Of a stretch of 64,000 nt of DNA, positions 1 to 64,000 are shown piece by piece. Location: contig JAMLHL010000004.1 of the NCBI GenBank assembly GCA_023957125.1, positions 1 to 64,000 on the forward strand. Direction: 5' to 3'. The notes below the pieces were generated by a model, which was not told the DNA's origin, made no database searches, and was given only the letters and a program-made list of their open reading frames with translations. Source of the DNA: Chitinophagaceae bacterium. GTDB lineage: Bacteria > Bacteroidota > Bacteroidia > Chitinophagales > Chitinophagaceae. The position numbers and the translations under genes were made by a program. Within the stretch, counting starts at the first letter, position 1. Each line of letters opens with the position of its first letter.

Positions 1-34
1 GAAAAGGCATGGACGACTGACCAAGAAAGCCCGT

Positions 35-239
35 GCTGCCAACATCGGTTTTGCGAGAGAACGGAATTCGCCGCTAAGGGGAACGTTTCGGCTTCGATTG
101 TCGCAAAAACCGCTTGGTTTTTTGCGATAGATTTTGTAAGTTCGCAAATGCCCAAGCGGTTTTGCTTACGTTCACGGCTAAATCGAAACTTCCAGCTTCG
201 ATTTTTCGCTCCCTCGCAAAGCCGCCGGACGTTACCAGC
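35..239. repeat. Long imperfect palindrome at the edge of an accessory patch
   Basis: The outer arms (35-57 and 213-239) are imperfect reverse complements: one reads GCTGCCAAC then TTTTGCGAG, the other CTCGCAAA then GTTACCAGC. An inner pair is almost perfect: GCAAAAACCGCTTGG at 103-117 against CCAAGCGGTTTTGC at 152-165. The whole could fold into one long bulged hairpin. Architecture and setting (next to toxin-antitoxin debris and an AT-rich regulator pair) recall cassette-associated attC-like sites, but the ends do not match the canonical integron cores, so recombination-site function is inference. No gene was found in 1-390. Confidence 0.55.
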
Positions 240-390
240 TAAGTTAGTGCATCATTCACAAGGAAGGAGGAATGGACACAACTCAATCTTCGACTTAGGG
301 AAAGGAATTACAGGAAAAATAAAATAGTTAAATCAGGAACAGAGAACGTTTATATCTTTCTATCTTTACCCTTGGAAAAACTCTTTAAAG

Positions 391-636
391 ATGAACACAG
401 CAGATGTAAATATTAACTTGGTTGACAGCTACTTTACGTTGCTGAAGAATTTAAGCCCAAACAATAAATTGGAACTTATTGCACGACTTTCAAAGTCAAT
501 GAAAACCACAATAGTGAAAAAAGATACTTCTTGGGAAGCATTGTTTGGCGCTTGGGAACTCGACCAATCTGCTGACGATTTTGTTGAACAATTGAAGAAA
601 GACAGAACTTTCACGCGCAAATCTATTGACTTGTAA
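391..636 (+). CDS. Putative antitoxin of a VapBC-like module
   Basis: An 81-residue acidic, helical protein of the size of VapB-like antitoxins found next to PIN toxins in Bacteroidota. The C-terminal half (DQSADDFVEQLKKDR) is the sort of segment that lies in the toxin groove; the N-terminal half would dimerise. No named DNA-binding fold was recognised, so the call rests mainly on the adjoining PIN-domain reading frame, which overlaps its stop codon. A near-consensus -7 element (TATCTTTA, 361-368) lies about 25 bases upstream. Because the toxin gene is broken, this is probably an orphan antitoxin. Confidence 0.6.
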   Translation: MNTADVNINLVDSYFTLLKNLSPNNKLELIARLSKSMKTTIVKKDTSWEALFGAWELDQSADDFVEQLKKDRTFTRKSIDL

Positions 637-938
637 AAAGGTATCTTTTAGACACAAATATTTGTGTTTATTTCTTTAACGGACAATTCAACCTTATAGA
701 TAAAATCCGTGAAATCGGATTTGAAAATTGCATTGTATCTGAAATAACGATTGCCGAACTCAAATATGGAGTAGCCAAAAGCACCAAAAAAGAAAAGAAT
801 CAAAAAGCCCTTGATACGTTTCAATCTAAGATAGAAATTCTTCCAATATTTCCTGCTCTTGACATTTATGCCGTTGAAAAAGCCCGACTAAAATGGCAAT
901 TCATTCCACGCTTGACCTCTATCAACAATTGGACGTAA
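633..938 (+). pseudogene. VapC-like PIN-domain toxin, start lost and 3' end truncated
   Basis: The frame from 633 reads VKRYLLDTNICVYFF, the N-terminal PIN core with its first catalytic Asp, then SEITIAELKYGVAKS with the conserved Glu, and continues to about KARLKW near 890. PIN toxins need two further acidic residues in a second half; here the frame instead runs into the tail of the opposite-strand PPOX gene and stops at 936-938. There is no start codon: the position where a VapC start would overlap the antitoxin stop reads GTA. A single G-to-A change from GTGA would have turned a GTG start into GTA while keeping the antitoxin stop (TGA to TAA). The gene is therefore doubly disabled. Confidence 0.75.
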
Positions 939-1340
939 CTTTTTGATTTCGCAGGTTACAGTTGCAACCAATTCATCTGCCTTTTCGTTCCCGAATTTTT
1001 CTCTGATTTTGGTTCTGATTTTTTCCAACTTTTCCCCTTCTCTCAAAACTTCGGTTACTTTTGCATAAATTCTTACGCCTTTGTAATCTCTTGCTCGTGT
1101 TGCAGGTTCATAAACCATAAACACAACAGATTTATTTTCCAAAATGTTATTGAGCGTTATAGACGGGTCATCACTCAATTCAAATTCAATGTTTCCGTTT
1201 TCTACAACTCGTGGCGTTCCCATTAACGAAACTGACGGTTCGCCACTTTTGTTTGCTGTGCAAAGCAATTTATCGTGATGATTTTGAAAAAAATCTCTCA
1301 ATTCTGTCGTTACCAACTCGTTTTGTTTTGTATTATTCAT
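888..1340 (-). CDS. Pyridoxamine 5'-phosphate oxidase-like flavoprotein
   Basis: A 150-residue protein of the PPOX/FMN-binding split-barrel superfamily: LLCTANKSGEPSVSLMGTP is the first strand pair, followed by FELSDDPSITLNNILENKS and a VRIYAKVTEV strand. Such proteins bind FMN, F420 or haem and reduce small substrates; the substrate cannot be read from sequence. The longer frame to 1385 passes through the operator region, so the ATG at 1340 is preferred. It is divergent from a TetR gene and two TetR-type palindromes lie between them, so TetR probably represses it. Its last codons overlap the truncated vapC, marking the deletion joint. Confidence 0.75.
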   Translation of the reverse strand: MNNTKQNELVTTELRDFFQNHHDKLLCTANKSGEPSVSLMGTPRVVENGNIEFELSDDPSITLNNILENKSVVFMVYEPATRARDYKGVRIYAKVTEVLREGEKLEKIRTKIREKFGNEKADELVATVTCEIKKLRPIVDRGQAWNELPF

Positions 1341-1360
1341 ATTCTTTTTATCTTTAAATA

Positions 1361-1377
1361 AGATACATTTTGTATCT
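1361..1377. promoter_or_regulatory. Perfect TetR-type operator (O1)
   Basis: A perfect 7-3-7 palindrome, AGATACA-TTT-TGTATCT, between the divergent PPOX and TetR genes. It lies just downstream of the candidate -7 element of the PPOX promoter (1383-1390, - strand), where a bound repressor would block initiation. Confidence 0.7.
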
Positions 1378-1382
1378 TTATG

Positions 1383-1390
1383 CAAATATA
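1383..1390 (-). promoter_or_regulatory. Candidate -7 element for the PPOX gene
   Basis: The minus strand reads TATATTTG, a full match to the Bacteroidota TAnnTTTG element. Initiation would fall near 1378, at the edge of operator O1. No clear TTTG -33 box was found. Confidence 0.5.
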
Positions 1391-1406
1391 AAGAGAAAAT
1401 TTATTT

Positions 1407-1423
1407 AGATACAGATTGTCTCT
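1407..1423. promoter_or_regulatory. Second, imperfect TetR-type operator (O2)
   Basis: AGATACA-GAT-TGTCTCT repeats the O1 design with one mismatch between arms. It sits immediately upstream of the tetR -7 element (1424-1431), where binding would give autorepression. Confidence 0.6.
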
Positions 1424-1431
1424 TATTTTTG
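1424..1431 (+). promoter_or_regulatory. Candidate -7 element for the tetR gene
   Basis: TATTTTTG matches TAnnTTTG and lies 18 bases before the chosen ATG, directly abutting operator O2. This placement also argues against the upstream TTG start at 1429. Confidence 0.5.
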
Positions 1432-1449
1432 TATCGTAAAAATCAAAAA

Positions 1450-2052
1450 ATGACTAAACAGAAAAATAGCAGAAGACGAGGCAATGATTTGTTAGACAGT
1501 TTATACAATGCAACAATTAAACTGACAGACACCGTAAAATTGACTAATTTAACTTTTCAACAAATTGCAGAAGAGGCAAATACGAGCCGAGCAGTTTTAT
1601 ATCGTAGATGGACAACACCGTTTGAATTGTTACAAGAAATTTACAATTACAAAGCCAAAGAATTGTTTGACGGTAGTTTTTTTGACAAACTAAAAGACAA
1701 TGGTTCTTTACGAAGTGATTTTTTACAATTACTCACTCTTTTTCAAAACACTTACAAAAAGATCGGGGCGGAAATAATCAACAACTATTATTTTTTGAGA
1801 ACGCAGGACAGCGACAACAGCCAAGAAACCGAAATGCACAAAAATGCTGTTGAAAAGTATTTGAGAACAATGGAAAGAATTTTGCAAAATGCCGAAACGA
1901 GAGGCGAGAAAATAAAAAAAGTACATCATGTTACGCTAATGCTTCCGTTTGACCTTATCCGAACAGAAAATTTAATCAGACCTGAAAATATCAACAAAAA
2001 TCGTTTGGCAACAATGGTAGAGGAAGTATTGCTTCCCGTTTTTACGGAATGA
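1450..2052 (+). CDS. TetR/AcrR-family transcriptional regulator
   Basis: A 200-residue regulator with an N-terminal helix-turn-helix around residues 35-60 (TFQQIAEEANTSRAVLYRRW) and a helical ligand-binding/dimerisation domain. The family usually represses a neighbouring gene and releases DNA on binding a small molecule. Two matching palindromes in the 109-bp divergent gap indicate control of itself and of the PPOX flavoprotein. The ATG at 1450 follows the A-rich stretch AATCAAAAAA; an in-frame TTG at 1429 lies inside the promoter. The region is markedly more AT-rich than the genes after 2.9 kb, which suggests acquisition. Confidence 0.88.
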   Translation: MTKQKNSRRRGNDLLDSLYNATIKLTDTVKLTNLTFQQIAEEANTSRAVLYRRWTTPFELLQEIYNYKAKELFDGSFFDKLKDNGSLRSDFLQLLTLFQNTYKKIGAEIINNYYFLRTQDSDNSQETEMHKNAVEKYLRTMERILQNAETRGEKIKKVHHVTLMLPFDLIRTENLIRPENINKNRLATMVEEVLLPVFTE

Positions 2053-2094
2053 CAAAAGCCCAGCTGGTAATATTTTGCGTGGCATCATAACATA

Positions 2095-2184
2095 ATGTGG
2101 TTTTTGATCCTATTCTTGATTCCTTCTGTTATCCTAGTAGGTTGGCTAAATGGAAATTTTTTAAAACATACAACCTATCTTTAG
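2095..2184 (+). CDS. Possible 29-residue membrane peptide
   Basis: A short frame beginning MWFLILFLIPSVILVGWL forms one hydrophobic segment and ends at TAG 2182. It may be a real small membrane peptide or the 5' stub of a broken gene. No recognised family. Confidence 0.25.
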   Translation: MWFLILFLIPSVILVGWLNGNFLKHTTYL

Positions 2185-2222
2185 CTAATCGGTTTTTTAA
2201 ACTTTCCTTTTTGAGAGCCAAT

Positions 2223-2354
2223 ATGACAAAAGGAAGGATTTTACACGTAAAAGAATCTACGATAACGGTTATCACACAAAACGAAACTGATTTGATCCGT
2301 TTACCGGATGTGACCGCAGGGTTTGGTGAAGGTAGCGGGCTAATCGGAAAATAG
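2223..2354 (+). CDS. Short unrecognised reading frame
   Basis: A 43-codon frame, MTKGRILHVKESTITVITQ, ending in a glycine-rich tail. Its pattern suggests a small beta-rich protein or a fragment of one. Family not recognised; its surroundings are remnants, so it may itself be debris. Confidence 0.25.
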   Translation: MTKGRILHVKESTITVITQNETDLIRLPDVTAGFGEGSGLIGK

Positions 2355-2389
2355 ATAACCAATAAAAACACTTTGCATTTCATTTTGCA

Positions 2390-2524
2390 ATGTGGCTAAA
2401 TTCCGAATTTCAAACTTACCTTATCAACGAGTTTCAACACCTGAAAGACGATGAAAACAACCAGCTGAAATTAGAATGGAATTTACAACGAACATTAGCC
2501 AAAGTAAACCATCACAACGCTTGA
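2390..2524 (+). pseudogene. KilA-N domain protein remnant
   Basis: The frame WLNSEFQTYLINEFQHLKDD...LEWNLQRTLAKVN matches the middle of Bacteroidota KilA-N proteins, where a predicted DNA-binding domain is followed by a 'SPEF.YLIKEFQRLK' helix and an 'EWNL.R.L.K.NY' segment. The preceding KilA-N core and the following C-terminus are missing and the frame stops after 44 codons. KilA-N genes are common in prophages and mobile islands. Confidence 0.6.
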
Positions 2525-2663
2525 GCAACTTCCTGATATTTATTTCAAGCACCTTGAAAGCACGAACAGCCTTTATGAACAGGGTTCAAGAGCAACACAA
2601 TCAAAGCACAATAGCGGCACCACCGTTAAGTACATCCACTTCACAATCTTACACCAAAGCTGA
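2508..2663 (+). pseudogene. Unidentified coding remnant
   Basis: A frame overlapping the KilA-N fragment reads LEQLPDIYFKHLESTNSLYE and on to a stop at 2661 without a start codon. It has protein-like composition but no recognised family. It could be the frameshifted C-terminal part of the KilA-N gene or of another lost gene. Confidence 0.3.
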
Positions 2664-2963
2664 TTGCCCGTAGCTCACAGTTTCCCGCGACGGATACGAC
2701 TCCCCACCTTCAGTTCAGGCACGGATATCTATGCGCCCCTGCAACCTCCCCCACCCTGCGAAGCATCGTCGCATCGCCCTTCCTGCCCACGGAGAATGAA
2801 AAAATTGTAGATGGCAGGAGTTTTCTTTCAGTATCAGTGAAAATTCTTATTTTGCAAATCTTTATGCAGGCTGCATAGCAACCGGCGAGGAAGGTTCTAT
2901 CGGTCCTGTTATGAAAAAAGTCAGTATTTAAACCATTTTACGGAATAAATCACCCCAATAAAA
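2664..2963. other. Non-coding boundary region
   Basis: No gene was seen. Composition changes here from the AT-rich accessory patch to the more GC-rich backbone. A near-consensus -7 sequence (TTATTTTG, 2847-2854) could serve the gene at 2964 with a leader of about 100 bases. Confidence 0.4.
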
Positions 2964-3779
2964 ATGAAGGTTAAAACTAAACCGGGTTATAAGCAGCATC
3001 TTTTTAAGTTCGCTGTTTTACTTGTAACGATTACCGCTTGTAATAGTCAATCCAACCAAAAAGCCGGAGACATAACTACCGGAATCAGCGAAAACAACTC
3101 CGAATGGACCTATCTTTTTGACGGCACAAGCCTTGAAGGGTGGAGGGGATACAATATGGATTCCCTTCCTCCCGGCTGGACCATAAAAGACAGTACCCTG
3201 ACTTTTGATACCCGGCTCGGCCTGGAACAGAATTATACCGGCGGCAAGGATATTCTATACGGAGCCGAAGAATTTGAGAACTTTGAGCTGTATCTGGAGT
3301 GGAAGCTGCCCAAAGGAGGGAACAGTGGTATCTTCTATCACGTAAAAGAAGGCTACGATGGTCCTCCCGTTGTAGCGCCGGAGTACCAATTGATTGATGA
3401 TGAAAACTATGCCAAAATCCATGACCTGACAGCATACAATACCAGTCTGGGGTACACAGATCATCCTGAAGAACTTAAACCTTTACAACAAACAGGCGCC
3501 GACTATGCCATGCACCCGCCCGATCCGGAAAAAACTTTGCACCCGGTTGGAGAATGGAACAGTTCAAAAATCGTATTTACCCCCGAGAAAGTAGAACATT
3601 GGCTCAATGGTAAAATGATAGTATCCTTTGTTCCCTGGGACGACGCCTGGTATGCAAAGAAAAATTCCGACAAGTGGAAAAGCAGTCCCGATTACGGAAA
3701 ATTTAAGAAAGGGTATATTGCTTTACAGGACCATGCAAGTCCGATCTGGTTCAGAAACATAAAAATTAAAAAACGATAA
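2964..3779 (+). CDS. DUF1080 (3-keto-disaccharide hydrolase-type) lipoprotein
   Basis: A 271-residue exported protein. The N-terminus has a lipoprotein signal ending ITAC with Cys26. The rest is a single concanavalin-like DUF1080 domain, with WTYLFDGTSLEGWRG near the start and the family's closing pattern GYIALQDHASPIWFRNIKI. Members are linked to cleavage or hydration of 3-keto-glycosides in the periplasm or at the cell surface. It is followed after 10 bp by a secreted Gfo/Idh/MocA oxidoreductase, the expected partner that makes or reduces keto-sugars. Confidence 0.85.
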   Translation: MKVKTKPGYKQHLFKFAVLLVTITACNSQSNQKAGDITTGISENNSEWTYLFDGTSLEGWRGYNMDSLPPGWTIKDSTLTFDTRLGLEQNYTGGKDILYGAEEFENFELYLEWKLPKGGNSGIFYHVKEGYDGPPVVAPEYQLIDDENYAKIHDLTAYNTSLGYTDHPEELKPLQQTGADYAMHPPDPEKTLHPVGEWNSSKIVFTPEKVEHWLNGKMIVSFVPWDDAWYAKKNSDKWKSSPDYGKFKKGYIALQDHASPIWFRNIKIKKR

Positions 3780-3789
3780 GCTTCAGATC

Positions 3790-5214
3790 ATGAATAAACG
3801 GGAATTTATAAAACAAAGCCTTGCCGGTGCGCTGGGAATGGTGCTGGTACCCTCTTTTTTAAAAGGAGCAAATCTAAAAGAAAAATTAAGAACGGCTCAT
3901 ATCGGCGTGGGCAATATGGGCATGGCGGATCTGAAAGCGATTTCGTCTCACTCCGCAGTGGACGTAGTTGCACTCTGTGATGTGGATGCGGTAAACCTTT
4001 CCGTGGCCCACAAAATGCATCCGGGAGCACGGATATTTTTTGACTACCGGAAAATGCTGGAGGAAATGGGCAGCGAAATTGATGCCGTTATTGTTTCCAC
4101 ACCCGACCATACGCATGCCCCGGCTTCCATGATGGCCATGAATATGAATAAGCCGGTATATTGTCAAAAGCCATTGACACATTATGTGTCTGAATCGAGG
4201 GAAATGAAAAGATTGGCTGCCGAAAAAGGACTGGTGACACAAATGGGTATCCAGGTACACTCTTTTTATGATTACAAACTGGCCACCCTTTTAATTCAAT
4301 CCGGTATTATTGGAAAAGTACACACCGTACATGCCTGGTCGCCCAAAAATTGGGGCTATGACGGTCCGCTGCCCGAGGGAGAAGACCCTGTTCCGCAACA
4401 ACTGGATTGGAACCTCTGGCTGGGCACATCAAAAAAACGACCCTATAAAAAAGGCATGTACCATCCTGCTAACTGGAGAAAACTCATGGATTATGGCTGT
4501 GGCACCCTGGGCGATATGGGCGTACATATTTTCGATACCCCGTATAATGCACTGAAACTGGATGTGCCACGAACCATCACCAACGAATGCAGACCATCCA
4601 ATGGATTTGGCTTTCCTGAACACAATATTGTTACGTACGAGTTTCCGGGTACCCCCTACACGGGTGAATCCTTAAAATGGATATGGTATGATGGTGAGGG
4701 CGCTCCCCGCATGTCTGAAGACCTGGTGTTACCTGGCATGGACATAAAAAAGGACAAAAAAAACCAGGTCGCAAACGCTAAGGACAAGATTTCACTGGAT
4801 GCCGGGGTGACCGCCGAAAATGAATTGCCGGAGCAGGGCGCCATGTTTGTCGGGGAAAAAGGCAGATTGTTGCTGCCCCACTTTATGCAGCTCCCAAAGA
4901 AAATCAGTAAGGGTAAGTTCGTGGACATTTCCAAAGAAATCGCTAAGATCTCAAAAGAACACAACCTGGGCGAACCCATCCGGAATTACGACCTTGAAGG
5001 ACCCAAGCACTACCACCAGTTTATAGACGCGTGCTTGGGCAAAGCCACCACTACAGCTCCCTTTGAATATGCGGCGAGACTGACGGAAACCATTTTGCTG
5101 GGAACCATCGCCGGGCGCTTCCCCGGGGAGACATTGCACTGGGATGCAGCAACCGCGAAATTTAAAGAAGAGAAAGCGAACCAATATTTAGCGGGCGATT
5201 ACCGGCAGTTTTGA
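3790..5214 (+). CDS. Secreted Gfo/Idh/MocA-family oxidoreductase
   Basis: A 474-residue NAD(P)-dependent sugar oxidoreductase. The Tat-like leader NKREFIKQSLAG carries KR rather than RR. The Rossmann start is AHIGVGNMGMADLKA, the cofactor loop reads VSTPDHTH, and the usual EKP motif appears as CQKPLTH; the C-terminal alpha/beta domain includes WHPANWRKL-like and GTLGDMGVHIFD segments. The family oxidises or reduces sugar carbons, often C3. It forms a likely two-gene operon with the DUF1080 gene. Export with a bound cofactor, as the leader implies, is typical of Bacteroidota members. Confidence 0.85.
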   Translation: MNKREFIKQSLAGALGMVLVPSFLKGANLKEKLRTAHIGVGNMGMADLKAISSHSAVDVVALCDVDAVNLSVAHKMHPGARIFFDYRKMLEEMGSEIDAVIVSTPDHTHAPASMMAMNMNKPVYCQKPLTHYVSESREMKRLAAEKGLVTQMGIQVHSFYDYKLATLLIQSGIIGKVHTVHAWSPKNWGYDGPLPEGEDPVPQQLDWNLWLGTSKKRPYKKGMYHPANWRKLMDYGCGTLGDMGVHIFDTPYNALKLDVPRTITNECRPSNGFGFPEHNIVTYEFPGTPYTGESLKWIWYDGEGAPRMSEDLVLPGMDIKKDKKNQVANAKDKISLDAGVTAENELPEQGAMFVGEKGRLLLPHFMQLPKKISKGKFVDISKEIAKISKEHNLGEPIRNYDLEGPKHYHQFIDACLGKATTTAPFEYAARLTETILLGTIAGRFPGETLHWDAATAKFKEEKANQYLAGDYRQF

Positions 5215-5244
5215 TCGTTTTGTATCGCGTTGTTGGCGGGCTGC

Positions 5245-5534
5245 GGTGCCGACCGCGGCCCGCCTGCTATGCGAAGCGTCTTCGCCTCACATTCGTTTTG
5301 TTGCTGCCTCCACGGCGACTGCTATCATCCCGGCACCTCTGATCAGTTGAGGGATGATGTATGGCTGCGGTCTGACCTCCGGTGCCGACCGCAGCCCGCC
5401 TGCTATGCGAAGCGTCTTCGCTTCACATTCGTTTTGTTGCTGCCTCCACGGCGGCTGCTATCATCCCGGCGCTTCTGACCTGTTGAGGGATGATGTATGG
5501 CTGCGGTCTGACCTCCGGTGCCGACCGCAGCCGC
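5245..5534. repeat. 136-bp tandem repeat with embedded hairpins, 2.1 copies
   Basis: Unit starts GGTGCCGACCGC occur at 5245, 5381 and 5517, exactly 136 bp apart; the third copy is only about 16 bp. Each unit includes GCGAAGCGTCTTCGC (6-bp stem) and ends with GGCTGCGGTC, which pairs across the junction with GACCGCAGCC (5363-5372 with 5387-5396, repeated at 5499-5532). A shorter version sits at 5238-5261. The array fills the gap between two convergent genes, so the hairpins may act as two-way terminators. Open frames crossing it are artefacts of the repeat. Confidence 0.85.
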
Positions 5535-5539
5535 AATCC

Positions 5540-6817
5540 CTATCTCTCTATCAACTTATTGATCTTTCCTTTTCGTTTAACCAGGTCAAAGGCATCAAAC
5601 AACTCGTCTGCCGATGTGTAGGCGCGGTATTCCAATTTGTCGTTATCTACCGTTATCACCTGGTAAAGTTGGGTATATACCGCCGATTTGTCCATCCAGG
5701 TTTCTTTCGCCACATCATGATCGGTCATTTTGGGACCACTTACCGATACCACGTACATCGTACCCGAAACCTCTCCTTTTTTTCCCATTGGAATATTTTT
5801 CATACCCCGCGCATAAGTATGGTCGTGTCCCTGGAGTACCAGATCCACTTTATACTTGTCAAACAGCGGCTTGAAGGTTGCCCGCATGCGCTTGTTATCG
5901 CGGGTGGTTTTGGTGGAGAATATCGGATGATGAAATACCACGCAGGTCCATTTATTCGGATTATGACTTAATAAACTATCCATCCACCGTTCCTGTTTTT
6001 GAAGATATTCATCCGATTCTTCTACCATATACGCATCCAGTGAGATAAAACGCACTCCCTGCACGTCAGAGAAATAACAGGTTTCTTTCAAACCTTCCGG
6101 CCCGTTTTCCGGAAGGGTAAACTGGTACCGCCAGAAGGGAGATAAATCTTCCACAAATTCTCCTCTCCCGTAATCATGATTTCCCGGCGAGGGCATGTTG
6201 TGCACGGAAGCGTGGATAAACGATCCCGCCTCAAACCATTCTCCCCATTCCTCGTCGTTACTATCCCGGTTTACCAGGTCGCCGGCATGCAGCATGAGTT
6301 TAGCTCCCGGCGCACGGGCATAAGCGCCGCGGATGACCTTAGACCACATAGAATGCAAACCGGTTTGCGCATCGCCAAAATATAAAAACGAAAATTTATC
6401 GTGTTTATCTGAGGTCGTTCTGAACTGGAGCCATTCACTCCAATGGTCTCCGCTGCCCACCCGGTAGCTATACAGGGTATTGGGCTTTAAATTTCTGAAA
6501 ACCACCGAATGATAATTGGCGGTTACTCCTTTCCACCTGATATCTTTATAAAAATCATCCCTGGAAACAAGCGTTCCGGTACGGGCAGTCAACCGTTCGG
6601 CTTTATTTACAGATAAGGGATTGGCATTTGCCGGTATAATTTCAGCGAAAGCTGCGGTTACCGAAGCGCCGGTTCTCCAGGTTACCGCCGCGGAAGTAGA
6701 AGGGTCTTCCGTGACCGTAAGATTAATCCTGTCGGGCATGTCCCCGGGAGTATAAGGATTATGGAGATATTGGGAAGAGGTCATAAAAGGAAGCGCCAAT
6801 AATACCACGCAATACAT
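5540..6817 (-). CDS. Purple acid phosphatase-like metallophosphoesterase
   Basis: About 425 residues after a signal peptide (MYCVVLLALPFMTSSQ). An N-terminal fibronectin-like domain (DRINLTVTEDPSTSAAVTWRTG) precedes a metallophosphoesterase core with the five metal motifs in order: FGDAQTG, HAGDLVN, PGNHDYG, VFHHPIF and QGHDHTYARG. This is the two-domain plan of purple acid phosphatases; it should hydrolyse phosphate esters in the periplasm or outside. The frame extends upstream to 6958, but that part lacks signal-peptide features, so the ATG at 6817 is preferred. It is the last of a co-oriented series behind the SusCD genes. Confidence 0.85.
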   Translation of the reverse strand: MYCVVLLALPFMTSSQYLHNPYTPGDMPDRINLTVTEDPSTSAAVTWRTGASVTAAFAEIIPANANPLSVNKAERLTARTGTLVSRDDFYKDIRWKGVTANYHSVVFRNLKPNTLYSYRVGSGDHWSEWLQFRTTSDKHDKFSFLYFGDAQTGLHSMWSKVIRGAYARAPGAKLMLHAGDLVNRDSNDEEWGEWFEAGSFIHASVHNMPSPGNHDYGRGEFVEDLSPFWRYQFTLPENGPEGLKETCYFSDVQGVRFISLDAYMVEESDEYLQKQERWMDSLLSHNPNKWTCVVFHHPIFSTKTTRDNKRMRATFKPLFDKYKVDLVLQGHDHTYARGMKNIPMGKKGEVSGTMYVVSVSGPKMTDHDVAKETWMDKSAVYTQLYQVITVDNDKLEYRAYTSADELFDAFDLVKRKGKINKLIER

Positions 6818-6985
6818 CAATTTGCGAAAATGAGTTCCCCGCTCCCCGAGGTTAAAGATCGTTGTAAAATAATTTTTCCCGGAACAATAATCAGACTTAA
6901 GCATAAAAATGAATATTAATGATATAATATGAATATCCTGCCAGAGGATTGAAAGCATGGTGTATCGCAGGTTGTAAAAACCCGG

Positions 6986-8086
6986 TTATTTCAATAATTT
7001 AAACCCGTTTACCGCATTTGTATAATAGAGCTTATCCACCACCGTTTTGGGCAGCTTTAATCCGCGGAATACACCGTCAAACGATTTTGAGCGCATCGTG
7101 TCTTCTGTACAAAAGAATCGCCAGTCGTTTAACCAGGCCTGGTGAACAAAAGCACTGAATTCTCCGGGCGAATCCGAATCATTTGCAATCCGGTCGGTGC
7201 CATAAAGCAGCCGGTCCTGGTACTTCAGGAAAAACTCCCGCACTTTTTCCCGGTCCTTCATAGTCTGGAGTTGCAGGTGAGAGATCCGGGCGGCTAAATC
7301 CACAGCCTTACCGGGAAAACGATCCAGCCATTTTGCCAATTCATCGGTACTCCATTCGAGGCTGCTCAGATGAGCGCCGATAAAACCAAGCTGAGGGTTC
7401 TGCTCCAGCATACGATCCCGCGCTGCTATCTGATCGTCATAAGACGGGAATTCAGGATGTAAATACATGTGAAATTCGGGGTGGCGCGTATAGTACCGTT
7501 TATCGGTATTAATGGTCATCTGTTCTACCGGCAGCCAGCAATTCCTGGGTTCACCGAGATGCCCGATCACAGGGAGACGCGCTTCTGTAAGAAAATTCCA
7601 TACGGGCTTGAATCTTGGATTATCAACCATTACCATCCTGCCCTGCCTGTCTGTCAGCTCCATTCCAATATTCTTATATACTTTCACCGCCACCGCCCCG
7701 TCCTTAATCGCCTGCCGCAGGCTGTCTATGGTTGTCTCTGCCCAATCCCCGCTGTCAAAATCCTTCACTGAAAAAGTGGTGGCAAAAGATACTACATCGG
7801 GGCGTCTTTTCATTTGATAAATGGCATACTGCTGCTGGGCTTCTATTCCGGGTGCTTCATCCACAACAATGGACAACAACCTGAAATTATCCACCCCGGC
7901 CTGGTGCACAAAAGCCGTATCATACGTTCTGATATGCACATGCGCGTCAACTTTCGGCACCCGTGTGAAGTCATCCAACGTGTAAAAGGATCCTTCCGGA
8001 TGCTTACCGGGTGCTGGTGCACAGGAAATTAAAAACAACAGAAACGCCACCCCCGTCGGCAGGCCGAACCGCTTATTCTTTTTCAT
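6986..8086 (-). CDS. Amidohydrolase-family lipoprotein (Amidohydro_2 type)
   Basis: A 366-residue protein with a lipoprotein signal ending FLISCAP. The TIM-barrel amidohydrolase ligands are visible: DAHVHI (HxH), VKVYKN (Lys), VIGHLGEP (His), IGAHLSSLEW (His) and YGTDRIA (Asp). Members hydrolyse lactones or amides or decarboxylate acids; the substrate is not evident. It is 33 bp after an exported DapA-like gene in the same direction, so both may process one sugar-acid derivative outside the cytoplasm. Surface anchoring of such an enzyme is unusual. Confidence 0.8.
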   Translation of the reverse strand: MKKNKRFGLPTGVAFLLFLISCAPAPGKHPEGSFYTLDDFTRVPKVDAHVHIRTYDTAFVHQAGVDNFRLLSIVVDEAPGIEAQQQYAIYQMKRRPDVVSFATTFSVKDFDSGDWAETTIDSLRQAIKDGAVAVKVYKNIGMELTDRQGRMVMVDNPRFKPVWNFLTEARLPVIGHLGEPRNCWLPVEQMTINTDKRYYTRHPEFHMYLHPEFPSYDDQIAARDRMLEQNPQLGFIGAHLSSLEWSTDELAKWLDRFPGKAVDLAARISHLQLQTMKDREKVREFFLKYQDRLLYGTDRIANDSDSPGEFSAFVHQAWLNDWRFFCTEDTMRSKSFDGVFRGLKLPKTVVDKLYYTNAVNGFKLLK

Positions 8087-8119
8087 ACGATACTGTACTA
8101 TAATTTCGAGATTTTAAGA

Positions 8120-9163
8120 TCACAATTGCTCCAAAGTTTCCTTGTATAATTCCATCAGTGCCGCTAATTTCAATTGTTCGTTTACCCGCATCTCCCGTCG
8201 TGGAACACGACAAACAGATGTGATGGGCACCCCTCTTTGCTGCAGGAACATTTTGGCCGACATCGGGTAAAGCAATCCGGCGGTACTATCCATAACCGTT
8301 AGTCTCGCGCTCAGCCGGTTCAGTTCTTTTTCGCTCCTCCGCTCATTGACGCCCTTAATTAATGCCACATATAAGTCGGGATAGAAGTTGCCCGCGATCG
8401 GTGAAAGTCCGGCCCCGCCATCTTTCAGCGACCCCAGGGCGGTTGGCGTATCCGCGTTAAAAAAAGAAAAAGAGGTGTCTGCTACAACCTTAATTTTCTG
8501 TTTTATAGCTTCCGGATCGCAACTGGTATCCTTATGATAAAAAAAACGTCCGCTTTCTCCAAGCCATTTCATCAGTTCGGGCGATAGCAATCTTTTATAC
8601 GGAGACGGGCACTCATATATCCCTAAAGGAATATTACCGGTAAGTGTCAGCAACTGCCCGGTTCTTTTTTTGAATGTGTCGTCGGTTTCTTCCTTGCCCA
8701 CCAGTTGGCTGGTAATTAAAACAACCGCGGCCACTCCCGTATCATAAACCTGCTTTATAAAATCGGCGCATTTGTCCACAGAATGACTAAAGGTGCCGGT
8801 GGCCACTACCGGTACTTTCCCGCGGGCGGCTTTCAGCGTGGTTCGAATGATCAACAGCCGTTCGGCGTCTGAGAGGGAGTACATTTCACTGGAAGCGCAG
8901 TTGGCAAACAAACCACTGGCTCCCGACTGAATATAAAATTCGGTCAGTTTTGTAAGCCCAACTGTATCAACCTCTTTATTATCCAGAAACGGGGTCAACA
9001 TTACCGACCACAATCCCCCCGGAAGTTTATTTAAATTTCTTTGGGGCAAGTCCCTCCTTTCAAAATCAGCGGCATGAGCCGAAGCGCCAAACGGCAGGTC
9101 TTTAAAAACGACCGCGGCGGCGCCGAGCAGGCCTTTTTTGATAAAATCTCTTCTCTCTTTCAT
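8120..9163 (-). CDS. Exported dihydrodipicolinate synthase/NAL-family protein
   Basis: A 347-residue DapA-fold protein behind a Tat-type leader (MKERRDFIKKGLLGAAAVVF). The barrel starts GGLWSVMLTPF; the substrate-loop region is NCASSEMYSL; the tyrosine segment reads GIYECPSPY; and the Schiff-base Lys lies in FYHKDTS. The family cleaves or forms 2-keto acid aldol bonds (sialic acid, KDG, dihydrodipicolinate). Most are cytoplasmic, so a Tat leader is notable. The frame continues upstream to 9253 and overlaps its neighbour, but the ATG at 9163 gives the correct leader. Confidence 0.85.
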   Translation of the reverse strand: MKERRDFIKKGLLGAAAVVFKDLPFGASAHAADFERRDLPQRNLNKLPGGLWSVMLTPFLDNKEVDTVGLTKLTEFYIQSGASGLFANCASSEMYSLSDAERLLIIRTTLKAARGKVPVVATGTFSHSVDKCADFIKQVYDTGVAAVVLITSQLVGKEETDDTFKKRTGQLLTLTGNIPLGIYECPSPYKRLLSPELMKWLGESGRFFYHKDTSCDPEAIKQKIKVVADTSFSFFNADTPTALGSLKDGGAGLSPIAGNFYPDLYVALIKGVNERRSEKELNRLSARLTVMDSTAGLLYPMSAKMFLQQRGVPITSVCRVPRREMRVNEQLKLAALMELYKETLEQL

Positions 9164-9222
9164 GTTTATCTTGTTTCGTATTACTTTTCTGTAAAATGAA
9201 ATCAATAATGGCTTTTCAATGA

Positions 9223-12045
9223 TTATTTTTCCTGCTGCCGGGGGATCAGCCATGCTTCAGACAACAACGTGCCCCAGCCACCGGTATTCCGCCATTGCTC
9301 CTTCTTCACCCTTACAGGCGTTCGCAGCATATGCCCCACCGGCTGATCTGCTTCTGAGATTTCCCCCGGTTCATCATCCGCAAAAAGCGTGGTATCTTTC
9401 ATCAGCCGGACTTCCAAAACACCCGCTTTAATATAAGAAGCAGGGATCTCAAAACTGAAAAAATCACTCCTGTTTTCCGGTAGCTCCACATTCCCGGCCA
9501 ACAGTTTATTATTTGCATAAACGGATTGTGTTTTTTGCTTCATCCTGCCGGCATAGCGTTCCTGGAAGGTAGGCCGCACTAATGTCAGCCTCAGCGTATA
9601 ATCCTGCCCCGGCGGCAAACCGGTATATAACAGCGTTACGCCCTGATCTTCATCCTGGGTAAAATGCATAGACCGTTGGCTGGGCCTGTTTTCTTCCGAA
9701 AGCATGGTGGATACATAAGGCTGCCCGTGATCATACGGATAACCTGCCACCACATGAGGAGCCGTATTCCCCGTACCTAAATTATCATACAGCGCACCGG
9801 TATTCTTCCCTTCATAGTCGGTAATCATATCTAATAATTCGTTCCGCTGTACTTCCCCGTTTGCCTTTTCCGCTCTTTCCAATTGCCTTTTCAACCAGCC
9901 TAACCCAATGTAATCGTGCCGGAGATTAAAAATAGCTTCACTGCGGGTTCCAAAGATATCATTACTTTCTTCTCCCAGCCGAACCGCTTCCTTCCTGAGC
10001 CTGATCATTTCCGGCGTTTCATTTTTTAATACCCGGTCAATCTGCCCTGCCAGATCATTCCATTTAATATTTTTTTTGTTTGCAGTGATGTGTTGCTTTA
10101 TGGACTGTTGTGTTTTCAGCTGCTGGATCAAATCCAGCCTGATGTATGCGTCCAGCGCGCCCTTTTGCATATACATTCTCCATAGCCAGTTGTCTTTCAT
10201 CAGGTTCGCCGGTATTAACCGGCCGGCTTGCTGAACAGCGGCATAACAGGCAACTATTCCTTTCTTGTTCTGCAAGGGTTCATTTTCCAGTTCCTCCATA
10301 TTGGATTCCAACTGCAGGATGGCTTTGGTCATTAATGGGGCGGCTGCCCTGCCAAACCAGTTCGTACTGTATTCATTTACCACCCGTTCGACGCTCATAC
10401 GCGGGTTCCACAACAAGCGCTGCCACATCCATTGATTGAAGTGATCATGATTACCGCTGGAATGAGTGATATCGCCAACGCCGTAAGGCATCAGGTCGTT
10501 GAACACCCGGTGGTAATATTGGGGCCATGTAAAAAAGCTAAGCCGGTCATACACCATAGTGAGGGTTTGATCGGGTCTTCGTTCATAAATTTCATGGCTC
10601 CAGGCAGGCGGCTGATTCCCGTCTTTATCTGCCCTGGGATACATCTGGATATATCCATGTTGCGAATACTTCCAATGAGTTATTTCATTAAAATATAAAA
10701 TTTTATGCCGCCCGGGAAGCTGGTGAAGCAATTCCTTAGGATATAAACCATAGGGTCCAAACCCGGGATATCTGAAAAGATCCATCCGGTGGTTTTGGCG
10801 ATGCCCCGGCTGCCAGGTAGTGGCATCCGATCCGGGACCATACCCCCAGGCCCAAAGCCATTCCCGCGGCTTTTCCTTCAGGTAATCCAGGATGGCAAGG
10901 TCGCTTTCGTTATCAAATTTCTGGTTGGTAAAATAAAGCCTTGTTCGGGGATGATAACGGTGTATGATACCCGCAATTTGTTCACACAAATGAATGAAGG
11001 TTTTTCCGTAAGGATGGCAAAGGTCACATTCACAACCTCCCCCGTCTCCCCCTTTCAACTGGATGAAATCATAAGCAGGACTATCGCTAAAGAAACGTTC
11101 ACATTCCCGGAGGATGTATGCATGGGCAGCCGGAACAGAAGGACAGATATAAAACTCCCGTCCTATGGATTCAAAGGCCCGCCATTCCCGCGGGTACTCT
11201 TTTTCCGTAATAGCATTGGGAAGGAAGGTACCGCAAACCATCAAATCGTACGACTTGAGGAACCGGATGTCTTCCGTCTCTTCCTCTTTAGACCCTCTGT
11301 TAACAAAGAAGGTATTGGCCCCGGCTAATGCCAGATCCATTATGGCCCGCTCTTTATCTTTTTTTGTCCACCGGCGGACTTTTGCTTTTTCCAATGCCAC
11401 ATGGCTTTGTCCGTACTGCGTGCCCCTTACTTCAAAGGCCGGCGCAGACCTTATATCCAACGGGTCCATCTCTATCTTCTCAGACCCTAACCGGCTCTCT
11501 CTCAAAAAAGCCCCCACCGCGTAAAGAAGACCCCGGTTATCCACACCCGCCATGATCATTTTTCCCGGAGCCTCCTTTTTTCCCGGGAAATATTTCAACT
11601 GGAAGCCTTCGGGACCGGGGTTTTGCCCGGTGAGAATGACCATCCTGTTCTGAATATATAATTCTTCTATGGCGGCATGACCGGCAGCGACGCCAAAGAA
11701 GATCCGCAGGGTTCCGGGGTCCTCTTCAATTGATAAAGGTTTATCTCCGGCATGTCGGATATGTATCCCCACCTGTGATTTTTCTTTCACACGTGCGCAC
11801 AACAGTTCCAGGATATTGTTTTCAATAGCGGAGGGAGAGCCGGAGGTAACCACCACCATTTGTTCAAAAGGCGTCCCGTGTACCGGTATAACGAACGAAA
11901 GCATTACAAGCACCGCCAACAGGATGATCTTTTTATAACCTGCAAGCCCACCATCCACAACGGCTCTATAGATACTTCCCGTACTATGTTTGTATCCTGC
12001 GAATACCGTGGGTAAACGAAGCAACGCGTTACAATTAAAAAACAT
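9223..12045 (-). CDS. Large secreted glycoside-hydrolase-like protein
   Basis: A 940-residue protein with a signal segment near residues 38-57 (KKIILLAVLVMLSFVIPVHG). Residues about 60-200 resemble the GH20b/GH67-type N-terminal domain, with AGVDNRGLLYAVGAFLRESR. A barrel-like central part includes CECDLCHPYGKTF, a cysteine pattern seen in DUF4838-type proteins, and many Trp/Tyr residues. The C-terminal 200 residues look like a beta-sandwich. It is probably a glycosidase related to alpha-glucuronidases; the catalytic acids could not be assigned. It starts just after the SusCD terminator and is followed by the DapA-like gene after 59 bp. Confidence 0.65.
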   Translation of the reverse strand: MFFNCNALLRLPTVFAGYKHSTGSIYRAVVDGGLAGYKKIILLAVLVMLSFVIPVHGTPFEQMVVVTSGSPSAIENNILELLCARVKEKSQVGIHIRHAGDKPLSIEEDPGTLRIFFGVAAGHAAIEELYIQNRMVILTGQNPGPEGFQLKYFPGKKEAPGKMIMAGVDNRGLLYAVGAFLRESRLGSEKIEMDPLDIRSAPAFEVRGTQYGQSHVALEKAKVRRWTKKDKERAIMDLALAGANTFFVNRGSKEEETEDIRFLKSYDLMVCGTFLPNAITEKEYPREWRAFESIGREFYICPSVPAAHAYILRECERFFSDSPAYDFIQLKGGDGGGCECDLCHPYGKTFIHLCEQIAGIIHRYHPRTRLYFTNQKFDNESDLAILDYLKEKPREWLWAWGYGPGSDATTWQPGHRQNHRMDLFRYPGFGPYGLYPKELLHQLPGRHKILYFNEITHWKYSQHGYIQMYPRADKDGNQPPAWSHEIYERRPDQTLTMVYDRLSFFTWPQYYHRVFNDLMPYGVGDITHSSGNHDHFNQWMWQRLLWNPRMSVERVVNEYSTNWFGRAAAPLMTKAILQLESNMEELENEPLQNKKGIVACYAAVQQAGRLIPANLMKDNWLWRMYMQKGALDAYIRLDLIQQLKTQQSIKQHITANKKNIKWNDLAGQIDRVLKNETPEMIRLRKEAVRLGEESNDIFGTRSEAIFNLRHDYIGLGWLKRQLERAEKANGEVQRNELLDMITDYEGKNTGALYDNLGTGNTAPHVVAGYPYDHGQPYVSTMLSEENRPSQRSMHFTQDEDQGVTLLYTGLPPGQDYTLRLTLVRPTFQERYAGRMKQKTQSVYANNKLLAGNVELPENRSDFFSFEIPASYIKAGVLEVRLMKDTTLFADDEPGEISEADQPVGHMLRTPVRVKKEQWRNTGGWGTLLSEAWLIPRQQEK

Positions 12046-12065
12046 ACATCCGAAGCTACTAAAAA

Positions 12066-12101
12066 ACAGAGAGGAATATCCGTAAAGGAGCTCCTCTCTG
12101 T
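12066..12101 (-). terminator. Rho-independent terminator after susD
   Basis: A perfect 10-bp stem, ACAGAGAGGA (12066-12075) with TCCTCTCTGT (12092-12101), 16-base loop. Read on the minus strand it lies 25 bp after the susD stop and is followed by TTTTTT. It should end the SusCD transcript and separate it from the 940-residue gene. Confidence 0.85.
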
Positions 12102-12126
12102 GAAAAAATACTCAAAAAATTTTTAT

Positions 12127-13893
12127 TTACCACGGTTTACCCGTTCCCTGCAACAGCCATATTTTTGACCACTGGTCATCTACGGCGGGCTCAAGGTTTT
12201 GGATGGCTTTATTTACATTCTCTTCGTTAAAATTCTTTTCACTATCTCCAAAATAAAAACGGATGGGTATTTTATCTCCCATGGGGCCATTCACGAGGTT
12301 TTTACCTAAATCGGGATAACCCGTTCTCCTCCAGTCAAACCAGGCCTCTATGGTGGTGAACAACGCCACCCATTTTTGTTCCATAACAGGGAGTAATTTA
12401 TCCGTTGCGTTATTGAACCTGTCCACCATATTGTTCAGAAAAGCATTTTGATCATACGCCTCAATCTGATGCGTTTCAGGATCATATACCCGCATATCCC
12501 CGTTTTTCACATCATACTGATCCAGCGATGCAAGGATACCCTTTTTGAAATACTCCTCAGCCGGTCCGGTGATCCAGCCCCTGACGGCAGCTTCGGCCAG
12601 GGTGAAGTTCACTTCGGTTGCCGTGAGAAATATGCCGGGGAGATAGGGACTTTTGTTTTCCCTGAACATGGGAGCAAAATAAGATACAAAAGGATTGGCA
12701 GCGCCGGCGTTATAAATAGCCGGGTCTAAATTACGGATAGTGCTCAGATCATTCCCATTGTTGCCATTATACGTATCTGGATTCGCCAAAGCAATGGGCA
12801 AGCCCACAAAAAGCGAAGTATCTGTGCCCTCCCGGAAAGTCTTTAAAAATTTTTTTACTTTCCCATCGCTGTCTTTCATGATCACCTTATCACCGCCCTT
12901 GTCCGCGATAATAGTGGGCACGTCCACGGGTTGAAGCCATACGGTTAATCGCGGATCGCGGGTTTCCTTCAGGAAATCAACAAAGGGGGCGCCGGGTTTT
13001 TGACGGCGGTAAGGATCTTCTGTTTTTTGATTAAAAGCCCCCAGCGGATAGCTGTCGGAAGCCGAAGTGCCGGGTAGCTGCACTACGGCATTATCCGCAC
13101 TGTTAAGGATGACCGGGTATTTGCCCGGATCCGATACGATCCTGTTGAATTCGGCTTTCACATCCACGCCGATATCCATCATCTCACTTGTTTTTTCAGA
13201 CAGGCGCATCAAAAATCTTAACCGGAGCGAGTTGGCAAAAGCCCGCCATTTATTAATATCACCGTTAAACATAATATCAGCCGACCGGGTGAAGTCGGAA
13301 ACCGCCTGAACATTGCTAAAGGCGTCATTTGCTTCCTCCAAATAACCTAAAATCCCTTTAAATACATCTTTCTGTTTATCATATACAGGCTTTAGAATAT
13401 CATCTTCCCCTCTCATGGCTTCGCTGAAAGGCACATCCCCCCAGCCGGAAGTATTAAAACCAAACCAATAGCCCTGCATGGTAAGCGACACCGCCCTTAA
13501 AAAAGTGGAATCTTTGGAATCTTTCGCCCGCTTTCCCAGGTAATTACTGTTGGCTAAAGGAAGATAAAAATTACGATATCCCCATCCTCTTCCTTTCCAT
13601 CCAAAGGTATTTTTGATATTAACGCCGCCTCCCTGGTCCTGCTGCACATATTGCATGGTTGCATCAATGATACACTGGCTGGTATTGCCGGCAAAGCCGG
13701 CGAGCACCATCTGCATGGCGCTGTTAGACAGTACATCTGTCATTACAAAACCGGGGTCCACCTCTTCAGCATTTAAGGCATTGGGAGATATATTGGTGTC
13801 CGTTAATTGTTTATTACAACTGAAAAAGAACAACGGTAAAATAAGCGTTGAAATAAGTTTAAAATTTTTATATACAGGTTTCATATTTGACAT
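12127..13893 (-). CDS. SusD/RagB-family nutrient-binding lipoprotein (SusD-like_2 type)
   Basis: A 588-residue outer-membrane lipoprotein with signal LILPLFFFSCNKQ. The opening TDTNISPNALNAEEVDPGFV and the helical TPR-like body match the SusD-like_2 subgroup; the C-terminus holds the usual VALFTTIEAWFDWRRTGYP. It captures glycans or other nutrients at the surface and lids the SusC channel. It begins 3 bp after susC, so the pair is translationally linked. The ligand is unknown. Confidence 0.92.
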   Translation of the reverse strand: MSNMKPVYKNFKLISTLILPLFFFSCNKQLTDTNISPNALNAEEVDPGFVMTDVLSNSAMQMVLAGFAGNTSQCIIDATMQYVQQDQGGGVNIKNTFGWKGRGWGYRNFYLPLANSNYLGKRAKDSKDSTFLRAVSLTMQGYWFGFNTSGWGDVPFSEAMRGEDDILKPVYDKQKDVFKGILGYLEEANDAFSNVQAVSDFTRSADIMFNGDINKWRAFANSLRLRFLMRLSEKTSEMMDIGVDVKAEFNRIVSDPGKYPVILNSADNAVVQLPGTSASDSYPLGAFNQKTEDPYRRQKPGAPFVDFLKETRDPRLTVWLQPVDVPTIIADKGGDKVIMKDSDGKVKKFLKTFREGTDTSLFVGLPIALANPDTYNGNNGNDLSTIRNLDPAIYNAGAANPFVSYFAPMFRENKSPYLPGIFLTATEVNFTLAEAAVRGWITGPAEEYFKKGILASLDQYDVKNGDMRVYDPETHQIEAYDQNAFLNNMVDRFNNATDKLLPVMEQKWVALFTTIEAWFDWRRTGYPDLGKNLVNGPMGDKIPIRFYFGDSEKNFNEENVNKAIQNLEPAVDDQWSKIWLLQGTGKPW

Positions 13894-13896
13894 CTT

Positions 13897-16800
13897 TTAG
13901 AATTCAACATTTAATTTTAAACCCAACACCGCGGTCCAGGGATCCATATTGGAACGCTCCCATCCCAAGCTATAGGAGTTCCGCGAGTTTTGTAAAAAAC
14001 CTGCCGATTCCGGATCTATTCCATTTTTCGCTTTTGTCCAGATGATGAGGTTGCGCATGAAAAGCGAGAGCGACAGCCCCTGTGCTTTAATGCCACCAGC
14101 TATTTTGGGAGAAAAGCTATAGGTTAACGCCAGTTCTCTCATCTTTATAAAAGAAGCGTCGTATAACCAGGTTTGAACACCCTGACTGGAAGTATAGCCG
14201 GAACCGCCCGCAATATTATCAATAGGAGTATATCGGGTATCCGCTCCGCCAAAATTTTCAACATAATCATCTGTTGCCGCGTCATATCTTACACCGGGAA
14301 AGAAAACGCCGTTGTTGAGGCCGGTGGCCGGCAGAAAATAGCCGCCCATTTCTTCTGTTCTTCCTCCCACATAAGTAAGGCCATTCCAGCCATTGTATAT
14401 TTCCGGGTTATTGCGTATTTCATCAGCGATCTTATTTTGATCTCCTCCAAAAGAGCCCTGGTTTAAAATGCCGGTGAAAGTGCTGGATCCCGGTCCTTTA
14501 TACCACGACTCCACTTTTCCTCCTTCCGCCAAACGCATCATACTCTCCGAAAAATAGGTGCCTCCCTGGCGCCAATCGAAATTTGCCGAGATGCTGAACC
14601 GGTTAAAGGAAACAGAGGTCTGGAAACCCAGCATAAAGTCACTGATCACGTTCCCCATTTTCCGTCTTTCAGGTTCAAGCTGCAGGAGACCATTATCATC
14701 CACGATCGGCCAGTCTTTATATTTTCCTTCTTTAACGCGCAGCACATCATTGCCCCATATATCCCCGATATCGCCGCCTACCTGGGTTTCACTATAGGCA
14801 TTGAAGCGGCTCCAGAACCGGAAGGTGGATATGCCTTCGGGAAGTGCCACCAGTTTGCTTCTGTCTTTTGTAAAAACAAAATTCATGTCCCAGGTCAGGC
14901 GGTTCGTTCTAACCGGAACTACATTCAGCTTCAGTTCTATTCCTTTGTTCCTGACAATCCCTGCATTTTCACTGGCATATAAAAAGCCGGTTTCGGTAGG
15001 TACCTGCACGCTCATGATCTGCCCTCTGTCTTCCACCTGGTAATAGGTAGCGTCAAAACCTATGCGATTATCCAGGAGAGACAGATCCAACCCCACTTCG
15101 GAGGAAACCACGCTTTCGGGCTTCAAATTGCTGTTTGCCATTGTTGGCTGTAAAGAATAAGTGGTTCGGTCGCCCCAGGTATAGCGGTCCAGCACCTGCA
15201 GTAATTGATAGGGTCCGGTATCTTTACCCACCCGCGCCCATCCGCCGCGCAATTTCAGTAAGGAAACAGCGGAAGGCAAACGGAGCATATCCGAAAGAAT
15301 AAGGCTTAATGAGGCTGACGGATAAAAGTAAGATCTGTGGTTAGGTGGTAAGGTGCTCGACCAGTCATTCCTTCCGGTCAGTTCCAGGTAAACCATCCGG
15401 TCGTAATCGAAGGAAGCCATTCCATACAAGCCATATACACGCTTCAATGAAAGTGCGCTGTTATATATCAGGGAACCTTTGTCCACATTGCTCGCTGTAA
15501 ACAAACCCGGTAATACCAGGTTTTCGCCCCCAATATTGGCGCTCGATCCTCTCCGGAACATGGAATTGCCGCCCGCGGAGACAGCTCCCGAAAACTTCTG
15601 TATCTTCTTTTTGTACGACAGCAGGAAATCCATGTTGGTTTCCTGCACATTAGACGAGGAATAATTATATCTCCCCAACGGGTACCGGATATCGGAGACG
15701 GCCCGTTGCGCGGTTGTGGTGTAGGTTTCACTGAAAGTACCTATACGGGTCATAAGACTCAGATCGGGAATAATATCCCAATCGAGCTTAACATTGCCGT
15801 ACGGATTTGTTTTTTGAAAACCATCGAGGTTCTGATAGGCGGTAAACCAGGGATTATTGAATCCCGGATCCCACACGTTTTGTTCCATGTTCGCCACCTT
15901 CCAGTAATCCTTCACGTCATTGATATCAATATAATTGGGCATCATATACACATCCTCAAACGGATAGCTGTTCAAGCCCAATGATCTTGTCCGGAAATTA
16001 TTAGACCCCGAGCTTACATATCGCGCATTGGCCGAGACCTTCAGTGTATTGATGATCTTATAGGAAAAAGACATGCCTACGGCGTTTTTCTTCAACTCTA
16101 ATCCCGGAAAAGTTCCCTTTGCACGGGTATCAGACATAGACAGATTAAAATTTGCTTTTTCTCCGGAGCCGTGAATGCCTACTTCATTGATGAAGCTGTT
16201 GCCGGTCTGTACAAAGTTGTTAACATTGTTGGGATAAGCTTTCAGGGGAACCGCCACACCATCCGAATTCCATTGAACAGCGGGCGTTCCCATAGCGGGA
16301 CCATACCAGCCATCCTGCGAAGCGCCAAAAGCGCCCTGCCGTCCGTTGGCAAACTGATCCTGCAGTTTTATAAAATGATAGGGTTGAGACGCGGTAAAAG
16401 AGGAGTTTATAGACACCCCGATCTTATTTTTTGCCCCCTTTCCGCTTTTGGTGGTAACGAGCAATACGCCATTTCCGGCTCTGGAGCCATACAGCGCCGC
16501 GGCGCTCGGCCCCTTCAGTACCGAAACGCTTTCGATATCGGTGGAACTGATATCCGATAATACGCTGGCGCTGTTGCCTGTTGGAAGCCCGTCTATTACA
16601 ATAAGCGGAGCGTCGTTACCCGACAGCGACATCGCTCCCCGGATAATGACCTGCGGATCACTGTTGATATCAGGGCTGGGATTGCCTATCCTCAAACCCG
16701 CTACTTTACCCGTAAGCGCGTTCACCGCATTCTCCTGCGGCACTTTACTGAGCTGGTCACTGTTCACCTCTCCTACCGAATAACCCAGCGCCCTCTGCGC

Positions 16801-17439
16801 CCTTGTGATGCCCAGCGCCGTTACTACAATAGCGTCTCCTATATCGGCAACATCCCGTTCTAATACAATATGAAAGAACGTTTGGCCGCCTACCCTCACT
16901 TCCCTCGGTTTCATACCCACAAAACTGAAAACCAGCACCGCGTTTTCAGAAGGAACATCAAGCGTGAATGAACCCAGCTTATTCACGGTGGTACCCTGCT
17001 GTGTGCCTTTGATCAATACCGATGCGCCTTCCAGCGGGCTCCCGTCCTTATCCACTACCGTGCCGGTAACTTCAACAGGTGGGGGAGCATCCGGTATGGC
17101 CTCCGCACCGGGTACAGGGGTGACGCGTATGGCTTTTTTCGCCTTAGGCAGAATGACAATAGTATTGGATACAATGCTGAAAGTTAAAGGCTCGTTTCTC
17201 AAACATTCGGTCAAAGCATCCTCTACAGCCACATCTTTCACGCTGATATCAACAGGCCTGGAACCCTGTATCAGGTCTTTGTCATAAAAAAACATGAACC
17301 CGGTTTGCCTTTCAATAGATTTAAAGGCATCTTTAAGTTTTATATTTTTCTTGTTGATGGTAACCTTCTGTGCATAGGTATGCGCACTTACATGGAAGAT
17401 ACAAATCAACAATAAAGGAATCATTAATTTCATAATCAT
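13897..17439 (-). CDS. SusC/RagA TonB-linked outer membrane transporter with STN domain
   Basis: About 1180 residues. After a signal peptide (LMIPLLLICIFHVSAHTYAQ) comes an STN domain (roughly residues 25-95) of the kind that contacts a FecR anti-sigma, then a carboxypeptidase-D-like domain (VTGTVVDKDGSPLEGASV), a plug with PLIVIDGLPTGN, and a large beta-barrel ending LGLKLNVEF. It imports the SusD-bound nutrient using TonB energy and should signal to the adjacent FecR/sigma pair. The frame extends to 17502, but the ATG at 17439 (or 17433) gives the signal peptide. Confidence 0.93.
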   Translation of the reverse strand: MIMKLMIPLLLICIFHVSAHTYAQKVTINKKNIKLKDAFKSIERQTGFMFFYDKDLIQGSRPVDISVKDVAVEDALTECLRNEPLTFSIVSNTIVILPKAKKAIRVTPVPGAEAIPDAPPPVEVTGTVVDKDGSPLEGASVLIKGTQQGTTVNKLGSFTLDVPSENAVLVFSFVGMKPREVRVGGQTFFHIVLERDVADIGDAIVVTALGITRAQRALGYSVGEVNSDQLSKVPQENAVNALTGKVAGLRIGNPSPDINSDPQVIIRGAMSLSGNDAPLIVIDGLPTGNSASVLSDISSTDIESVSVLKGPSAAALYGSRAGNGVLLVTTKSGKGAKNKIGVSINSSFTASQPYHFIKLQDQFANGRQGAFGASQDGWYGPAMGTPAVQWNSDGVAVPLKAYPNNVNNFVQTGNSFINEVGIHGSGEKANFNLSMSDTRAKGTFPGLELKKNAVGMSFSYKIINTLKVSANARYVSSGSNNFRTRSLGLNSYPFEDVYMMPNYIDINDVKDYWKVANMEQNVWDPGFNNPWFTAYQNLDGFQKTNPYGNVKLDWDIIPDLSLMTRIGTFSETYTTTAQRAVSDIRYPLGRYNYSSSNVQETNMDFLLSYKKKIQKFSGAVSAGGNSMFRRGSSANIGGENLVLPGLFTASNVDKGSLIYNSALSLKRVYGLYGMASFDYDRMVYLELTGRNDWSSTLPPNHRSYFYPSASLSLILSDMLRLPSAVSLLKLRGGWARVGKDTGPYQLLQVLDRYTWGDRTTYSLQPTMANSNLKPESVVSSEVGLDLSLLDNRIGFDATYYQVEDRGQIMSVQVPTETGFLYASENAGIVRNKGIELKLNVVPVRTNRLTWDMNFVFTKDRSKLVALPEGISTFRFWSRFNAYSETQVGGDIGDIWGNDVLRVKEGKYKDWPIVDDNGLLQLEPERRKMGNVISDFMLGFQTSVSFNRFSISANFDWRQGGTYFSESMMRLAEGGKVESWYKGPGSSTFTGILNQGSFGGDQNKIADEIRNNPEIYNGWNGLTYVGGRTEEMGGYFLPATGLNNGVFFPGVRYDAATDDYVENFGGADTRYTPIDNIAGGSGYTSSQGVQTWLYDASFIKMRELALTYSFSPKIAGGIKAQGLSLSLFMRNLIIWTKAKNGIDPESAGFLQNSRNSYSLGWERSNMDPWTAVLGLKLNVEF

Positions 17440-17692
17440 CCCTAATTTTTTCGAACAGAGAGCAGCGCCAATATAGCTTTGGCACCCAACTGTAAAAATC
17501 ATACTTTTGATTTTTGGGTAATAAAAATTTGTTTCGCAGACAGTTTTTTGCCCGGGGTCGGCGATGTCGGATATCGCTGACCTTCTTTTTCAACTTCGAT
17601 CATCCTTCCCGGAGAAATTGAATATTCAGGGGCTGAACATTTTTCGATATCTTTTTCTCATTTGGTTTTGTTTTAATGATTAATAATACATG

Positions 17693-18880
17693 CTATTGAA
17701 GAATAATTTTTTTTCCTTCCACTTTAAATTTTAACCCGTTCAATTCCAGGATGTGCAATACATCCGACAAAGGCGCGCTGCGACTTATCTTTCCTTCAAA
17801 ATGCCGTTTGGACACTTCAGAACGATATTCAATATCTACGTCATACCAGCGGCTGATCTGTCTCATAATGGTAGTAATTTCAGCACCCTCAAACTGGAAC
17901 AACCCCGTTTTCCATGCAATCACCCCATTCATGTCCACGCTGCTGTCAATCTCCATTTTATCGCCTGTTTTGATCCACAATGCCTGTTGCCCGGGCTCCA
18001 GAATTCTGGTTACCTTATTCTTCGTTACTCGCACGCCCCCCTCCAGTAAACTGGTTTTTATTGCCTTCTCATCGTCGTAGGCGTTGATATTGAAGTGAGT
18101 GCCGGTTACTTCTACGCGCATATCCCCCACCCGTACCCTAAAAGGTTTCTTTTGGTTATGCGCAATTTCAAAATACGCTTCGCCGGCAAGCTCCACTTCC
18201 CGCGTATTACCGGAAAACGCGACAGGAAAGCGCAGCGAGGAAGCGGCATTGAGCCACACCCGGCTGCCATCGGGTAAATTGATACGATATTGACCTCCGC
18301 GGGGAGTAGTGAGAATATTGAATACCGGCACTTTGACCACCGGCGACCCGGCATCCCGGTAGATCAGGGAGGTGCCTTCCTTTTTGATCTCCGTATTCCC
18401 CTGCTGCGACAGCAACCCGTTTTGCAGGCTGTCTAAAACAACAACACTTCCGTCCGACATGGTAAGGGTTGCCCTGTCTCCACCGGGTAATACAACAGCG
18501 GAGGCGCTATTAAAAACCTGGCCGGTTTCTCCTTCCGGATGATCGCTGTTCCAAAACAAAAAAGACATGCTGAAGATCAAAAGGGCGACCGATGCGGCGG
18601 CCAGCATCTTCTTCCACGGAGCATCAAACAGGCGCACTGACTTGCCGGGGCTGCTCTCCGGCTGCGCGGGATGAATTATGTTTTCTAAGATGGAAGCAGC
18701 TTTTGAGGCGTTCATAACCATCCCTTCGTCCTCGCTGCCGATAACCCCGTCAATCAATGCTCCCACCCTTTCTCTATTAGCGGGGTCGGCAAAAAAGGCC
18801 ATCAGTTCTTCTTCTTCTTCAGCGCTGCATTGCTGAAGAATATATTTATTAAAAAGAAAAGTCAATCTGGAAGTCAACAT
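17693..18880 (-). CDS. FecR-family anti-sigma factor
   Basis: A 395-residue inner-membrane regulator. A short cytoplasmic N-terminal part binds the sigma factor, a single membrane segment lies near residues 90-110 (AAASVALLIFSMSFLFW), then the periplasmic FecR domain (ILTTPRGGQYRINLPDGSRVW, NTREVELAGEAYFEIAH) and a C-terminal DUF4974 (FKVEGKKIILQ). It lies between its partner sigma factor and an STN-bearing SusC, the standard trans-envelope signalling layout. Confidence 0.93.
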   Translation of the reverse strand: MLTSRLTFLFNKYILQQCSAEEEEELMAFFADPANRERVGALIDGVIGSEDEGMVMNASKAASILENIIHPAQPESSPGKSVRLFDAPWKKMLAAASVALLIFSMSFLFWNSDHPEGETGQVFNSASAVVLPGGDRATLTMSDGSVVVLDSLQNGLLSQQGNTEIKKEGTSLIYRDAGSPVVKVPVFNILTTPRGGQYRINLPDGSRVWLNAASSLRFPVAFSGNTREVELAGEAYFEIAHNQKKPFRVRVGDMRVEVTGTHFNINAYDDEKAIKTSLLEGGVRVTKNKVTRILEPGQQALWIKTGDKMEIDSSVDMNGVIAWKTGLFQFEGAEITTIMRQISRWYDVDIEYRSEVSKRHFEGKISRSAPLSDVLHILELNGLKFKVEGKKIILQ

Positions 18881-18976
18881 AGTAAACTGATCCCTGATAA
18901 GAAATGATCTGTAAACTTTATTCTTAGTGAAGATTATTTATACTGGTGTTTTGGGGGAATGGGAGAATAAAAAATA

Positions 18977-19573
18977 TCAGGAAAAAAGGAAAATGCCATA
19001 AAGAAAGCCGCCGAATAGCTGGTGAAGATGCAACAAACAATATTTACGCACACTTTTCACGGCGAGCGCCAGGTGCGATTTTACGGTTTCCGGATGAACC
19101 CGCAGGAGATGGGCCGTTTCTTCTCTTTTGAGCCCCTGCACTTTCATGAGCGTGTAAACTTTTTTTTGCTGCAGCGGCAAACGCTCAATAGCCCTGTTCA
19201 ACAGATCCCGGTATTCCCGTTCCAGCACTCTTTTTTCGGTGTCGTTTTCTGCAATATCCTGCTCCCTGTGCCATTGCGAAAGAGCCTTGTAATCGCGGGC
19301 TATGCGATTCAAAACCGCATATATTTCATTACGGGTGATCACGTACAGGTAAGACTTAAAATGATCTACCCCAGGCAATTTTGACCTGTGCTGCCATACT
19401 TTCAAAAAAACATTCTGTACAATTTCTTCGGCAATTACGGCAGAGTGAGAAAGTTTGAACGCACTTCCATATATCCTGTTGCGATAAAGGTCAAATAACG
19501 TTTTGAACGCCGCCTCGTTGTCACCGGCGATCAACGCTAACAGTTCTTTCTCTTTTAGTGAATCGCTATTCAT
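18977..19573 (-). CDS. ECF RNA polymerase sigma factor (Bacteroidota expansion family)
   Basis: A 198-residue sigma-70 family protein. Region 2 is seen as AFKTLFDLYRNRIYGSAFKL and AEEIVQNVFLKVW; region 4 as LPLQQKKVYTLMKVQGLKREE with the HTH HLLRVHPETVKSHL. It precedes fecR by 96 bp. It should transcribe the downstream susCD genes when FecR is relieved. The ATG at 19573 is chosen over 19585 because MNSDSLKEKELL is the usual N-terminus. Confidence 0.92.
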   Translation of the reverse strand: MNSDSLKEKELLALIAGDNEAAFKTLFDLYRNRIYGSAFKLSHSAVIAEEIVQNVFLKVWQHRSKLPGVDHFKSYLYVITRNEIYAVLNRIARDYKALSQWHREQDIAENDTEKRVLEREYRDLLNRAIERLPLQQKKVYTLMKVQGLKREETAHLLRVHPETVKSHLALAVKSVRKYCLLHLHQLFGGFLYGIFLFS

Positions 19574-19627
19574 ACACAAAGGCAATCAGCAAGGCTTTCG
19601 CTAAGGTAAAGATTTTAAAAAGAAATA

Positions 19628-19654
19628 CAAAAAAACGGGGTGTATAAAACCGTT
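19628..19654 (-). terminator. Weak terminator-like hairpin after the LysM gene
   Basis: On the minus strand AACGG and CCGTT form a 5-bp stem with an 11-base loop, followed by a run of T. It lies just past the stop at 19660 and upstream of the sigma gene. Confidence 0.45.
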
Positions 19655-19659
19655 ATCCG

Positions 19660-20643
19660 TCATCGTACATCCCTGGCATAGGCTACCTGGGCGGAAAACT
19701 GAGGATCCCTGTCATTGATCCTGAGCTCTGCTGCACCGGAATTGCTGATCCGGATCAGCAGCCCTTCATTTTCTTTACCGGGGGGGAGTTCACCAAGTAC
19801 CTTGGCGAAGATGGTACGGTTATTATTGGTGTTAGTGATACGGACAATGGTGCCCGGCGTAATATTATTCATCAACGCGTAATACTTGGCATCCTGCCAG
19901 CCGCTTGTACTTTTGAAAACGGCGCCTGCCCCCATTTCACTTTTAAAAGCATTGTAGCTGGCCGATTGTTCGCGATAGCTGTCTTTAAAAAACCCGGCTC
20001 CGTCGGTCTTATTATCCTGCCCGGTATTTACCACCACTGATGTGGTTTTTGCAGGCGGTTGTTCTGCAGCCACGGCAACCACCGGGCTTGCTTCCGCCTG
20101 TACTGCGGGATGGGAAACTACCGGCGGAGGCGTTTGTGTAACCGCGCCGCCGATCCTTTTGGTACCATAAGCAGCCAGATCGGATAAATGGGTTTTAACT
20201 TTCAGAAAGCCGATCACCAGCATCTGCCCGTTGCTGATGGATTCGGAGTTCAGGTTATTCCATGTTTTCAGGGTACCTACACTCAACTTGTTATAATTTT
20301 GCCCTATACGATACAAGCCTTCGCTTTGAGCCACCATATGGTAAAGGGGAACGAACACCTCATCACTGGCGGCTATGCCATGCTGGGCGAAATTCCCGCT
20401 TTGTAAAGGGATTTTCAGATCCTGGCCGATCTCTAACCCCGTTGTTAAAGTGATGCCGTTGAACGGCGCTATTTCCTTTGGCGAAATATTGTATAAACGA
20501 CCAATACTGTAGAAGTTTTCTTTGGCGGCCACTATATGATGGAGATACAGTTTTCCATTTTCCGAATGAACGGTCAGATCCGATTGGGCATGCAATGCGA
20601 ATACAATTCCGAATGAGAGTAATTGGGTAACCAGTTTTTTCAT
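19660..20643 (-). CDS. Exported LysM protein with RlpA-like C-terminal domain
   Basis: A 327-residue protein with signal peptide MKKLVTQLLSFGIVFALHAQ. Two LysM domains follow (about residues 30-80, LHHIVAAKENFYSIGRLYNI, and 100-150, YHMVAQSEGLYRIGQNYN), then a Pro/Ala-rich linker, then a double-psi barrel like RlpA (ITPGTIVRITNTNNNRTIFA). It should bind peptidoglycan in the periplasm; whether the barrel cleaves glycan is unknown. The upstream frame to 20682 lacks signal features, so 20643 is used. Confidence 0.85.
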   Translation of the reverse strand: MKKLVTQLLSFGIVFALHAQSDLTVHSENGKLYLHHIVAAKENFYSIGRLYNISPKEIAPFNGITLTTGLEIGQDLKIPLQSGNFAQHGIAASDEVFVPLYHMVAQSEGLYRIGQNYNKLSVGTLKTWNNLNSESISNGQMLVIGFLKVKTHLSDLAAYGTKRIGGAVTQTPPPVVSHPAVQAEASPVVAVAAEQPPAKTTSVVVNTGQDNKTDGAGFFKDSYREQSASYNAFKSEMGAGAVFKSTSGWQDAKYYALMNNITPGTIVRITNTNNNRTIFAKVLGELPPGKENEGLLIRISNSGAAELRINDRDPQFSAQVAYARDVR

Positions 20644-20713
20644 CAGATAGTATTTATTTTCAGCACATACGAAAATAAGCAAAAAATACTTACCGCCTTA
20701 TACAACGTGAAAA

Positions 20714-22099
20714 TCAACGCTTTAATATACGGTAAGACATCGGATAATAGTTATTTACCCTATGTTGCAATATTTTTACCCAACCCAGGTTATACCCCGA
20801 AAACCTTACCAGGTTCCAGCCCTCGGCGGCATTCCCGGGTGCGATCTCTTTTTTGGAAAGATAATCCAAAGCCGTTTCTTTCTCCACTCCAACCGCCGGC
20901 AGGTCCGGCCGGATCAGGATACTTAAAGCCAGTTCGTGATCGGGCAATAATTCTTCCCGGATCAGCCTGCCGGCCCTGATCCCTCTTTTTTTCAGCTTTA
21001 ATACCGTATCCAGCACAGCGAGATCTTCCGTTATTTTTTCGGGGACGATCCACCAGTCCTTCCCGGTCCCAAAAACAACGTAGTTCCCGGGTTCGATCAC
21101 GGTGGATGCAATCGCCTTCTTTTCTTCCAGGGGGATAAAAGCCATCCGCTTCGTCCGTACCGTATTTTCATCCGAAGCGGCTCTTTTGCGGATGCAGGAG
21201 ATGAAAAACCCCTCACCCGCCAGTTTGTCGGGGAAAAAACGGTAACCGTACATGTTTTTCCGGTCGGAAACCGTTTCCACGATGCCCCATTCGTCTGCCA
21301 GGGGAACCGGTACGGTTTCCGCGTCAAAAGTTGCCGCGATCCAGTCCAGCACCGCTTCATTTTCTTCCATGGAGTAGGAACAGGTGGAATAGATCAGCAG
21401 GCCATTTTCTTTTAAAGACGGCCATATATCCTGTACAATCCGCTGTTGCCTCCGGCTGCAAAGCACCACATTCTGCAGCGACCACTCGTCCATGGCTGCA
21501 GGATCCTTCCTGAACATGCCGCTGCCACTGCAGGGCGCATCCACTACTACCAGATCAAAATACCCCGGTAAGGCGTCAAAATCGGCCGCGTCATTTTGTG
21601 TTACCACCATATTATGCGCTCCCCATTTGACGGCATTTTCAATGAGGGCGCCCACCCTGGTTTTGATCACTTCATTGGCCACTATCAGCGCTTCCGGAAA
21701 CAAGGCGGAAAGATGAGTCGCTTTCCCCCCGGGGGCTGCGCAGAGATCCAATATCTTATAGTCTGCGAAACTATGATCCGGGCAAACCGTTTTTACCACC
21801 TGTTCCAAAAACATGGAAGAGGCCTCCTGTACATAATAAGCTCCGCCATGAAACACGGGATCCAGCGTAAAAGAAGGACGTTCGGGTAAATAATAGCCTG
21901 AACCGCACCAGGCCACCGGCGTCTTCAAATCACTCCCCGGGGAGGGGGGAAACCGCCATTTAAACGGATTCACCCGGATGGAAACCACCTGTTGGCCGCA
22001 AAGATGTACCCGTTCAAAGGCCTCTTTGGAAAAGCCCACAACCTTCTGTAAGCTGTCTGTAAATTCAGGAGGAAAATGCAAAATATGGCTTGGTTTCAA
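20714..22099 (-). CDS. RsmF-like rRNA cytosine-C5 methyltransferase
   Basis: A 461-residue NOL1/NOP2/Sun enzyme. The SAM site is LDLCAAPGGKATHLSALF; the two conserved cysteines lie in VVVDAPCSGSGMFRKDP and LIYSTCSYSMEENE. The C-terminal extension fits RsmF, which methylates 16S rRNA. It should use the TCS cysteine as nucleophile. It is followed after 31 bp by the LysM gene. Confidence 0.9.
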   Translation of the reverse strand: MKPSHILHFPPEFTDSLQKVVGFSKEAFERVHLCGQQVVSIRVNPFKWRFPPSPGSDLKTPVAWCGSGYYLPERPSFTLDPVFHGGAYYVQEASSMFLEQVVKTVCPDHSFADYKILDLCAAPGGKATHLSALFPEALIVANEVIKTRVGALIENAVKWGAHNMVVTQNDAADFDALPGYFDLVVVDAPCSGSGMFRKDPAAMDEWSLQNVVLCSRRQQRIVQDIWPSLKENGLLIYSTCSYSMEENEAVLDWIAATFDAETVPVPLADEWGIVETVSDRKNMYGYRFFPDKLAGEGFFISCIRKRAASDENTVRTKRMAFIPLEEKKAIASTVIEPGNYVVFGTGKDWWIVPEKITEDLAVLDTVLKLKKRGIRAGRLIREELLPDHELALSILIRPDLPAVGVEKETALDYLSKKEIAPGNAAEGWNLVRFSGYNLGWVKILQHRVNNYYPMSYRILKR

Positions 22100-22117
22100 G
22101 TCACAAAGATAGGGTAC

Positions 22118-22280
22118 GGGTTTCAGGTTACGGGTTTCAGGTTTCAGGTCTCAGGTTTTGGGTTTCAGGTTTCAGGTTGCAGGTCTCAGGTTGCAGCTAT
22201 CAGCCGTGAGCAATCAGCTTAACGCCACACCAAAAACTCAAAACTTCACACCCCCTGTAACTTGCACCTTGCAACCTGCC
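22118..22280. repeat. CAGGT-type intergenic repeat cluster A
   Basis: A run of GGTTTCAGGT / GGTCTCAGGT / GGTTGCAGGT variants (22118-22196) is followed by AGCTATCAGCCGTGAGC and then by reverse-orientation pieces (CTTGCACCTTGCAACCTGCC, 22261-22280). The two halves could pair. The same words recur in other gaps of the window. No gene is present here. Confidence 0.8.
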
Positions 22281-22294
22281 TGCCCCCAAGGCAT

Positions 22295-23092
22295 TCAAAA
22301 TCTTATACTAAAGTCTTGCCGCTCCTTAAAATCGGGGGAAAAGAATACAATGCCAATAAAAAAAAGGTCAATGCTGCAGGTTACGGCCGGATGATTCCGG
22401 ATGGTTTGCCAGGCCTGTTCCATTTCAGCGCTCCAGTGAATATCATCAAACACAAAAATACTATGTGCATGCGCATAGGGCAGCAACCGGTTGAAATAAC
22501 GCAGGGTGGGTTCCAGGCGATGATTGCCATCTATAAATACAAGACCGGGTGGACCGGATTGTTGCAGCACAGGAGACAGGGTATTGTCAAAATCGCCTTC
22601 GGTTAAGTAAACATTCGGGAGCCCGAGTTGTGCAAAATGTCGTTGTGCTATGGCCGCTATGGAAGTGGCGCCCTCCAGGGTATATACTTTCGCTGATCGC
22701 TGTCCGAGCGCCAGGTAAGCGGTGGTGATGCCCAAAGAAGTGCCCAACTCTATAATAACTCCGGGTTGGTAATGATCCACCATCCTGAACAAAAGCCGCC
22801 CGTATTTGGGCGATTTAAGTGACCACCTGGCAATATCTTTCACTCTTCTTTGCCGGGAGGAAACACCTGAAGAACCCGCACCCAGATCTTCTACGTCTAT
22901 TATTGTATTGTTTCGTAAAGCTGATTTGCGCAAGATCTCCACTTCCCGGTAGGCATAAAAAAAACGCCGATCGTTGAGTATAGTGGTAATAAAATCAAAA
23001 ACAAAAGGAGAGTGCACCCCATGGCCCCTGCCACCGGAAGCGGAAAAATAATATCGCAGGTATTTGAGACCCAGTTGAAATTTATTGTACAT
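22295..23092 (-). CDS. Class I SAM-dependent methyltransferase
   Basis: A 265-residue O-methyltransferase-like protein. The SAM motif is VIIELGTSLGITTAYLAL, followed by VYTLEGATSIAAIAQ and GLVFIDGNHRLEPTLRYF; the last acidic motif is FVFDDIHWS. An N-terminal 80 residues (GHGVHSPFVFDFITTIL) is typical of a Bacteroidota subgroup. The substrate is not known. The folA start-to-end order suggests co-transcription after DHFR (6-bp gap). Confidence 0.8.
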   Translation of the reverse strand: MYNKFQLGLKYLRYYFSASGGRGHGVHSPFVFDFITTILNDRRFFYAYREVEILRKSALRNNTIIDVEDLGAGSSGVSSRQRRVKDIARWSLKSPKYGRLLFRMVDHYQPGVIIELGTSLGITTAYLALGQRSAKVYTLEGATSIAAIAQRHFAQLGLPNVYLTEGDFDNTLSPVLQQSGPPGLVFIDGNHRLEPTLRYFNRLLPYAHAHSIFVFDDIHWSAEMEQAWQTIRNHPAVTCSIDLFFIGIVFFSPDFKERQDFSIRF

Positions 23093-23098
23093 CCACTT

Positions 23099-23599
23099 CT
23101 ATTTTCTTTCCCAGGTCTGAAAGGAATAAGGATAAGCGTGGCGGTCGTCGGCCGGGAAGTCCAGGTTATATACTTTTTTCCATTCCTGTTCATTGATCAG
23201 CGGGAAAAACGTATCGCCTTCTAAACGGGCGTGCACCCGGGTGATATAGATCCTTTGCGAGAGCGGTAAAAAAATTTCATAGATCTGCCCGCCGCCTGCT
23301 ATAAAAACTTCTTTACAATCTGTTTCTTCCGCTTTCAATATAGCGTCTTCCGGCGAGCCGGTGATCCATACTTCATCATCGCGTATCCCGTGTTCTTTTT
23401 GCCGGGTCAGGATGATATTATGCCGGCCGGGCAAAGGCCGGCCGCCCATGGACAAATAGGTCTTTCGTCCCATGATCACGGGCATGCCCCACGTAGTGTT
23501 CTTGAAAAATTTCATATCGTTGGGCAGATGCCACAGCAGTTGGTTATTGTTGCCGATGGCATTATTTTCGGAAGCAGCCACGATGAGCGATATAAGCAT
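23099..23599 (-). CDS. folA: Dihydrofolate reductase
   Basis: A 166-residue DHFR. Signature segments are LIVAASENNAIGNNNQLLWHLPNDMKFF's start region, VIMGRKTYLSMGGRPLPGR, and the NADPH loop VFIAGGGQIYEIFLP. It regenerates tetrahydrofolate with NADPH and is needed after thymidylate synthase, whose gene lies upstream in the same direction. The start is the ATG at 23599; the frame to 23689 adds unrelated residues. Confidence 0.95.
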   Translation of the reverse strand: MLISLIVAASENNAIGNNNQLLWHLPNDMKFFKNTTWGMPVIMGRKTYLSMGGRPLPGRHNIILTRQKEHGIRDDEVWITGSPEDAILKAEETDCKEVFIAGGGQIYEIFLPLSQRIYITRVHARLEGDTFFPLINEQEWKKVYNLDFPADDRHAYPYSFQTWERK

Positions 23600-23704
23600 A
23601 TCTGTAAATTCATTAAATAGAATCAAATAACAAAACGACTTATCCCGGGTTAACGTTCCGGCCGATGAAGACAATGAAACTTCCAGCAATGAGCCGTGAT
23701 CTGT

Positions 23705-23864
23705 CAGCTACGAGCCAATTAATATTTTCAAATGACACCTCACATCTCAAATGGCTCACCAAACTTCAAACAACAGGAGACACACACCTGACGGCTGATG
23801 GCTCGTAGCTGGTAGTCGAGACAGGCAACCCACCCGCCCCTGTAACCTGAGACTTGCAACCTGC
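23705..23864. repeat. CAGGT-type repeat cluster B with a 13-bp inverted repeat
   Basis: CAGCTACGAGCCA (23705-23717) is the exact reverse complement of TGGCTCGTAGCTG (23799-23811). At 23840-23864 the reverse-oriented words CTGTAACCTGAGACTTGCAACC occur in part. The 311-bp gap between folA and thyA (23600-23910) holds no gene. Confidence 0.7.
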
Positions 23865-23910
23865 ATCCCCAACTCCTAACCATAAACTTCCAAACTCTAA
23901 ACGCTCCTCT

Positions 23911-24723
23911 CTACACCGCCACCGGCGCTTTTATTGCCGGATGACACTGATAATTTTCTAATGTAAAATCTTCAAAGGAAAAATCAAAAATATTATTCAC
24001 TTGAGGATTCAGTTTCATCTTGGGTAAGGGATAAGGACTGCGTGTGAGCTGCAGTTTCGCCTGCTCTAAATGATTGTTATACAGATGCACATCACCGAAG
24101 GTATGAACGAATTCTCCGGGTTCCAGTCCACACACCTGTGCCACCATCATGGTCAATAAAGCATATGAGGCGATATTAAACGGCACCCCAAGAAATACAT
24201 CCGCCGACCGCTGGTATAACTGACAGGAAAGTAAAGGTTTTTTTCCACCCTTTGGAACAGCTACATAAAACTGGAACATGTTATGACAGGGCATGAGGGC
24301 CATTTTGGGCAGATCGGCAACGTTCCAGGCGCTTACAATCAACCGCCGGCTATCCGGGTTTTTTTTGATCTGTTCAATCACCTCCGATATCTGATCAATC
24401 GTTTGCCCGTCTGCTCCTTCCCAGCTCCGCCATTGTTTTCCATATACCGGTCCCAGGTTTCCATCCTTATCGGCCCATTCATCCCAGATGCTTACTTTAT
24501 GGTCGTTCAGATAACGAATATTGGTATCTCCTTTCAGAAACCACAACAGCTCGTATATAATGCTCTTCAGATGAAGTTTTTTTGTAGTTACCAGTGGAAA
24601 TCCTTCCTGCAGGTTGAACCTGGCCTGGTAGCCGAAACAACTCAAGGTGCCTGTACCCGTGCGATCGTGTTTTTGAACGCCGTTTTCCAAAATATGCCGG
24701 AGTAACTGCAGGTATTGTTGCAT
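23911..24723 (-). CDS. thyA: Thymidylate synthase
   Basis: A 270-residue Thy[21 protein letters not shown] near the N-terminus, the catalytic Cys in [32 protein letters not shown], and the C-terminal [10 protein letters not shown]. It methylates dUMP with methylene-THF. The MQQYLQLL start at 24723 aligns with the standard N-terminus; the frame begins six codons earlier. Paired with folA downstream. Confidence 0.95.
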
Positions 24724-24864
24724 GAGCGCAAGGTAAGCCAAAAGCCCGAAGCAGCGGAAAAACCCGGCGTCATCCGATCCTAAAAAGAAGGATTGTGGAT
24801 TTAAAGTGGATATTTTTAATTGGAGCGGAGTGCAGGGTGCACAGGTCGCAGGTTACAGGTCACT

Positions 24865-25098
24865 GGTTGCAGGGGTTTCTGCCATCAGCCATGAGCTATC
24901 AGCCTGATACCTATGGTCTGATACCCCATCAACTACTTTGCGCCCTGGCGTCTTTGCGCGAAATTTCTAACAACGAGGTTCCAGGGGTTTCTGCCATCAC
25001 CCATGAGCTATCAGCCTAATACCTATGGCCTGATACCTTCATCAACTCCTTTGCGCCCTGGCGTCTTTGCGTGAAATGTCTAACGACGAGGTTGCAGG
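24865..25098. repeat. 112-bp tandem repeat, cluster C
   Basis: Two tandem copies start at 24865 and 24977 (112 bp) and a third start is at 25090. Each reads GGTTGCAGGGGTTTCTGCC, then a TATCAGCC / CCTGATACC section, then CTTTGCGCCCTGGCGTCTT, then CTAACAACGAGG. A further copy of the second half is at 26255-26346, on the other side of the IS91/Doc segment. Confidence 0.85.
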
Positions 25099-25101
25099 GG
25101 T

Positions 25102-25383
25102 TTGTCATGTCCTGAATTTACAAGACGGTTTGCACAGCATATACTCCCGCAAAGATTTGTACGCATAAGACACTATGGAATACTAAGCGGCGCCTGGAAA
25201 CGGGGAAAGCTACAGCAATTGCAAAAGCAACTGAAAATAAACCGTCCTGCCGTAAAGGTAAAAACACTACTGCGTAAATGTCCCTGTTGCAAAACCGGTA
25301 TGCTGGTTACTATAGAAGTTTTTGGCAAGCGCGGTCCGCCTGAACATTATTTACCGGAAAAACAACCTGCTCCTCTAAGTTAA
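25102..25383 (+). pseudogene. IS91-family transposase remnant (C-terminal part)
   Basis: The frame EFTRRFAQHILPQRFVRIRHYG is the conserved C-terminal segment of IS91/IS801-type Y2 transposases, followed by ILSGAWKRGKL and a zinc-knuckle pattern CPCCKTGMLVTIEVF. The HUH and tyrosine motifs that would lie upstream are absent. About 94 codons survive of a protein near 370-400. It abuts repeat cluster C. Confidence 0.75.
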
Positions 25384-25614
25384 GTTTTATGGGTAAGGGA
25401 TCTTATGCGCCTATAGGAAAAGAAATCAGAAAAAACAGCCCGCTGATCCCCCCAACACGAAAGCAGACCCTGCCTGGTCCGCAAAATGCCTCCAACTCAA
25501 AGAACGGCAACTCCATAATGCAAAAGCGGCAACCGTAGGTGAAGGCCTGCCCCGCAAGGCGGGGTCAACATCGCTTTCATTTCTCGTCCTGCGGACGAAA
25601 CGAAAGCTTAGTTA
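25384..25614. other. Non-coding stretch with two small hairpins
   Basis: No convincing gene. CCCCGC-AAG-GCGGGG and CGTCC-TGC-GGACG hairpins lie near 25550-25605, just past the Doc gene's stop on the minus strand. A 49-codon frame from 25389 was not recognised; it may be part of the IS91 end. Confidence 0.4.
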
Positions 25615-26001
25615 TTAGGCGCCGATTTGCCTCTTTGTGTGAGACTCCAACCACACCAGGATTTCTTCGTATTTAATTTTTCCTGAAGCAATACTAATAA
25701 CAAAATCATATTTGTCTTGCGGTGTCGCCTCAATATTATACTTATTAGCCAATAGAAATAATCTTGTCAAAACATAACCTGTTCTTTTATTACCGTCAAC
25801 AAAAGGATGATTGTTGAGAAGACTTTCTATGAGTGAAGCCGCTTTTTCTAAAACGCTGGGATAGAGATCTGCATTGTCGAAAGTATGGAATGGTCTTGAG
25901 AGCGCGGATTGCAATGCGTCTAAGTCGCGTATGCCATGTGTCCCACCAAAAGTGTCAACCAGGACTTTGTGTATTTCTTCGGTTTCCTCGATTGAAATCA
26001 T
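25615..26001 (-). CDS. Doc-like Fic-fold toxin (death-on-curing family)
   Basis: A 128-residue Fic/Doc protein with the active-site motif HPFVDGNKRTGY at residues 65-76. Doc phosphorylates elongation factor Tu; Fic relatives transfer AMP. The length and the short N-terminus fit the chromosomal Doc type. Its ATG overlaps the stop of the antitoxin gene (ATGA), so the two are co-translated. Confidence 0.88.
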   Translation of the reverse strand: MISIEETEEIHKVLVDTFGGTHGIRDLDALQSALSRPFHTFDNADLYPSVLEKAASLIESLLNNHPFVDGNKRTGYVLTRLFLLANKYNIEATPQDKYDFVISIASGKIKYEEILVWLESHTKRQIGA

Positions 26002-26186
26002 TGAGCAAGTTTCTGCAGTAAGTCTTTGTCTTCGGAAAGGATTTTTTGCAAAATATCGGAATTAAAAATAGCTGTCCGATGTTTGTCTTCAACATTTTTC
26101 AAAAAAGCAAGTATGTCCTCCAATGCTTTATCTGAGAAGCGGTCAAGCACTTTAGTGATTTCGTATTTTATTTCGTCTTTAGACAT
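25998..26186 (-). CDS. Antitoxin of the Doc module
   Basis: A 62-residue acidic helical protein, MSKDEIKYEITKVLDRFSD, upstream of and overlapping the Doc gene by 4 bp. Size, charge and operon order are those of Doc antitoxins; no Phd/AbrB fold was recognised, so it may belong to a Bacteroidota-specific type. Confidence 0.7.
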   Translation of the reverse strand: MSKDEIKYEITKVLDRFSDKALEDILAFLKNVEDKHRTAIFNSDILQKILSEDKDLLQKLAQ

Positions 26187-26254
26187 GAATAGGAATTGTC
26201 ATATAAAGATAAGGAATTTCGAAGAACGGGGAGCCATAAATTGGCGCCTAACAG

Positions 26255-26395
26255 CCTAATACCTATAGCCTGATACCTAATACCTCTTCAACTACTTTGC
26301 GCCCTGGCGTCTTTGCGTGAAATTTCTAACGATGACGTTGCAGCACTTAGCAACCTGAGACCTGAAACCTGAGACCTGAAACCTGAGACCTGAAA
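26255..26395. repeat. CAGGT-type repeat cluster D
   Basis: 26255-26346 repeats the second half of the cluster C unit (CCTAATACCTAT, then CTTTGCGCCCTGGCGTCTT, then CTAACGATGACG). It is followed by three exact 14-bp units CCTGAGACCTGAAA at 26354, 26368 and 26382. It lies between the Doc antitoxin and the czcB-like gene. Confidence 0.85.
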
Positions 26396-26457
26396 CCCAG
26401 TGACGAGCCAAGCCATAACTCCAAATCATAAACCAAAAACGAAAAACGAAAAACCTA

Positions 26458-27585
26458 TCAGTCCTCTCCTTCATTCCTGATCTGCGATAATACCGAATAG
26501 GCATTTTTTACAATCACTGTCTTCCCGATAAGCTCGCCTGTTTTCCCGGTTACGGCTACCATGCCATTTTCCCTGACACCGGATTCTACCGCCAGAAGAT
26601 GATACCTGTTATTCCCGGCGCTTTCCAGCAGGTACTCATCATTGCCGTAGCGCACCACCGCCGCCTCCGGAACAGCCGTTACCTCGGCGTCACTAACCCT
26701 GATCCGGGCATTCAAAAACATCCCCGGGAGCAGTTGTTTGGGCTGATTTTCGAAATGACAATGCACCAGCGCGCTGCGGTTGTCGTCCACATTTTTGGTT
26801 ACCAGCAATACTTCTGCCTCATATTCGGTAGCAGGATCATCCACAAAAGTGATCCTTACCTTTTGTTTTGGTTTCACTTTGCCAAGGTCTTTTTCAAACA
26901 CGGTAAGCACCGCGTGAATATCATCCGGATTGATCAGTTCAAACAACACATCCGCGGCATTCACAAATTTTCCTATATTGATGTTGACCTTCGAAACGAA
27001 GCCATTGATCGGCGAATATACAGGCACGCTCCTGGAGATATTGTCCTCGTTAAGCTTATCCGGATGAATGCCTATGAGCCTGAGTTTTTCGTTGTATCCT
27101 TTTACCAGCACTTTTTGAGAAACATATTCCGCCTGTGCCTGCTGGTAGGTTTTATCCGCATTCACTCTGTTTTCATTCAGCATCTTCTGACGTTCAAAAT
27201 CTCTTTCAATAAATTCAAGTTTCGCTTTTGCTATCAGATAATCCTGTTGTAGTTGGATCAATGCCTGGTCTTCCATGGTAGCGATCACCTCTCCTTTTCG
27301 TACATGCATGCCCGGAAGTAACTGGGTGTTTTTGAGATACCCGCCCAAGGGGAAGCTGATAGACACGATATTTTGAGGCGGCACATCCACCAGCCCATGC
27401 ACTTTTAATTCACTGTTGAGCAGATGCCTTTCCACCACTGCCGTTTCAATACCGGCGTTTTTAACCTGTTCATCGGTTAAAGTTACCTCGTCTTCGGGAG
27501 AAGCTGCCACTGCCGATGCCTGCTGCTTGGAATTGCAGGCGGATACGAGTAATAAAGCCCACAAGAAAAAATATAAGTAACGCAT
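26458..27585 (-). CDS. RND efflux periplasmic adaptor (CzcB/CusB type) lipoprotein
   Basis: A 375-residue membrane-fusion protein. The lipoprotein signal MRYLYFFLWALLLVSAC places Cys at residue 17. A barrel-sandwich hybrid (GMHVRKGEVIATMEDQALIQ and VYSPINGFVSKVNI), a coiled-coil hairpin and a beta-barrel follow. It links the inner-membrane pump to the outer-membrane channel. It begins 5 bp after the czcA-like stop. The upstream frame to 27699 has no signal and overlaps czcA. Confidence 0.9.
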   Translation of the reverse strand: MRYLYFFLWALLLVSACNSKQQASAVAASPEDEVTLTDEQVKNAGIETAVVERHLLNSELKVHGLVDVPPQNIVSISFPLGGYLKNTQLLPGMHVRKGEVIATMEDQALIQLQQDYLIAKAKLEFIERDFERQKMLNENRVNADKTYQQAQAEYVSQKVLVKGYNEKLRLIGIHPDKLNEDNISRSVPVYSPINGFVSKVNINIGKFVNAADVLFELINPDDIHAVLTVFEKDLGKVKPKQKVRITFVDDPATEYEAEVLLVTKNVDDNRSALVHCHFENQPKQLLPGMFLNARIRVSDAEVTAVPEAAVVRYGNDEYLLESAGNNRYHLLAVESGVRENGMVAVTGKTGELIGKTVIVKNAYSVLSQIRNEGED

Positions 27586-27590
27586 AAGTT

Positions 27591-30500
27591 TTATTTTCCG
27601 GTTAAATATTCTAATTCGATAAGTGTCTGATTGTATTGGGCCACTGCATCCAGGTAATTGATCCGGATAGTGATCGCGTTGTTCATCAGGGTAGTCCATT
27701 CAATATAGCTGATGTCGCCGTTTTCCATACTCAACCCCGCTGACCGGATGATCAGGTCAGCCTGTTGCAGTCCCGTACTTTCATAGTATGCCAGGTTGTT
27801 TAATGCCTTCTGATAGGTTTCGAACCATTGCCGCATACTGTTTTTTATAAACTCCTCGGTAGCTTCCGTATTGATCCTGGCCACTTCTTCCCGGGCTTTC
27901 CCGGCTCGGATTTTCGCTTTTGCGGCGCCATTGAACAGCGGAACCCCCACGGTAAGCTGCGCGACATGAAACCGGTTGCCACTCCCATAAAATTCCTGGT
28001 TGATACCATCCCTGCTTTGATAACCGATAACAGACTGGTTGTTATAACCGATGGAAAAATCAGGGGATATTTTTGCTTTCGCCATACCGGTTTGGGCCGA
28101 AGCTATTGCCTCCTGCAACCTGTTGTACTGCGTTTGCGGATGAAGCGCTGCAAAAGATGTATCGGGCAGAACAGCGCTTTCTTTTTTCAGGGAAGAATAG
28201 CCGGGCAGCAAAAGCCTGTCGGTATGGAGCAGCCGCTGTAATTGTTGCTGCAGTATAAGCATATCGGACTCTAACTGTTTTTGTTGCAGTTTCAATTGCT
28301 GTAATTGAAGATCGGCCGTGGTCTTTTCCAATACATTGCTTTCCCCGGTCTGCAAACGAAGGTCAGCCGATTGTTGAAAACCACTGTATATGGTATCTAA
28401 ATCCATCAACAACTTCTTCCGTTCTATAGCATTCACCAGGGCATAGAAGGTTAACCTGATCTCCCGGTTCAATTCCAACTGTCTCCATTCCAACAATCCT
28501 TCCTGCGCCATGTGTTCATTCTTATACAATTGCTGCTGACGGCGGTACACCACCGGCAGGTTAAAACCCTGGCTGATGAAAAAGCGGGTATCGTTGTAAA
28601 TGCCATTGATCCCGCCGTATTCTCCTCCAACCTGTGTTTTACCGGGGTCAAAAACCCGGCTTTGCAACTGCTGCCAAACCGCAGCTTCCTTTTTTACGGA
28701 TTGTAATCCCAGGTTTTGCCGGCTACCCATTTCCAGCATTTCGCTCAGCGAAACTTTTTCCTGCCCGTTTACCGTTCCTAAAAATGTCATGAACAACAAT
28801 ATAATTGCCGGAGGCCTCATCCCGGTTTTCTTATTGCTTCTTTTTTCAAACCACTGGTATAAAACCGGCAGCACCACCAAGGTGAGCAGCGTAGCCGTAA
28901 TCAATCCTCCTATCACAACCGTGGCCAGGGGTCTTTGCACTTCCGCACCGGCTCTCTGGCTTAACGCCATCGGTAAAAACCCAAGAGAAGCTACACTGGC
29001 CGTCATCAGCACCGGGCGCAACCGGATTCTTGTTCCTTCCATAATAATGCGCTGTATGTTATCCGTTCCGCTCCTCTTTATCCGGTTGAATTCGGTGATC
29101 AGCACAATCCCGTTTAATACGGCCACACCAAATAAGGCGATGAACCCAACCCCCGCCGAGATGCTAAACGGCATCCCCCTGATCCATAGGGCGAGCACGC
29201 CTCCAATAGCCGACAAAGGGATGGCGGAAAAGATGAGCAGACCGTATTTCAGTGAACCAAACGCGAAATACAGCATTAGTAAAATCAGCAACAGGGCAAC
29301 CGGAACGGCAATGGATAAACGCTGAGTCGCTTCCATCAGGTTCTCAAACTGACCGCCGTACTTAATATAATACCCGGCGGGCAACTTCAGTTGTTGCTCC
29401 ACTTTTTTGTCTAACTCCTCAACTACCGATTCCACATCCCTCCCCCTGACATTAAATCCTACGATGATCCGGCGCCGGGCATTTTCGCGCTGTACCTGGT
29501 TGGGACCTTCCTGTATGTTTACGGAAGCCACCTGGTACAAAGGCACCTGTAGTCCCGAGGGAGTGGCTATCAGCAACTGCTGTACATCGGAAATATCTTT
29601 TCGTTCCGCCGACTGCAATCTTACTACGAGGTCATAACGCTGTTCGTTTTCATAAATGATACCGGCGGTTTCACCGGCAAATGCCGTCCGCACCAACCGG
29701 TTTACATCCGCAATGTTTAACTGGTAGTTCGCCATCGCCTCCCGTTTGTATTTTATAACAATTTGTGGCAGGCCGGTTACACTTTCGACATAAAGATCTT
29801 TAGCGCCCGCCACCGACGACACGATAGCCCCCACCCTTTTGGCATAAGCGGCCAAACTGTCCAAATCGTCTCCGAATATCTTACAAACTATATCCTGCCG
29901 GGCGCCCGAAATCAATTCATTGAAACGCATTTGTACCGGGTATTGAAAGCCATTGGTCATACCCGGAATTTCCTCCAGCGCCTTGCTCATCTTATTGGCT
30001 AATTCCTCGAAAGAACCCGCTGATACCAGGTCTTTCTTCGGTTTCAGGCTGATCATGATATCCGTCATTTCAAGCGGCATCGGATCGGTGGGAATTTCAC
30101 TGGCACCAATACGGGTCACAATTTTTTCCACTTCCGGAAAACGATCCTGTAAGATGGCGGCTGCCTTTTGGGTTTCTTTAATGGTTTCTGAAAGAGAACT
30201 ACCCGTAAGGAGACGGGCATCTACTGCAAAATCGCCTTCCTGTAACCGGGGGATAAATTCCCCGCCTAGTCTGCTCATGATAAAAAGAGCAACAGCAAAT
30301 AATACCAGGGCCAGAGACACAACCACTTTCGGAAACGATAGCGCTTTCCTGAGTAAAGGGGCATATACAGCCTGAACATACTTCATCATCTTATCGGCTA
30401 TGGTGTCTTTATGACCCAATTTCTTGTGTAAGCATAACGCCGACATCATGGGAACGTAGGTGAGGGAAAGTAAAAAGGCGCCAATCAGGGCAAAAGAAAC

Positions 30501-31949
30501 CGTTTGGGCCATGGGGCGAAACATCTTTCCTTCTATGCCTGTTAACGTTAGAATCGGCAGGTACACGATTAAGATAATGATTTGACCGAATACCGCCGCA
30601 TTCATCATCTTCCCCGCAGAATTTTCAACTTCTTCGTCTAATTTTGATTGCGTAATGCGGATCGTTTGAGAAAACGTTTTACTATGCGACAGCCGGTGTA
30701 ATACGGCTTCCACGATAATAACCGCCCCATCTACTATAAGCCCGAAATCCAGGGCGCCAAGGCTCATGAGGTTTCCCGAGACGCCAAAAATGTTCATTAA
30801 ACTGACGGCAAACAACATAGATAACGGGATGACCGAAGCTACGATCAATCCTGCCCTGAGGTTACCCAAAAATAGAACAAGCACAAATATAACAATGAGC
30901 GCCCCTTCCAGGAGATTGGTTTTCACCGTACCAATGGCGCTGTCCACCATCTTGGTACGATCGTAAAAAGACTCCAGCACCACTCCTTCGGGCAGGTTTT
31001 TTTGAATCTGTTCCATCCGGCTTTTCACCTCTTTCACCACTTCGGACGCATTGGCGCCTTTAAGCATCAGCACTACGGCTCCCGCCACTTCTCCTTCATC
31101 TCTGTATGTCATAGCGCCATAACGAATGGCATGGCCGATGCGCACCTCAGCCACATCCCGCATATATACCGGAATGCCTGTGCTGGTGTGCTTCACGAAG
31201 ATATTTTCCAGGTCGGAGATGGTTGCCGCAAGCCCTTCGGTCCGGACGAATAATGCCGCGGGTCCTTTTTCGATATATGCGCCGCCCGAATTCTGATTGT
31301 TTTTCTCCAAAGCATTGAAGATATCCGCGATGGTAACATTCATGCTTTTGAGATGATCGGGCTGCACCGCAATTTCGTATTGTTTCAGATAACCGCCAAA
31401 GCTGCTTACATCGGCTACTCCCGGTGTTCCCAGCAATTGACGGCGTACCATCCAATCCTGTATACTCCGCAGGTCGGCCAGGTTGTATTTTCCTTCATAC
31501 CCTTTCTGCGGCCTTAAAACATATTGATAAATTTCGCCTATCCCCGTAGTAGCCGGCGCCAGTTCCGGATGCCCGGCATCATCGGGAATCAGATCCCGGA
31601 CCGTATTCAATCTCTCCCCTACCTGTTGCCGTGCCCAATAGGTATCCACATTGTCCTCAAAAACTACCGTGATTACCGATAACCCAAACCTGGAGATAGA
31701 CCGCATTTCTTTCACTCCGGGAATATTTGCGTTAGCCTGTTCCAGCGGAAAAGTAATCAGGCGCTCCACTTCCGGCGCAGCCAGGGAAGGAGAAACGGTG
31801 ATGATCTGTACCTGGTTACTGGTGATGTCCGGAAGTGCGTCTATAGGCAAATTCCTCAGGTTTATAGCACCCCAGGCGATTAATCCAAGGGTGAATAAAC
31901 CTATAATCAGCTTATTCCTTACGGAAAAGCGAATAATAGCATTCAGCAT
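27591..31949 (-). CDS. CzcA/CusA-type heavy-metal RND pump fused to a TolC-like domain
   Basis: A 1452-residue fusion. Residues 1-1040 are an HME-RND pump: MLNAIIRFSVRNKLIIG start, the metal-type TM4 motif ALDFGLIVDGAVIIVEA, and twelve membrane segments. From about residue 1045 a second signal-like segment (IILLFMTFLGTVNGQ) leads to a TolC-type coiled-coil/barrel of about 400 residues. Such CusA-CusC fusions are known in Bacteroidota. The substrate may be divalent cations or Cu/Ag; it cannot be fixed here. Confidence 0.92.
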   Translation of the reverse strand: MLNAIIRFSVRNKLIIGLFTLGLIAWGAINLRNLPIDALPDITSNQVQIITVSPSLAAPEVERLITFPLEQANANIPGVKEMRSISRFGLSVITVVFEDNVDTYWARQQVGERLNTVRDLIPDDAGHPELAPATTGIGEIYQYVLRPQKGYEGKYNLADLRSIQDWMVRRQLLGTPGVADVSSFGGYLKQYEIAVQPDHLKSMNVTIADIFNALEKNNQNSGGAYIEKGPAALFVRTEGLAATISDLENIFVKHTSTGIPVYMRDVAEVRIGHAIRYGAMTYRDEGEVAGAVVLMLKGANASEVVKEVKSRMEQIQKNLPEGVVLESFYDRTKMVDSAIGTVKTNLLEGALIVIFVLVLFLGNLRAGLIVASVIPLSMLFAVSLMNIFGVSGNLMSLGALDFGLIVDGAVIIVEAVLHRLSHSKTFSQTIRITQSKLDEEVENSAGKMMNAAVFGQIIILIVYLPILTLTGIEGKMFRPMAQTVSFALIGAFLLSLTYVPMMSALCLHKKLGHKDTIADKMMKYVQAVYAPLLRKALSFPKVVVSLALVLFAVALFIMSRLGGEFIPRLQEGDFAVDARLLTGSSLSETIKETQKAAAILQDRFPEVEKIVTRIGASEIPTDPMPLEMTDIMISLKPKKDLVSAGSFEELANKMSKALEEIPGMTNGFQYPVQMRFNELISGARQDIVCKIFGDDLDSLAAYAKRVGAIVSSVAGAKDLYVESVTGLPQIVIKYKREAMANYQLNIADVNRLVRTAFAGETAGIIYENEQRYDLVVRLQSAERKDISDVQQLLIATPSGLQVPLYQVASVNIQEGPNQVQRENARRRIIVGFNVRGRDVESVVEELDKKVEQQLKLPAGYYIKYGGQFENLMEATQRLSIAVPVALLLILLMLYFAFGSLKYGLLIFSAIPLSAIGGVLALWIRGMPFSISAGVGFIALFGVAVLNGIVLITEFNRIKRSGTDNIQRIIMEGTRIRLRPVLMTASVASLGFLPMALSQRAGAEVQRPLATVVIGGLITATLLTLVVLPVLYQWFEKRSNKKTGMRPPAIILLFMTFLGTVNGQEKVSLSEMLEMGSRQNLGLQSVKKEAAVWQQLQSRVFDPGKTQVGGEYGGINGIYNDTRFFISQGFNLPVVYRRQQQLYKNEHMAQEGLLEWRQLELNREIRLTFYALVNAIERKKLLMDLDTIYSGFQQSADLRLQTGESNVLEKTTADLQLQQLKLQQKQLESDMLILQQQLQRLLHTDRLLLPGYSSLKKESAVLPDTSFAALHPQTQYNRLQEAIASAQTGMAKAKISPDFSIGYNNQSVIGYQSRDGINQEFYGSGNRFHVAQLTVGVPLFNGAAKAKIRAGKAREEVARINTEATEEFIKNSMRQWFETYQKALNNLAYYESTGLQQADLIIRSAGLSMENGDISYIEWTTLMNNAITIRINYLDAVAQYNQTLIELEYLTGK

Positions 31950-31984
31950 GTATAAAAATTAACCGATAAAAAAATTGTTGAGAC

Positions 31985-32374
31985 CTATAATAGCGAAGGG
32001 TCCTTGGGAGGCTGAAAAATATCAAAGTCCGAATGCTGGGGACTTTGGGTCTCATTATAGCAATAGAAAACGGCAGACAATTCGGTGGGAGGCTCAATTT
32101 TAATACTTACCGGGGCATAAAGATAGATGGTGGTATTGATGAGATGACAATCCGCACCCCGGAAAGGCAACTGCTGATCCTGCATAAAATCATCGTTACC
32201 GAAAATAGGACTGAGGTAATGCACTTTCAGAAACTTTTCTAAATTCATCTGGGAATCTGTAGCACAATGTTGCTGAAAATGCTGCATGAAAAAAGGCAGA
32301 CGGAGTAACTGATGACATTCTGTAAAGACCGTCAGGTGCAGTATAAGCAAAAAATAACCGATGAGCCTTTTCAC
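31985..32374 (-). CDS. Small exported His/Cys-containing protein upstream of czcA
   Basis: A 129-residue protein with a signal sequence (MKRLIGYFLLILHLTVFTEC) and several His/Cys residues (ECHQ, MQHFQQHC). It has no named domain. It precedes the czcA gene by 35 bp in the same direction, and such small proteins commonly head Bacteroidota CusA operons. A periplasmic metal-binding or sensing role is inference. Confidence 0.7.
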   Translation of the reverse strand: MKRLIGYFLLILHLTVFTECHQLLRLPFFMQHFQQHCATDSQMNLEKFLKVHYLSPIFGNDDFMQDQQLPFRGADCHLINTTIYLYAPVSIKIEPPTELSAVFYCYNETQSPQHSDFDIFQPPKDPSLL

Positions 32375-32460
32375 GGGGGCAATTTACAAAACAGTTTTGA
32401 AAAAGACGGAGTATTCTGAGAATTGATAGTGGGGTATATTTACAATTTTATATATGAACC

Positions 32461-32731
32461 GAGCCTACGGCTCTCTGTTTTACCTTCTGGCTGATCTACC
32501 GGACTAAAGTCCGTTGTTAAAATACAGAAACCGAGGCAATGCCTCTCTTTTAAACTATCTGAAACAGTACCGCTATCCATAAGTTTCGTAGAACTGACCT
32601 AGTCTTACAACTACGGAATTTATTCCGGGGACGAGGCGCATCCGGAGGGTACTGAGTGCCGTAGGCACGATACATATTATTGGAGACTATACCGACCGGG
32701 TGCATTTCAAAAGAAACCGAAGCAATGCCTC
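32461..32731. repeat. Cluster of small perfect hairpins (REP-like)
   Basis: Five short palindromes lie in one 475-bp gap: GAGCC-TAC-GGCTC (32461-32473), GGACT-AA-AGTCC (32501-32512), GAGGC-AAT-GCCTC (32533-32545), CGGAAT-TT-ATTCCG (32614-32627) and GTGCC-GTA-GGCAC (32656-32668). A decayed copy of the third, with its tail CTCTTTTAAAC, is at 32719-32740. The recurring context AAACCGA(G/A)GCAATGCCTC is shared by two copies. No gene is present between 32375 and 32849. Confidence 0.85.
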
Positions 32732-32849
32732 TCTTTTAAACAATCTTCAATTCACTTTCTACTTTCTACCCTTATTAGAAAGTTACCGTACAAGTCTCAG
32801 GTCACAGATCGCAAGGAGCAAAAGCAATGGGTGGTGAGCTGTCGAACCG

Positions 32850-34859
32850 CTACTCTTCTCCGATCACTTTATACTCCACCCTTCGGTTTACCTGCCGCGC
32901 TTCGGGATTATCCCTGCCATTAATCTGCTCCGGCACCAACGGGCAGCACTCGCCATAGGCCACCCCTACCAACCGGCTTTTCCGGATCCCCTTATTAACC
33001 AGGTATTGAATACAGGCATCCACTCGTTTTTGCGCTAATTTTAAATTATAGGCAGAAGAACCTTTGCCATCTGTATAACCCCCTACTTCAATGATCACCG
33101 ATGGATTTGCATGCATGAAGGCTACGAGAGAGTCAAGATCATAAAACGAAGAACCACCTAAAGACGACTGGTTAAATGAAAACTTGGCAAGCACCACGGA
33201 CTCCCCGGTAATCAATTCTTTCTCCTCCGGGGCACTGGAAGACAGGCAGATTTCATTGTTGGTGAACCGGTTGGTGCCGGCGTCAAAATACAAAGTGAAG
33301 TTTTCGGTGGCGGATTGGTATCCTTCCTTTTCGGCAGTGATCTCCAGCCGGGAAATATTTCTTAATTCAAATCCGTAACCGCCGTTGACATCGGTTTGTT
33401 GCCGAATCAATTCCTTCCCGTTTTGTCCGCCGTCTTTAATGATCAGCCGGACTCCGGTGAGGGGCTGATGGCTGTCACAATCTATCACTTTCCCGTTAAC
33501 ATATTGGGCATTATCCTGGCGAATGCCAAACAGTTCGAGACAGCAGTCTGTTGCCCGGTCGGAACTCAGCCACCCCGTATTCCAGAGGTTGTCTTCATCG
33601 GTGCTGATAAAATACAGGTCGTCCTTAGAAGAGTTGACCGGCTTCCCCGCGTTTACAGGTTTTTCCCAGTTGGAAAGCTGAAAATCGCCTTTCGCGGAAA
33701 AAATATCATATCCCCCCATACCGATATGGCCATTGCTCGAAAACAAAAGCGTTCTGCTGTATTGATGATAGGAAGGTGTAACCTCATCGTCCGCCGTATT
33801 TACTATATTGCCTGCATTGGTAACCAGCAACGCGTTAAAATTACTGTCCATCCTGGCATACCAGATATCGTATTTGCCCACACCGCCTTCCCGGTCGGAG
33901 GAAAACAGGAGGTATTTTCCGTCTGCGGTTAAAAAAGGCTGGGCACTATTGGATCCTTCCATATTAACTGGCGACGGTAAAGGATAGGGCTTTGTCCAGC
34001 CGGTATCTGCCTTCTCCGCACTATAGATAGCGGAATAATTTACGCCGTTCCTGGTGATCCACCGGGTAAAAAATATTTTTTTTCCGTCTTTTGAGAAAGT
34101 AGCCAGTCCATTATGAATACCGGGTTCCTGTTCAATGCTCAACGGCTTCCCCCTTTCCAGACTGCCCTCCCGGTCGCCGGTTTCATAAAGATGCGACAGA
34201 AACAGGTTGTTGTTCGGATCATCTTTTACAGAAGTATAAACGATCTTGCCCGGCTGTGATATGGAGAGCCCGTAGGCTGAACTATGATCCGGGATCTGTT
34301 CCCGTGTAATGAAGAAATCATCCTTTTCTTTCAGCAACTGGTTGTTAATGAATTTAAGATTTTCCAGTTCTTTGTCAACGCCTGTTAATAACGGATCCAT
34401 CCTTGAATGGCTTGCTTTAAAGCCGGAGAGTACATTAAAGGCTTCCTCGTATTTTTGATTCGCGCGGAGCGATACGCCATACCAATAAGCGCATTCGGGA
34501 TATGCCGCCCCGGAGAAAGTCATGGCTTGCTTATACCATTTTTCCGCCAAAGTATAATTGTTAATATGCCGGTAGCTTTCCGCCAGGTGATACACGGTTT
34601 CATTATGGATATTCAGGTTGGATTTCCCCGGCGTTTTCTTTTTTACCGCAAAGGGTTGCGATCTTGGCGTGATTTTTATTTCAGTGTTTAGAAATTTTTC
34701 ATAATACTGGATGGCTTCATAATATTGTTTTTGTTTGAACAACTCTTCTCCTCTGATAAAATATCCCGGCTGATCATTCTGCGCAAATGCGGTTAACGTG
34801 CCCAATACGGCAAACGCCAGCAAACAAACGTTGCCCGGCTTTATCATTCGTTTTTTCAT
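32850..34859 (-). CDS. TPR/PD40/OmpA-family protein, PorE-like
   Basis: About 669 residues. A signal sequence (VCLLAFAVLGTLTAFAQ) is followed by TPR-like repeats (GEELFKQKQYYEAIQYYEKFL, HLAESYRHINNYTLAEKWYK), PD40/WD40-like blades (YLLFSSDREGGVGKYDIWYA), a carboxypeptidase-type domain (NGKVIDCDSHQPLTGVRLI) and a C-terminal OmpA peptidoglycan-binding domain (GYTDGKGSSAYNLKLAQKRV). This order matches PorE-like T9SS proteins. The neighbouring PorP/SprF and cargo genes support that. The ATG at 34859 gives the signal; the frame to 34955 does not. Confidence 0.85.
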   Translation of the reverse strand: MKKRMIKPGNVCLLAFAVLGTLTAFAQNDQPGYFIRGEELFKQKQYYEAIQYYEKFLNTEIKITPRSQPFAVKKKTPGKSNLNIHNETVYHLAESYRHINNYTLAEKWYKQAMTFSGAAYPECAYWYGVSLRANQKYEEAFNVLSGFKASHSRMDPLLTGVDKELENLKFINNQLLKEKDDFFITREQIPDHSSAYGLSISQPGKIVYTSVKDDPNNNLFLSHLYETGDREGSLERGKPLSIEQEPGIHNGLATFSKDGKKIFFTRWITRNGVNYSAIYSAEKADTGWTKPYPLPSPVNMEGSNSAQPFLTADGKYLLFSSDREGGVGKYDIWYARMDSNFNALLVTNAGNIVNTADDEVTPSYHQYSRTLLFSSNGHIGMGGYDIFSAKGDFQLSNWEKPVNAGKPVNSSKDDLYFISTDEDNLWNTGWLSSDRATDCCLELFGIRQDNAQYVNGKVIDCDSHQPLTGVRLIIKDGGQNGKELIRQQTDVNGGYGFELRNISRLEITAEKEGYQSATENFTLYFDAGTNRFTNNEICLSSSAPEEKELITGESVVLAKFSFNQSSLGGSSFYDLDSLVAFMHANPSVIIEVGGYTDGKGSSAYNLKLAQKRVDACIQYLVNKGIRKSRLVGVAYGECCPLVPEQINGRDNPEARQVNRRVEYKVIGEE

Positions 34860-34903
34860 CTTTACACAATTTCTGTTTCTTTGCATATCAATCAGTTGCT
34901 CCG

Positions 34904-35902
34904 CTAAAAACGGGGACAATAAAAAGGTTTGGTTTTCATGCTGTTTTTGCGCCACCAGGTATAGGACAAGGATACCTCCACACTGTTGCGATCAATCTCC
35001 ATGGTATTTTTGGTGGATACATTGGTATCATAACTCATACCGATGGTAAGCCCTTTGAAATAAATGCCTGCGAAGGGAGACAGTGCGTCCCCGAAGCGCA
35101 GGTTGGCGCCAAACATCAGGTCCACCTGCTCTCCCGCATTTAACTGCAGATAGGCGCCTGCCATCTTTTCCTCTGTTTGCCCCTGTGTCATATACAGTAC
35201 ATTAGGTACAATATTCAGAAGATCCGAAACAATAATCCTGGCGCCGGCATGAGCGCTGTAGCGGATGGGCAGGGCCTGCTTGTCGCCACCGGCGATAAAT
35301 GGATCTTTGGGCCGGGTAATATGAAAAGCCGAAAGTCCGCCGAAAAGATTTATTTTCCTGTCGGGAGTGGCGTCATAATACACGATCCCCGCACCCGCGT
35401 CAAATGAAAACATATTGGGTTTATGAAACACTTCGGCCGAGTGGGCGGATGGGTCAAAGCCGATCCCTGCCGTCCATTGCTCTCCGAACTGAAGATTGTT
35501 GGGGTTGAAATTCCGATTCAGCACACCTGCCTGCATGGCCATTACCACATAGTGATTATTAAACCGGGCACCCGTATAAGCAACGCTCAGGTAAGCGTTA
35601 TTATAATGATAGGCCTTATCGGATGAGGACTGGTTTAAAAGATTAACCCCCAGATTGATATTTTTATTGGTAGGCATTTCGGCGGAGATCCCCCGGGTAG
35701 AAAGCGTATTGTTGTATTGACTGCGCCATACCGCCGACACCCGGTAATCGCCTTCGATAGCGCCGGTAAGAGCAGGGTTCAGCAATACCGGCTGGATGAA
35801 ATATTGTGAGAAATGCGGATCTACCTGGCAGTACCCGGAACCGAATAAACCGCACACCGCGATGGCCACCGCCGCAGGGATTTTAAGTATATATTGTTTC
35901 AT
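34904..35902 (-). CDS. PorP/SprF-family type IX secretion membrane protein
   Basis: A 332-residue outer-membrane barrel with signal peptide, then the family opening QVDPHFSQYFIQPVLLNPALTG. These proteins help deliver or attach T9SS cargo and are often encoded beside a cargo with a type B sorting domain, as here. It lies between the cargo gene and the OmpA/PD40 gene, all in the same direction. Confidence 0.92.
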   Translation of the reverse strand: MKQYILKIPAAVAIAVCGLFGSGYCQVDPHFSQYFIQPVLLNPALTGAIEGDYRVSAVWRSQYNNTLSTRGISAEMPTNKNINLGVNLLNQSSSDKAYHYNNAYLSVAYTGARFNNHYVVMAMQAGVLNRNFNPNNLQFGEQWTAGIGFDPSAHSAEVFHKPNMFSFDAGAGIVYYDATPDRKINLFGGLSAFHITRPKDPFIAGGDKQALPIRYSAHAGARIIVSDLLNIVPNVLYMTQGQTEEKMAGAYLQLNAGEQVDLMFGANLRFGDALSPFAGIYFKGLTIGMSYDTNVSTKNTMEIDRNSVEVSLSYTWWRKNSMKTKPFYCPRF

Positions 35903-35946
35903 CCGTATATTTTCGTTTTTATTATTAATAATAGTCGCTATCGTAT

Positions 35947-37524
35947 TTACCGGATAAGCCGTACAGTGCCTTTTTTGATAAAAGAATCTTCGTTCGACAG
36001 CCTCACCTTCACCACATATACATACACGCCTACGGGTTGCGGCCTGTTTTTATGGGTCCCGTTCCAACCCTGCTGGTTGTCCCCGGTTTCAAAAACCAAA
36101 GCCCCCCATTGGTTGAAAATCTTTATTTCCGCGCCGGTAACGGAAGAACCATATACTCTGAAAACATCGTTCTTCCCATCGTTGTTGGGTGTAAATGCAT
36201 TGGGAATAAAAAAGTCTTTGTTATCCACGGTAGTTTTTACACTGGCGGTATCCATACATCCTTCCGCCGATCGTCCTATCACATAAAAAGTGCTGGTAGT
36301 ATCGCTTACGATCAGGGACTGTGAAGTAGCGGTCTGATTGCCGAAATAAATTTCCGGCTGCCAGGCAATTACATTGTAGGAGGCATTGGCGGAAGTGGTC
36401 AGAGTAGCGGGAGACCCCACCAGCATCGGGTTGGGATTGGCGATTAATGAAATAGAAAAATCCTGGATCTGCACCCTTACCGTAGCCGTATCGGTGCAGC
36501 CTGCATCGTTCACCGCAACGGCCTTGTATATAGCATTGCCGGCAGGCTGAACTTCGATGCTGTCGCCTGCACCCAGGTTAAGCCAGGTGATTGCGTTGCC
36601 GGGTGAATAAGCCCTGAGCATGGCAGGCAGTCCTTTACAAACCACCACCATCTCGTCGGCTGTTATAACCGGCTGATCATTAAGCACCACCACCACCGGT
36701 TCAATGGTGGTAAAACAACCGCCGTCGCTGGAGCCTCGGATATAATAGGTAGCGCTTTCCGATACCGCTTCAGGGTTACTGACCGGCATGGTACCGTCCA
36801 CGTCTGTGAAATACCGGTAGATCAACCCGCTGGTACTGCCCTCCGTTATGGCCGGATCGGTGATATCGGCGGTAGGTGAGCCACAAACCGGCAATGGGTT
36901 GGTGATAACCAGTGTCGGATCGCCCACGTTGACGTTGGTAGTGGCTGTGCCGGTGCAGGCCCCGCTGGTAAAGGTATAGTTAACTGTATAAGACCCCGGA
37001 ACACTGGCGGCGAGATCAATTTCTCCGGTGCCCGCATCAATAGACAGCCCGGTGGAGGAACTATACACGCCGCCGGTCTGCCCCTGCAGGGTTACAGTTG
37101 CCCTTCCGGCGCCACAATAAGGAGACCGTTCATAATTAATGGACACCCCGGGCATCGGGTCGGCTGAAATTTGTATGGCAGCGGAAGTATTGCTTTCTGT
37201 GCCCGAAAACACCACCCTCCGGTACCATTGCGTTTGCGCAATGGCGCCGGGAGCATATCCCTTGCCGGTAGCGCCCTCAATATCGGCAAATCCTGCCGTG
37301 GCCGATGTGCTACTGCTCTGCCATTGAAAAGTAAATTCACCGGTTCCCCCTGTCGGATCACTTCCCGTTAAAGGAGCAGGAACGGTATTGCTACAGATAA
37401 GCTGGTCATTCCCAATAATATTGTTGTCAATTGCATTGTAAAAGCCGGGCACAGGTGTGGCCTTGGCCCAATGTGCAACCAGGATCAGAAAGAAGAAAAA
37501 AATTCGGTTTCTCATTATTATCAA
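35947..37524 (-). CDS. T9SS type B (gliding-motility C-terminal) secreted cargo
   Basis: A 525-residue secreted protein. The signal sequence is NRIFFFFLILVAHWAKA. The middle is Ig-like and Thr/Ser-rich (SNPEAVSESATYYIRGSSDG). The C-terminus is the type B sorting domain: FFIPNAFTPNNDGKNDVFRV and GVYVYVVKVRLSNE. It should pass through the T9SS and be held at the surface by the PorP homologue encoded next. No catalytic domain is visible, so an adhesin-like role is likely. The upstream 183 bp hold no gene. Confidence 0.9.
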   Translation of the reverse strand: MIIMRNRIFFFFLILVAHWAKATPVPGFYNAIDNNIIGNDQLICSNTVPAPLTGSDPTGGTGEFTFQWQSSSTSATAGFADIEGATGKGYAPGAIAQTQWYRRVVFSGTESNTSAAIQISADPMPGVSINYERSPYCGAGRATVTLQGQTGGVYSSSTGLSIDAGTGEIDLAASVPGSYTVNYTFTSGACTGTATTNVNVGDPTLVITNPLPVCGSPTADITDPAITEGSTSGLIYRYFTDVDGTMPVSNPEAVSESATYYIRGSSDGGCFTTIEPVVVVLNDQPVITADEMVVVCKGLPAMLRAYSPGNAITWLNLGAGDSIEVQPAGNAIYKAVAVNDAGCTDTATVRVQIQDFSISLIANPNPMLVGSPATLTTSANASYNVIAWQPEIYFGNQTATSQSLIVSDTTSTFYVIGRSAEGCMDTASVKTTVDNKDFFIPNAFTPNNDGKNDVFRVYGSSVTGAEIKIFNQWGALVFETGDNQQGWNGTHKNRPQPVGVYVYVVKVRLSNEDSFIKKGTVRLIR

Positions 37525-37708
37525 CAGGTATTGGATTAGAACCTGATTTCTCTTCAGGATAAGTATCTACATTAACTTACATGGCTGGAACTTATTGTAT
37601 GTCAACCGCTTTTTTTACCCGCATTTCGGGAAAGGAAGTCGTTCGGGAAGGAGGTAACAGGCATATTGTTTTTATTACCGGTCAATTGCCGGTTTGAAAG
37701 CCTGCTCG

Positions 37709-37990
37709 TCAACGGATCATGATCTCCGTAATAAGCGGCTCTCCTAAAGCTTCATTGACGCGCTGGATGATCTTTTCTTTTTGGAAAATCAATTCATTTT
37801 TCAAGGGGGCCACAGAGGTAGTGATAAACAGGGTCCGGTTAATGATCTGTATTTTATCCGTGTAACGGGCGATCGTTTTTCCCATAAGTTTTTCCCATAT
37901 ATCGGTGATCTGCAATGCCTGGATGTTTCCTTTCAGCCGGCTTCTCTGAAGAAATATTTTCAGGGCGTCACCTATGGATAATTCGCTCAT
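37709..37990 (-). CDS. DUF721/DciA-like protein
   Basis: A 93-residue protein, MSELSIGDALKIFLQRSRLK...ITDIWEKLMGKTIARYTDKI, matching the DUF721 fold. DciA relatives load the replicative helicase. Bacteroidota members are short. The ATG at 37990 gives the conserved N-terminus; a TTG at 38015-38017 is an alternative. Confidence 0.85.
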   Translation of the reverse strand: MSELSIGDALKIFLQRSRLKGNIQALQITDIWEKLMGKTIARYTDKIQIINRTLFITTSVAPLKNELIFQKEKIIQRVNEALGEPLITEIMIR

Positions 37991-38061
37991 TTCGCTAAGA
38001 TAAGATGATTTGATCAATGGGATTTAAAAAACCAAAACGCACGACCGTTATTGGTACATCC

Positions 38062-38080
38062 CAGATGGTCGCTCCATCTG
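38062..38080. repeat. Small perfect hairpin in the dciA/yebC divergent gap
   Basis: CAGATGG-TCGCT-CCATCTG forms a 7-bp stem with a 5-base loop. It resembles in design the hairpins at 32.5 kb but shares no sequence with them. Confidence 0.5.
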
Positions 38081-38176
38081 TTATATTCCGGTGGGTGTGA
38101 TGCCGACCGGTATTGGGTTCCACAGGCGGGATACATGCCTCGTCATTAGTCCGCCGGATTTTTCCGATCATTACTG

Positions 38177-38184
38177 TACATTTG
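38177..38184 (+). promoter_or_regulatory. Candidate -7 element for yebC
   Basis: TACATTTG is a full TAnnTTTG match, 41 bp before the yebC ATG. A T-rich stretch about 20 bp upstream could be a weak -33. Confidence 0.5.
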
Positions 38185-38225
38185 CAACACTCAAGTTGTA
38201 AAAACAGCACCTCAATCAAATTTTA

Positions 38226-38948
38226 ATGGGAAGAATATTTGAAGTACGCAAAGCAACCATGTTTGCCCGATGGGACCGGATGGCCAAACAGTTTACCCGG
38301 ATCGGAAAAGATATTGCTATTGCGGTTAAAGCCGGCGGTCCCGACCCTGCCACCAATTCAGCATTACGGCGTTGTATCCAGAATGCGAAAAGTGTGAACA
38401 TGCCCAAAGACAGGATTGAAGCGGCTATCAAACGTGCCTCGGGGAAGGAGATGGACAATTACGATGAGATTTTGTATGAAGGGTACGGGCCGCATGGGGT
38501 GGCCATACTGGTAGAAGCAGCTACAGACAATCATGTACGAACGGTAGCGAACGTAAAATCACATTTCAATAAGGGCAATGGCACTTTAGGAACCAGTGGA
38601 AGCGTGGCTTTCCAGTTTAAGAAGATGGGCGTTTTTAAACTGAACCCCGAAGGTCTGAATGGCGATGAGCTGGAATTGGAGTTAATTGATTACGGGCTGG
38701 AAGAACTGGGCGAAAGTACGGGCGAAAATGGAGAAGACATCCTGGTATTGCGCACCGGTTTCACGGATTTTGGCAACATGCAGAAGGCGCTGGAAGAAAA
38801 GCATATCACCCCTATCAGTGCGGAGGTGGAATGGATCCCTTCCACAACCGTATCGCTCCCTGAAGAAGAAGCCCAGGAAGTATTAAAACTGGTGGATCGC
38901 CTGGAACAGGATGACGATGTACAAAAAGTATTTCATAACTTACAATAA
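38226..38948 (+). CDS. YebC/PmpR-family protein
   Basis: A 240-residue YebC-family protein, with [36 protein letters not shown] and [18 protein letters not shown]. The family was described as transcriptional regulators; some members relieve ribosome stalling. Length is normal. It stands alone on the + strand and precedes a carbonic anhydrase gene by 47 bp. Confidence 0.92.
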
Positions 38949-38995
38949 ACGGAACCGGGGGATGCCGGCTGAATTAAATCCCTCCTTTATTTATC

Positions 38996-39637
38996 GTGGA
39001 TAACTATAATCAGATTTTTGAAAACAACCGGAAATGGGTTGCCTCTAAAACCGCTTCCGATGCTGATTTTTTTAAAAAATTAGCCGTTGACCAGGACCCC
39101 CAGTTTTTATATATTGGCTGCAGCGACAGCCGGATACCTGCCAATGCGGTAATGGGGCTGGAACCGGGTGAAGTGTTTGTGCACCGGAATGTCGGCAACC
39201 TCGTATGTGCAACCGATCTGAACGTGGCAACGGTGATCAACTACTGCGTACGGCATCTTAATGTGAAACATATTGTGGTATGCGGGCATTATAACTGCGG
39301 AGGCGTAAAGGCAGCCATGCAACCCAAAGACCTGGGAATCCTTAATCCCTGGTTAAGAGAGATCCGGGATGTGTACCGGCTGCATAAAGAAGAACTGAAC
39401 GCAATAGCCGATGAACAACAAAGGTACGACCGGCTGGTTGAGTTAAATGTCGAAGAACAATGTATCAATGTAATCAAAATTGCCAGCGTGCAGCAGAAAT
39501 TCGAGGAAACCGGCTACCCCGTGGTGCACGGCTGGGTATTTGATGTAAAAACGGGTCTTCTGAAAGACCTGAAACTGGATTTTGAAAAGATCCTCCGGGA
39601 TATCCAGGAGATTTACAATCTCAGGGATACGAAATGA
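38996..39637 (+). CDS. Beta-class carbonic anhydrase
   Basis: A 213-residue enzyme that interconverts CO2 and bicarbonate. The zinc ligands are Cys42 (IGCSDSR), His98 and Cys101 (CGHYNCGG), with the Asp44-Arg46 dyad. The only suitable start is the GTG at 38996 (VDNYNQIFENN). Confidence 0.93.
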   Translation: MDNYNQIFENNRKWVASKTASDADFFKKLAVDQDPQFLYIGCSDSRIPANAVMGLEPGEVFVHRNVGNLVCATDLNVATVINYCVRHLNVKHIVVCGHYNCGGVKAAMQPKDLGILNPWLREIRDVYRLHKEELNAIADEQQRYDRLVELNVEEQCINVIKIASVQQKFEETGYPVVHGWVFDVKTGLLKDLKLDFEKILRDIQEIYNLRDTK

Positions 39638-39819
39638 TATCATGTGGTATGCTCTACCCGGTGCCGGGGGTGTCATAGAATAGTATGATATTCAGATCAC
39701 TCAAATAAATGGAGTATTGACTAAAAAATTGCGCTGGTTATACACCGGTTCTTTTTTTTTGAAAAAATGTGCGATGTTTCCGGAATTTTGAGGAGAAAAA
39801 CAGTGGCAATCTAACAATC

Positions 39820-42800
39820 ATGGTTTTCAGAAGAGCATGCATTGGCTTGTGTTTCTGGGTGCTGAGTATCCCTGTAACAGCGCAGTTTGCGGAATACCAG
39901 CTCCAGTTTTTTGACTATCCGAGCGGAATTCGTTCAGACGAAATCGTATCTCTTGGCAAGGATCAGAAAGGGGTACTTTGGATATTGTATCGCTCGAAGG
40001 TGCAGTTGTTTGACGGCAAGGAAGCACAGACTTTCAGCCCTGCTCCCAGACTAAACAGCCTGCTTTGCGATAAAAAAGGCCATATATGGGTTTGCTCGGA
40101 AAAAGAAGTGTTTCTTTTCTCGGAACAAACCGGGAAGTTTGATTCTGTAAAGATCGGGCACACGCCGCAAAGTTTGAAAGTGGGTCCCGTCATTGAACTG
40201 CAGGATGGCAGGATATGGATGATCACCAACCTCGGCTTTTTCCAGTTTGATGAATCAAAACGCGAATTCCATAAAGCAGTATCCCTGCTGCGTGAAGGAA
40301 TACCGTTTCTTACCGATGTTCTGGCGCATCATAAGGAGATGCTGTTTTTCCATGGTCGTGGTTTTATCTACCGGTACAACCTCTCAACCGCGCAGTTAGA
40401 CAGCATGGTAATTGGATCGCCTTATGACATCTTCCCGATAAGCGAAGACAGTTTACTGGTCAACCTGCGAAACACCTCTCCCCAATGGTACCGGTTTTCC
40501 ACCCGGTCTATCACCAAAGTATCACTTGGTAAGGAGTTTGCCGAAGCCTTCACCATGAGGCATATGACAGCTATCACACCTACTTGTTTTTTAATTGCAT
40601 CCGCCAATGGGATCATTGAATACGATGCCAATAAAAAAGTATTCCTGAAACAAAATTTTTTCCTGAATGGCCGAAAATTAGCCACCAAAGAATTTGCCAG
40701 CTTCATTTTATATGATCAGCAGGAGGGATATGTATGGCTTGCTACTACAGACGGCATAGCCCGCTTTGCTCTCAGAAACCCACCCATGGCGCTGGTAAAG
40801 ATCAGCCAGATGAATGATGAAGTGCCCGCCATCATTAATGACATAAGAAAAATTGTCCAGGATGAAGAGGGCAACTTATGGATGGCCACCGGTTACGGAT
40901 TTGTATGCTGGAAAAAAGAGGAAGGGAAATGGATCCTGTTTCCACCTGCCAGCAACGACAGTACCAGGCTGAGCCACGAATCCATCAGGGGAATGGTATA
41001 TGACGGGAAATACCTGATCTTAGGCCCCACCAATAAAGGGTTATGGTTATACGATATCAGAACAGGAGAATACAGGAGGCCTGTGTATGATACGGAAGAG
41101 ACCAGGAAGCTGAGCGAAACGGATTTCGTAAATGAAATTGCCACTTTACACAATGGCAATCACATCATTCTTGCCGATCATGCCATATACATCCTGGATG
41201 GAAAAACCTATCATTTAAAACAGTTCAAACATCCTGCCATCAAGCCGGGGAATGCCAGTTTTTGTGCCCAGGGAGGAGATGACATCGTATGGATAGCCAC
41301 CGCCTCCGGGATATATTGTTTTGACCGGGAAATGAACTATCTCCTTACGGTGCCGGAAGGATTCAGAAGTAATGCTATTAATTACGGATACAGCGGTTTC
41401 ATAATGAAAGACAACGGGCTGTTGCTCCCCTGCGCCACCGGACTGTATGCGCTCTATTACGAAAATGGAACGGTGCGGAGCGATAAAATAACCAATCTTT
41501 TTGACCAGGTGGTTCTATTCACCGTGTATATGGATAACAACGGGGTTATATGGGCCAGTTCTGAAAATGGCATTTACCGGTTTGACCCCAGGACCTCCGA
41601 GCTGAACCTTTTCGACCGTTCCGATAATATCCAGGGTTATGGCTTCAACAGCAACAGCGGGTTCAGAGACCGCGACGGACTGCTCTATTTCGGAGGATTA
41701 AACGGCGTCAATTATTGGCAGCCCGAAACCTTTTCCGCACCTAACCAGTCCTTTGAAACCTACATCAGCAAGGTGGGCATCGGCAATGTTGATTACTCCA
41801 TGTACGCTTTCGATACCCTTAAGCCGGTTTCTTATTCAGACCGTTCGTTGAGCGTATCCTTCGCTTCTGTTTATTTTAATAACCCGGCTAAAATACGGTA
41901 CCGTTATAAGCTCAGCAAAATAGATGATGAATGGAAAGATATAGGGAACAATAACGTGGTGCGTTTTTCTTCCCTGTCTCCCGGCAGCTATACCCTCATG
42001 ATGGAGGCAAGCCTGAACCGGGTTGACTGGAAAAAGGCAAGCAATTCACTCAGCTTTCAAATTCTTCAGCCTTTTTGGATGAGCTGGTGGTTTATCAGTG
42101 GCTGCATCCTGCTGACCGGAATTTTTGTCGGGCGTTTTATTTTAGACCAAAAACGGAAAATAAAAATCCATAAAGAAGACCTGGAAACGGCACAGGCCAT
42201 TAATTATTTTTCCTCCGGTATCTACGGTTCAAATGATATTGAGAAAGAATTCCATCATATTGCGGAAAGTTGCATAGAGCGGTTGCATTACAGCTATTCG
42301 GAGATCTATTATTTCGACTGGCGAACCCATGAACTAAAACCCATTGTGAGGCTCCGATCGGATTCCGCCGGAACCGGTATAGAAAAGATACCCGTGGTGA
42401 GAGAAGTCGTGAAGAGAGTGGCAACTACCGGGAAAGCGGAGATCATTGCTGATGCAACCCGGGCCGCCAGCTACGATTTCAGGAAGATCCAGGCGCTTTC
42501 GGAAATTGCTGTTCCGATCATAACGGATGGGAAGGTATGGGGTATAATATATGGCGGACATATTAAAAAAGATTTCTTTTCCCAAAAACAACTATCCATA
42601 CTTATAACCATTGCATCGCTTTGCGCGAATAAGATCATTAAGACGAAAGCTGAAAAGGAAAAAGCAAAAGCAGAATCTGTGTTAATGGATACCCGGCAAA
42701 AAATGGCAGAAGCCGAGATGCAGGCATTAAGAGCGCAAATGAATCCTCATTTCATTTTCAATTGCCTGAATTCTATCAACCGTTATATCGTAAAAAGCGA

Positions 42801-43344
42801 CCAGGCAACGGCATCCCTTTACCTTACCCGCTTTGCACGCCTGATACGACTCATACTGGACAATTCAAACAGCCAGTCAATTACCCTGGCGAGTGAGTTG
42901 GAAGCCCTGCGGCTATATGTGGAAATGGAGAGCATTCGTTTTGAAAAGAAGTTTAATTTTGATATCCATCTTGCCGAAGACATATATCCTGAAAGCATAT
43001 ACGTACCACCACTGATCATACAGCCATACGTGGAAAATGCCATCTGGCACGGCTTATTACATAAGGATACCGATGGTTGTTTGTCTGTCCGGATAAGCCG
43101 GAATGAAAATGATATGCTGCAATGCATCATAGAAGACAATGGCGTAGGAAGAGACGTGTCTGCCATGCTGAGAAGCAAAACCATGGCTTCCAAAAAGTCG
43201 TTAGGCATGCAACTCACCGAAAGCCGGCTTGTTTTACTGAGCCGGCAAATGGGTTTTAACGCCTCTGTGCAAATTGAAGACCTGAAGGGTGAACACGGCG
43301 AGCCTCTTGGTACAAAAGTAACGCTGAATATTCCTGTTGATTAA
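39820..43344 (+). CDS. Two-component sensor: propeller/Y_Y_Y/GAF LytS-type histidine kinase
   Basis: About 1174 residues. After a signal peptide, periplasmic propeller repeats (SRKVQLFDG-like blades such as DGRIWMITNLGFFQFD and GNLWMATGYGFVCW) and a Y_Y_Y domain (IRYRYKLSKIDDEWKDIG) lead to a membrane segment near residue 770 (WWFISGCILLTGIFVGRFIL). A GAF domain follows, then the His_kinase domain with MNPHFIFNCLNSINRYI and an HATPase. This is a hybrid-free sensor that pairs with the LytTR gene 16 bp downstream. The GTG at 39769 is ignored. Confidence 0.9.
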   Translation: MVFRRACIGLCFWVLSIPVTAQFAEYQLQFFDYPSGIRSDEIVSLGKDQKGVLWILYRSKVQLFDGKEAQTFSPAPRLNSLLCDKKGHIWVCSEKEVFLFSEQTGKFDSVKIGHTPQSLKVGPVIELQDGRIWMITNLGFFQFDESKREFHKAVSLLREGIPFLTDVLAHHKEMLFFHGRGFIYRYNLSTAQLDSMVIGSPYDIFPISEDSLLVNLRNTSPQWYRFSTRSITKVSLGKEFAEAFTMRHMTAITPTCFLIASANGIIEYDANKKVFLKQNFFLNGRKLATKEFASFILYDQQEGYVWLATTDGIARFALRNPPMALVKISQMNDEVPAIINDIRKIVQDEEGNLWMATGYGFVCWKKEEGKWILFPPASNDSTRLSHESIRGMVYDGKYLILGPTNKGLWLYDIRTGEYRRPVYDTEETRKLSETDFVNEIATLHNGNHIILADHAIYILDGKTYHLKQFKHPAIKPGNASFCAQGGDDIVWIATASGIYCFDREMNYLLTVPEGFRSNAINYGYSGFIMKDNGLLLPCATGLYALYYENGTVRSDKITNLFDQVVLFTVYMDNNGVIWASSENGIYRFDPRTSELNLFDRSDNIQGYGFNSNSGFRDRDGLLYFGGLNGVNYWQPETFSAPNQSFETYISKVGIGNVDYSMYAFDTLKPVSYSDRSLSVSFASVYFNNPAKIRYRYKLSKIDDEWKDIGNNNVVRFSSLSPGSYTLMMEASLNRVDWKKASNSLSFQILQPFWMSWWFISGCILLTGIFVGRFILDQKRKIKIHKEDLETAQAINYFSSGIYGSNDIEKEFHHIAESCIERLHYSYSEIYYFDWRTHELKPIVRLRSDSAGTGIEKIPVVREVVKRVATTGKAEIIADATRAASYDFRKIQALSEIAVPIITDGKVWGIIYGGHIKKDFFSQKQLSILITIASLCANKIIKTKAEKEKAKAESVLMDTRQKMAEAEMQALRAQMNPHFIFNCLNSINRYIVKSDQATASLYLTRFARLIRLILDNSNSQSITLASELEALRLYVEMESIRFEKKFNFDIHLAEDIYPESIYVPPLIIQPYVENAIWHGLLHKDTDGCLSVRISRNENDMLQCIIEDNGVGRDVSAMLRSKTMASKKSLGMQLTESRLVLLSRQMGFNASVQIEDLKGEHGEPLGTKVTLNIPVD

Positions 43345-43359
43345 AATAAAATTCAGACC

Positions 43360-44109
43360 ATGATAAAATGTGTGCTGGTGGATGATGAGAAAAACGCGCT
43401 CGAAATGATGGAATGGTTGTTAAAAACATACTGTCCCCAGGTTTCAATCGTTGCCATGTGTGGTACCGGCGAGGAAGGTATTGAGGCTATTAAAGAACAT
43501 CAGCCGGATGTGGTTTTCTTAGATATAGAGATGCCGCGAATGAACGGATTTGACATGCTGGAACAGTTGAAAGAAATTTCTTTTGAGATTGTATTTTGTA
43601 CCGCATATGACCAGTTTGCCATCAAGGCCTTTAAATATTCCGCGCTGCATTATTTATTAAAACCCATTGAACCGGAAGACCTGAAGGCAACAATCCGGAG
43701 AGTGGAAGAAAGGAAAGCGATCCCTACCCGGGAGCAATTCGCGTTACTGATGCAGCATATTAACCGCCCTTCCAAAACAGCGGCGCCCCGTATTGCCCTC
43801 ACCACCAGTGAAGGGTTGATGTTTGTGGCAACGGAAGAGATCATCTATTGCAGGGCAGAAGGTAACTATACCAATGTGATCCTCACAGGCGGAAAAAAGA
43901 TAATGGTTTCGAGGGTATTGAAAGAACTGGACGAAACCCTTTCGGGGGCCGATTTCTACCGGGTTCACAGCTCTTTCCTGATCAATATCAATCACATAAA
44001 AAAATTCATACGGGGAGAAGGAGGTTATATTGTTATGGACAATGGCGACCATATCATGCTCTCCCGGAGCCGGCGGCATGAATTTATGGAACTCTTTCCC
44101 AGGTTTTAA
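43360..44109 (+). CDS. LytTR-family response regulator
   Basis: A 249-residue regulator. The receiver domain has DDEKNALEMME, the phosphoacceptor Asp55 in VVFLDIEMP, and the conserved Lys in YLLKPIEPED. The C-terminal LytTR DNA-binding domain has IIYCRAEGNYTNVILTGG and FYRVHSSFLININHIKKF. It should act with the sensor kinase encoded just upstream; targets are unknown. Confidence 0.93.
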   Translation: MIKCVLVDDEKNALEMMEWLLKTYCPQVSIVAMCGTGEEGIEAIKEHQPDVVFLDIEMPRMNGFDMLEQLKEISFEIVFCTAYDQFAIKAFKYSALHYLLKPIEPEDLKATIRRVEERKAIPTREQFALLMQHINRPSKTAAPRIALTTSEGLMFVATEEIIYCRAEGNYTNVILTGGKKIMVSRVLKELDETLSGADFYRVHSSFLININHIKKFIRGEGGYIVMDNGDHIMLSRSRRHEFMELFPRF

Positions 44110-44204
44110 CAGCGTTAAAGCTTGCGGTGAAAACATATCGCCAAGCGGCGCTATCTCTTCTCTCGCCCGGCGCCTGACCCGCATGCCGGAAAGCCGTGGA
44201 TAGT

Positions 44205-44239
44205 GTGACGCCCCGGAATACCCTGCCTCCGGGCGTTAC
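44205..44239. terminator. Hairpin between convergent genes
   Basis: GTGACGCCC (44205-44213) pairs with GGGCGTTAC (44231-44239), one G-T pair, with a 17-base loop. It lies between the LytTR gene (+) and the hypothetical gene (-). No T-run follows on either side, so terminator function is uncertain. Confidence 0.4.
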
Positions 44240-44243
44240 CTCA

Positions 44244-44834
44244 TTATTTAATAATAAATTTTCCCAATTTTTTCCCGGCAGCAGCATAAGCAGCGGCAAA
44301 TCTTTCCCCGGTATCGAAGTCGGTTCCCCAGAAACTGCGTGCCGGCGAGTTGTCAATTACCAATTTAGCAAGCACCTTATCCCGGTTGGCTGTTTCCACA
44401 ATTACCGCTTCCGCGTTAATGAAAGCACGCTTCCGTGCAACGCCAACATTAAAGCCCGGCTCCATGAAGGTGGTGTGAAAAACGATGGTATATTTAGCTT
44501 TGGAATCAACGGTGAGGCTACTACCCGAAGAAAATTCTTCATTAAACCTGGGCTCAAATCTCGAGGCTCTGTCGTTCACCCATTTTTTCGCCCATTCATC
44601 ACCCCGTCCTGCTTCATTTTTATTATACTCCTCTGTTTTCGCTTTCACATAATCCGCCTCCCTGTCAAACTTTCCAACGCCCATGGGGTCATAGGTAAAC
44701 TCAATGTTTATTGATTTTTCATTTTTAAGATCAGCGGGAACGTTACCTTCCGGCACGCTGATGCGCTGCGCGTAAATCGCATGAGAAACCAGGATAACTG
44801 CAGGGAGCAGGATGGCTTTTTTAAGCAATTGCAT
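44244..44834 (-). CDS. Exported protein of unknown function
   Basis: A 196-residue protein with signal peptide KKAILLPAVILVSHAIYAQ. Charged residues and a central SSGSSLTVDSKAKYTIVFHT strand pair, then INAEAVIVETANRDKVLAK. No family recognised. It is convergent with the LytTR gene and shares direction with the flexirubin-type block, 94 bp after it; whether it belongs to that operon is unclear. Confidence 0.6.
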   Translation of the reverse strand: MQLLKKAILLPAVILVSHAIYAQRISVPEGNVPADLKNEKSINIEFTYDPMGVGKFDREADYVKAKTEEYNKNEAGRGDEWAKKWVNDRASRFEPRFNEEFSSGSSLTVDSKAKYTIVFHTTFMEPGFNVGVARKRAFINAEAVIVETANRDKVLAKLVIDNSPARSFWGTDFDTGERFAAAYAAAGKKLGKFIIK

Positions 44835-44928
44835 AAATGATGGTTTTTTACAGTTACAAGCTACTGTTTTTTATTAATATATACAAGCGGGTTTTCATCG
44901 AAGATCTAAAAGAATACTCTCCTGTCTT

Positions 44929-45969
44929 TTACAAAAGACCAACCAGCATAACACTGTGTTGCGATCCCCGGAAATTATTATAGATAGCAATATTCCGGCA
45001 GTTGGTTTGGCGGCCCCTCCTTTTGATCATGTGGGGAGGAAGCGGTAGCCGACTGCACGCCAGCCAGAGAGCGATGGATGAGGCGGTGGCATAATCGCCG
45101 CACAGATGTTTGAACCGCGCGATAGTAGTATGGGTATCGAAAAGAGATTCAACGGAATGATAATATTTCAATATACGGCTGTCGCCATTTTCTCCGGTTA
45201 TCAACAGGTCCACCCTCTCTCCCGGGGGCAGATGGTTTTCTATAAATTGCTGCACAATGCTTTTTATTTCCGGCTCATTGGTGCTGTGCAGCGTCTGTAC
45301 ACCCTTCATAACAGCCACGGCATCCCGGGGCGAACCGCTCACTAAAAACATGGCGGCGCCTTCCCCGGCGATGGTGCCGGGGGTGTTGGCACTGTAAAGC
45401 GCTTTATTGGAAATTGTCTCCTGCTTAAAGCACCCGTCTAACAGGTCTATATTAAAATTGTAAGTGGATATTTCCTCTACGCCACCCAGGAGGAAAAAAC
45501 CACCGGCATTTTCCCGGGTGATCATCAGCGCGTCGAGCAAAGCATTTTCAAAGGCCAGACCGCGATGCACATGCGTGATATTGTATCCCTTATTTTTATG
45601 CATCAATCCCATCTGGGCCGCAATGGCATTGGGCGTGCTCTGTACAAAATTTCCGGGAGTAAGAAGACCTTCATCGTAATCTATGACCTGGTTAAGAAAT
45701 TTAATACAATCCTCCATGCCGCCGTTGGCAGTTCCGATAATAATACCATTTAAAACGGGCTGCTTCAAAAAAACAGGCATGGCGGCGCCAATGCCCATCC
45801 TCACTGCCTTTCCCATTCTCCGTAAAATATTCCGGGGTATATCTTTATATACAGGCTCTCTGGCCGTCAGCTTATTATCCACACTTTCATGTAAAGACAC
45901 AAGGTCAATGTTATCAAAAGTTTGTTGAGGCGATATACAGCTATATTGATGGATATACATGGAGTACAA
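44929..45969 (-). CDS. Ketosynthase-like chain-length-factor protein without catalytic residues
   Basis: A 346-residue KS-fold protein, short for the family. Where KS enzymes have the nucleophile Cys, this reads ITHVHRGLAFENALL (His135-Arg136-Gly137). The usual NAHGT segment reads TGENGDS and the KSTxGH segment reads FKHLCGDYATAS, so all three catalytic residues are missing. It should act as a chain length factor dimerised with the intact KS encoded upstream, as in type II polyketide and aryl-polyene systems. Confidence 0.8.
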   Translation of the reverse strand: MYSMYIHQYSCISPQQTFDNIDLVSLHESVDNKLTAREPVYKDIPRNILRRMGKAVRMGIGAAMPVFLKQPVLNGIIIGTANGGMEDCIKFLNQVIDYDEGLLTPGNFVQSTPNAIAAQMGLMHKNKGYNITHVHRGLAFENALLDALMITRENAGGFFLLGGVEEISTYNFNIDLLDGCFKQETISNKALYSANTPGTIAGEGAAMFLVSGSPRDAVAVMKGVQTLHSTNEPEIKSIVQQFIENHLPPGERVDLLITGENGDSRILKYYHSVESLFDTHTTIARFKHLCGDYATASSIALWLACSRLPLPPHMIKRRGRQTNCRNIAIYNNFRGSQHSVMLVGLL

Positions 45970-46042
45970 ATTTCAAAAACCACTAAACAAGAACCAAAAA
46001 AATCCCTCACTCAATCAGTGATTGAAGCGCTCATAACCGGGG

Positions 46043-47239
46043 TTAAGGATGTACCGCCGAAAAGACCAACGAAGAACAGTTTCCTCCGAATCCAAAAGAA
46101 TTGGACATTACATGCTGTAGGGCTGTTTTTTTATATTGGGTCGAAGGCATTAATCCCGTCTCTTCGATCGGATGACTGAAATGCAGCGCCGGGTATATTT
46201 CCTGGTGAAACAAACTCAGGATGCTGAAGATAGCCTCTACCCCACCGGCAGCGCCCAGGGTATGCCCGGTGCTGGCTTTGGTGGAAACAAACGGCGGAGG
46301 CTTTTTGAAAAGCCGTATCATAGCCCGGCTTTCTACCAGGTCGTTGTTTTCGGTGGCGGTACCATGCGCATTGATGAAACTGATATCGGAAGGCCCCAGC
46401 CCGGCTTCGTTTAAAGCCTGCCGCATGCACAGATAAGGGCCGTCTCCTTCTTCTGATAAGGACGATCCATGAAACGCATCATTGCTGTTTCCACAGCCGC
46501 TCAATGCAGCATACACTTTTCTTCCTTCCATTATATCCTCTTCTTTTTCCATTACCACAAAAGCAGCGGCTTCGCCCAGGTTTAATCCCTGCCTGTTTTT
46601 ATCAAACGGAGCACACTGTTCGGGAGAAAGGATGTGCAGGGCGTTAAACCCATTGATCGTAAATTTTGCGAGACTGTCGGTACCGCCGGCTATCACCCTC
46701 CCGGCATAGCCGTTTCTCAACAACCGGGCGCCATACATAATAGCGTTGGCGGAAGAAGAACAAGCAGTGTTGATGGTGTTAATGATCCCCTTCATTTGAT
46801 AGCGCTGCTGAAGATACAGGTCAACAGAAGCGCAGTCGTAAGATGAAAGATATTCAGATCCCTGCCCTTTTTCATTCGCATCACGGTACAGTTCGTCTGT
46901 AAGACACATGCCTCCTACCGTGGAGGCGCCAATCAAAGCGGTATCAAAAGAACCAACCTGTTCCAAAGAAAGACCGGCATCCTCTACCGCTTCCCGGAAG
47001 GCATGCAACCCCAGGAGCGAGCTTCGGGTAACCCCTTTTTCCTGAGCATTAAGTTTTGCCTTCAACGCGCCGGTTTCAATTTTTATCTCCCCGCAGGGGC
47101 GTAAACCGGAGTATTTGGTGGGGAATAAACTAAGTTGGGTAATACCGGTTTGCCCCGCGATCAATGCTGCCCGGTTTTCCTCAACGGAATTGCCGATACA
47201 ACTGATCATACCCACGCCGGTAATAAAAATCCTGCTCAA
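46043..47239 (-). CDS. FabF-like beta-ketoacyl-ACP synthase
   Basis: A 398-residue KS. The catalytic triad is present: Cys160 in NTACSSSANAIM, His292 in NAHGTATENND, His326 in KASTGHTLGAAGG. It extends acyl-ACP with malonyl units. Flanked by its dead partner (73 bp downstream) and an ACP gene (11 bp upstream), it forms a minimal KS-CLF-ACP set. Confidence 0.92.
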   Translation of the reverse strand: MSRIFITGVGMISCIGNSVEENRAALIAGQTGITQLSLFPTKYSGLRPCGEIKIETGALKAKLNAQEKGVTRSSLLGLHAFREAVEDAGLSLEQVGSFDTALIGASTVGGMCLTDELYRDANEKGQGSEYLSSYDCASVDLYLQQRYQMKGIINTINTACSSSANAIMYGARLLRNGYAGRVIAGGTDSLAKFTINGFNALHILSPEQCAPFDKNRQGLNLGEAAAFVVMEKEEDIMEGRKVYAALSGCGNSNDAFHGSSLSEEGDGPYLCMRQALNEAGLGPSDISFINAHGTATENNDLVESRAMIRLFKKPPPFVSTKASTGHTLGAAGGVEAIFSILSLFHQEIYPALHFSHPIEETGLMPSTQYKKTALQHVMSNSFGFGGNCSSLVFSAVHP

Positions 47240-47250
47240 CCGTAAATAAT

Positions 47251-47514
47251 TTATTGCGTTTGATGAGCCAGGATATAGTTGGCCATCGTGTTGATGTCCA
47301 CCAATATTTTCCGGCCTTCTTTTGGGTCTTCAATGGTGATGCCATATTCGCGCGAAAGTAATACAATGAGTTCGATAGAATCTATAGAATCGAGGCCAAG
47401 CCCCTCGCCAAACAGGGGTTCATCATCTTTGATGTTCTCAGGCTGGACGTCGGTAAGATTTAAGAATTGAACAATTTGTTGTTTGAGTTGCTGCTTCAGT
47501 TGTTCTTTTTCCAT
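47251..47514 (-). CDS. Acyl carrier protein
   Basis: An 87-residue ACP. The phosphopantetheine attachment is Ser43 in GLGLDSIDSIELIVLL. The start is the ATG at 47514 (MEKEQLKQQL); the longer frame is unlikely. It should serve the adjacent KS pair rather than general fatty-acid synthesis. Confidence 0.92.
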   Translation of the reverse strand: MEKEQLKQQLKQQIVQFLNLTDVQPENIKDDEPLFGEGLGLDSIDSIELIVLLSREYGITIEDPKEGRKILVDINTMANYILAHQTQ

Positions 47515-47525
47515 TAGTAAAATTT

Positions 47526-48809
47526 TCAAATCAAATTTTTTCGCTTCAATCCCCAAAACGCAATTATCTGCAATAATACAGTAATAACCAATAAAGGTAT
47601 AATATTCATTAAAATATCCCGGGCGCCGGCATCCTCCAAAAATAGCCCATAGAAGGCTTCAAGACACCAATGTAAAGGTGATAACAGCATTATTACCCTG
47701 AAGGATGGCGGCATTACAAAGGAAGGAACCAGCAGCCCGCCGATGGCCGCCATGATCACCACCGCCACTGCACCAAAGCCATTTGCCTGTTCCTGTGTAT
47801 TGGCAAATATCCCGACGCAGATGGCAAAACCAGCCGCACACCAGCCGCAGATAAAAGTTACCCCGGCCAGGGACCAAAGATGCGAGGGTAAATTCAACGC
47901 GGGCAGGCCTATCACAGGAAACAACCAAATCCCGATGGCGAAAATGACCATCGCCTGAAGCAGGGTTACCGCTATGTAGGTAACCTGTTTTGAAAGAACC
48001 GCCAATCCGAAATGGGTGGGTAAAGTGCGCAGCCGGACCATACTTCCGTTCAATTTTTCCCGCACTATGCTGCTGCCCAGTGAAATGACTATAAAAAACA
48101 TCGCGAAGATGGTCCATGCCGGGATGTTGTGCTGGGTTGCATTAGGTATTTGCGGACTATCGCCTCTTGAAAGGGGTACCTCCTCAATGGGCGTCTGGTT
48201 GGTGATGATCTGCTCCTCCAGCGAACCGGGTATGTCTTCTTCATGAATAGTGAAATACACTTCTTTCACGATGTATTTGCTCTGGATAAACTGCAGGGCC
48301 GTTTGCAATGTGGCGTCTATACTTTTCCGGAAGGACTGTTGCAAAACCGGGTGATAATATATCCGGACGGGAGGTGTTGCGCCGGGTTTCACACTTTCGT
48401 TTTCCTTTTCCTCCTGCATCACTCCATCGAGGGCTTCGCTGGCCACCGATTTAGCTTTGCTTAACACGTTTTCCGAATAGCCTGCAGGTATCACAATGGC
48501 TACCAGGGCGTCTTTTGTATTGATCCGGTTTTTGAGCTCCTCTTCGTTTTGAACAGCAGCAACTTCCTGAAGCCGGAATATCCCCGCTTTATCGAGGGCA
48601 GCCTCTAACTCCGCTGCTACCCTGCCCGGGTCGCTGTTTTGAATGATAACAGGGATCCTATTTTTATTGACCAGCTCAAATGTGCTGTTTTGAACCGATG
48701 CAATGACCACGGCTAACAGGATGGGCATGGCAAACATCAGCACCAACCCCATTTTATCACGAAACAGGATCCTGAAATCTTTTTTTATCGTTGCCAAAAG
48801 TTTGAACAA
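47526..48809 (-). CDS. ABC-2-type transporter permease
   Basis: A 427-residue membrane protein: an N-terminal membrane segment (MGLVLMFAMPILLAVVIAS), a long extracytoplasmic loop of about 200 residues, then five C-terminal segments. It pairs with the ATPase encoded upstream and should export or flip a lipid-like product of the locus. Confidence 0.9.
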   Translation of the reverse strand: MFKLLATIKKDFRILFRDKMGLVLMFAMPILLAVVIASVQNSTFELVNKNRIPVIIQNSDPGRVAAELEAALDKAGIFRLQEVAAVQNEEELKNRINTKDALVAIVIPAGYSENVLSKAKSVASEALDGVMQEEKENESVKPGATPPVRIYYHPVLQQSFRKSIDATLQTALQFIQSKYIVKEVYFTIHEEDIPGSLEEQIITNQTPIEEVPLSRGDSPQIPNATQHNIPAWTIFAMFFIVISLGSSIVREKLNGSMVRLRTLPTHFGLAVLSKQVTYIAVTLLQAMVIFAIGIWLFPVIGLPALNLPSHLWSLAGVTFICGWCAAGFAICVGIFANTQEQANGFGAVAVVIMAAIGGLLVPSFVMPPSFRVIMLLSPLHWCLEAFYGLFLEDAGARDILMNIIPLLVITVLLQIIAFWGLKRKNLI

Positions 48810-48867
48810 AGTAGGAGTTTGAAGTTTTTAGTTTGAAGTTTGGTCTCAAATCTTAAATCTCAAATTC

Positions 48868-49626
48868 TCAATCCCTATAGGCCCGGCCGGTAAGGCTCAG
48901 GAACAACCCTTCCAGTCCGTCCTGTTGATGCTCTTTCAGCAATTCGGGCAAACTGTTGCGGGCAATGATCTTTCCTTCGTCTATCAGCGCCACCCGGTTG
49001 CACAGATCTTCCGCTTCTTTCAACTGGTGCGATGTATAAATCAACGTTGTGCCTTTGCTATTCAATTCTTTCAGATATTCAACAATGGCGTACCTGGTTT
49101 GAACGTCAACCCCCGCAGTAGGTTCGTCAAGAAACAGCATCGCAGGTTCGTGCATCACCGCTATTGCCAGGTTCACCCTTCGTTTCATTCCTCCAGAAAA
49201 TTTATATACTGGTTTGTTTCTTACCTCTGTAAGCGACATCACATCGAGCAGCTCATCTGTTTTCTGCTGAATTTGTTTTTGATCAAGACCAGCCCACGCG
49301 CCAAAAAATTCCATGTTCTCTTTAGGGCTTAATTCGTGGTAGAAAGAAAAGTCCTGGGGCACAAAGCCAAAAAACGAACGTATCTGTTTTTTGCCGGCTG
49401 CCACTTCATGTTCCAGCAATTTTACCGAACCCCGGGAATAGGGAAGCAATCCCGTCATGATCTGCATTAAAGTGGTTTTGCCGGCGCCGTTGGGTCCGAA
49501 GATGCCGAAGCGGTCGCCCCGGTTGATCTGAAGATCCAGGTCTTTGATCGCTTCGGGGAGGTTTCCCCGGTAAGTATAACTCAGGTTTTTTATTTGAATG
49601 GCAGGAAGCATTAGGTATGGGATCAA
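48868..49626 (-). CDS. ABC transporter ATP-binding protein
   Basis: A 252-residue ATPase with Walker A GPNGAGKTT, signature KFSGGMKRRV and Walker B AMLFLDEPTAG, followed by the H-loop YTSHQ. It works with the ABC-2 permease gene 58 bp downstream. Confidence 0.93.
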   Translation of the reverse strand: MIPYLMLPAIQIKNLSYTYRGNLPEAIKDLDLQINRGDRFGIFGPNGAGKTTLMQIMTGLLPYSRGSVKLLEHEVAAGKKQIRSFFGFVPQDFSFYHELSPKENMEFFGAWAGLDQKQIQQKTDELLDVMSLTEVRNKPVYKFSGGMKRRVNLAIAVMHEPAMLFLDEPTAGVDVQTRYAIVEYLKELNSKGTTLIYTSHQLKEAEDLCNRVALIDEGKIIARNSLPELLKEHQQDGLEGLFLSLTGRAYRD

Positions 49627-49642
49627 TGATAAAGCGCTTTCG

Positions 49643-50662
49643 TTATTTTAATTTTTTCAGCAACCCGGCGAGGCTGGTGAAGGCCTCTTTTTCCAGGGAG
49701 GCTATTTCCAGTAAATAATCGCCCATCGTATTGTAATCTTCCTGGCCGGCAAGCCGGCCCTTGTATATACCGGAAGCCTGCACAGCCGCGTTTCTCCAGA
49801 GATCACCCGCTTTGGTGAATTGCCGGGATATCTCCATAAAACCATCATCCGGGAAATATTCATAAGCCTGTTGTAAAAAAGCGGCATAGATAAACCGAAA
49901 TCCACCGCCACCGGTGCCGATCTCTTCCTGCATGCGGACCAACTGCGCTAAATAGCTTCTCGACTTTTCAACCCCGAGCCGGTCTCGCCACTTCTTTATT
50001 TTTTTGCCGGTATATCGGATACCGCTGACTCCCGCAATATTTCCGGGCACATACAACATATCGCGCACATTTCTTTTTATACCGGTGAGGATTGCGGTTC
50101 TCATTTGTTCATGGGTTACTTTCCTCTTTTCCCTGGGAAAATACAATTGACCTTTAGGCGCCAGCGGCCCCCGCGCAAACCGTACTCTTTCCAATTCATA
50201 GGGGGTCATGGTAGCGATCTGCTCCATGATAGGATCACTGATGAGATAGCGATCGTCTTCCCTGCCCACAACGATGATATTATGTGCATTAAAGTGAAAA
50301 CGGTATTCTTTGGGAAAATAAGGAAGATAATAAACGCCTACCTGGCAGGCTGCTGGTTCACCCTGTGAAAGCCTGTTGTTTAATGCCCGCATTGCTTTTT
50401 CGCGGGATGAAAATTTCTCCCGGATGATGGGGATGTTCAATGACCTGCAGGTTCTTTTAAAGATCATGCCGGGCATAGTTCTGAAAGAAATGGCAGGACC
50501 GTTATTCACTTTCATCAGGGGGATGTAGATAAAAAACAAACCCGAGCCGATCCCAAAGGCCAACGGTTCGGTCATTTGTTCCACCCCGTAATATCTAAGC
50601 AGGCTGGTAGTTACCCCATTTTCACAATGCGCAGCCTGCAGGTGTTTAAACTCCTCTATCAT
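49643..50662 (-). CDS. BtrH N-terminal/DUF4872 domain protein
   Basis: A 339-residue protein. The start MIEEFKHLQAAHCENGVTTSLL gives the BtrH_N cysteine (AHCENG) and the later HFNAHNIIVVGREDDRYLI gives a His region, followed by DUF4872. BtrH in butirosin synthesis moves an acyl group from an ACP onto an amine, so this may be an ACP-dependent acyltransferase, possibly the one that joins two halves of the product. It overlaps the 137-residue gene by 17 bp. Confidence 0.8.
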   Translation of the reverse strand: MIEEFKHLQAAHCENGVTTSLLRYYGVEQMTEPLAFGIGSGLFFIYIPLMKVNNGPAISFRTMPGMIFKRTCRSLNIPIIREKFSSREKAMRALNNRLSQGEPAACQVGVYYLPYFPKEYRFHFNAHNIIVVGREDDRYLISDPIMEQIATMTPYELERVRFARGPLAPKGQLYFPREKRKVTHEQMRTAILTGIKRNVRDMLYVPGNIAGVSGIRYTGKKIKKWRDRLGVEKSRSYLAQLVRMQEEIGTGGGGFRFIYAAFLQQAYEYFPDDGFMEISRQFTKAGDLWRNAAVQASGIYKGRLAGQEDYNTMGDYLLEIASLEKEAFTSLAGLLKKLK

Positions 50663-51059
50663 TCGGTTTCCCGGTTTTTAATGCTTTTACAGATACCTCA
50701 AAAGCCTCGGCATAGCGTTGCAGCTTTTTATCGGAAAGCTTTCTAAAGACAGCAGGTTTTAAATGCCGGCGGATCTGCCATTTCCAAAACCCTGTATAAG
50801 CTGAGAGGATATGGATATCCATGATGTTTAATTCCATGAACAATAACAAGGGACTGGCTTCACCCGACCTTACTTTCTGATCGGCTTCTTTCACCTTTTT
50901 CTCAATATCACTCCAGGCAACGTCCAGCGCAATTATCTTCACCTCCCAACCGGTACTCAACCCGGTTACGTAATGACCGTTTTCATCCACTGCATAGGAT
51001 ACTTCTTTGGTAACCTTGTTTAAGGCTCCCGGATCCTGGGGTATCTCTTCTTTTTTCAT
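50646..51059 (-). CDS. Unknown protein of the flexirubin-type locus
   Basis: A 137-residue protein, MKKEEIPQDPGALNKVTKEV, with no signal peptide and mostly helical character. Its stop overlaps the BtrH-like start, implying coupled translation and a related job. Family not recognised. Confidence 0.65.
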   Translation of the reverse strand: MKKEEIPQDPGALNKVTKEVSYAVDENGHYVTGLSTGWEVKIIALDVAWSDIEKKVKEADQKVRSGEASPLLLFMELNIMDIHILSAYTGFWKWQIRRHLKPAVFRKLSDKKLQRYAEAFEVSVKALKTGKPNDRGV

Positions 51060-51078
51060 TGTACAATTGTTTGGGGGT

Positions 51079-51297
51079 TTTAGGTTGCAGGTCTCAAGAT
51101 GCGGGTCTCAGGTTGCGGGTCTCAGGTCTCAGGTTTCAGGTCTTAGGTTGCAGGTTTCCAGAAACAGTTATCTTCCTTCATCCGCACCCTGTAACATGCA
51201 CCCTGCAACCTGTAACACCCTGCTTCCTGCAACACGCACCCTTACCCCTTTGCTACATGCAGCCTGCAACCTGAGACTTATCCCCTGCAACCTGCAT
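51079..51297. repeat. CAGGT-type repeat cluster G inside the flexirubin-type operon
   Basis: A forward run of GGTTGCAGGTCTCA / GGTCTCAGGT / GGTTTCAGG variants (51079-51158) is followed by a reverse run of CCCTGCAACCTG / GCAACCTGAGAC words (51185-51297). The two halves could form a long imperfect hairpin. It lies between the darB stop and the 137-residue gene start, splitting the block. Confidence 0.85.
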
Positions 51298-51311
51298 TCG
51301 GATTTCCTAAA

Positions 51312-52469
51312 TCATACCACCGTCAGCAACCCGTACATATAGGAAAAACGGGAGCTTTCGGGCACCAGCAAAAGCAGTTTATTGCCTTTTTGCAGTTTGC
51401 CGCTATGAAATAATTCATCTATCATGAGATATACGGAAGCGGCACCCACATTACCCACCGTGCTCAGGTTAACGAACCACTTTTCGTAGGGAATGCCCAT
51501 ACCATTATATTCCAGGCGCTCGTATATTTTACTTTTGAAGAAGTTGCTCGACATGTGCGGCAAAAAATAATCAATATCGTCGGGCGTCATCCCCTTTGTT
51601 TCAAACAATTCTTTAAGTTTAATGCCGCCTAACGGAACGATGTATTCGCTGAGTAACTTCACGTCCTGTTTTATACTCAGGACAGACTGATCCACCAGAT
51701 CGTCGGGAGAATATTCTAAAAAACTTTTCAACGTTCCGTCTTCCATTTTATCGCTGCCCATGTACATGCAGGCTTCCATTTCCTGCGCATAAGAAACGCC
51801 TTCCAGCCATTCTATGCGAAGAGACAATCCATCTTCATTTTTCTGATTGGAAAGCAGGAACGCGGCTGCGCCATCCGAAAGCATCCACCGGAGAAAATCT
51901 TTTTCGAAGCTGATATAGGGGTTGGCTTCCAGCTCCTTCAGCTTCTGCACCTCGTCTTCAAACAATTCCGCCCGCAGGGAAGTGGAAAACCTTTCAGACC
52001 CCGTGGCGATGGCAGTTTGCACATCTCCGGTCCTGATAGCGAGATAAGCGTACTTCAGCGCATGCATTCCCGCGCAGCATACCCCTGCCGGCGACACCAC
52101 TTCTATAGCCCCGGATTCGGGCAAACAGCCGTGCACCATCACACCGTGTGAAGGCATCAGCTGATCGGGAGAAGAGGTTCCACAGGATAATAACTGCATG
52201 GATTTAATAGCTCCCGGAGTGCCATTAAACAAGGCTTTAACAGCATTAGCCGTCATTTCGGCATTGGTATGGGTAACCTTCCCCCCTTTTTCGAGAGCAT
52301 AATACCGGTTGGTGATCCCGTTATTACGCAATACAATTCGCCTGGATTTTGACGGCTTGCTATTTATATAACCCAGGTATTCCTCCATCTCGTCATTGGA
52401 AACCGGGTTATTGGGGAAAAAATTTGCGGTTCGGGTAATGTAAACTTCGTTCAATGTCATTTGCTTCAT
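51312..52469 (-). CDS. darB: DarB-like beta-ketoacyl-ACP synthase III
   Basis: A 385-residue KASIII-fold enzyme. The nucleophile is most likely Cys132 in PAGVCCAGMHALKY, with His in LPHMSSNFF and Asn in STVGNVGAAS. The long N-terminus (NEVYITRTANFFPNNPVSND) is that of DarB, which starts dialkylresorcinol synthesis by joining two beta-keto acyl units. It lies 61 bp after darA, its usual partner. Confidence 0.88.
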   Translation of the reverse strand: MKQMTLNEVYITRTANFFPNNPVSNDEMEEYLGYINSKPSKSRRIVLRNNGITNRYYALEKGGKVTHTNAEMTANAVKALFNGTPGAIKSMQLLSCGTSSPDQLMPSHGVMVHGCLPESGAIEVVSPAGVCCAGMHALKYAYLAIRTGDVQTAIATGSERFSTSLRAELFEDEVQKLKELEANPYISFEKDFLRWMLSDGAAAFLLSNQKNEDGLSLRIEWLEGVSYAQEMEACMYMGSDKMEDGTLKSFLEYSPDDLVDQSVLSIKQDVKLLSEYIVPLGGIKLKELFETKGMTPDDIDYFLPHMSSNFFKSKIYERLEYNGMGIPYEKWFVNLSTVGNVGAASVYLMIDELFHSGKLQKGNKLLLLVPESSRFSYMYGLLTVV

Positions 52470-52530
52470 ATATAGATGCCCAAAAATAGAATTTTATCCT
52501 ATAAAAAGGGCCGCTAACCTTCAATACCGG

Positions 52531-53439
52531 TTACTCCGGTGCAACACCGGAATAATATTGTTTTTGTTTTTTTACCCGTTTCCCTAAAAAAGGCCTGAAA
52601 AATAAGGCATCCACGGTTAAAATAATAGGAGCCGCAACAAAAAGAGCGATTAAAATATAATATTTAAAAGCCACCAGTAAAACCGTTCTTTTTTTGCTTT
52701 TACGGATGATCTTTGACCAGATGGAAAAGATGCGGCCGGCTTTCCGTTCAATGAACATCAGGCTGTAAATGATGTTAACGGCGCCCTGCTGCACCAGTTC
52801 CGGCTGCAGCCCGTTCCATTCATTTTTTCGCAAATATTCCCCGATCGTTTCCCCATACCGGGAGCAGTTGGCAATATCTTCGTCTGATACCCCCGGTTTA
52901 GGGAAAACTCCCCATTTCCGGTCCTTCTTACCCGTCAGCATCCAGTAAAAAATAGTTACCAGGCTGGCATAGTTATTATGCCGGTCCACCAGGGCGATAT
53001 TGCCCACCAGGGGAGCATCGGCTTCTGCGAGTTTCCGTTTGATCTTTTCCTGGGCATTGATCCACATATTTCTGCAACCGCTGATCGTTATAACCGGCGT
53101 ATTCCGGGCCAGGTTCTTAAAATAAGGAAGTTGCAAAAGCGAGTTGACAGGAATACTGGGCGATAAAAACCAGGGTTGGTATCCGATGATTATCAAATCG
53201 TACCCGGATTCATTGCAGGTAAAAGGTTCCAATGCTACGGGTATTCCGTCCACGCTCTCCGGCATCACGTCAAAAAAAACGGGCGTTGTCCAGGGAAAGG
53301 GGAAAGGCGATACCGGCTGGATACGTATTTTTTCTACCGTAATACCGGGTGAAGATTCCAAAGGACCAACCAGGCGATGAATGATATCCTCCATTTGCCC
53401 GGATTGTGTATAATACAGGGCTAAAATTTTTTTACTCAT
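52531..53439 (-). CDS. darA: DarA-like dialkylresorcinol condensing enzyme
   Basis: A 302-residue protein opening with a flavodoxin-like fold (KKILALYYTQSGQMEDIIHRL and DLIIIGYQPWFLSPS) and ending in a hydrophobic segment (FKYYILIALFVAAPIIL) with a basic tail. This combination and the neighbouring DarB identify DarA, which with DarB makes 2,5-dialkylresorcinols. The membrane segment would hold it at the inner membrane. Confidence 0.88.
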   Translation of the reverse strand: MSKKILALYYTQSGQMEDIIHRLVGPLESSPGITVEKIRIQPVSPFPFPWTTPVFFDVMPESVDGIPVALEPFTCNESGYDLIIIGYQPWFLSPSIPVNSLLQLPYFKNLARNTPVITISGCRNMWINAQEKIKRKLAEADAPLVGNIALVDRHNNYASLVTIFYWMLTGKKDRKWGVFPKPGVSDEDIANCSRYGETIGEYLRKNEWNGLQPELVQQGAVNIIYSLMFIERKAGRIFSIWSKIIRKSKKRTVLLVAFKYYILIALFVAAPIILTVDALFFRPFLGKRVKKQKQYYSGVAPE

Positions 53440-53453
53440 AGTTTATATGGTAA

Positions 53454-53963
53454 TTAAAGATCACCAGGCAACAAAACGTTTGACAACCGGCTGTATGCCC
53501 GGATGGCTTTCTGCAGGCTCTCCGGTATGGCGGTAAAATGCGCTATAATAAACTGATGATCCTTGTTGATCTCCTGATCATAATGCAGGATTTTAGGCGC
53601 TTTTTCCTGTATGATCAGCCGCAGAAACCGGAATTCAACATTATCGGGATCTTTGGCAATCATATTTTCCAGCTTTTCCCTACCGGCTTTAAATTCTTTT
53701 AATTTATTAGCCGCGCCCTTTATCAGGGCCGCCCTCTTCATCTGCAGCGCGCCTTCAAAAGCTTCCTTCTGCCCCGGTTTGCTCCGAAGGATAATATCCA
53801 ACTGCTTTTCAACAGCCGGCAACTCGTTGCTGCTCAGCGCCGCGTAATAAGCGTTGCGTTCAAAGCCGGGAATATGGTTTTGTGCAAACGCCAAATGCAG
53901 GGCAAACGATAAAATTACCGTACAAACAAAAGGAAAAAAAGTCTTGTTTTTCAATATGAACAT
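53454..53963 (-). CDS. Exported helical protein heading the flexirubin-type block
   Basis: A 169-residue protein with signal peptide FFPFVCTVILSFALHLAFAQ. The rest is helical, with TPR-like spacing (ERNAYYAALSSNELPAVEKQL). It precedes darA by 14 bp. A minus-strand TAGGTTTG (53972-53979) matches -7 but would leave only a few bases of leader before the ATG at 53963, so either initiation is nearly leaderless or the real start lies elsewhere. Confidence 0.65.
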   Translation of the reverse strand: MFILKNKTFFPFVCTVILSFALHLAFAQNHIPGFERNAYYAALSSNELPAVEKQLDIILRSKPGQKEAFEGALQMKRAALIKGAANKLKEFKAGREKLENMIAKDPDNVEFRFLRLIIQEKAPKILHYDQEINKDHQFIIAHFTAIPESLQKAIRAYSRLSNVLLPGDL

Positions 53964-54090
53964 ATACGCGCCAAACCTACATAAAATTTTATTCAAAACG
54001 GGCTTCCGGAGAAGAAGACCCAGGGGTGTTAAGAAGAATGTAAAAGCAAAGAGGTTTTGGCGTTCTATGGCAGAAGTCTTTTTCCCGTCC

Positions 54091-54098
54091 TATATTTG
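54091..54098 (+). promoter_or_regulatory. Candidate -7 element for the barrel gene at 54118
   Basis: TATATTTG matches TAnnTTTG, 19 bp before the ATG; a TTTTT tract lies 9-13 bp upstream, too close for a standard -33. Confidence 0.45.
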
Positions 54099-54117
54099 CG
54101 GTATTAAACGGATTATT

Positions 54118-54639
54118 ATGAAGAAACTTATGGGGATCCTGCTCGTCATTGCAGGAACAGGAACTGTCGCAATGGCTCAGGGAGATTATAAAAACGCGAT
54201 AGGTATGCGCGTGGCCCCTGAGTCTTACTATGATCTTTTTACGGTTTCCTATAAAACCTTTGCAGGTGATGCCGGGGCATTTGAACTGAACGCGGGTATT
54301 GGCTCAAGGGGTTATAATTATCACGACAACGCCTATCATCCGTTCAGCCTTTCCGCTTCAGGCACCTACCAACACCATTTTGAAACCAAACTGGCAGGCT
54401 TTAAATGGTTTGTGGGCGGCGGATTAACCGTTTACCAGGCCTTTTCAGGATCAAAAAATTACCGCGGGTTTGGCTTCGGCTTCTATCCCACCGGCGGGGT
54501 GGATTATAAATTTCCGCTGATTCCTTTAAATCTTTCGGCCGATTACCGGCCCACGATCTTAGTAACCCGGCCCGACAATTACGACTCCTTCCACGCCACT
54601 AATTTCGGCATTTCGGCCCGGTATGTGATCGGCAGATAG
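54118..54639 (+). CDS. Small outer-membrane beta-barrel protein
   Basis: A 173-residue protein. Signal peptide MKKLMGILLVIAGTGTVAMAQ, then alternating strands rich in Gly and aromatic residues (WFVGGGLTVYQAF, FGFYPTGGVDYKFPL) and a terminal ISARYVIGR. It should insert in the outer membrane as an 8-stranded barrel; function unknown. The frame from 53854 runs through an opposite-strand gene, so the ATG at 54118 is used. Confidence 0.8.
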   Translation: MKKLMGILLVIAGTGTVAMAQGDYKNAIGMRVAPESYYDLFTVSYKTFAGDAGAFELNAGIGSRGYNYHDNAYHPFSLSASGTYQHHFETKLAGFKWFVGGGLTVYQAFSGSKNYRGFGFGFYPTGGVDYKFPLIPLNLSADYRPTILVTRPDNYDSFHATNFGISARYVIGR

Positions 54640-54685
54640 GGGGGATATCCGCCGGCGGTTCGGGTAACGGTGCCGGCGGGAAATT

Positions 54686-54784
54686 CCAATAGGGTGGTGA
54701 AGTGATAATCAGATGAACAGAATTACCGGGCAGTTCGGTCATTTGTCGGCTATCGCCATTGATAATTTTATAATGAGTTCCCAA
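54686..54784 (-). pseudogene. 5' stub of a DNA methyltransferase gene
   Basis: The first 33 codons of the frame read MGTHYKIINGDSRQMTELPG then NSVHLIITSPPYW, the N-terminus and catalytic motif IV (TSPPYW) of N4-cytosine/N6-adenine DNA methyltransferases. After this the sequence becomes a Pro-rich stretch with no methyltransferase character and soon reaches the neighbouring barrel gene. It is the leading end of a deleted restriction-modification gene. Confidence 0.75.
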
Positions 54785-54912
54785 TTGCTAAAATATTTGG
54801 GTAAATCTAAGCAAAAAAGTCAGACCAATCGGCAGGGAAATGCCCAAAATGTGATACCGCGCCATATGCGGAAAAGTCCAAAATAATAGATATCTTCGAT
54901 ATAACAGAGATC

Positions 54913-55446
54913 ATGAATTCTCCCGTCAAAATATTACCCTATTATACTTATGCCGATTATGCGCAGTGGGAAGGTCAATGGGAATTGATTGACGGCATAC
55001 CCTATGCCATGAGCCCGTCTCCCGCCCCTAAGCATCAGCGGATTGCCAACAATTTAGGGACCGAATTCAGGTTACAGTTAAAGCAGTGTGCCCAATGCAA
55101 CGCCTATCAACCCGTAGATTACCGTATTAGCGATGACACTATTCTACAGCCGGATATGCTGGTGATATGCGGCACGGTCACTAAAAAGTATTTAGACTTC
55201 CCGCCATCCCTGGTGGCTGAAATTCTTTCACCCGCTACCGCACTGAAAGACCGCCATACCAAGTATGGCATTTACGAATCGCAGGGCATACCTTATTTTA
55301 TCATTATCAGTACCGACACCGAAGACGTGGAAATTTATGAATTACAAAATGGAAAGTACCTGCTTTCCGGGAAAGGAAGCGCTATTACCCACGAGTTTTT
55401 ATTTGACGACTGCAGGGCTGTGATTGATTTTAAAGAAATATGGTGA
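54913..55446 (+). CDS. Uma2-family protein (PD-(D/E)xK fold)
   Basis: A 177-residue Uma2 protein. Features include WELIDGIPYAMSPSPAPKHQ, the acidic PDMLVICG and VAEILSPATALKDRHTKYGIYESQGIPYFII, with the E...K pair of the restriction-endonuclease fold. Uma2 proteins are predicted nucleases, often in multiple copies with no known target. It lies alone between a methyltransferase remnant and convergent repeats. Confidence 0.88.
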   Translation: MNSPVKILPYYTYADYAQWEGQWELIDGIPYAMSPSPAPKHQRIANNLGTEFRLQLKQCAQCNAYQPVDYRISDDTILQPDMLVICGTVTKKYLDFPPSLVAEILSPATALKDRHTKYGIYESQGIPYFIIISTDTEDVEIYELQNGKYLLSGKGSAITHEFLFDDCRAVIDFKEIW

Positions 55447-55568
55447 GCATTTCAAATTTGAGATTTGGGATCTAAGATTTTATCCCGGATGCCGGGGGTT
55501 GAGATTGACAAACCAATGAGGTACCAGGAAGTTCGGTTGTGGCTGAGATCTCAGGGCTGACGGCTGAA

Positions 55569-55623
55569 ACCTCATACCTGAGACCCGATACCTCATACCT
55601 GAGACCCGATACCTCATACCTGA
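55569..55623. repeat. 21-bp tandem repeat, cluster H
   Basis: ACCTCATACCTGAGACCCGAT occurs exactly twice (55569, 55590) with a 13-bp third start at 55611. Just upstream are GAGATCTCAGGGCTGACGGC words also seen in other clusters. It lies between the convergent uma2-like and tylF-like genes. Confidence 0.85.
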
Positions 55624-55626
55624 AAA

Positions 55627-56301
55627 CTACGCAAAACCTTTTGTAATAATAACGGTACCTCCCGCATCCGGAATCGGGACCAGCCCGATGTGTTGTTCAG
55701 TACAAAACTGCGACACGGCTTGCCTCGCGCCGGGATATTGATCGTTGTTAAAGTCGTGAATAAAAATATATCCTCCCGCTACCAGCCGGGGATAAAAGAA
55801 TGTAAGTCCTTCATATATGGGCTGGAACAGATCGGCGTCAAGGCTCACAAAACAGAATTGTTCGTCCACCCCGACTGCCGTATCCGGAAATTTTCCTTTT
55901 TTGAAAACACAGTTTTGCGGATACTTCATCTTCGACCGCACCAGCTCCACACTGGTTCGGGTAAAATCCTGCGAGCCGGTGGAATAGTCATGGGCTTTCT
56001 CAAACCTTACATCATCCTCCGAAAACCCTTCAAAGGTGTCGAAGAGATATAGTTTTTTGTCGGGGAAAAGTACATTTAATCTTTTTGAGAAATCCCCCCT
56101 GAATACTCCAACCTCCGCCACACTTCCGGGCAGGTTCCTTTCAATCACTTCTTCTCCACAAAGTTCCAGGCTTGAATACCGCACATAATCTATACTGATG
56201 GGAAGCCGGCGCCGCCGTTTCAGGTAAACCAAAGATTTGATGAAATACAGATTTTTATGTGCCAACAGATTTGCCAAAAACCGGAATATATTTTTTTTCA
56301 T
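55627..56301 (-). CDS. TylF/MycF-type O-methyltransferase
   Basis: A 224-residue SAM enzyme. SAM site: GSVAEVGVFRGDFSKRLN; YLFDTFEGFSEDD; metal-binding VSLDADLFQPIYEGLTFF and IHDFNND. TylF relatives methylate sugars. It is divergent from the polysaccharide cluster and probably modifies one of its sugars. Confidence 0.85.
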   Translation of the reverse strand: MKKNIFRFLANLLAHKNLYFIKSLVYLKRRRRLPISIDYVRYSSLELCGEEVIERNLPGSVAEVGVFRGDFSKRLNVLFPDKKLYLFDTFEGFSEDDVRFEKAHDYSTGSQDFTRTSVELVRSKMKYPQNCVFKKGKFPDTAVGVDEQFCFVSLDADLFQPIYEGLTFFYPRLVAGGYIFIHDFNNDQYPGARQAVSQFCTEQHIGLVPIPDAGGTVIITKGFA

Positions 56302-56394
56302 CGCTCCTGCAAATTAGTTTGATTTTTAAACAACATCTAAGGCCATCCCAAATATATTACCTAAAATCATATCTTAGTAATCGGTGATTTCAAT

Positions 56395-56402
56395 TATTTT
56401 TG
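56395..56402 (+). promoter_or_regulatory. Candidate -7 element for the polysaccharide cluster
   Basis: TATTTTTG matches TAnnTTTG and ends 17 bp before the rfbF ATG, giving a leader of about 12 bases. Confidence 0.45.
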
Positions 56403-56419
56403 TCCTACTTTAAAAATAC

Positions 56420-57196
56420 ATGAAAGTTGTAATATTTGCAGGCGGACTTGGAACCAGGATAAGCGAAGAAACAGGCACCAGGCCCAAACCCATGGTAGAG
56501 ATAGGCGGGAAACCTATTTTATGGCATATTATGAAAATATACAGCCATTACGGATATAATGAATTTATCGTGTGCCTGGGTTATAAAGGATACGTGATCA
56601 AGGAATATTTCATGAATTATTTTTTACATAATTCCGATATCAGCATAGACCTGGCTACCAATAAAATGGAAATTCATGATTCCAAGGCAGAATCATTTAA
56701 AGTAACCCTGGTTGAAACGGGGATCAATACAAAAACGGCCGGAAGATTGCAACGAGTAAGAAAATATATTGGTAACGAGGATTTTTTGCTTACCTACGGA
56801 GACGGACTGTCCGATATCAATCTCCATAGTTTGGTGGAATATCATAAAAAGTGCAATAAATTTGCCACTGTTACGGCAGTCCAACCCGATGCGCGTTTCG
56901 GTGGAATGGATTTGGCAAGTGATGGAGTTGTGAATGAATTCAGAGAAAAATCCAAGAAAGATGTGCAATGGGTAAACGGAGGTTTTTTTGTGTTAAAACC
57001 CGAAATCTTCCAATTTATGCAGGAAGACATGGACGAGATCATGTGGGAAGATGAGCCTCTTGAGCGCCTGACGGAAGCCCAGCAGCTAATAGCCTATAAG
57101 CATAATGGTTTTTGGAAATGCATGGACGCATTGAGGGACAAAATTGAATTAAATAAATTATGGAACGACGCTTTGGCCCCCTGGAAAGTATGGTAA
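56420..57196 (+). CDS. rfbF: Glucose-1-phosphate cytidylyltransferase
   Basis: A 258-residue nucleotidyltransferase: AGGLGTRISEETGTRPKPM, EIGGKPILWHIMKIYSHYGY and LLTYGDGLSD are the RfbF signatures. It makes CDP-glucose, the starting point for CDP-3,6-dideoxyhexoses. It is the first gene of a + strand run; the gene following is an SDR 12 bp on. A CDP-glucose 4,6-dehydratase, usually next to it, is not in this window. Confidence 0.92.
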   Translation: MKVVIFAGGLGTRISEETGTRPKPMVEIGGKPILWHIMKIYSHYGYNEFIVCLGYKGYVIKEYFMNYFLHNSDISIDLATNKMEIHDSKAESFKVTLVETGINTKTAGRLQRVRKYIGNEDFLLTYGDGLSDINLHSLVEYHKKCNKFATVTAVQPDARFGGMDLASDGVVNEFREKSKKDVQWVNGGFFVLKPEIFQFMQEDMDEIMWEDEPLERLTEAQQLIAYKHNGFWKCMDALRDKIELNKLWNDALAPWKVW

Positions 57197-57208
57197 CACA
57201 TTAACTAC

Positions 57209-58264
57209 ATGAATCTTTTAATAATCGGCAATCTCGGATATATAGGTCCTATAGTTGCCAAACACTTCAGAGCCAGGTATCCCGATGCTTTTATTGCGGG
57301 GTATGATGTAGGCTATTTTATCCGGAATTATACTTTTAACGGTGTGGTTGGCGATACGCTGCTCAACAGGCAATATTTCGGTGATGTAAGACAATTTGAT
57401 AGTAATATATTAAAGGGAATAGATGCCGTCATTTATCTCGCTGCTATTTCCAATGATCCGATGGGAAACGTTTTTGAAGAGCCAACGCTGGAAATTAATT
57501 ACAGATCTGCGGTAAACATTGCGCGGCAAGCTAAACAAGCGGGAGCGAATCGTTTTGTATTTGCCAGCAGTTGCAGTGTGTATGGTTTTGCGGACACTCT
57601 GCCCCGCACAGAACTTTCAGAAGTGAACCCCCTTACTGCCTACGCTAAATCAAAGGTTTTTGCTGAGCAGGAACTGGAGCCCTTGGCAGATGAAAATTTT
57701 ATCATTACCTGCCATAGGTTTGCTACCGCCTGTGGCTATAGCGACAGGCTTAGATTAGACCTGGTTCTTAACGATTTTGTAGCCAGCGCCATAACGGAAA
57801 AGAAAATAACCATCCTGAGTGACGGAACGCCCTGGCGCCCTTTAATACACGTCAAGGACATGGCTCTCGCCATGAATTGGTCCGTGGAGCGAAATACCGG
57901 AGGCAATTTTTTGGTGATTAATACAGGGAGTAACCAATGGAATTACCAGATTAAAGATCTGGCGATTGCGGTTCAGCAACTGTTCGAAAAGGTGGAACTG
58001 AGCATTAACAAGAATGCCCAACCCGATAAAAGATCCTATAAAGTCAGTTTTGATTTGTATGAAAAATTAGCTTCAGATTATCAGCCACGAGTCAGCCTTC
58101 CCGATGCCGTTAAAGATTTAAAAGAGGGCTTATTGTCTATTGATTTTACAGATGCTAACTTCAGGCAATCATCTCTGATGAGACTTAAAACGCTGCAACA
58201 TTTAATAGATCATGATGTTGTTGACAACAGGCTCTTTTTAAAAAAAATATTTAGTAATTCCTGA
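57209..58264 (+). CDS. NAD-dependent epimerase/dehydratase (extended SDR)
   Basis: A 351-residue SDR. Cofactor motif GNLGYIG (variant of GxxGxxG), then AAISNDPMGN, SSCSVYGFA and the intact catalytic YAKSK. It should modify an NDP-sugar, possibly the one made from CDP-glucose. Exact reaction unknown. Confidence 0.85.
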   Translation: MNLLIIGNLGYIGPIVAKHFRARYPDAFIAGYDVGYFIRNYTFNGVVGDTLLNRQYFGDVRQFDSNILKGIDAVIYLAAISNDPMGNVFEEPTLEINYRSAVNIARQAKQAGANRFVFASSCSVYGFADTLPRTELSEVNPLTAYAKSKVFAEQELEPLADENFIITCHRFATACGYSDRLRLDLVLNDFVASAITEKKITILSDGTPWRPLIHVKDMALAMNWSVERNTGGNFLVINTGSNQWNYQIKDLAIAVQQLFEKVELSINKNAQPDKRSYKVSFDLYEKLASDYQPRVSLPDAVKDLKEGLLSIDFTDANFRQSSLMRLKTLQHLIDHDVVDNRLFLKKIFSNS

Positions 58265-58347
58265 ATTTGGATTGAAAAATATAAGCTGAAAAATCTTCCG
58301 GCTCTTTAATTATTGGGCTCAAAAAATGAAAAACAAAAAGAAAAATA

Positions 58348-59394
58348 ATGAATCAAAATATTCTTAAAATAAAGGAAGTTTTTCAGCAGAATCCACAGGC
58401 GCAAGTTAAATTCATTCAGTCCATTATCGAATTTGAAAAGAGTATGGGGCATCCTGGGACGAATATCCGGGATACAGTTTCAGGGTTACTAGCTGATGAA
58501 TTATTTTCAGGAGAAAAGTTTTCCAAGATCCTGGAAAACGGACTCAAAATTAATTTCGTTTACAACTCTAAAATAGCAAGGGAATTTCTTTTATCCCAAC
58601 CGGCTGTGCCCAATCACGTTTGGGAGCCACAAACCACTAAGTTGCTTTTGCATTTTTCAACAGGCGCAAGGAATATCATCGTAGCAGGCGCTTATTTTGG
58701 TGATCAGGCCATCCCTTTGGCCTGGAACATTAAAGATTCAGGAATCTGCCATACCTTTGAACCAAATACAAATAATTCGGATCTGATTGTTGAGAATGCC
58801 CGAATCAACGGGTTAACTAATATCCTCATTAATAACCTGGCGCTATGGAATAAGAGCAATGAAAGACTGGTGTTTGAAGGAGAAGACGCTTTAGCCTCCA
58901 CCGTTACCGCGGGTGATAACGCAGAGTGCGTTTTATACACAATAACTATAGACGATTATATTGAGCAACACCATATACCATCCGTTGAATTACTGATGAT
59001 TGACGTAGAAGGCAGTGAAATAAAAGTACTGGAAGGCGCTATTGGTATGTTGAAAAAGCATCATCCGGTGGTAGTCTTCGAAACCCATAGTCTGTATAAT
59101 GACTGGAGCAAAGGTTTGGAAAACTCCGACTCTGTAAAACTAATGGCAGATATGGGATATACAGTTTATGCTGTACGTGAATTTCATCAAAACATACATA
59201 CCGGCGATATGCCAATTGAGCTGTTGCCACTCAACAGAACCTACTGTGTGATCCCCCCTCATCATGGCTTTAATTTACTGGCAGTACCCTCCCCTTCATT
59301 CATTGAAAACGAGTTGTTTCGCATCGTTTACGATCTTAGTCCAAAACTTATCCTGCCCAAAAAAGATACCAAATTCTTACCCTCAAAATTTTAG
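58348..59394 (+). CDS. FkbM-family methyltransferase
   Basis: A 348-residue protein. An N-terminal extension of about 90 residues without recognised domain is followed by the FkbM fold: NIIVAGAYFGDQAIPLAW (SAM site) and LLMIDVEGSEIKVLEGAI (the family motif). It should O-methylate a sugar. Spacing of 84 bp from the SDR gene is the largest in the run. Confidence 0.85.
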   Translation: MNQNILKIKEVFQQNPQAQVKFIQSIIEFEKSMGHPGTNIRDTVSGLLADELFSGEKFSKILENGLKINFVYNSKIAREFLLSQPAVPNHVWEPQTTKLLLHFSTGARNIIVAGAYFGDQAIPLAWNIKDSGICHTFEPNTNNSDLIVENARINGLTNILINNLALWNKSNERLVFEGEDALASTVTAGDNAECVLYTITIDDYIEQHHIPSVELLMIDVEGSEIKVLEGAIGMLKKHHPVVVFETHSLYNDWSKGLENSDSVKLMADMGYTVYAVREFHQNIHTGDMPIELLPLNRTYCVIPPHHGFNLLAVPSPSFIENELFRIVYDLSPKLILPKKDTKFLPSKF

Positions 59395-59400
59395 GCTATT

Positions 59401-59952
59401 ATGATTTTTAATGCAGCAAAACTACCAGGCGCATATACTATCGAAGCAGAGCCGTTTAGAGACAGCCGAGGTTTTTTTACCAGAACTTTTTGCCGAAATG
59501 AATTCTCGGCTCATGGTTTGGAAACCAATTTTGTACAGTCTAATCATTCCGGGAATCTGGGAAAAGGGATCATCAGGGGGATGCACTTTCAATATCCTCC
59601 GCACAGTGAAGTGAAACTGGTTAAGTGTATCCGGGGAGCCATCTTCGATGTAATCGTGGACGTCAGATCCGGCTCTCCAACCTTCCTGCAATGGTTTGGC
59701 GCTGAACTGACAGACGACAATAAACGTATGATGTATATTCCCAGGGGCTTTGCACACGGATTCCAATCCTTATCGGAATATTCGGAGCTTACCTATATGG
59801 TTTCGGCATTTTATAATAAAGAAAGCGAAGGAGGGATAAGCTACCTTGACCCAAGTGTAAACATCGAATGGCCCTTACCGATAGGAATCGTGTCTGATAA
59901 AGACAAAGCCGTTCCATTTGTTGATGACACATTCATGGGGGTGAAGTTATGA
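59401..59952 (+). CDS. dTDP-4-dehydrorhamnose 3,5-epimerase-family protein
   Basis: A 183-residue RmlC-type cupin: SNHSGNLGKGIIRGMHFQ, KLVKCIRGAIFDVIVDVR, PRGFAHGFQSLSEYSELTYM and YNKESEGGISYLDPSVNIEW. RmlC acts on dTDP-keto-sugars; in CDP-sugar pathways homologues act on CDP-keto-sugars. With RfbF upstream the substrate may be CDP-linked. It overlaps the next gene by 4 bp. Confidence 0.88.
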   Translation: MIFNAAKLPGAYTIEAEPFRDSRGFFTRTFCRNEFSAHGLETNFVQSNHSGNLGKGIIRGMHFQYPPHSEVKLVKCIRGAIFDVIVDVRSGSPTFLQWFGAELTDDNKRMMYIPRGFAHGFQSLSEYSELTYMVSAFYNKESEGGISYLDPSVNIEWPLPIGIVSDKDKAVPFVDDTFMGVKL

Positions 59953-60854
59953 CAAAGGATAAAACAATTCCTTTGGTATCCGTTGGCATCCCCACTTACA
60001 ACAGACCGGAGGGATTGGAAAGGACGCTTCAATGCATCGGTCAACAATCCTACTCCAATTTGGAGATCATCATTTCGGATAACTGCTCAACCAATGAAGA
60101 TGTGTTACCAATACTTCAGAAATTCGCCGCAAAAGACTCCAGAATCCAATATTTCAGGCAGGTATCAAATAGAAGCATTGTACCCAATTTTCAATTTTTG
60201 CTGGACAGGGCTTCAGGGAAGTATTTTATGTGGGCGGCAGATGATGACTTCTGGGATACCAATTTTATTGAAACTTGTGTTCTGGGTATGGAAGAAAGAG
60301 ATGACGTGGTGCTTGCTATGCCGGATATGAAGATCGTCAATATGGAAGGGGTTGCACAACCCTCTTCACTTGACAGAGGATTTATGCAGCCGAATATGTT
60401 TATCAGAAGTTTTAATTTTGTAAAGAGTAAAGACGAAAATAAATACTTCTTTTGTGGACTGTACAGAACTGAAATGGTAAAAAATATACCGTTTAATAAC
60501 AGTTGGGGAGGAGACCATCTCTTTATTTATGAGGCCTTAACAAAAGGAAAATTTTTATTTCTTCCGGGACAATCTAATTTTTATTATTACCGGGGTGGAA
60601 GTTCCACCAACATGAACCGGGTACGAAAAGCCTTTAATATAAAAAGCAGATATTATTTCTTTGAGGCCTATTTTCTGAAATATACTACGCATCAGTTTGG
60701 GTTCAGGCATCTGAATATTTTTGAAAAAATGGGACTTTTTATAAGCAATTGGCTGGGGTTAATATTCAACGAAGATTATGTATTATACTATATTTTTTTA
60801 AAAAAACCTTTGAAAAAGTTGATTACTAAACTCAAAAGAGTTATTTCAAAATGA
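59949..60854 (+). CDS. Glycosyltransferase family 2 (copy 1)
   Basis: A 301-residue GT2 enzyme. VSVGIPTYNRPEGLERTLQC opens the nucleotide fold; the acidic metal motif is WAADDDFWD. It adds a sugar to the growing glycan at the inner membrane face. It overlaps both neighbours by 4 bp. A paralogue lies 1.7 kb downstream. Confidence 0.88.
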   Translation: MTKDKTIPLVSVGIPTYNRPEGLERTLQCIGQQSYSNLEIIISDNCSTNEDVLPILQKFAAKDSRIQYFRQVSNRSIVPNFQFLLDRASGKYFMWAADDDFWDTNFIETCVLGMEERDDVVLAMPDMKIVNMEGVAQPSSLDRGFMQPNMFIRSFNFVKSKDENKYFFCGLYRTEMVKNIPFNNSWGGDHLFIYEALTKGKFLFLPGQSNFYYYRGGSSTNMNRVRKAFNIKSRYYFFEAYFLKYTTHQFGFRHLNIFEKMGLFISNWLGLIFNEDYVLYYIFLKKPLKKLITKLKRVISK

Positions 60855-61801
60855 AAATATTAATTACGGGGGCTAATGGCTTTATCGGATCCTATTTGTC
60901 GAAATACTGTCTTCAAAAAGGAGATATGGTGATTGCAAGCTCCCGTACATTTCATGAGTCAACAAAAGTGCTGCTCCGGGGAGCATCCCTCATTCAATTA
61001 GACGTATTGAATAAAACCGAACTGGAACAGATACATGTCGAAGCCGATGTTATTATTCACACCGCCACCGCCAATGATGTGGTTTCCAAAGACACTTTGA
61101 ACGGAATCACGTTATCTGCCCTCGGCACCAGGAATATCCTCGACTTTGCAGTAAGAAACAAAATTCCCAGGTGCGTTGTTTTTTCTACTCTTCAGGTATA
61201 TGGAACCGAATTGAATGGAAAAATAACCGAAGAATCCCCACTACATTATCAGAACGATTATGGACTTAATCACGTATTCAGCGAGATGTATGCCGAATTA
61301 TATGCACGGCAGGGAAAATTACACACAGTGGCAGTACGGCCAAGTAATGTGTACGGGCGAATATTAACCGGGTCTTTCAACCGCTGGAACCTCGTTCCGG
61401 GATGTTTCTGCAAAGAGGCTTTAGAAAATGGTATGATAACCATAAAATCCTCCGGCAAACAAATGAGAAATTTTGTCAATCTTCAGAACCTGAGCAGGGC
61501 AATGGATTGTATCCTCCGGAACTTTCCGGAGCATTTTGAATGTTATAATTTAGCCTCATCACAGACCCTGAGTATGAAAGCCGTTGCCGAAACGGTGAAA
61601 CAGGTTTATCAAAAATTATACGACAGCACGATTCAGATAGCTATCAATGGAAGCGAGCCCCAAACCTCCAATTATTTTGAAGTCAGTCTCGAAAAGTTAG
61701 AAAAATCAGGATTCACTGAAGACAAAAGCTTTACTTTAGAATCGGAAATTGAGCAGATATTTAATTATTTAAATCAAACCAAACGATATGGATCCCATTG
61801 A
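60851..61801 (+). CDS. NAD-dependent epimerase/dehydratase with altered active site
   Basis: A 316-residue extended SDR. Cofactor motif GANGFIG and FSTLQVYGTE are normal, but the catalytic YxxxK reads Tyr137-Gly-Leu-Asn-His141 (codon CAC at 61271). The lysine is thus replaced by His, so catalysis may be altered or lost. It overlaps the cmcI-like gene by 14 bp. Confidence 0.83.
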   Translation: MKILITGANGFIGSYLSKYCLQKGDMVIASSRTFHESTKVLLRGASLIQLDVLNKTELEQIHVEADVIIHTATANDVVSKDTLNGITLSALGTRNILDFAVRNKIPRCVVFSTLQVYGTELNGKITEESPLHYQNDYGLNHVFSEMYAELYARQGKLHTVAVRPSNVYGRILTGSFNRWNLVPGCFCKEALENGMITIKSSGKQMRNFVNLQNLSRAMDCILRNFPEHFECYNLASSQTLSMKAVAETVKQVYQKLYDSTIQIAINGSEPQTSNYFEVSLEKLEKSGFTEDKSFTLESEIEQIFNYLNQTKRYGSH

Positions 61802-62525
61802 GCAATTTAAACAGGAAAGAGCAGACGCCATAAATAACATGGCGCAGGATAAGGAATTAAAAGCGAAATCGGTAGATTGGATGCTTCATGCAGATCAATA
61901 CAAATACACGTATAATTTTTCCTGGCTGGGCAGACCCATTATAAAATACCCTCAGGATATTGTAATTATGCAGGAACTAATCTGGAGAGTAAAGCCTGAT
62001 CTCATCATTGAAACGGGCATTGCACATGGCGGCTCAATTATTTTCTCATCAAGTATGATGGAGTTGCTGGGTAACAATGGCAAAGTGATAGCGGTGGATA
62101 TAGATATCCGAAAACATAATCGGGAAGAAATTGAAAAACATCCCATGATTAAAAACATCACTATGCTTGAAGGTTCGTCAATAGACGAAAATATAGTACG
62201 GCAGATCAGCGATTACGCGAGGAATTTCCGAAATGTAATGGTTGTGCTGGACTCAAACCACACCCACGATCACGTGTTTCGTGAACTGGAGCTATATACG
62301 CCCCTGGTAAGCCTCAATTCATATATACTGTTACCAGATACTTTCGTTGAGTTTTTTCCTAAAGGCTATGTGAAGGAAAGACCCTGGGATGTAGGCAACA
62401 ATCCTTATACGGCGATGGAAGCCTTCCTGGAAACTACCACTGATTTTGTTAAAGACGAGTCATTAACAGATAAGCTCTTGATTACCGAAGCACTGGGCGG
62501 CGGTTATTTGAAGCGGATCAGGTAA
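61788..62525 (+). CDS. Cephalosporin-hydroxylase (CmcI)-family protein
   Basis: A 245-residue SAM methyltransferase-fold protein: LIIETGIAHGGSIIFSSSMM, IAVDIDIR and NVMVVLDSNHTHDHVF, with VGNNPYTAMEAFLE near the end. Despite the family name, many members methylate sugars of surface glycans. Overlap with the SDR gene points to a shared substrate. Confidence 0.87.
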   Translation: MDPIEQFKQERADAINNMAQDKELKAKSVDWMLHADQYKYTYNFSWLGRPIIKYPQDIVIMQELIWRVKPDLIIETGIAHGGSIIFSSSMMELLGNNGKVIAVDIDIRKHNREEIEKHPMIKNITMLEGSSIDENIVRQISDYARNFRNVMVVLDSNHTHDHVFRELELYTPLVSLNSYILLPDTFVEFFPKGYVKERPWDVGNNPYTAMEAFLETTTDFVKDESLTDKLLITEALGGGYLKRIR

Positions 62526-62554
62526 GCGTTTCAAAATGAGCGAACTATTTTGAA

Positions 62555-63430
62555 ATGAATACTGTAGATAATTTGCCCCGGATAACTGTTGGTGTTCCCA
62601 CCTATAACAGACCGGACGGACTGAAAAAATGCTTGCAGAGTATCTCCCGTCAAACCTACGCTAACCTTGAAATAATCATCTCCAACAATTGTTCTACCAA
62701 TGAACAGGTGCAACCCGTTATTGACGCTTTTGCATCAGCAGACAGCAGGGTAAAGGTAATCACACAATCCACGAATATCGGACTGGAAGAAAATTTTAAT
62801 GCCGTTTTTGCAGCATCTACAACAGACTATTTTATCTGGATGAGTGATGACGATTATTTTGATCCGGATTATATAGAAAAATGTGTGCAATTCCTGAACA
62901 ACAACCCGGACTACGTTTTGTGTTCGGGAACCGCCAAATATTATTCCGGTGATGATTTTCTGTTTACCGAAAAGATGTTTTTTGTAGATCAATCAAAAGC
63001 GTCTCTCAGATTATTCAGTTATTTCTCTAAGGTAGAAAAGAATGGCAATTTCTACGGCGTATTTCGAAACCGGATATTCCTGGAGAAGCCCATAAAGCCG
63101 CATATTGGCTGCGACTGGTCATTTATGGCCAAGCTGGCTATAATAGGAAAGCTTGGTTATCTCAATGATGTTTACTACCATCGTTCAATCGAAGGCAACT
63201 CGGGAACAAGAAGAAAGATGATCCGGAAGTTTAGATTCAATAAAATTCAAAGTCTCTTTTTTGAAACCTATTCGGCTTATATTATTGCCACTAATATTTT
63301 TAACGACAAGACAGTTGCCGAACGTTTTAGTTTTTTCACCAGAAAGGCAATGGTTTTAACGATCTTTATTCAGATCAACTATAAACTTTTCATGAAATTT
63401 ACCAGAAAAATATTATTGGGTATCCGGTGA
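62555..63430 (+). CDS. Glycosyltransferase family 2 (copy 2)
   Basis: A 291-residue GT2, VGVPTYNRPDGLKKCLQSIS and the acidic motif WMSDDDYFDPDY. It is clearly paralogous to the copy at 59949 over the first 110 residues (LEIIIS-NCSTNE shared) but diverges later. It ends the polysaccharide run. Confidence 0.88.
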   Translation: MNTVDNLPRITVGVPTYNRPDGLKKCLQSISRQTYANLEIIISNNCSTNEQVQPVIDAFASADSRVKVITQSTNIGLEENFNAVFAASTTDYFIWMSDDDYFDPDYIEKCVQFLNNNPDYVLCSGTAKYYSGDDFLFTEKMFFVDQSKASLRLFSYFSKVEKNGNFYGVFRNRIFLEKPIKPHIGCDWSFMAKLAIIGKLGYLNDVYYHRSIEGNSGTRRKMIRKFRFNKIQSLFFETYSAYIIATNIFNDKTVAERFSFFTRKAMVLTIFIQINYKLFMKFTRKILLGIR

Positions 63431-63508
63431 CGGGCGTATCAGTGGATATCCATTTCTCTTTTAATAAAATAGTATGCTAATCAATTTTAATATAATATTG
63501 AAGTACCT

Positions 63509-63516
63509 TATCTTTG
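63509..63516 (+). promoter_or_regulatory. Candidate -7 element for fbaA
   Basis: TATCTTTG matches TAnnTTTG; a TTTT stretch about 20 bp upstream could be a weak -33. The 5' leader would be about 55 bases. No gene lies in 63431-63576. Confidence 0.5.
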
Positions 63517-63576
63517 CGCAGCTTTAAATACAGGGTCAGGACTTGGATTTATTAATTAAGTGTAAACAAATATAAT

Positions 63577-64000
63577 ATGAAAAAATACAGGGCAGGTGTC
63601 CTTTTCGGTGAAGAATTAGAAGCGTTATATAACGATGCCCGGGAGCATCAGTTTGCTTTACCGGCAGTCAACTGCATAGGTACCAATACGATTAACGCAG
63701 CTTTGGAAACCGCTGCAAAAGTTAATTCCCCGATCATCATCCAGTTCTCCAACGGCGGCGCGCAGTTTGTTGCCGGTAAAGGTATGCCCAATGACAATCT
63801 GCAGGCGAATATCGTTGGCGGTGTGGCAGGTGCATTACACATCCACCAGGTGGCAAAATACTACGGCGTGCCGGTGGTGGTGCATACCGACCATGCCGCT
63901 AAAAAATGGCTGCCCTGGGTAAGCGGATTATTAGATGCAGGAGAACAATATTTCAAAGAGAAAAAACAACCGCTCTTCAGTTCCCACATGCTTGATTTAA
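63577..64000 (+). CDS. fbaA: Class II fructose-bisphosphate aldolase (partial, runs off the window)
   Basis: The first 141 codons, MKKYRAGVLFGEELEALYND, continue with FALPAVNCIGTNTINAALETA, IIIQFSNGGAQFVAGKG and VVVHTDHAAKKWLPW, the class II aldolase pattern with its zinc-binding His-Asp-His. It splits fructose-1,6-bisphosphate in glycolysis. It is a housekeeping gene with its own promoter, marking the end of the polysaccharide cluster. Confidence 0.92.
   Translation, partial: MKKYRAGVLFGEELEALYNDAREHQFALPAVNCIGTNTINAALETAAKVNSPIIIQFSNGGAQFVAGKGMPNDNLQANIVGGVAGALHIHQVAKYYGVPVVVHTDHAAKKWLPWVSGLLDAGEQYFKEKKQPLFSSHMLDL

Follow-up and report, generated by a model that had tools for sequence, protein, structure and literature searches.

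A dar gene block in a Chitinophagaceae genome as the predicted dialkylresorcinol half of a split flexirubin pathway

Introduction

Flexirubins are orange bacterial pigments. The stretch of 64,000 nucleotides analysed here (the window; Chitinophagaceae contig JAMLHL010000004.1) carries a block of genes in which the dialkylresorcinol pair, DarA and DarB, stands beside an acyl carrier protein (ACP), a ketosynthase (KS), a KS-like partner without catalytic residues (the dead KS), and an ABC exporter. Where are the genes for the aryl polyene, the other half of a flexirubin? The original prediction, made from the sequence of the window, found neither ammonia-lyase nor dehydratase there and left two readings: a pathway split in the genome, or an atypical product, for example a dialkylresorcinol that lacks the polyene half. 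The analysis below answers the question, since the missing polyene genes reside in the same genome. As judged from its genes, the block very probably encodes the dialkylresorcinol (dar) half of flexirubin synthesis, with the polyene half encoded elsewhere in that genome; a flexirubin-type pigment is the predicted joint product of the two.

The dar block and its conservation

The ten open reading frames of the block are co-oriented, occupy 44929-53996 (-), and were all confirmed at the coordinates given in Table 1; the first gene starts either at TTG 53996 or at ATG 53963. The gene content originally proposed, namely KS, dead KS, ACP, exporter, a BtrH-like protein, DarA, and DarB, is borne out. 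In Pfam, the cut-offs are passed for BtrH_N, ABC_tran, ABC2_membrane_3, PP-binding, and the N- and C-terminal ketoacyl-synt domains.

Table 1. Genes of the dar block and the recurring gene downstream of it (window coordinates).
Feature	Coordinates	Strand	Basis
196-aa protein, eleventh gene recurring with the dar block	44244..44834	-	probable signal peptide (by eye)
Dead KS: KS-like, chain-length-factor-like, without catalytic residues	44929..45969	-	PF13723 below cut-off; KS-fold model
Beta-ketoacyl-ACP synthase (KS), Cys-His-His intact	46043..47239	-	PF00109 and PF02801 over cut-off
Acyl carrier protein (ACP), LDSID attachment motif	47251..47556	-	PF00550; NF006617 over cut-off
ABC-2 type transporter permease	47526..48809	-	PF12698, 124.1 bits
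ABC transporter ATPase	48868..49626	-	PF00005, 109.8 bits
DarH, BtrH-related acyltransferase, candidate ester-forming enzyme	49643..50662	-	NF053550; PF14399 and PF16169
DarG, flexirubin biosynthesis protein	50646..51059	-	NF053545
DarB, KAS III-like dialkylresorcinol synthase	51312..52469	-	NF053539
DarA, dialkylresorcinol condensing enzyme or aromatase	52531..53439	-	homology; flavodoxin-like N-terminal part
169-180-aa protein, first in block	53454..53996	-	probable signal peptide (by eye)

Of 21 related DarB loci, 12 contain all ten genes in identical order, so the order is not due to chance. These 21 loci remain from 24 after the omission of three weak KAS III matches (L036-L038, 21-33% identity); they overlap the genome sets considered below, as the hit coordinates of L015-L018 and L035 are also those of genus members, and the hit coordinates of L019, L023, L024, L031, and L034 those of family members. 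A homologue of the 169-180-aa protein, which has no Pfam or NCBIfam match, stands upstream of DarA in 18 of the 21. The 196-aa protein, without a match in the Pfam search, is encoded downstream on the same strand and accompanies the block in 6 of the 21: its homologues directly follow the dead KS in L016-L018 (54-67%) and lie inside the dar/flx stretches of the Dyadobacter loci L025, L027, and L029 (42-45%). Since this gene recurs with dar/flexirubin loci, the earlier statement that the block is bounded by unrelated genes has to be corrected.

DarB (NF053539, 636.7 bits against a cut-off of 550), DarG (NF053545, 189.5 against 170), and DarH (NF053550, 451.5 against 300) all exceed the cut-offs of NCBI's flexirubin/dialkylresorcinol models. 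In alignments of 21 rows each, residues C132, H305, and N340 of DarB and C13, H127, and D143 of DarH are invariant. DarA has no Pfam or NCBIfam match; across 301 residues it shares 47% identity with a Dyadobacter protein that carries the name DarA at NCBI, and its predicted structure (pLDDT 85.1), modelled from 24 rows drawn from the best 120 of 6409 matches plus the loci, has structural matches of the flavodoxin type.

The KS and its dead partner

The Cys-His-His triad of the KS is intact in all 17 dar-block rows, and D56 and S57 of the ACP are invariant in 18 rows, one of which is the polyene-block ACP of L030. In the dead KS, the catalytic Cys, His, and His have become G, G, and D. All 16 aligned rows have lost these residues, with Gly, or Ser/Asn, in place of the Cys. 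The Pfam match falls below threshold (23.3 vs 25 bits), and a search against solved chains at E 0.01 gave no sequence match for this protein, while the block KS matches 6qsp chain A by sequence. The predicted model of the dead KS, made from an alignment of 15 rows, nevertheless has a ketosynthase fold (mean pLDDT 76.7), and at 346 aa against 398 aa for the block KS it aligns along the whole of that fold. In ApeO-ApeC of aryl polyene clusters (6qsp), a condensing KS likewise adjoins a KS-like partner; however, as PMC8358021 describes it, ApeC is about half the size of its KS and has one thiolase domain.

The genome carries a second, paralogous ACP-KS-dead-KS cassette at the end of contig C18 and the start of contig C11. 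The identities between the two cassettes are 44% for the KS, 36% for the dead KS, and 52% for the ACP, the last two measured with the C11 copies, and in a tree the dar-block KSs form one group (support 99/99) apart from the polyene KSs. Actinorhodin-type chain length factors have a Gln where the Cys stood. The block dead KS has Gly, not Gln, at that position; the dar cassette may be a paralogous line of its own, its catalytically dead partner being distinct from those factors.

The polyene half on contigs C18 and C11

The search of the rest of the genome that the original prediction had recommended found the missing aryl polyene genes, on contigs C18 and C11. The genome's sole PF00221 ammonia-lyase is FlxA, a predicted tyrosine ammonia-lyase at C18:34456-35946 (NF053541, 830.5 bits against a cut-off of 700); histidine ammonia-lyase was considered for this enzyme and rejected, the scores with the histidine models, 452.1 and 437.5 bits, both being below the cut-offs. 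FlxA is accompanied on C18 by FlxY, a predicted 4-coumarate-CoA ligase (NF053551, 663.4 against 520), FlxB, a ketoreductase (NF053542, 396.9 against 340), an acyltransferase, and a KS. At the C18 end and the C11 start lie a thioesterase, a methyltransferase (541 bits with the FlxJ model, cut-off 560), a FabA-like dehydratase (on C11; 33.9 against 23), the ACP-KS-dead-KS cassette, a deacetylase, and LolA2 (217 against 125). KS genes are present on both contigs. By eye, one C18 protein resembles a second dehydratase; it matches no Pfam or NCBIfam family and was missed by PF07977. MMPL matches, one of them of about 850 aa, occur only away from the flx genes, and no FlxW was identified in the genome. 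On the contig of the block, PF07977 gave no match and PF00109 only the block's own KS.

The FlxY-FlxA-FlxB-KS-acyltransferase group lies about 13 kb from the remaining polyene genes of C18, which run off the contig end. That end matches the start of C11 over 405 bp at 94.3% (23 mismatches). For the initial 61 bases of C11, C18 offers no real match. An exact overlap of the two contigs is thereby ruled out, and because the match is inexact and those bases are unmatched, it reflects either a second gene copy or a strain mixture; the C18-C11 junction is putative. In G028, G195, and G203, FlxA and the polyene KS are 28-32 kb apart on a single contig, and in G202 14.6 kb apart, a spacing that fits one interrupted polyene region.

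Co-occurrence and linkage of the two halves

Counted from 430 bits for DarB and 500 bits for FlxA, which are below the curated cut-offs, each protein is found in 61 of 195 family genomes: both in 58, either one alone in three, and neither in 131 (Fisher 5.5e-42, relatedness ignored). At the curated cut-offs, DarB is found in 50 of the 195 and FlxA in 60. Across the phylum, strong FlxA is missing from the genomes of 3 of the 21 DarB loci, two of them Prevotella. All 12 genomes of the genus carry both proteins, always on different contigs.

Within the family, darB and flxA are seldom close: they lie within 50 kb in 9 of 58 genomes and on different contigs in 43, which are drafts. Among the six single-contig genomes with both, the distance along the record is 0.8-3.8 Mb in four (G022, G106, G119, and G169) and 18-24 kb in two (G055 and G141). 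In some genomes the halves do form one cluster, since the ten dar genes lie between FlxA and FlxB in L034 and beside the polyene block in L030 and L031. Distance to FlxA is an imperfect measure, as the L031 genome is scored as unlinked though its dar block adjoins polyene KS genes. The halves can also part, as shown by G099 and G157, which are 98-100% complete and have FlxA without DarB.

The dar block itself is broken in 3 of the 12 genus members, and therefore contiguity alone under-counts the pathway. The break falls between the ABC ATPase and permease genes, which here are only 58 bp apart, and leaves the pieces DarA-DarB-DarG-DarH-ATPase and permease-ACP-KS-dead KS each whole. A break at the same point fits the dar cassette being a module of its own.

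Comparison with characterised systems

The split arrangement is ordinary, because the literature already describes it in a relative, Chitinophaga pinensis, and the gene set is known from Azoarcus; a reading of the locus as something unusual is not supported. In C. pinensis, of the same family Chitinophagaceae, darB-darA (Cpin_6850-6851) lie apart from flxA-flxY (Cpin_1853-1877), and FlxA and FlxY were experimentally tested, according to PMC3992019. The likeness extends to the tyrosine ammonia-lyase FlxA, the ligase FlxY, and the same classes of KS, dehydratase, thioesterase, methyltransferase, deacetylase, acyltransferase, and LolA. As that paper describes them, however, the C. pinensis polyene genes form one cluster, and here they are interrupted by about 13 kb. 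The same paper describes a 37-kb flexirubin cluster in Flavobacterium johnsoniae, where a darB mutant loses its pigment; darA and darB likewise occur with a TAL-family gene and polyene genes, although that cluster is contiguous and the present one is split.

The original prediction also took the same gene set in a characterised flexirubin cluster as evidence against its reading. The dar cluster for arcuflavin in Azoarcus sp. BH72 largely provides this (darA, B, D, E, F, G, H, I, C, J, K; PMC3949708, Table 1). By the descriptions in that table, the resorcinol pair, a conserved hypothetical, the BtrH-like protein, ABC ATPase, permease, ACP, KS, and a last hypothetical are shared in the same order; an antitoxin-toxin-like pair between the ABC genes (its darG and darH) is absent here, and is not taken as a hallmark of the cluster. 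As that paper describes it, the cluster (azo0283-0293) stands as a separate block; of the two polyene loci, one is 19 locus tags away. The polyene starts from 3-hydroxybenzoate rather than coumarate. The names clash, since by gene order NCBI's DarG and DarH appear to correspond to Azoarcus darD and darE.

Alternative explanations

Could the block make a free dialkylresorcinol, such as a signal or antibiotic, to which the polyene half is irrelevant? In its favour, searches for ammonia-lyase, KS, and FabA found no polyene gene on the contig of the block, darA-darB stand alone in the stretch of L026 that was examined, and the DarB-bearing genomes without strong FlxA number 3 of 61 in the family and 3 of 21 among the loci. 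Yet the genome of L026 (G215) also has FlxA, the three family exceptions are only 83-91% complete, and FlxA is present in 58 of 61 DarB family genomes and 12 of 12 in the genus. A resorcinol-only product is not favoured, because the polyene genes are present in the genome, and we consider it very improbable. A second possibility, a plain aryl polyene made by flx and, as a separate pigment, a different resorcinol ester made by dar with its own KS, dead KS, and ACP, would suit the two paralogous cassettes, the separate group of dar-block KSs, and the three genomes with FlxA and no DarB. Against this stand the near-perfect co-occurrence of DarB and FlxA, their being neighbours in L030, L031, and L034, and the C. 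pinensis flexirubin, an ester of both halves as PMC3992019 presents it. This reading is just as hard to sustain.

The split might also be an artefact of assembly, with the dar block truly adjoining the flx genes. The genome is in 56 contigs, the 43 family genomes with the genes on different contigs show no more than that, and the L031 case warns that linkage can be missed. The block, however, sits inside a 241-kb contig, flanked by two-component genes and, on the opposite side, by nucleotide-sugar genes. Four of the six single-contig family genomes also have the genes megabase-scale distances apart, though two do not, and the contigs differ in every genus member, including one of 9 contigs. 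We regard an artefact as the least likely of the three, and two halves of one flexirubin pathway, located apart, as the explanation to be preferred.

A proposed pathway

In the proposed flexirubin pathway, ACP-bound acyl chains would come from the ACP, KS, and dead KS of the block. DarB would form a ring from two fatty acyl thioesters, and aromatisation of this ring by DarA would give a 2,5-dialkylresorcinol. FlxA and FlxY, encoded on C18, would convert tyrosine to 4-coumaroyl-CoA, which the KS, ketoreductase, and dehydratase of C18 and C11 would extend to the aryl polyene. DarH would likely move the polyene acyl group from an ACP to a resorcinol hydroxyl by means of its Cys-His-Asp triad, and transport of the pigment towards the outer membrane would fall to the ABC exporter and LolA2. 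In C. pinensis the ester bond has been assigned to the ligase-like FlxW, not to a BtrH-like protein (PMC3992019). Tentatively, and with rather more doubt than confidence, we suggest a dedicated ACP-KS-dead-KS minimal synthase for each half of the pathway: the polyene cassette would build the aryl polyene, and the dar cassette would build or measure the acyl chains for DarB. In this view the alkyl lengths of the resorcinol would be set by the dead KS, and the ester synthase would be DarH, not FlxW.

For those who study flexirubins, the block offers a set of conserved dar genes, those of the 169-180-aa and 196-aa proteins, DarG, and the dead KS, and, in DarH, a testable proposal for the enzyme that may form the ester.

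The dar block and its catalytic residues

The ten-gene block of the original prediction proves to be real, with ten minus-strand open reading frames. In the direction of transcription (5′ to 3′), they encode a 169–180-aa protein, DarA, DarB, DarG, DarH, an ABC ATPase, an ABC permease, an ACP, a KS and a "dead KS". DarB, DarG and DarH exceed the cut-offs of NCBI curated models, and the ABC, ACP, KS and BtrH-like parts are matched by Pfam. DarA has no Pfam or NCBIfam family match; it shares 47% identity over 301 residues with a Dyadobacter protein that carries this name, and its N-terminal part is flavodoxin-type in a predicted model. The intergenic gaps are below 75 bases or negative, except between darB and darG (~250 bases).

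Coordinates of the features discussed (L026 and L034 are loci in other genomes; L039–L041 are stretches of contigs C18 and C11)
Stretch	Position	Strand	Feature
Window	39769–44109	other than block	Large sensor kinase (propeller, Y_Y_Y, GAF, histidine kinase) and LytTR response regulator, adjoining the block
Window	44244–44834	minus	Eleventh gene, recurring in 6/21 related loci
Window	44929–53996	minus	Ten-gene dar block
Window	54913–57196		Genes for Uma2-family protein, TylF-like methyltransferase and nucleotidyltransferase, beyond the block
L026 (Crocinitomicaceae)	8985–11149		darA-darB
L034	about 9.9–11.1 kb		DarB, appearing in two pieces (hit coordinates as in genome G153)
L040	last 405 bases		C18 end, matching C11
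L041	62–466		C11 start, matching C18
L039	4296–4480		34-base repeat
L040	11942		34-base repeat
L041	11567–11910		34-base repeat

Residues C132, H305 and N340 of DarB and C13, H127 and D143 of DarH are invariant in 21 aligned rows, and D56-S57 of the ACP is kept in 18 rows, one of them a polyene-block ACP; from family knowledge, we take the former to be catalytic and the latter to be the attachment site. The KS retains Cys-His-His in all 17 dar-block rows. Since all three of these residues are gone from its KS-like partner in 16 of 16 rows (13 dar-block and 3 polyene-block), the earlier name "dead KS" is right.

The polyene half of the pathway

Two readings had been offered for the block, namely that the pathway is split in the genome, or that the product is an unusual one, such as a dialkylresorcinol (dar) without the aryl-polyene (flx) half. 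A single PF00221 ammonia-lyase is present in the 4.67-Mb, 56-contig genome. It lies on contig C18 and scores 830.5 bits against the model of the tyrosine ammonia-lyase FlxA (cut-off 700). FlxY (4-coumarate-CoA ligase) lies upstream of it, and FlxB (ketoreductase), a KS and a lipid-A-type acyltransferase lie downstream. The end of C18, about 13 kb past this group, encodes a thioesterase, a KS and an O-methyltransferase, preceded by a 149-aa protein and followed by the beginning of an FAD-dependent oxidoreductase; the 149-aa protein was judged by eye to be a dehydratase and had no match in a family search. The start of contig C11 has a full copy of the oxidoreductase, a 208-aa protein (no family match), an ACP, a KS, a dead KS, a deacetylase, LolA2, another 208-aa protein (no Pfam match) and a FabA-like dehydratase.

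The contig ends share 405 bases at 94.3% identity without gaps, in the start of the oxidoreductase gene; a C18–C11 junction is therefore likely but not proved, and the match suggests a duplicate gene or a strain mixture. A 34-base intergenic repeat occurs between flx genes and elsewhere on both contigs, in both orientations; none was found in the window at up to five mismatches.

The ACP, KS and dead KS of the window are 52%, 44% and 36% identical to the second set in the C11 polyene block. A 25-sequence KS tree puts all 17 dar-block KS in a single group (support 99/99) that spans Chitinophagaceae, Dyadobacter and one Flavobacteriales record; it places the polyene KS with less certainty. Because the dar-block KS of these lineages group together, their line appears to be older than the split of the lineages, unless it moved between them. 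The excerpted account of the Azoarcus sp. BH72 dar cluster names the corresponding KS and dead-KS genes simply ketosynthase and hypothetical protein, with no tested role (PMC3949708). Titles and abstract openings among the matches listed, mostly open-access literature, gave no tested function for the dar-block KS, the dead KS or the BtrH-like protein.

Conservation and breakage of the dar block

A DarB scan of named genome contigs gave 24 loci, of which the 21 with strong matches (53–87% identity) were kept for counts. The full ten-gene order is found in 12 of the 21, and nine of the ten genes, the dead KS not being detected, in four more. The ten dar genes lie between FlxA and FlxB in locus L034 and beside polyene genes in L030 and L031; FlxY is near dar genes in L022 and three Dyadobacter loci. 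For 18 of the 21 loci, the genome has an FlxA above the cut-off, the exceptions being one Chitinophagaceae and two Prevotella records.

One in-frame TAG stop interrupts DarB of L034, through either a true break or a sequencing error in that record. In L026, the other dar genes had no match in the 16-kb stretch that contains darA-darB, although FlxA is in the genome. Two Prevotella loci, L032 and L033, have DarB-DarG-DarH, L032 also having DarA and a second DarH; a search of their genomes for FlxA gave no match, and a different starter unit is possible. Locus L062, in a single-contig genome (G022), keeps together only the 180-aa gene, DarA, DarB, DarG and DarH, and the 9.7 kb after DarH had no match to ABC, ACP, KS or dead KS.

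Within the genus, DarB is 5–7 kb from the dar-block KS in 8 of 12 members. The two are 198 kb apart in genome G199 and on separate contigs, well inside the contig ends, in G198 and G123; G197, with DarB at a contig end, is uninformative on linkage. The block is cut at one point, between ABC ATPase and permease, in 3 of 12 members (stretches L058, L077, L078, L079 and L080). In these three, the DarB side is whole up to the ATPase, and the 4.5–9.8 kb searched beyond it gave no match to the permease, the ACP, the KS or the dead KS. For G198 and G123, both parts were observed, and permease-ACP-KS-dead KS is whole and in order; for G199, the part observed is the ATPase side. The unlinked KS copies remain dar-type (67–73% identity to the window KS). 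At this same point, L028 has an extra ~1.6 kb, and the Azoarcus cluster, as excerpted, has an antitoxin-toxin-like pair where the block breaks in the three genus members (PMC3949708).

Distance between dar and flx

Among 195 family genomes, DarB is found in 61, FlxA in 61 and both in 58. Many of these 58 are drafts; the genes are at most 50 kb apart in nine, on the same contig but separated by 168 kb to 3.8 Mb in six, and on different contigs in 43. The six single-contig genomes with both genes comprise four unlinked and two linked cases. FlxA distance overlooks other contacts, the L031 genome being scored unlinked though polyene KS genes border its dar block. All 12 genus members have both genes, always on different contigs. 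The genus is probably Agriterribacter (Chitinophagaceae), since the hit coordinates of the Agriterribacter humi genome (G205, locus L016) are identical to those of genus member G195.

Published work describes the split of dar and flx in Chitinophaga pinensis, with FlxA and FlxY tested and FlxW proposed for the ester (PMC3992019), a Dyadobacter flexirubin cluster (PMC9606717) and ApeO-ApeC (PMC8358021). With polyene genes on C18 and C11, the reading of a pathway split in the genome is correct. An unusual product finds no support, as the polyene half is in the genome and FlxA accompanies DarB in 58 of the 61 DarB-bearing family genomes and in all 12 genus members. The dar locus of the window is ordinary and well conserved, and dar and flx are often apart in this family.
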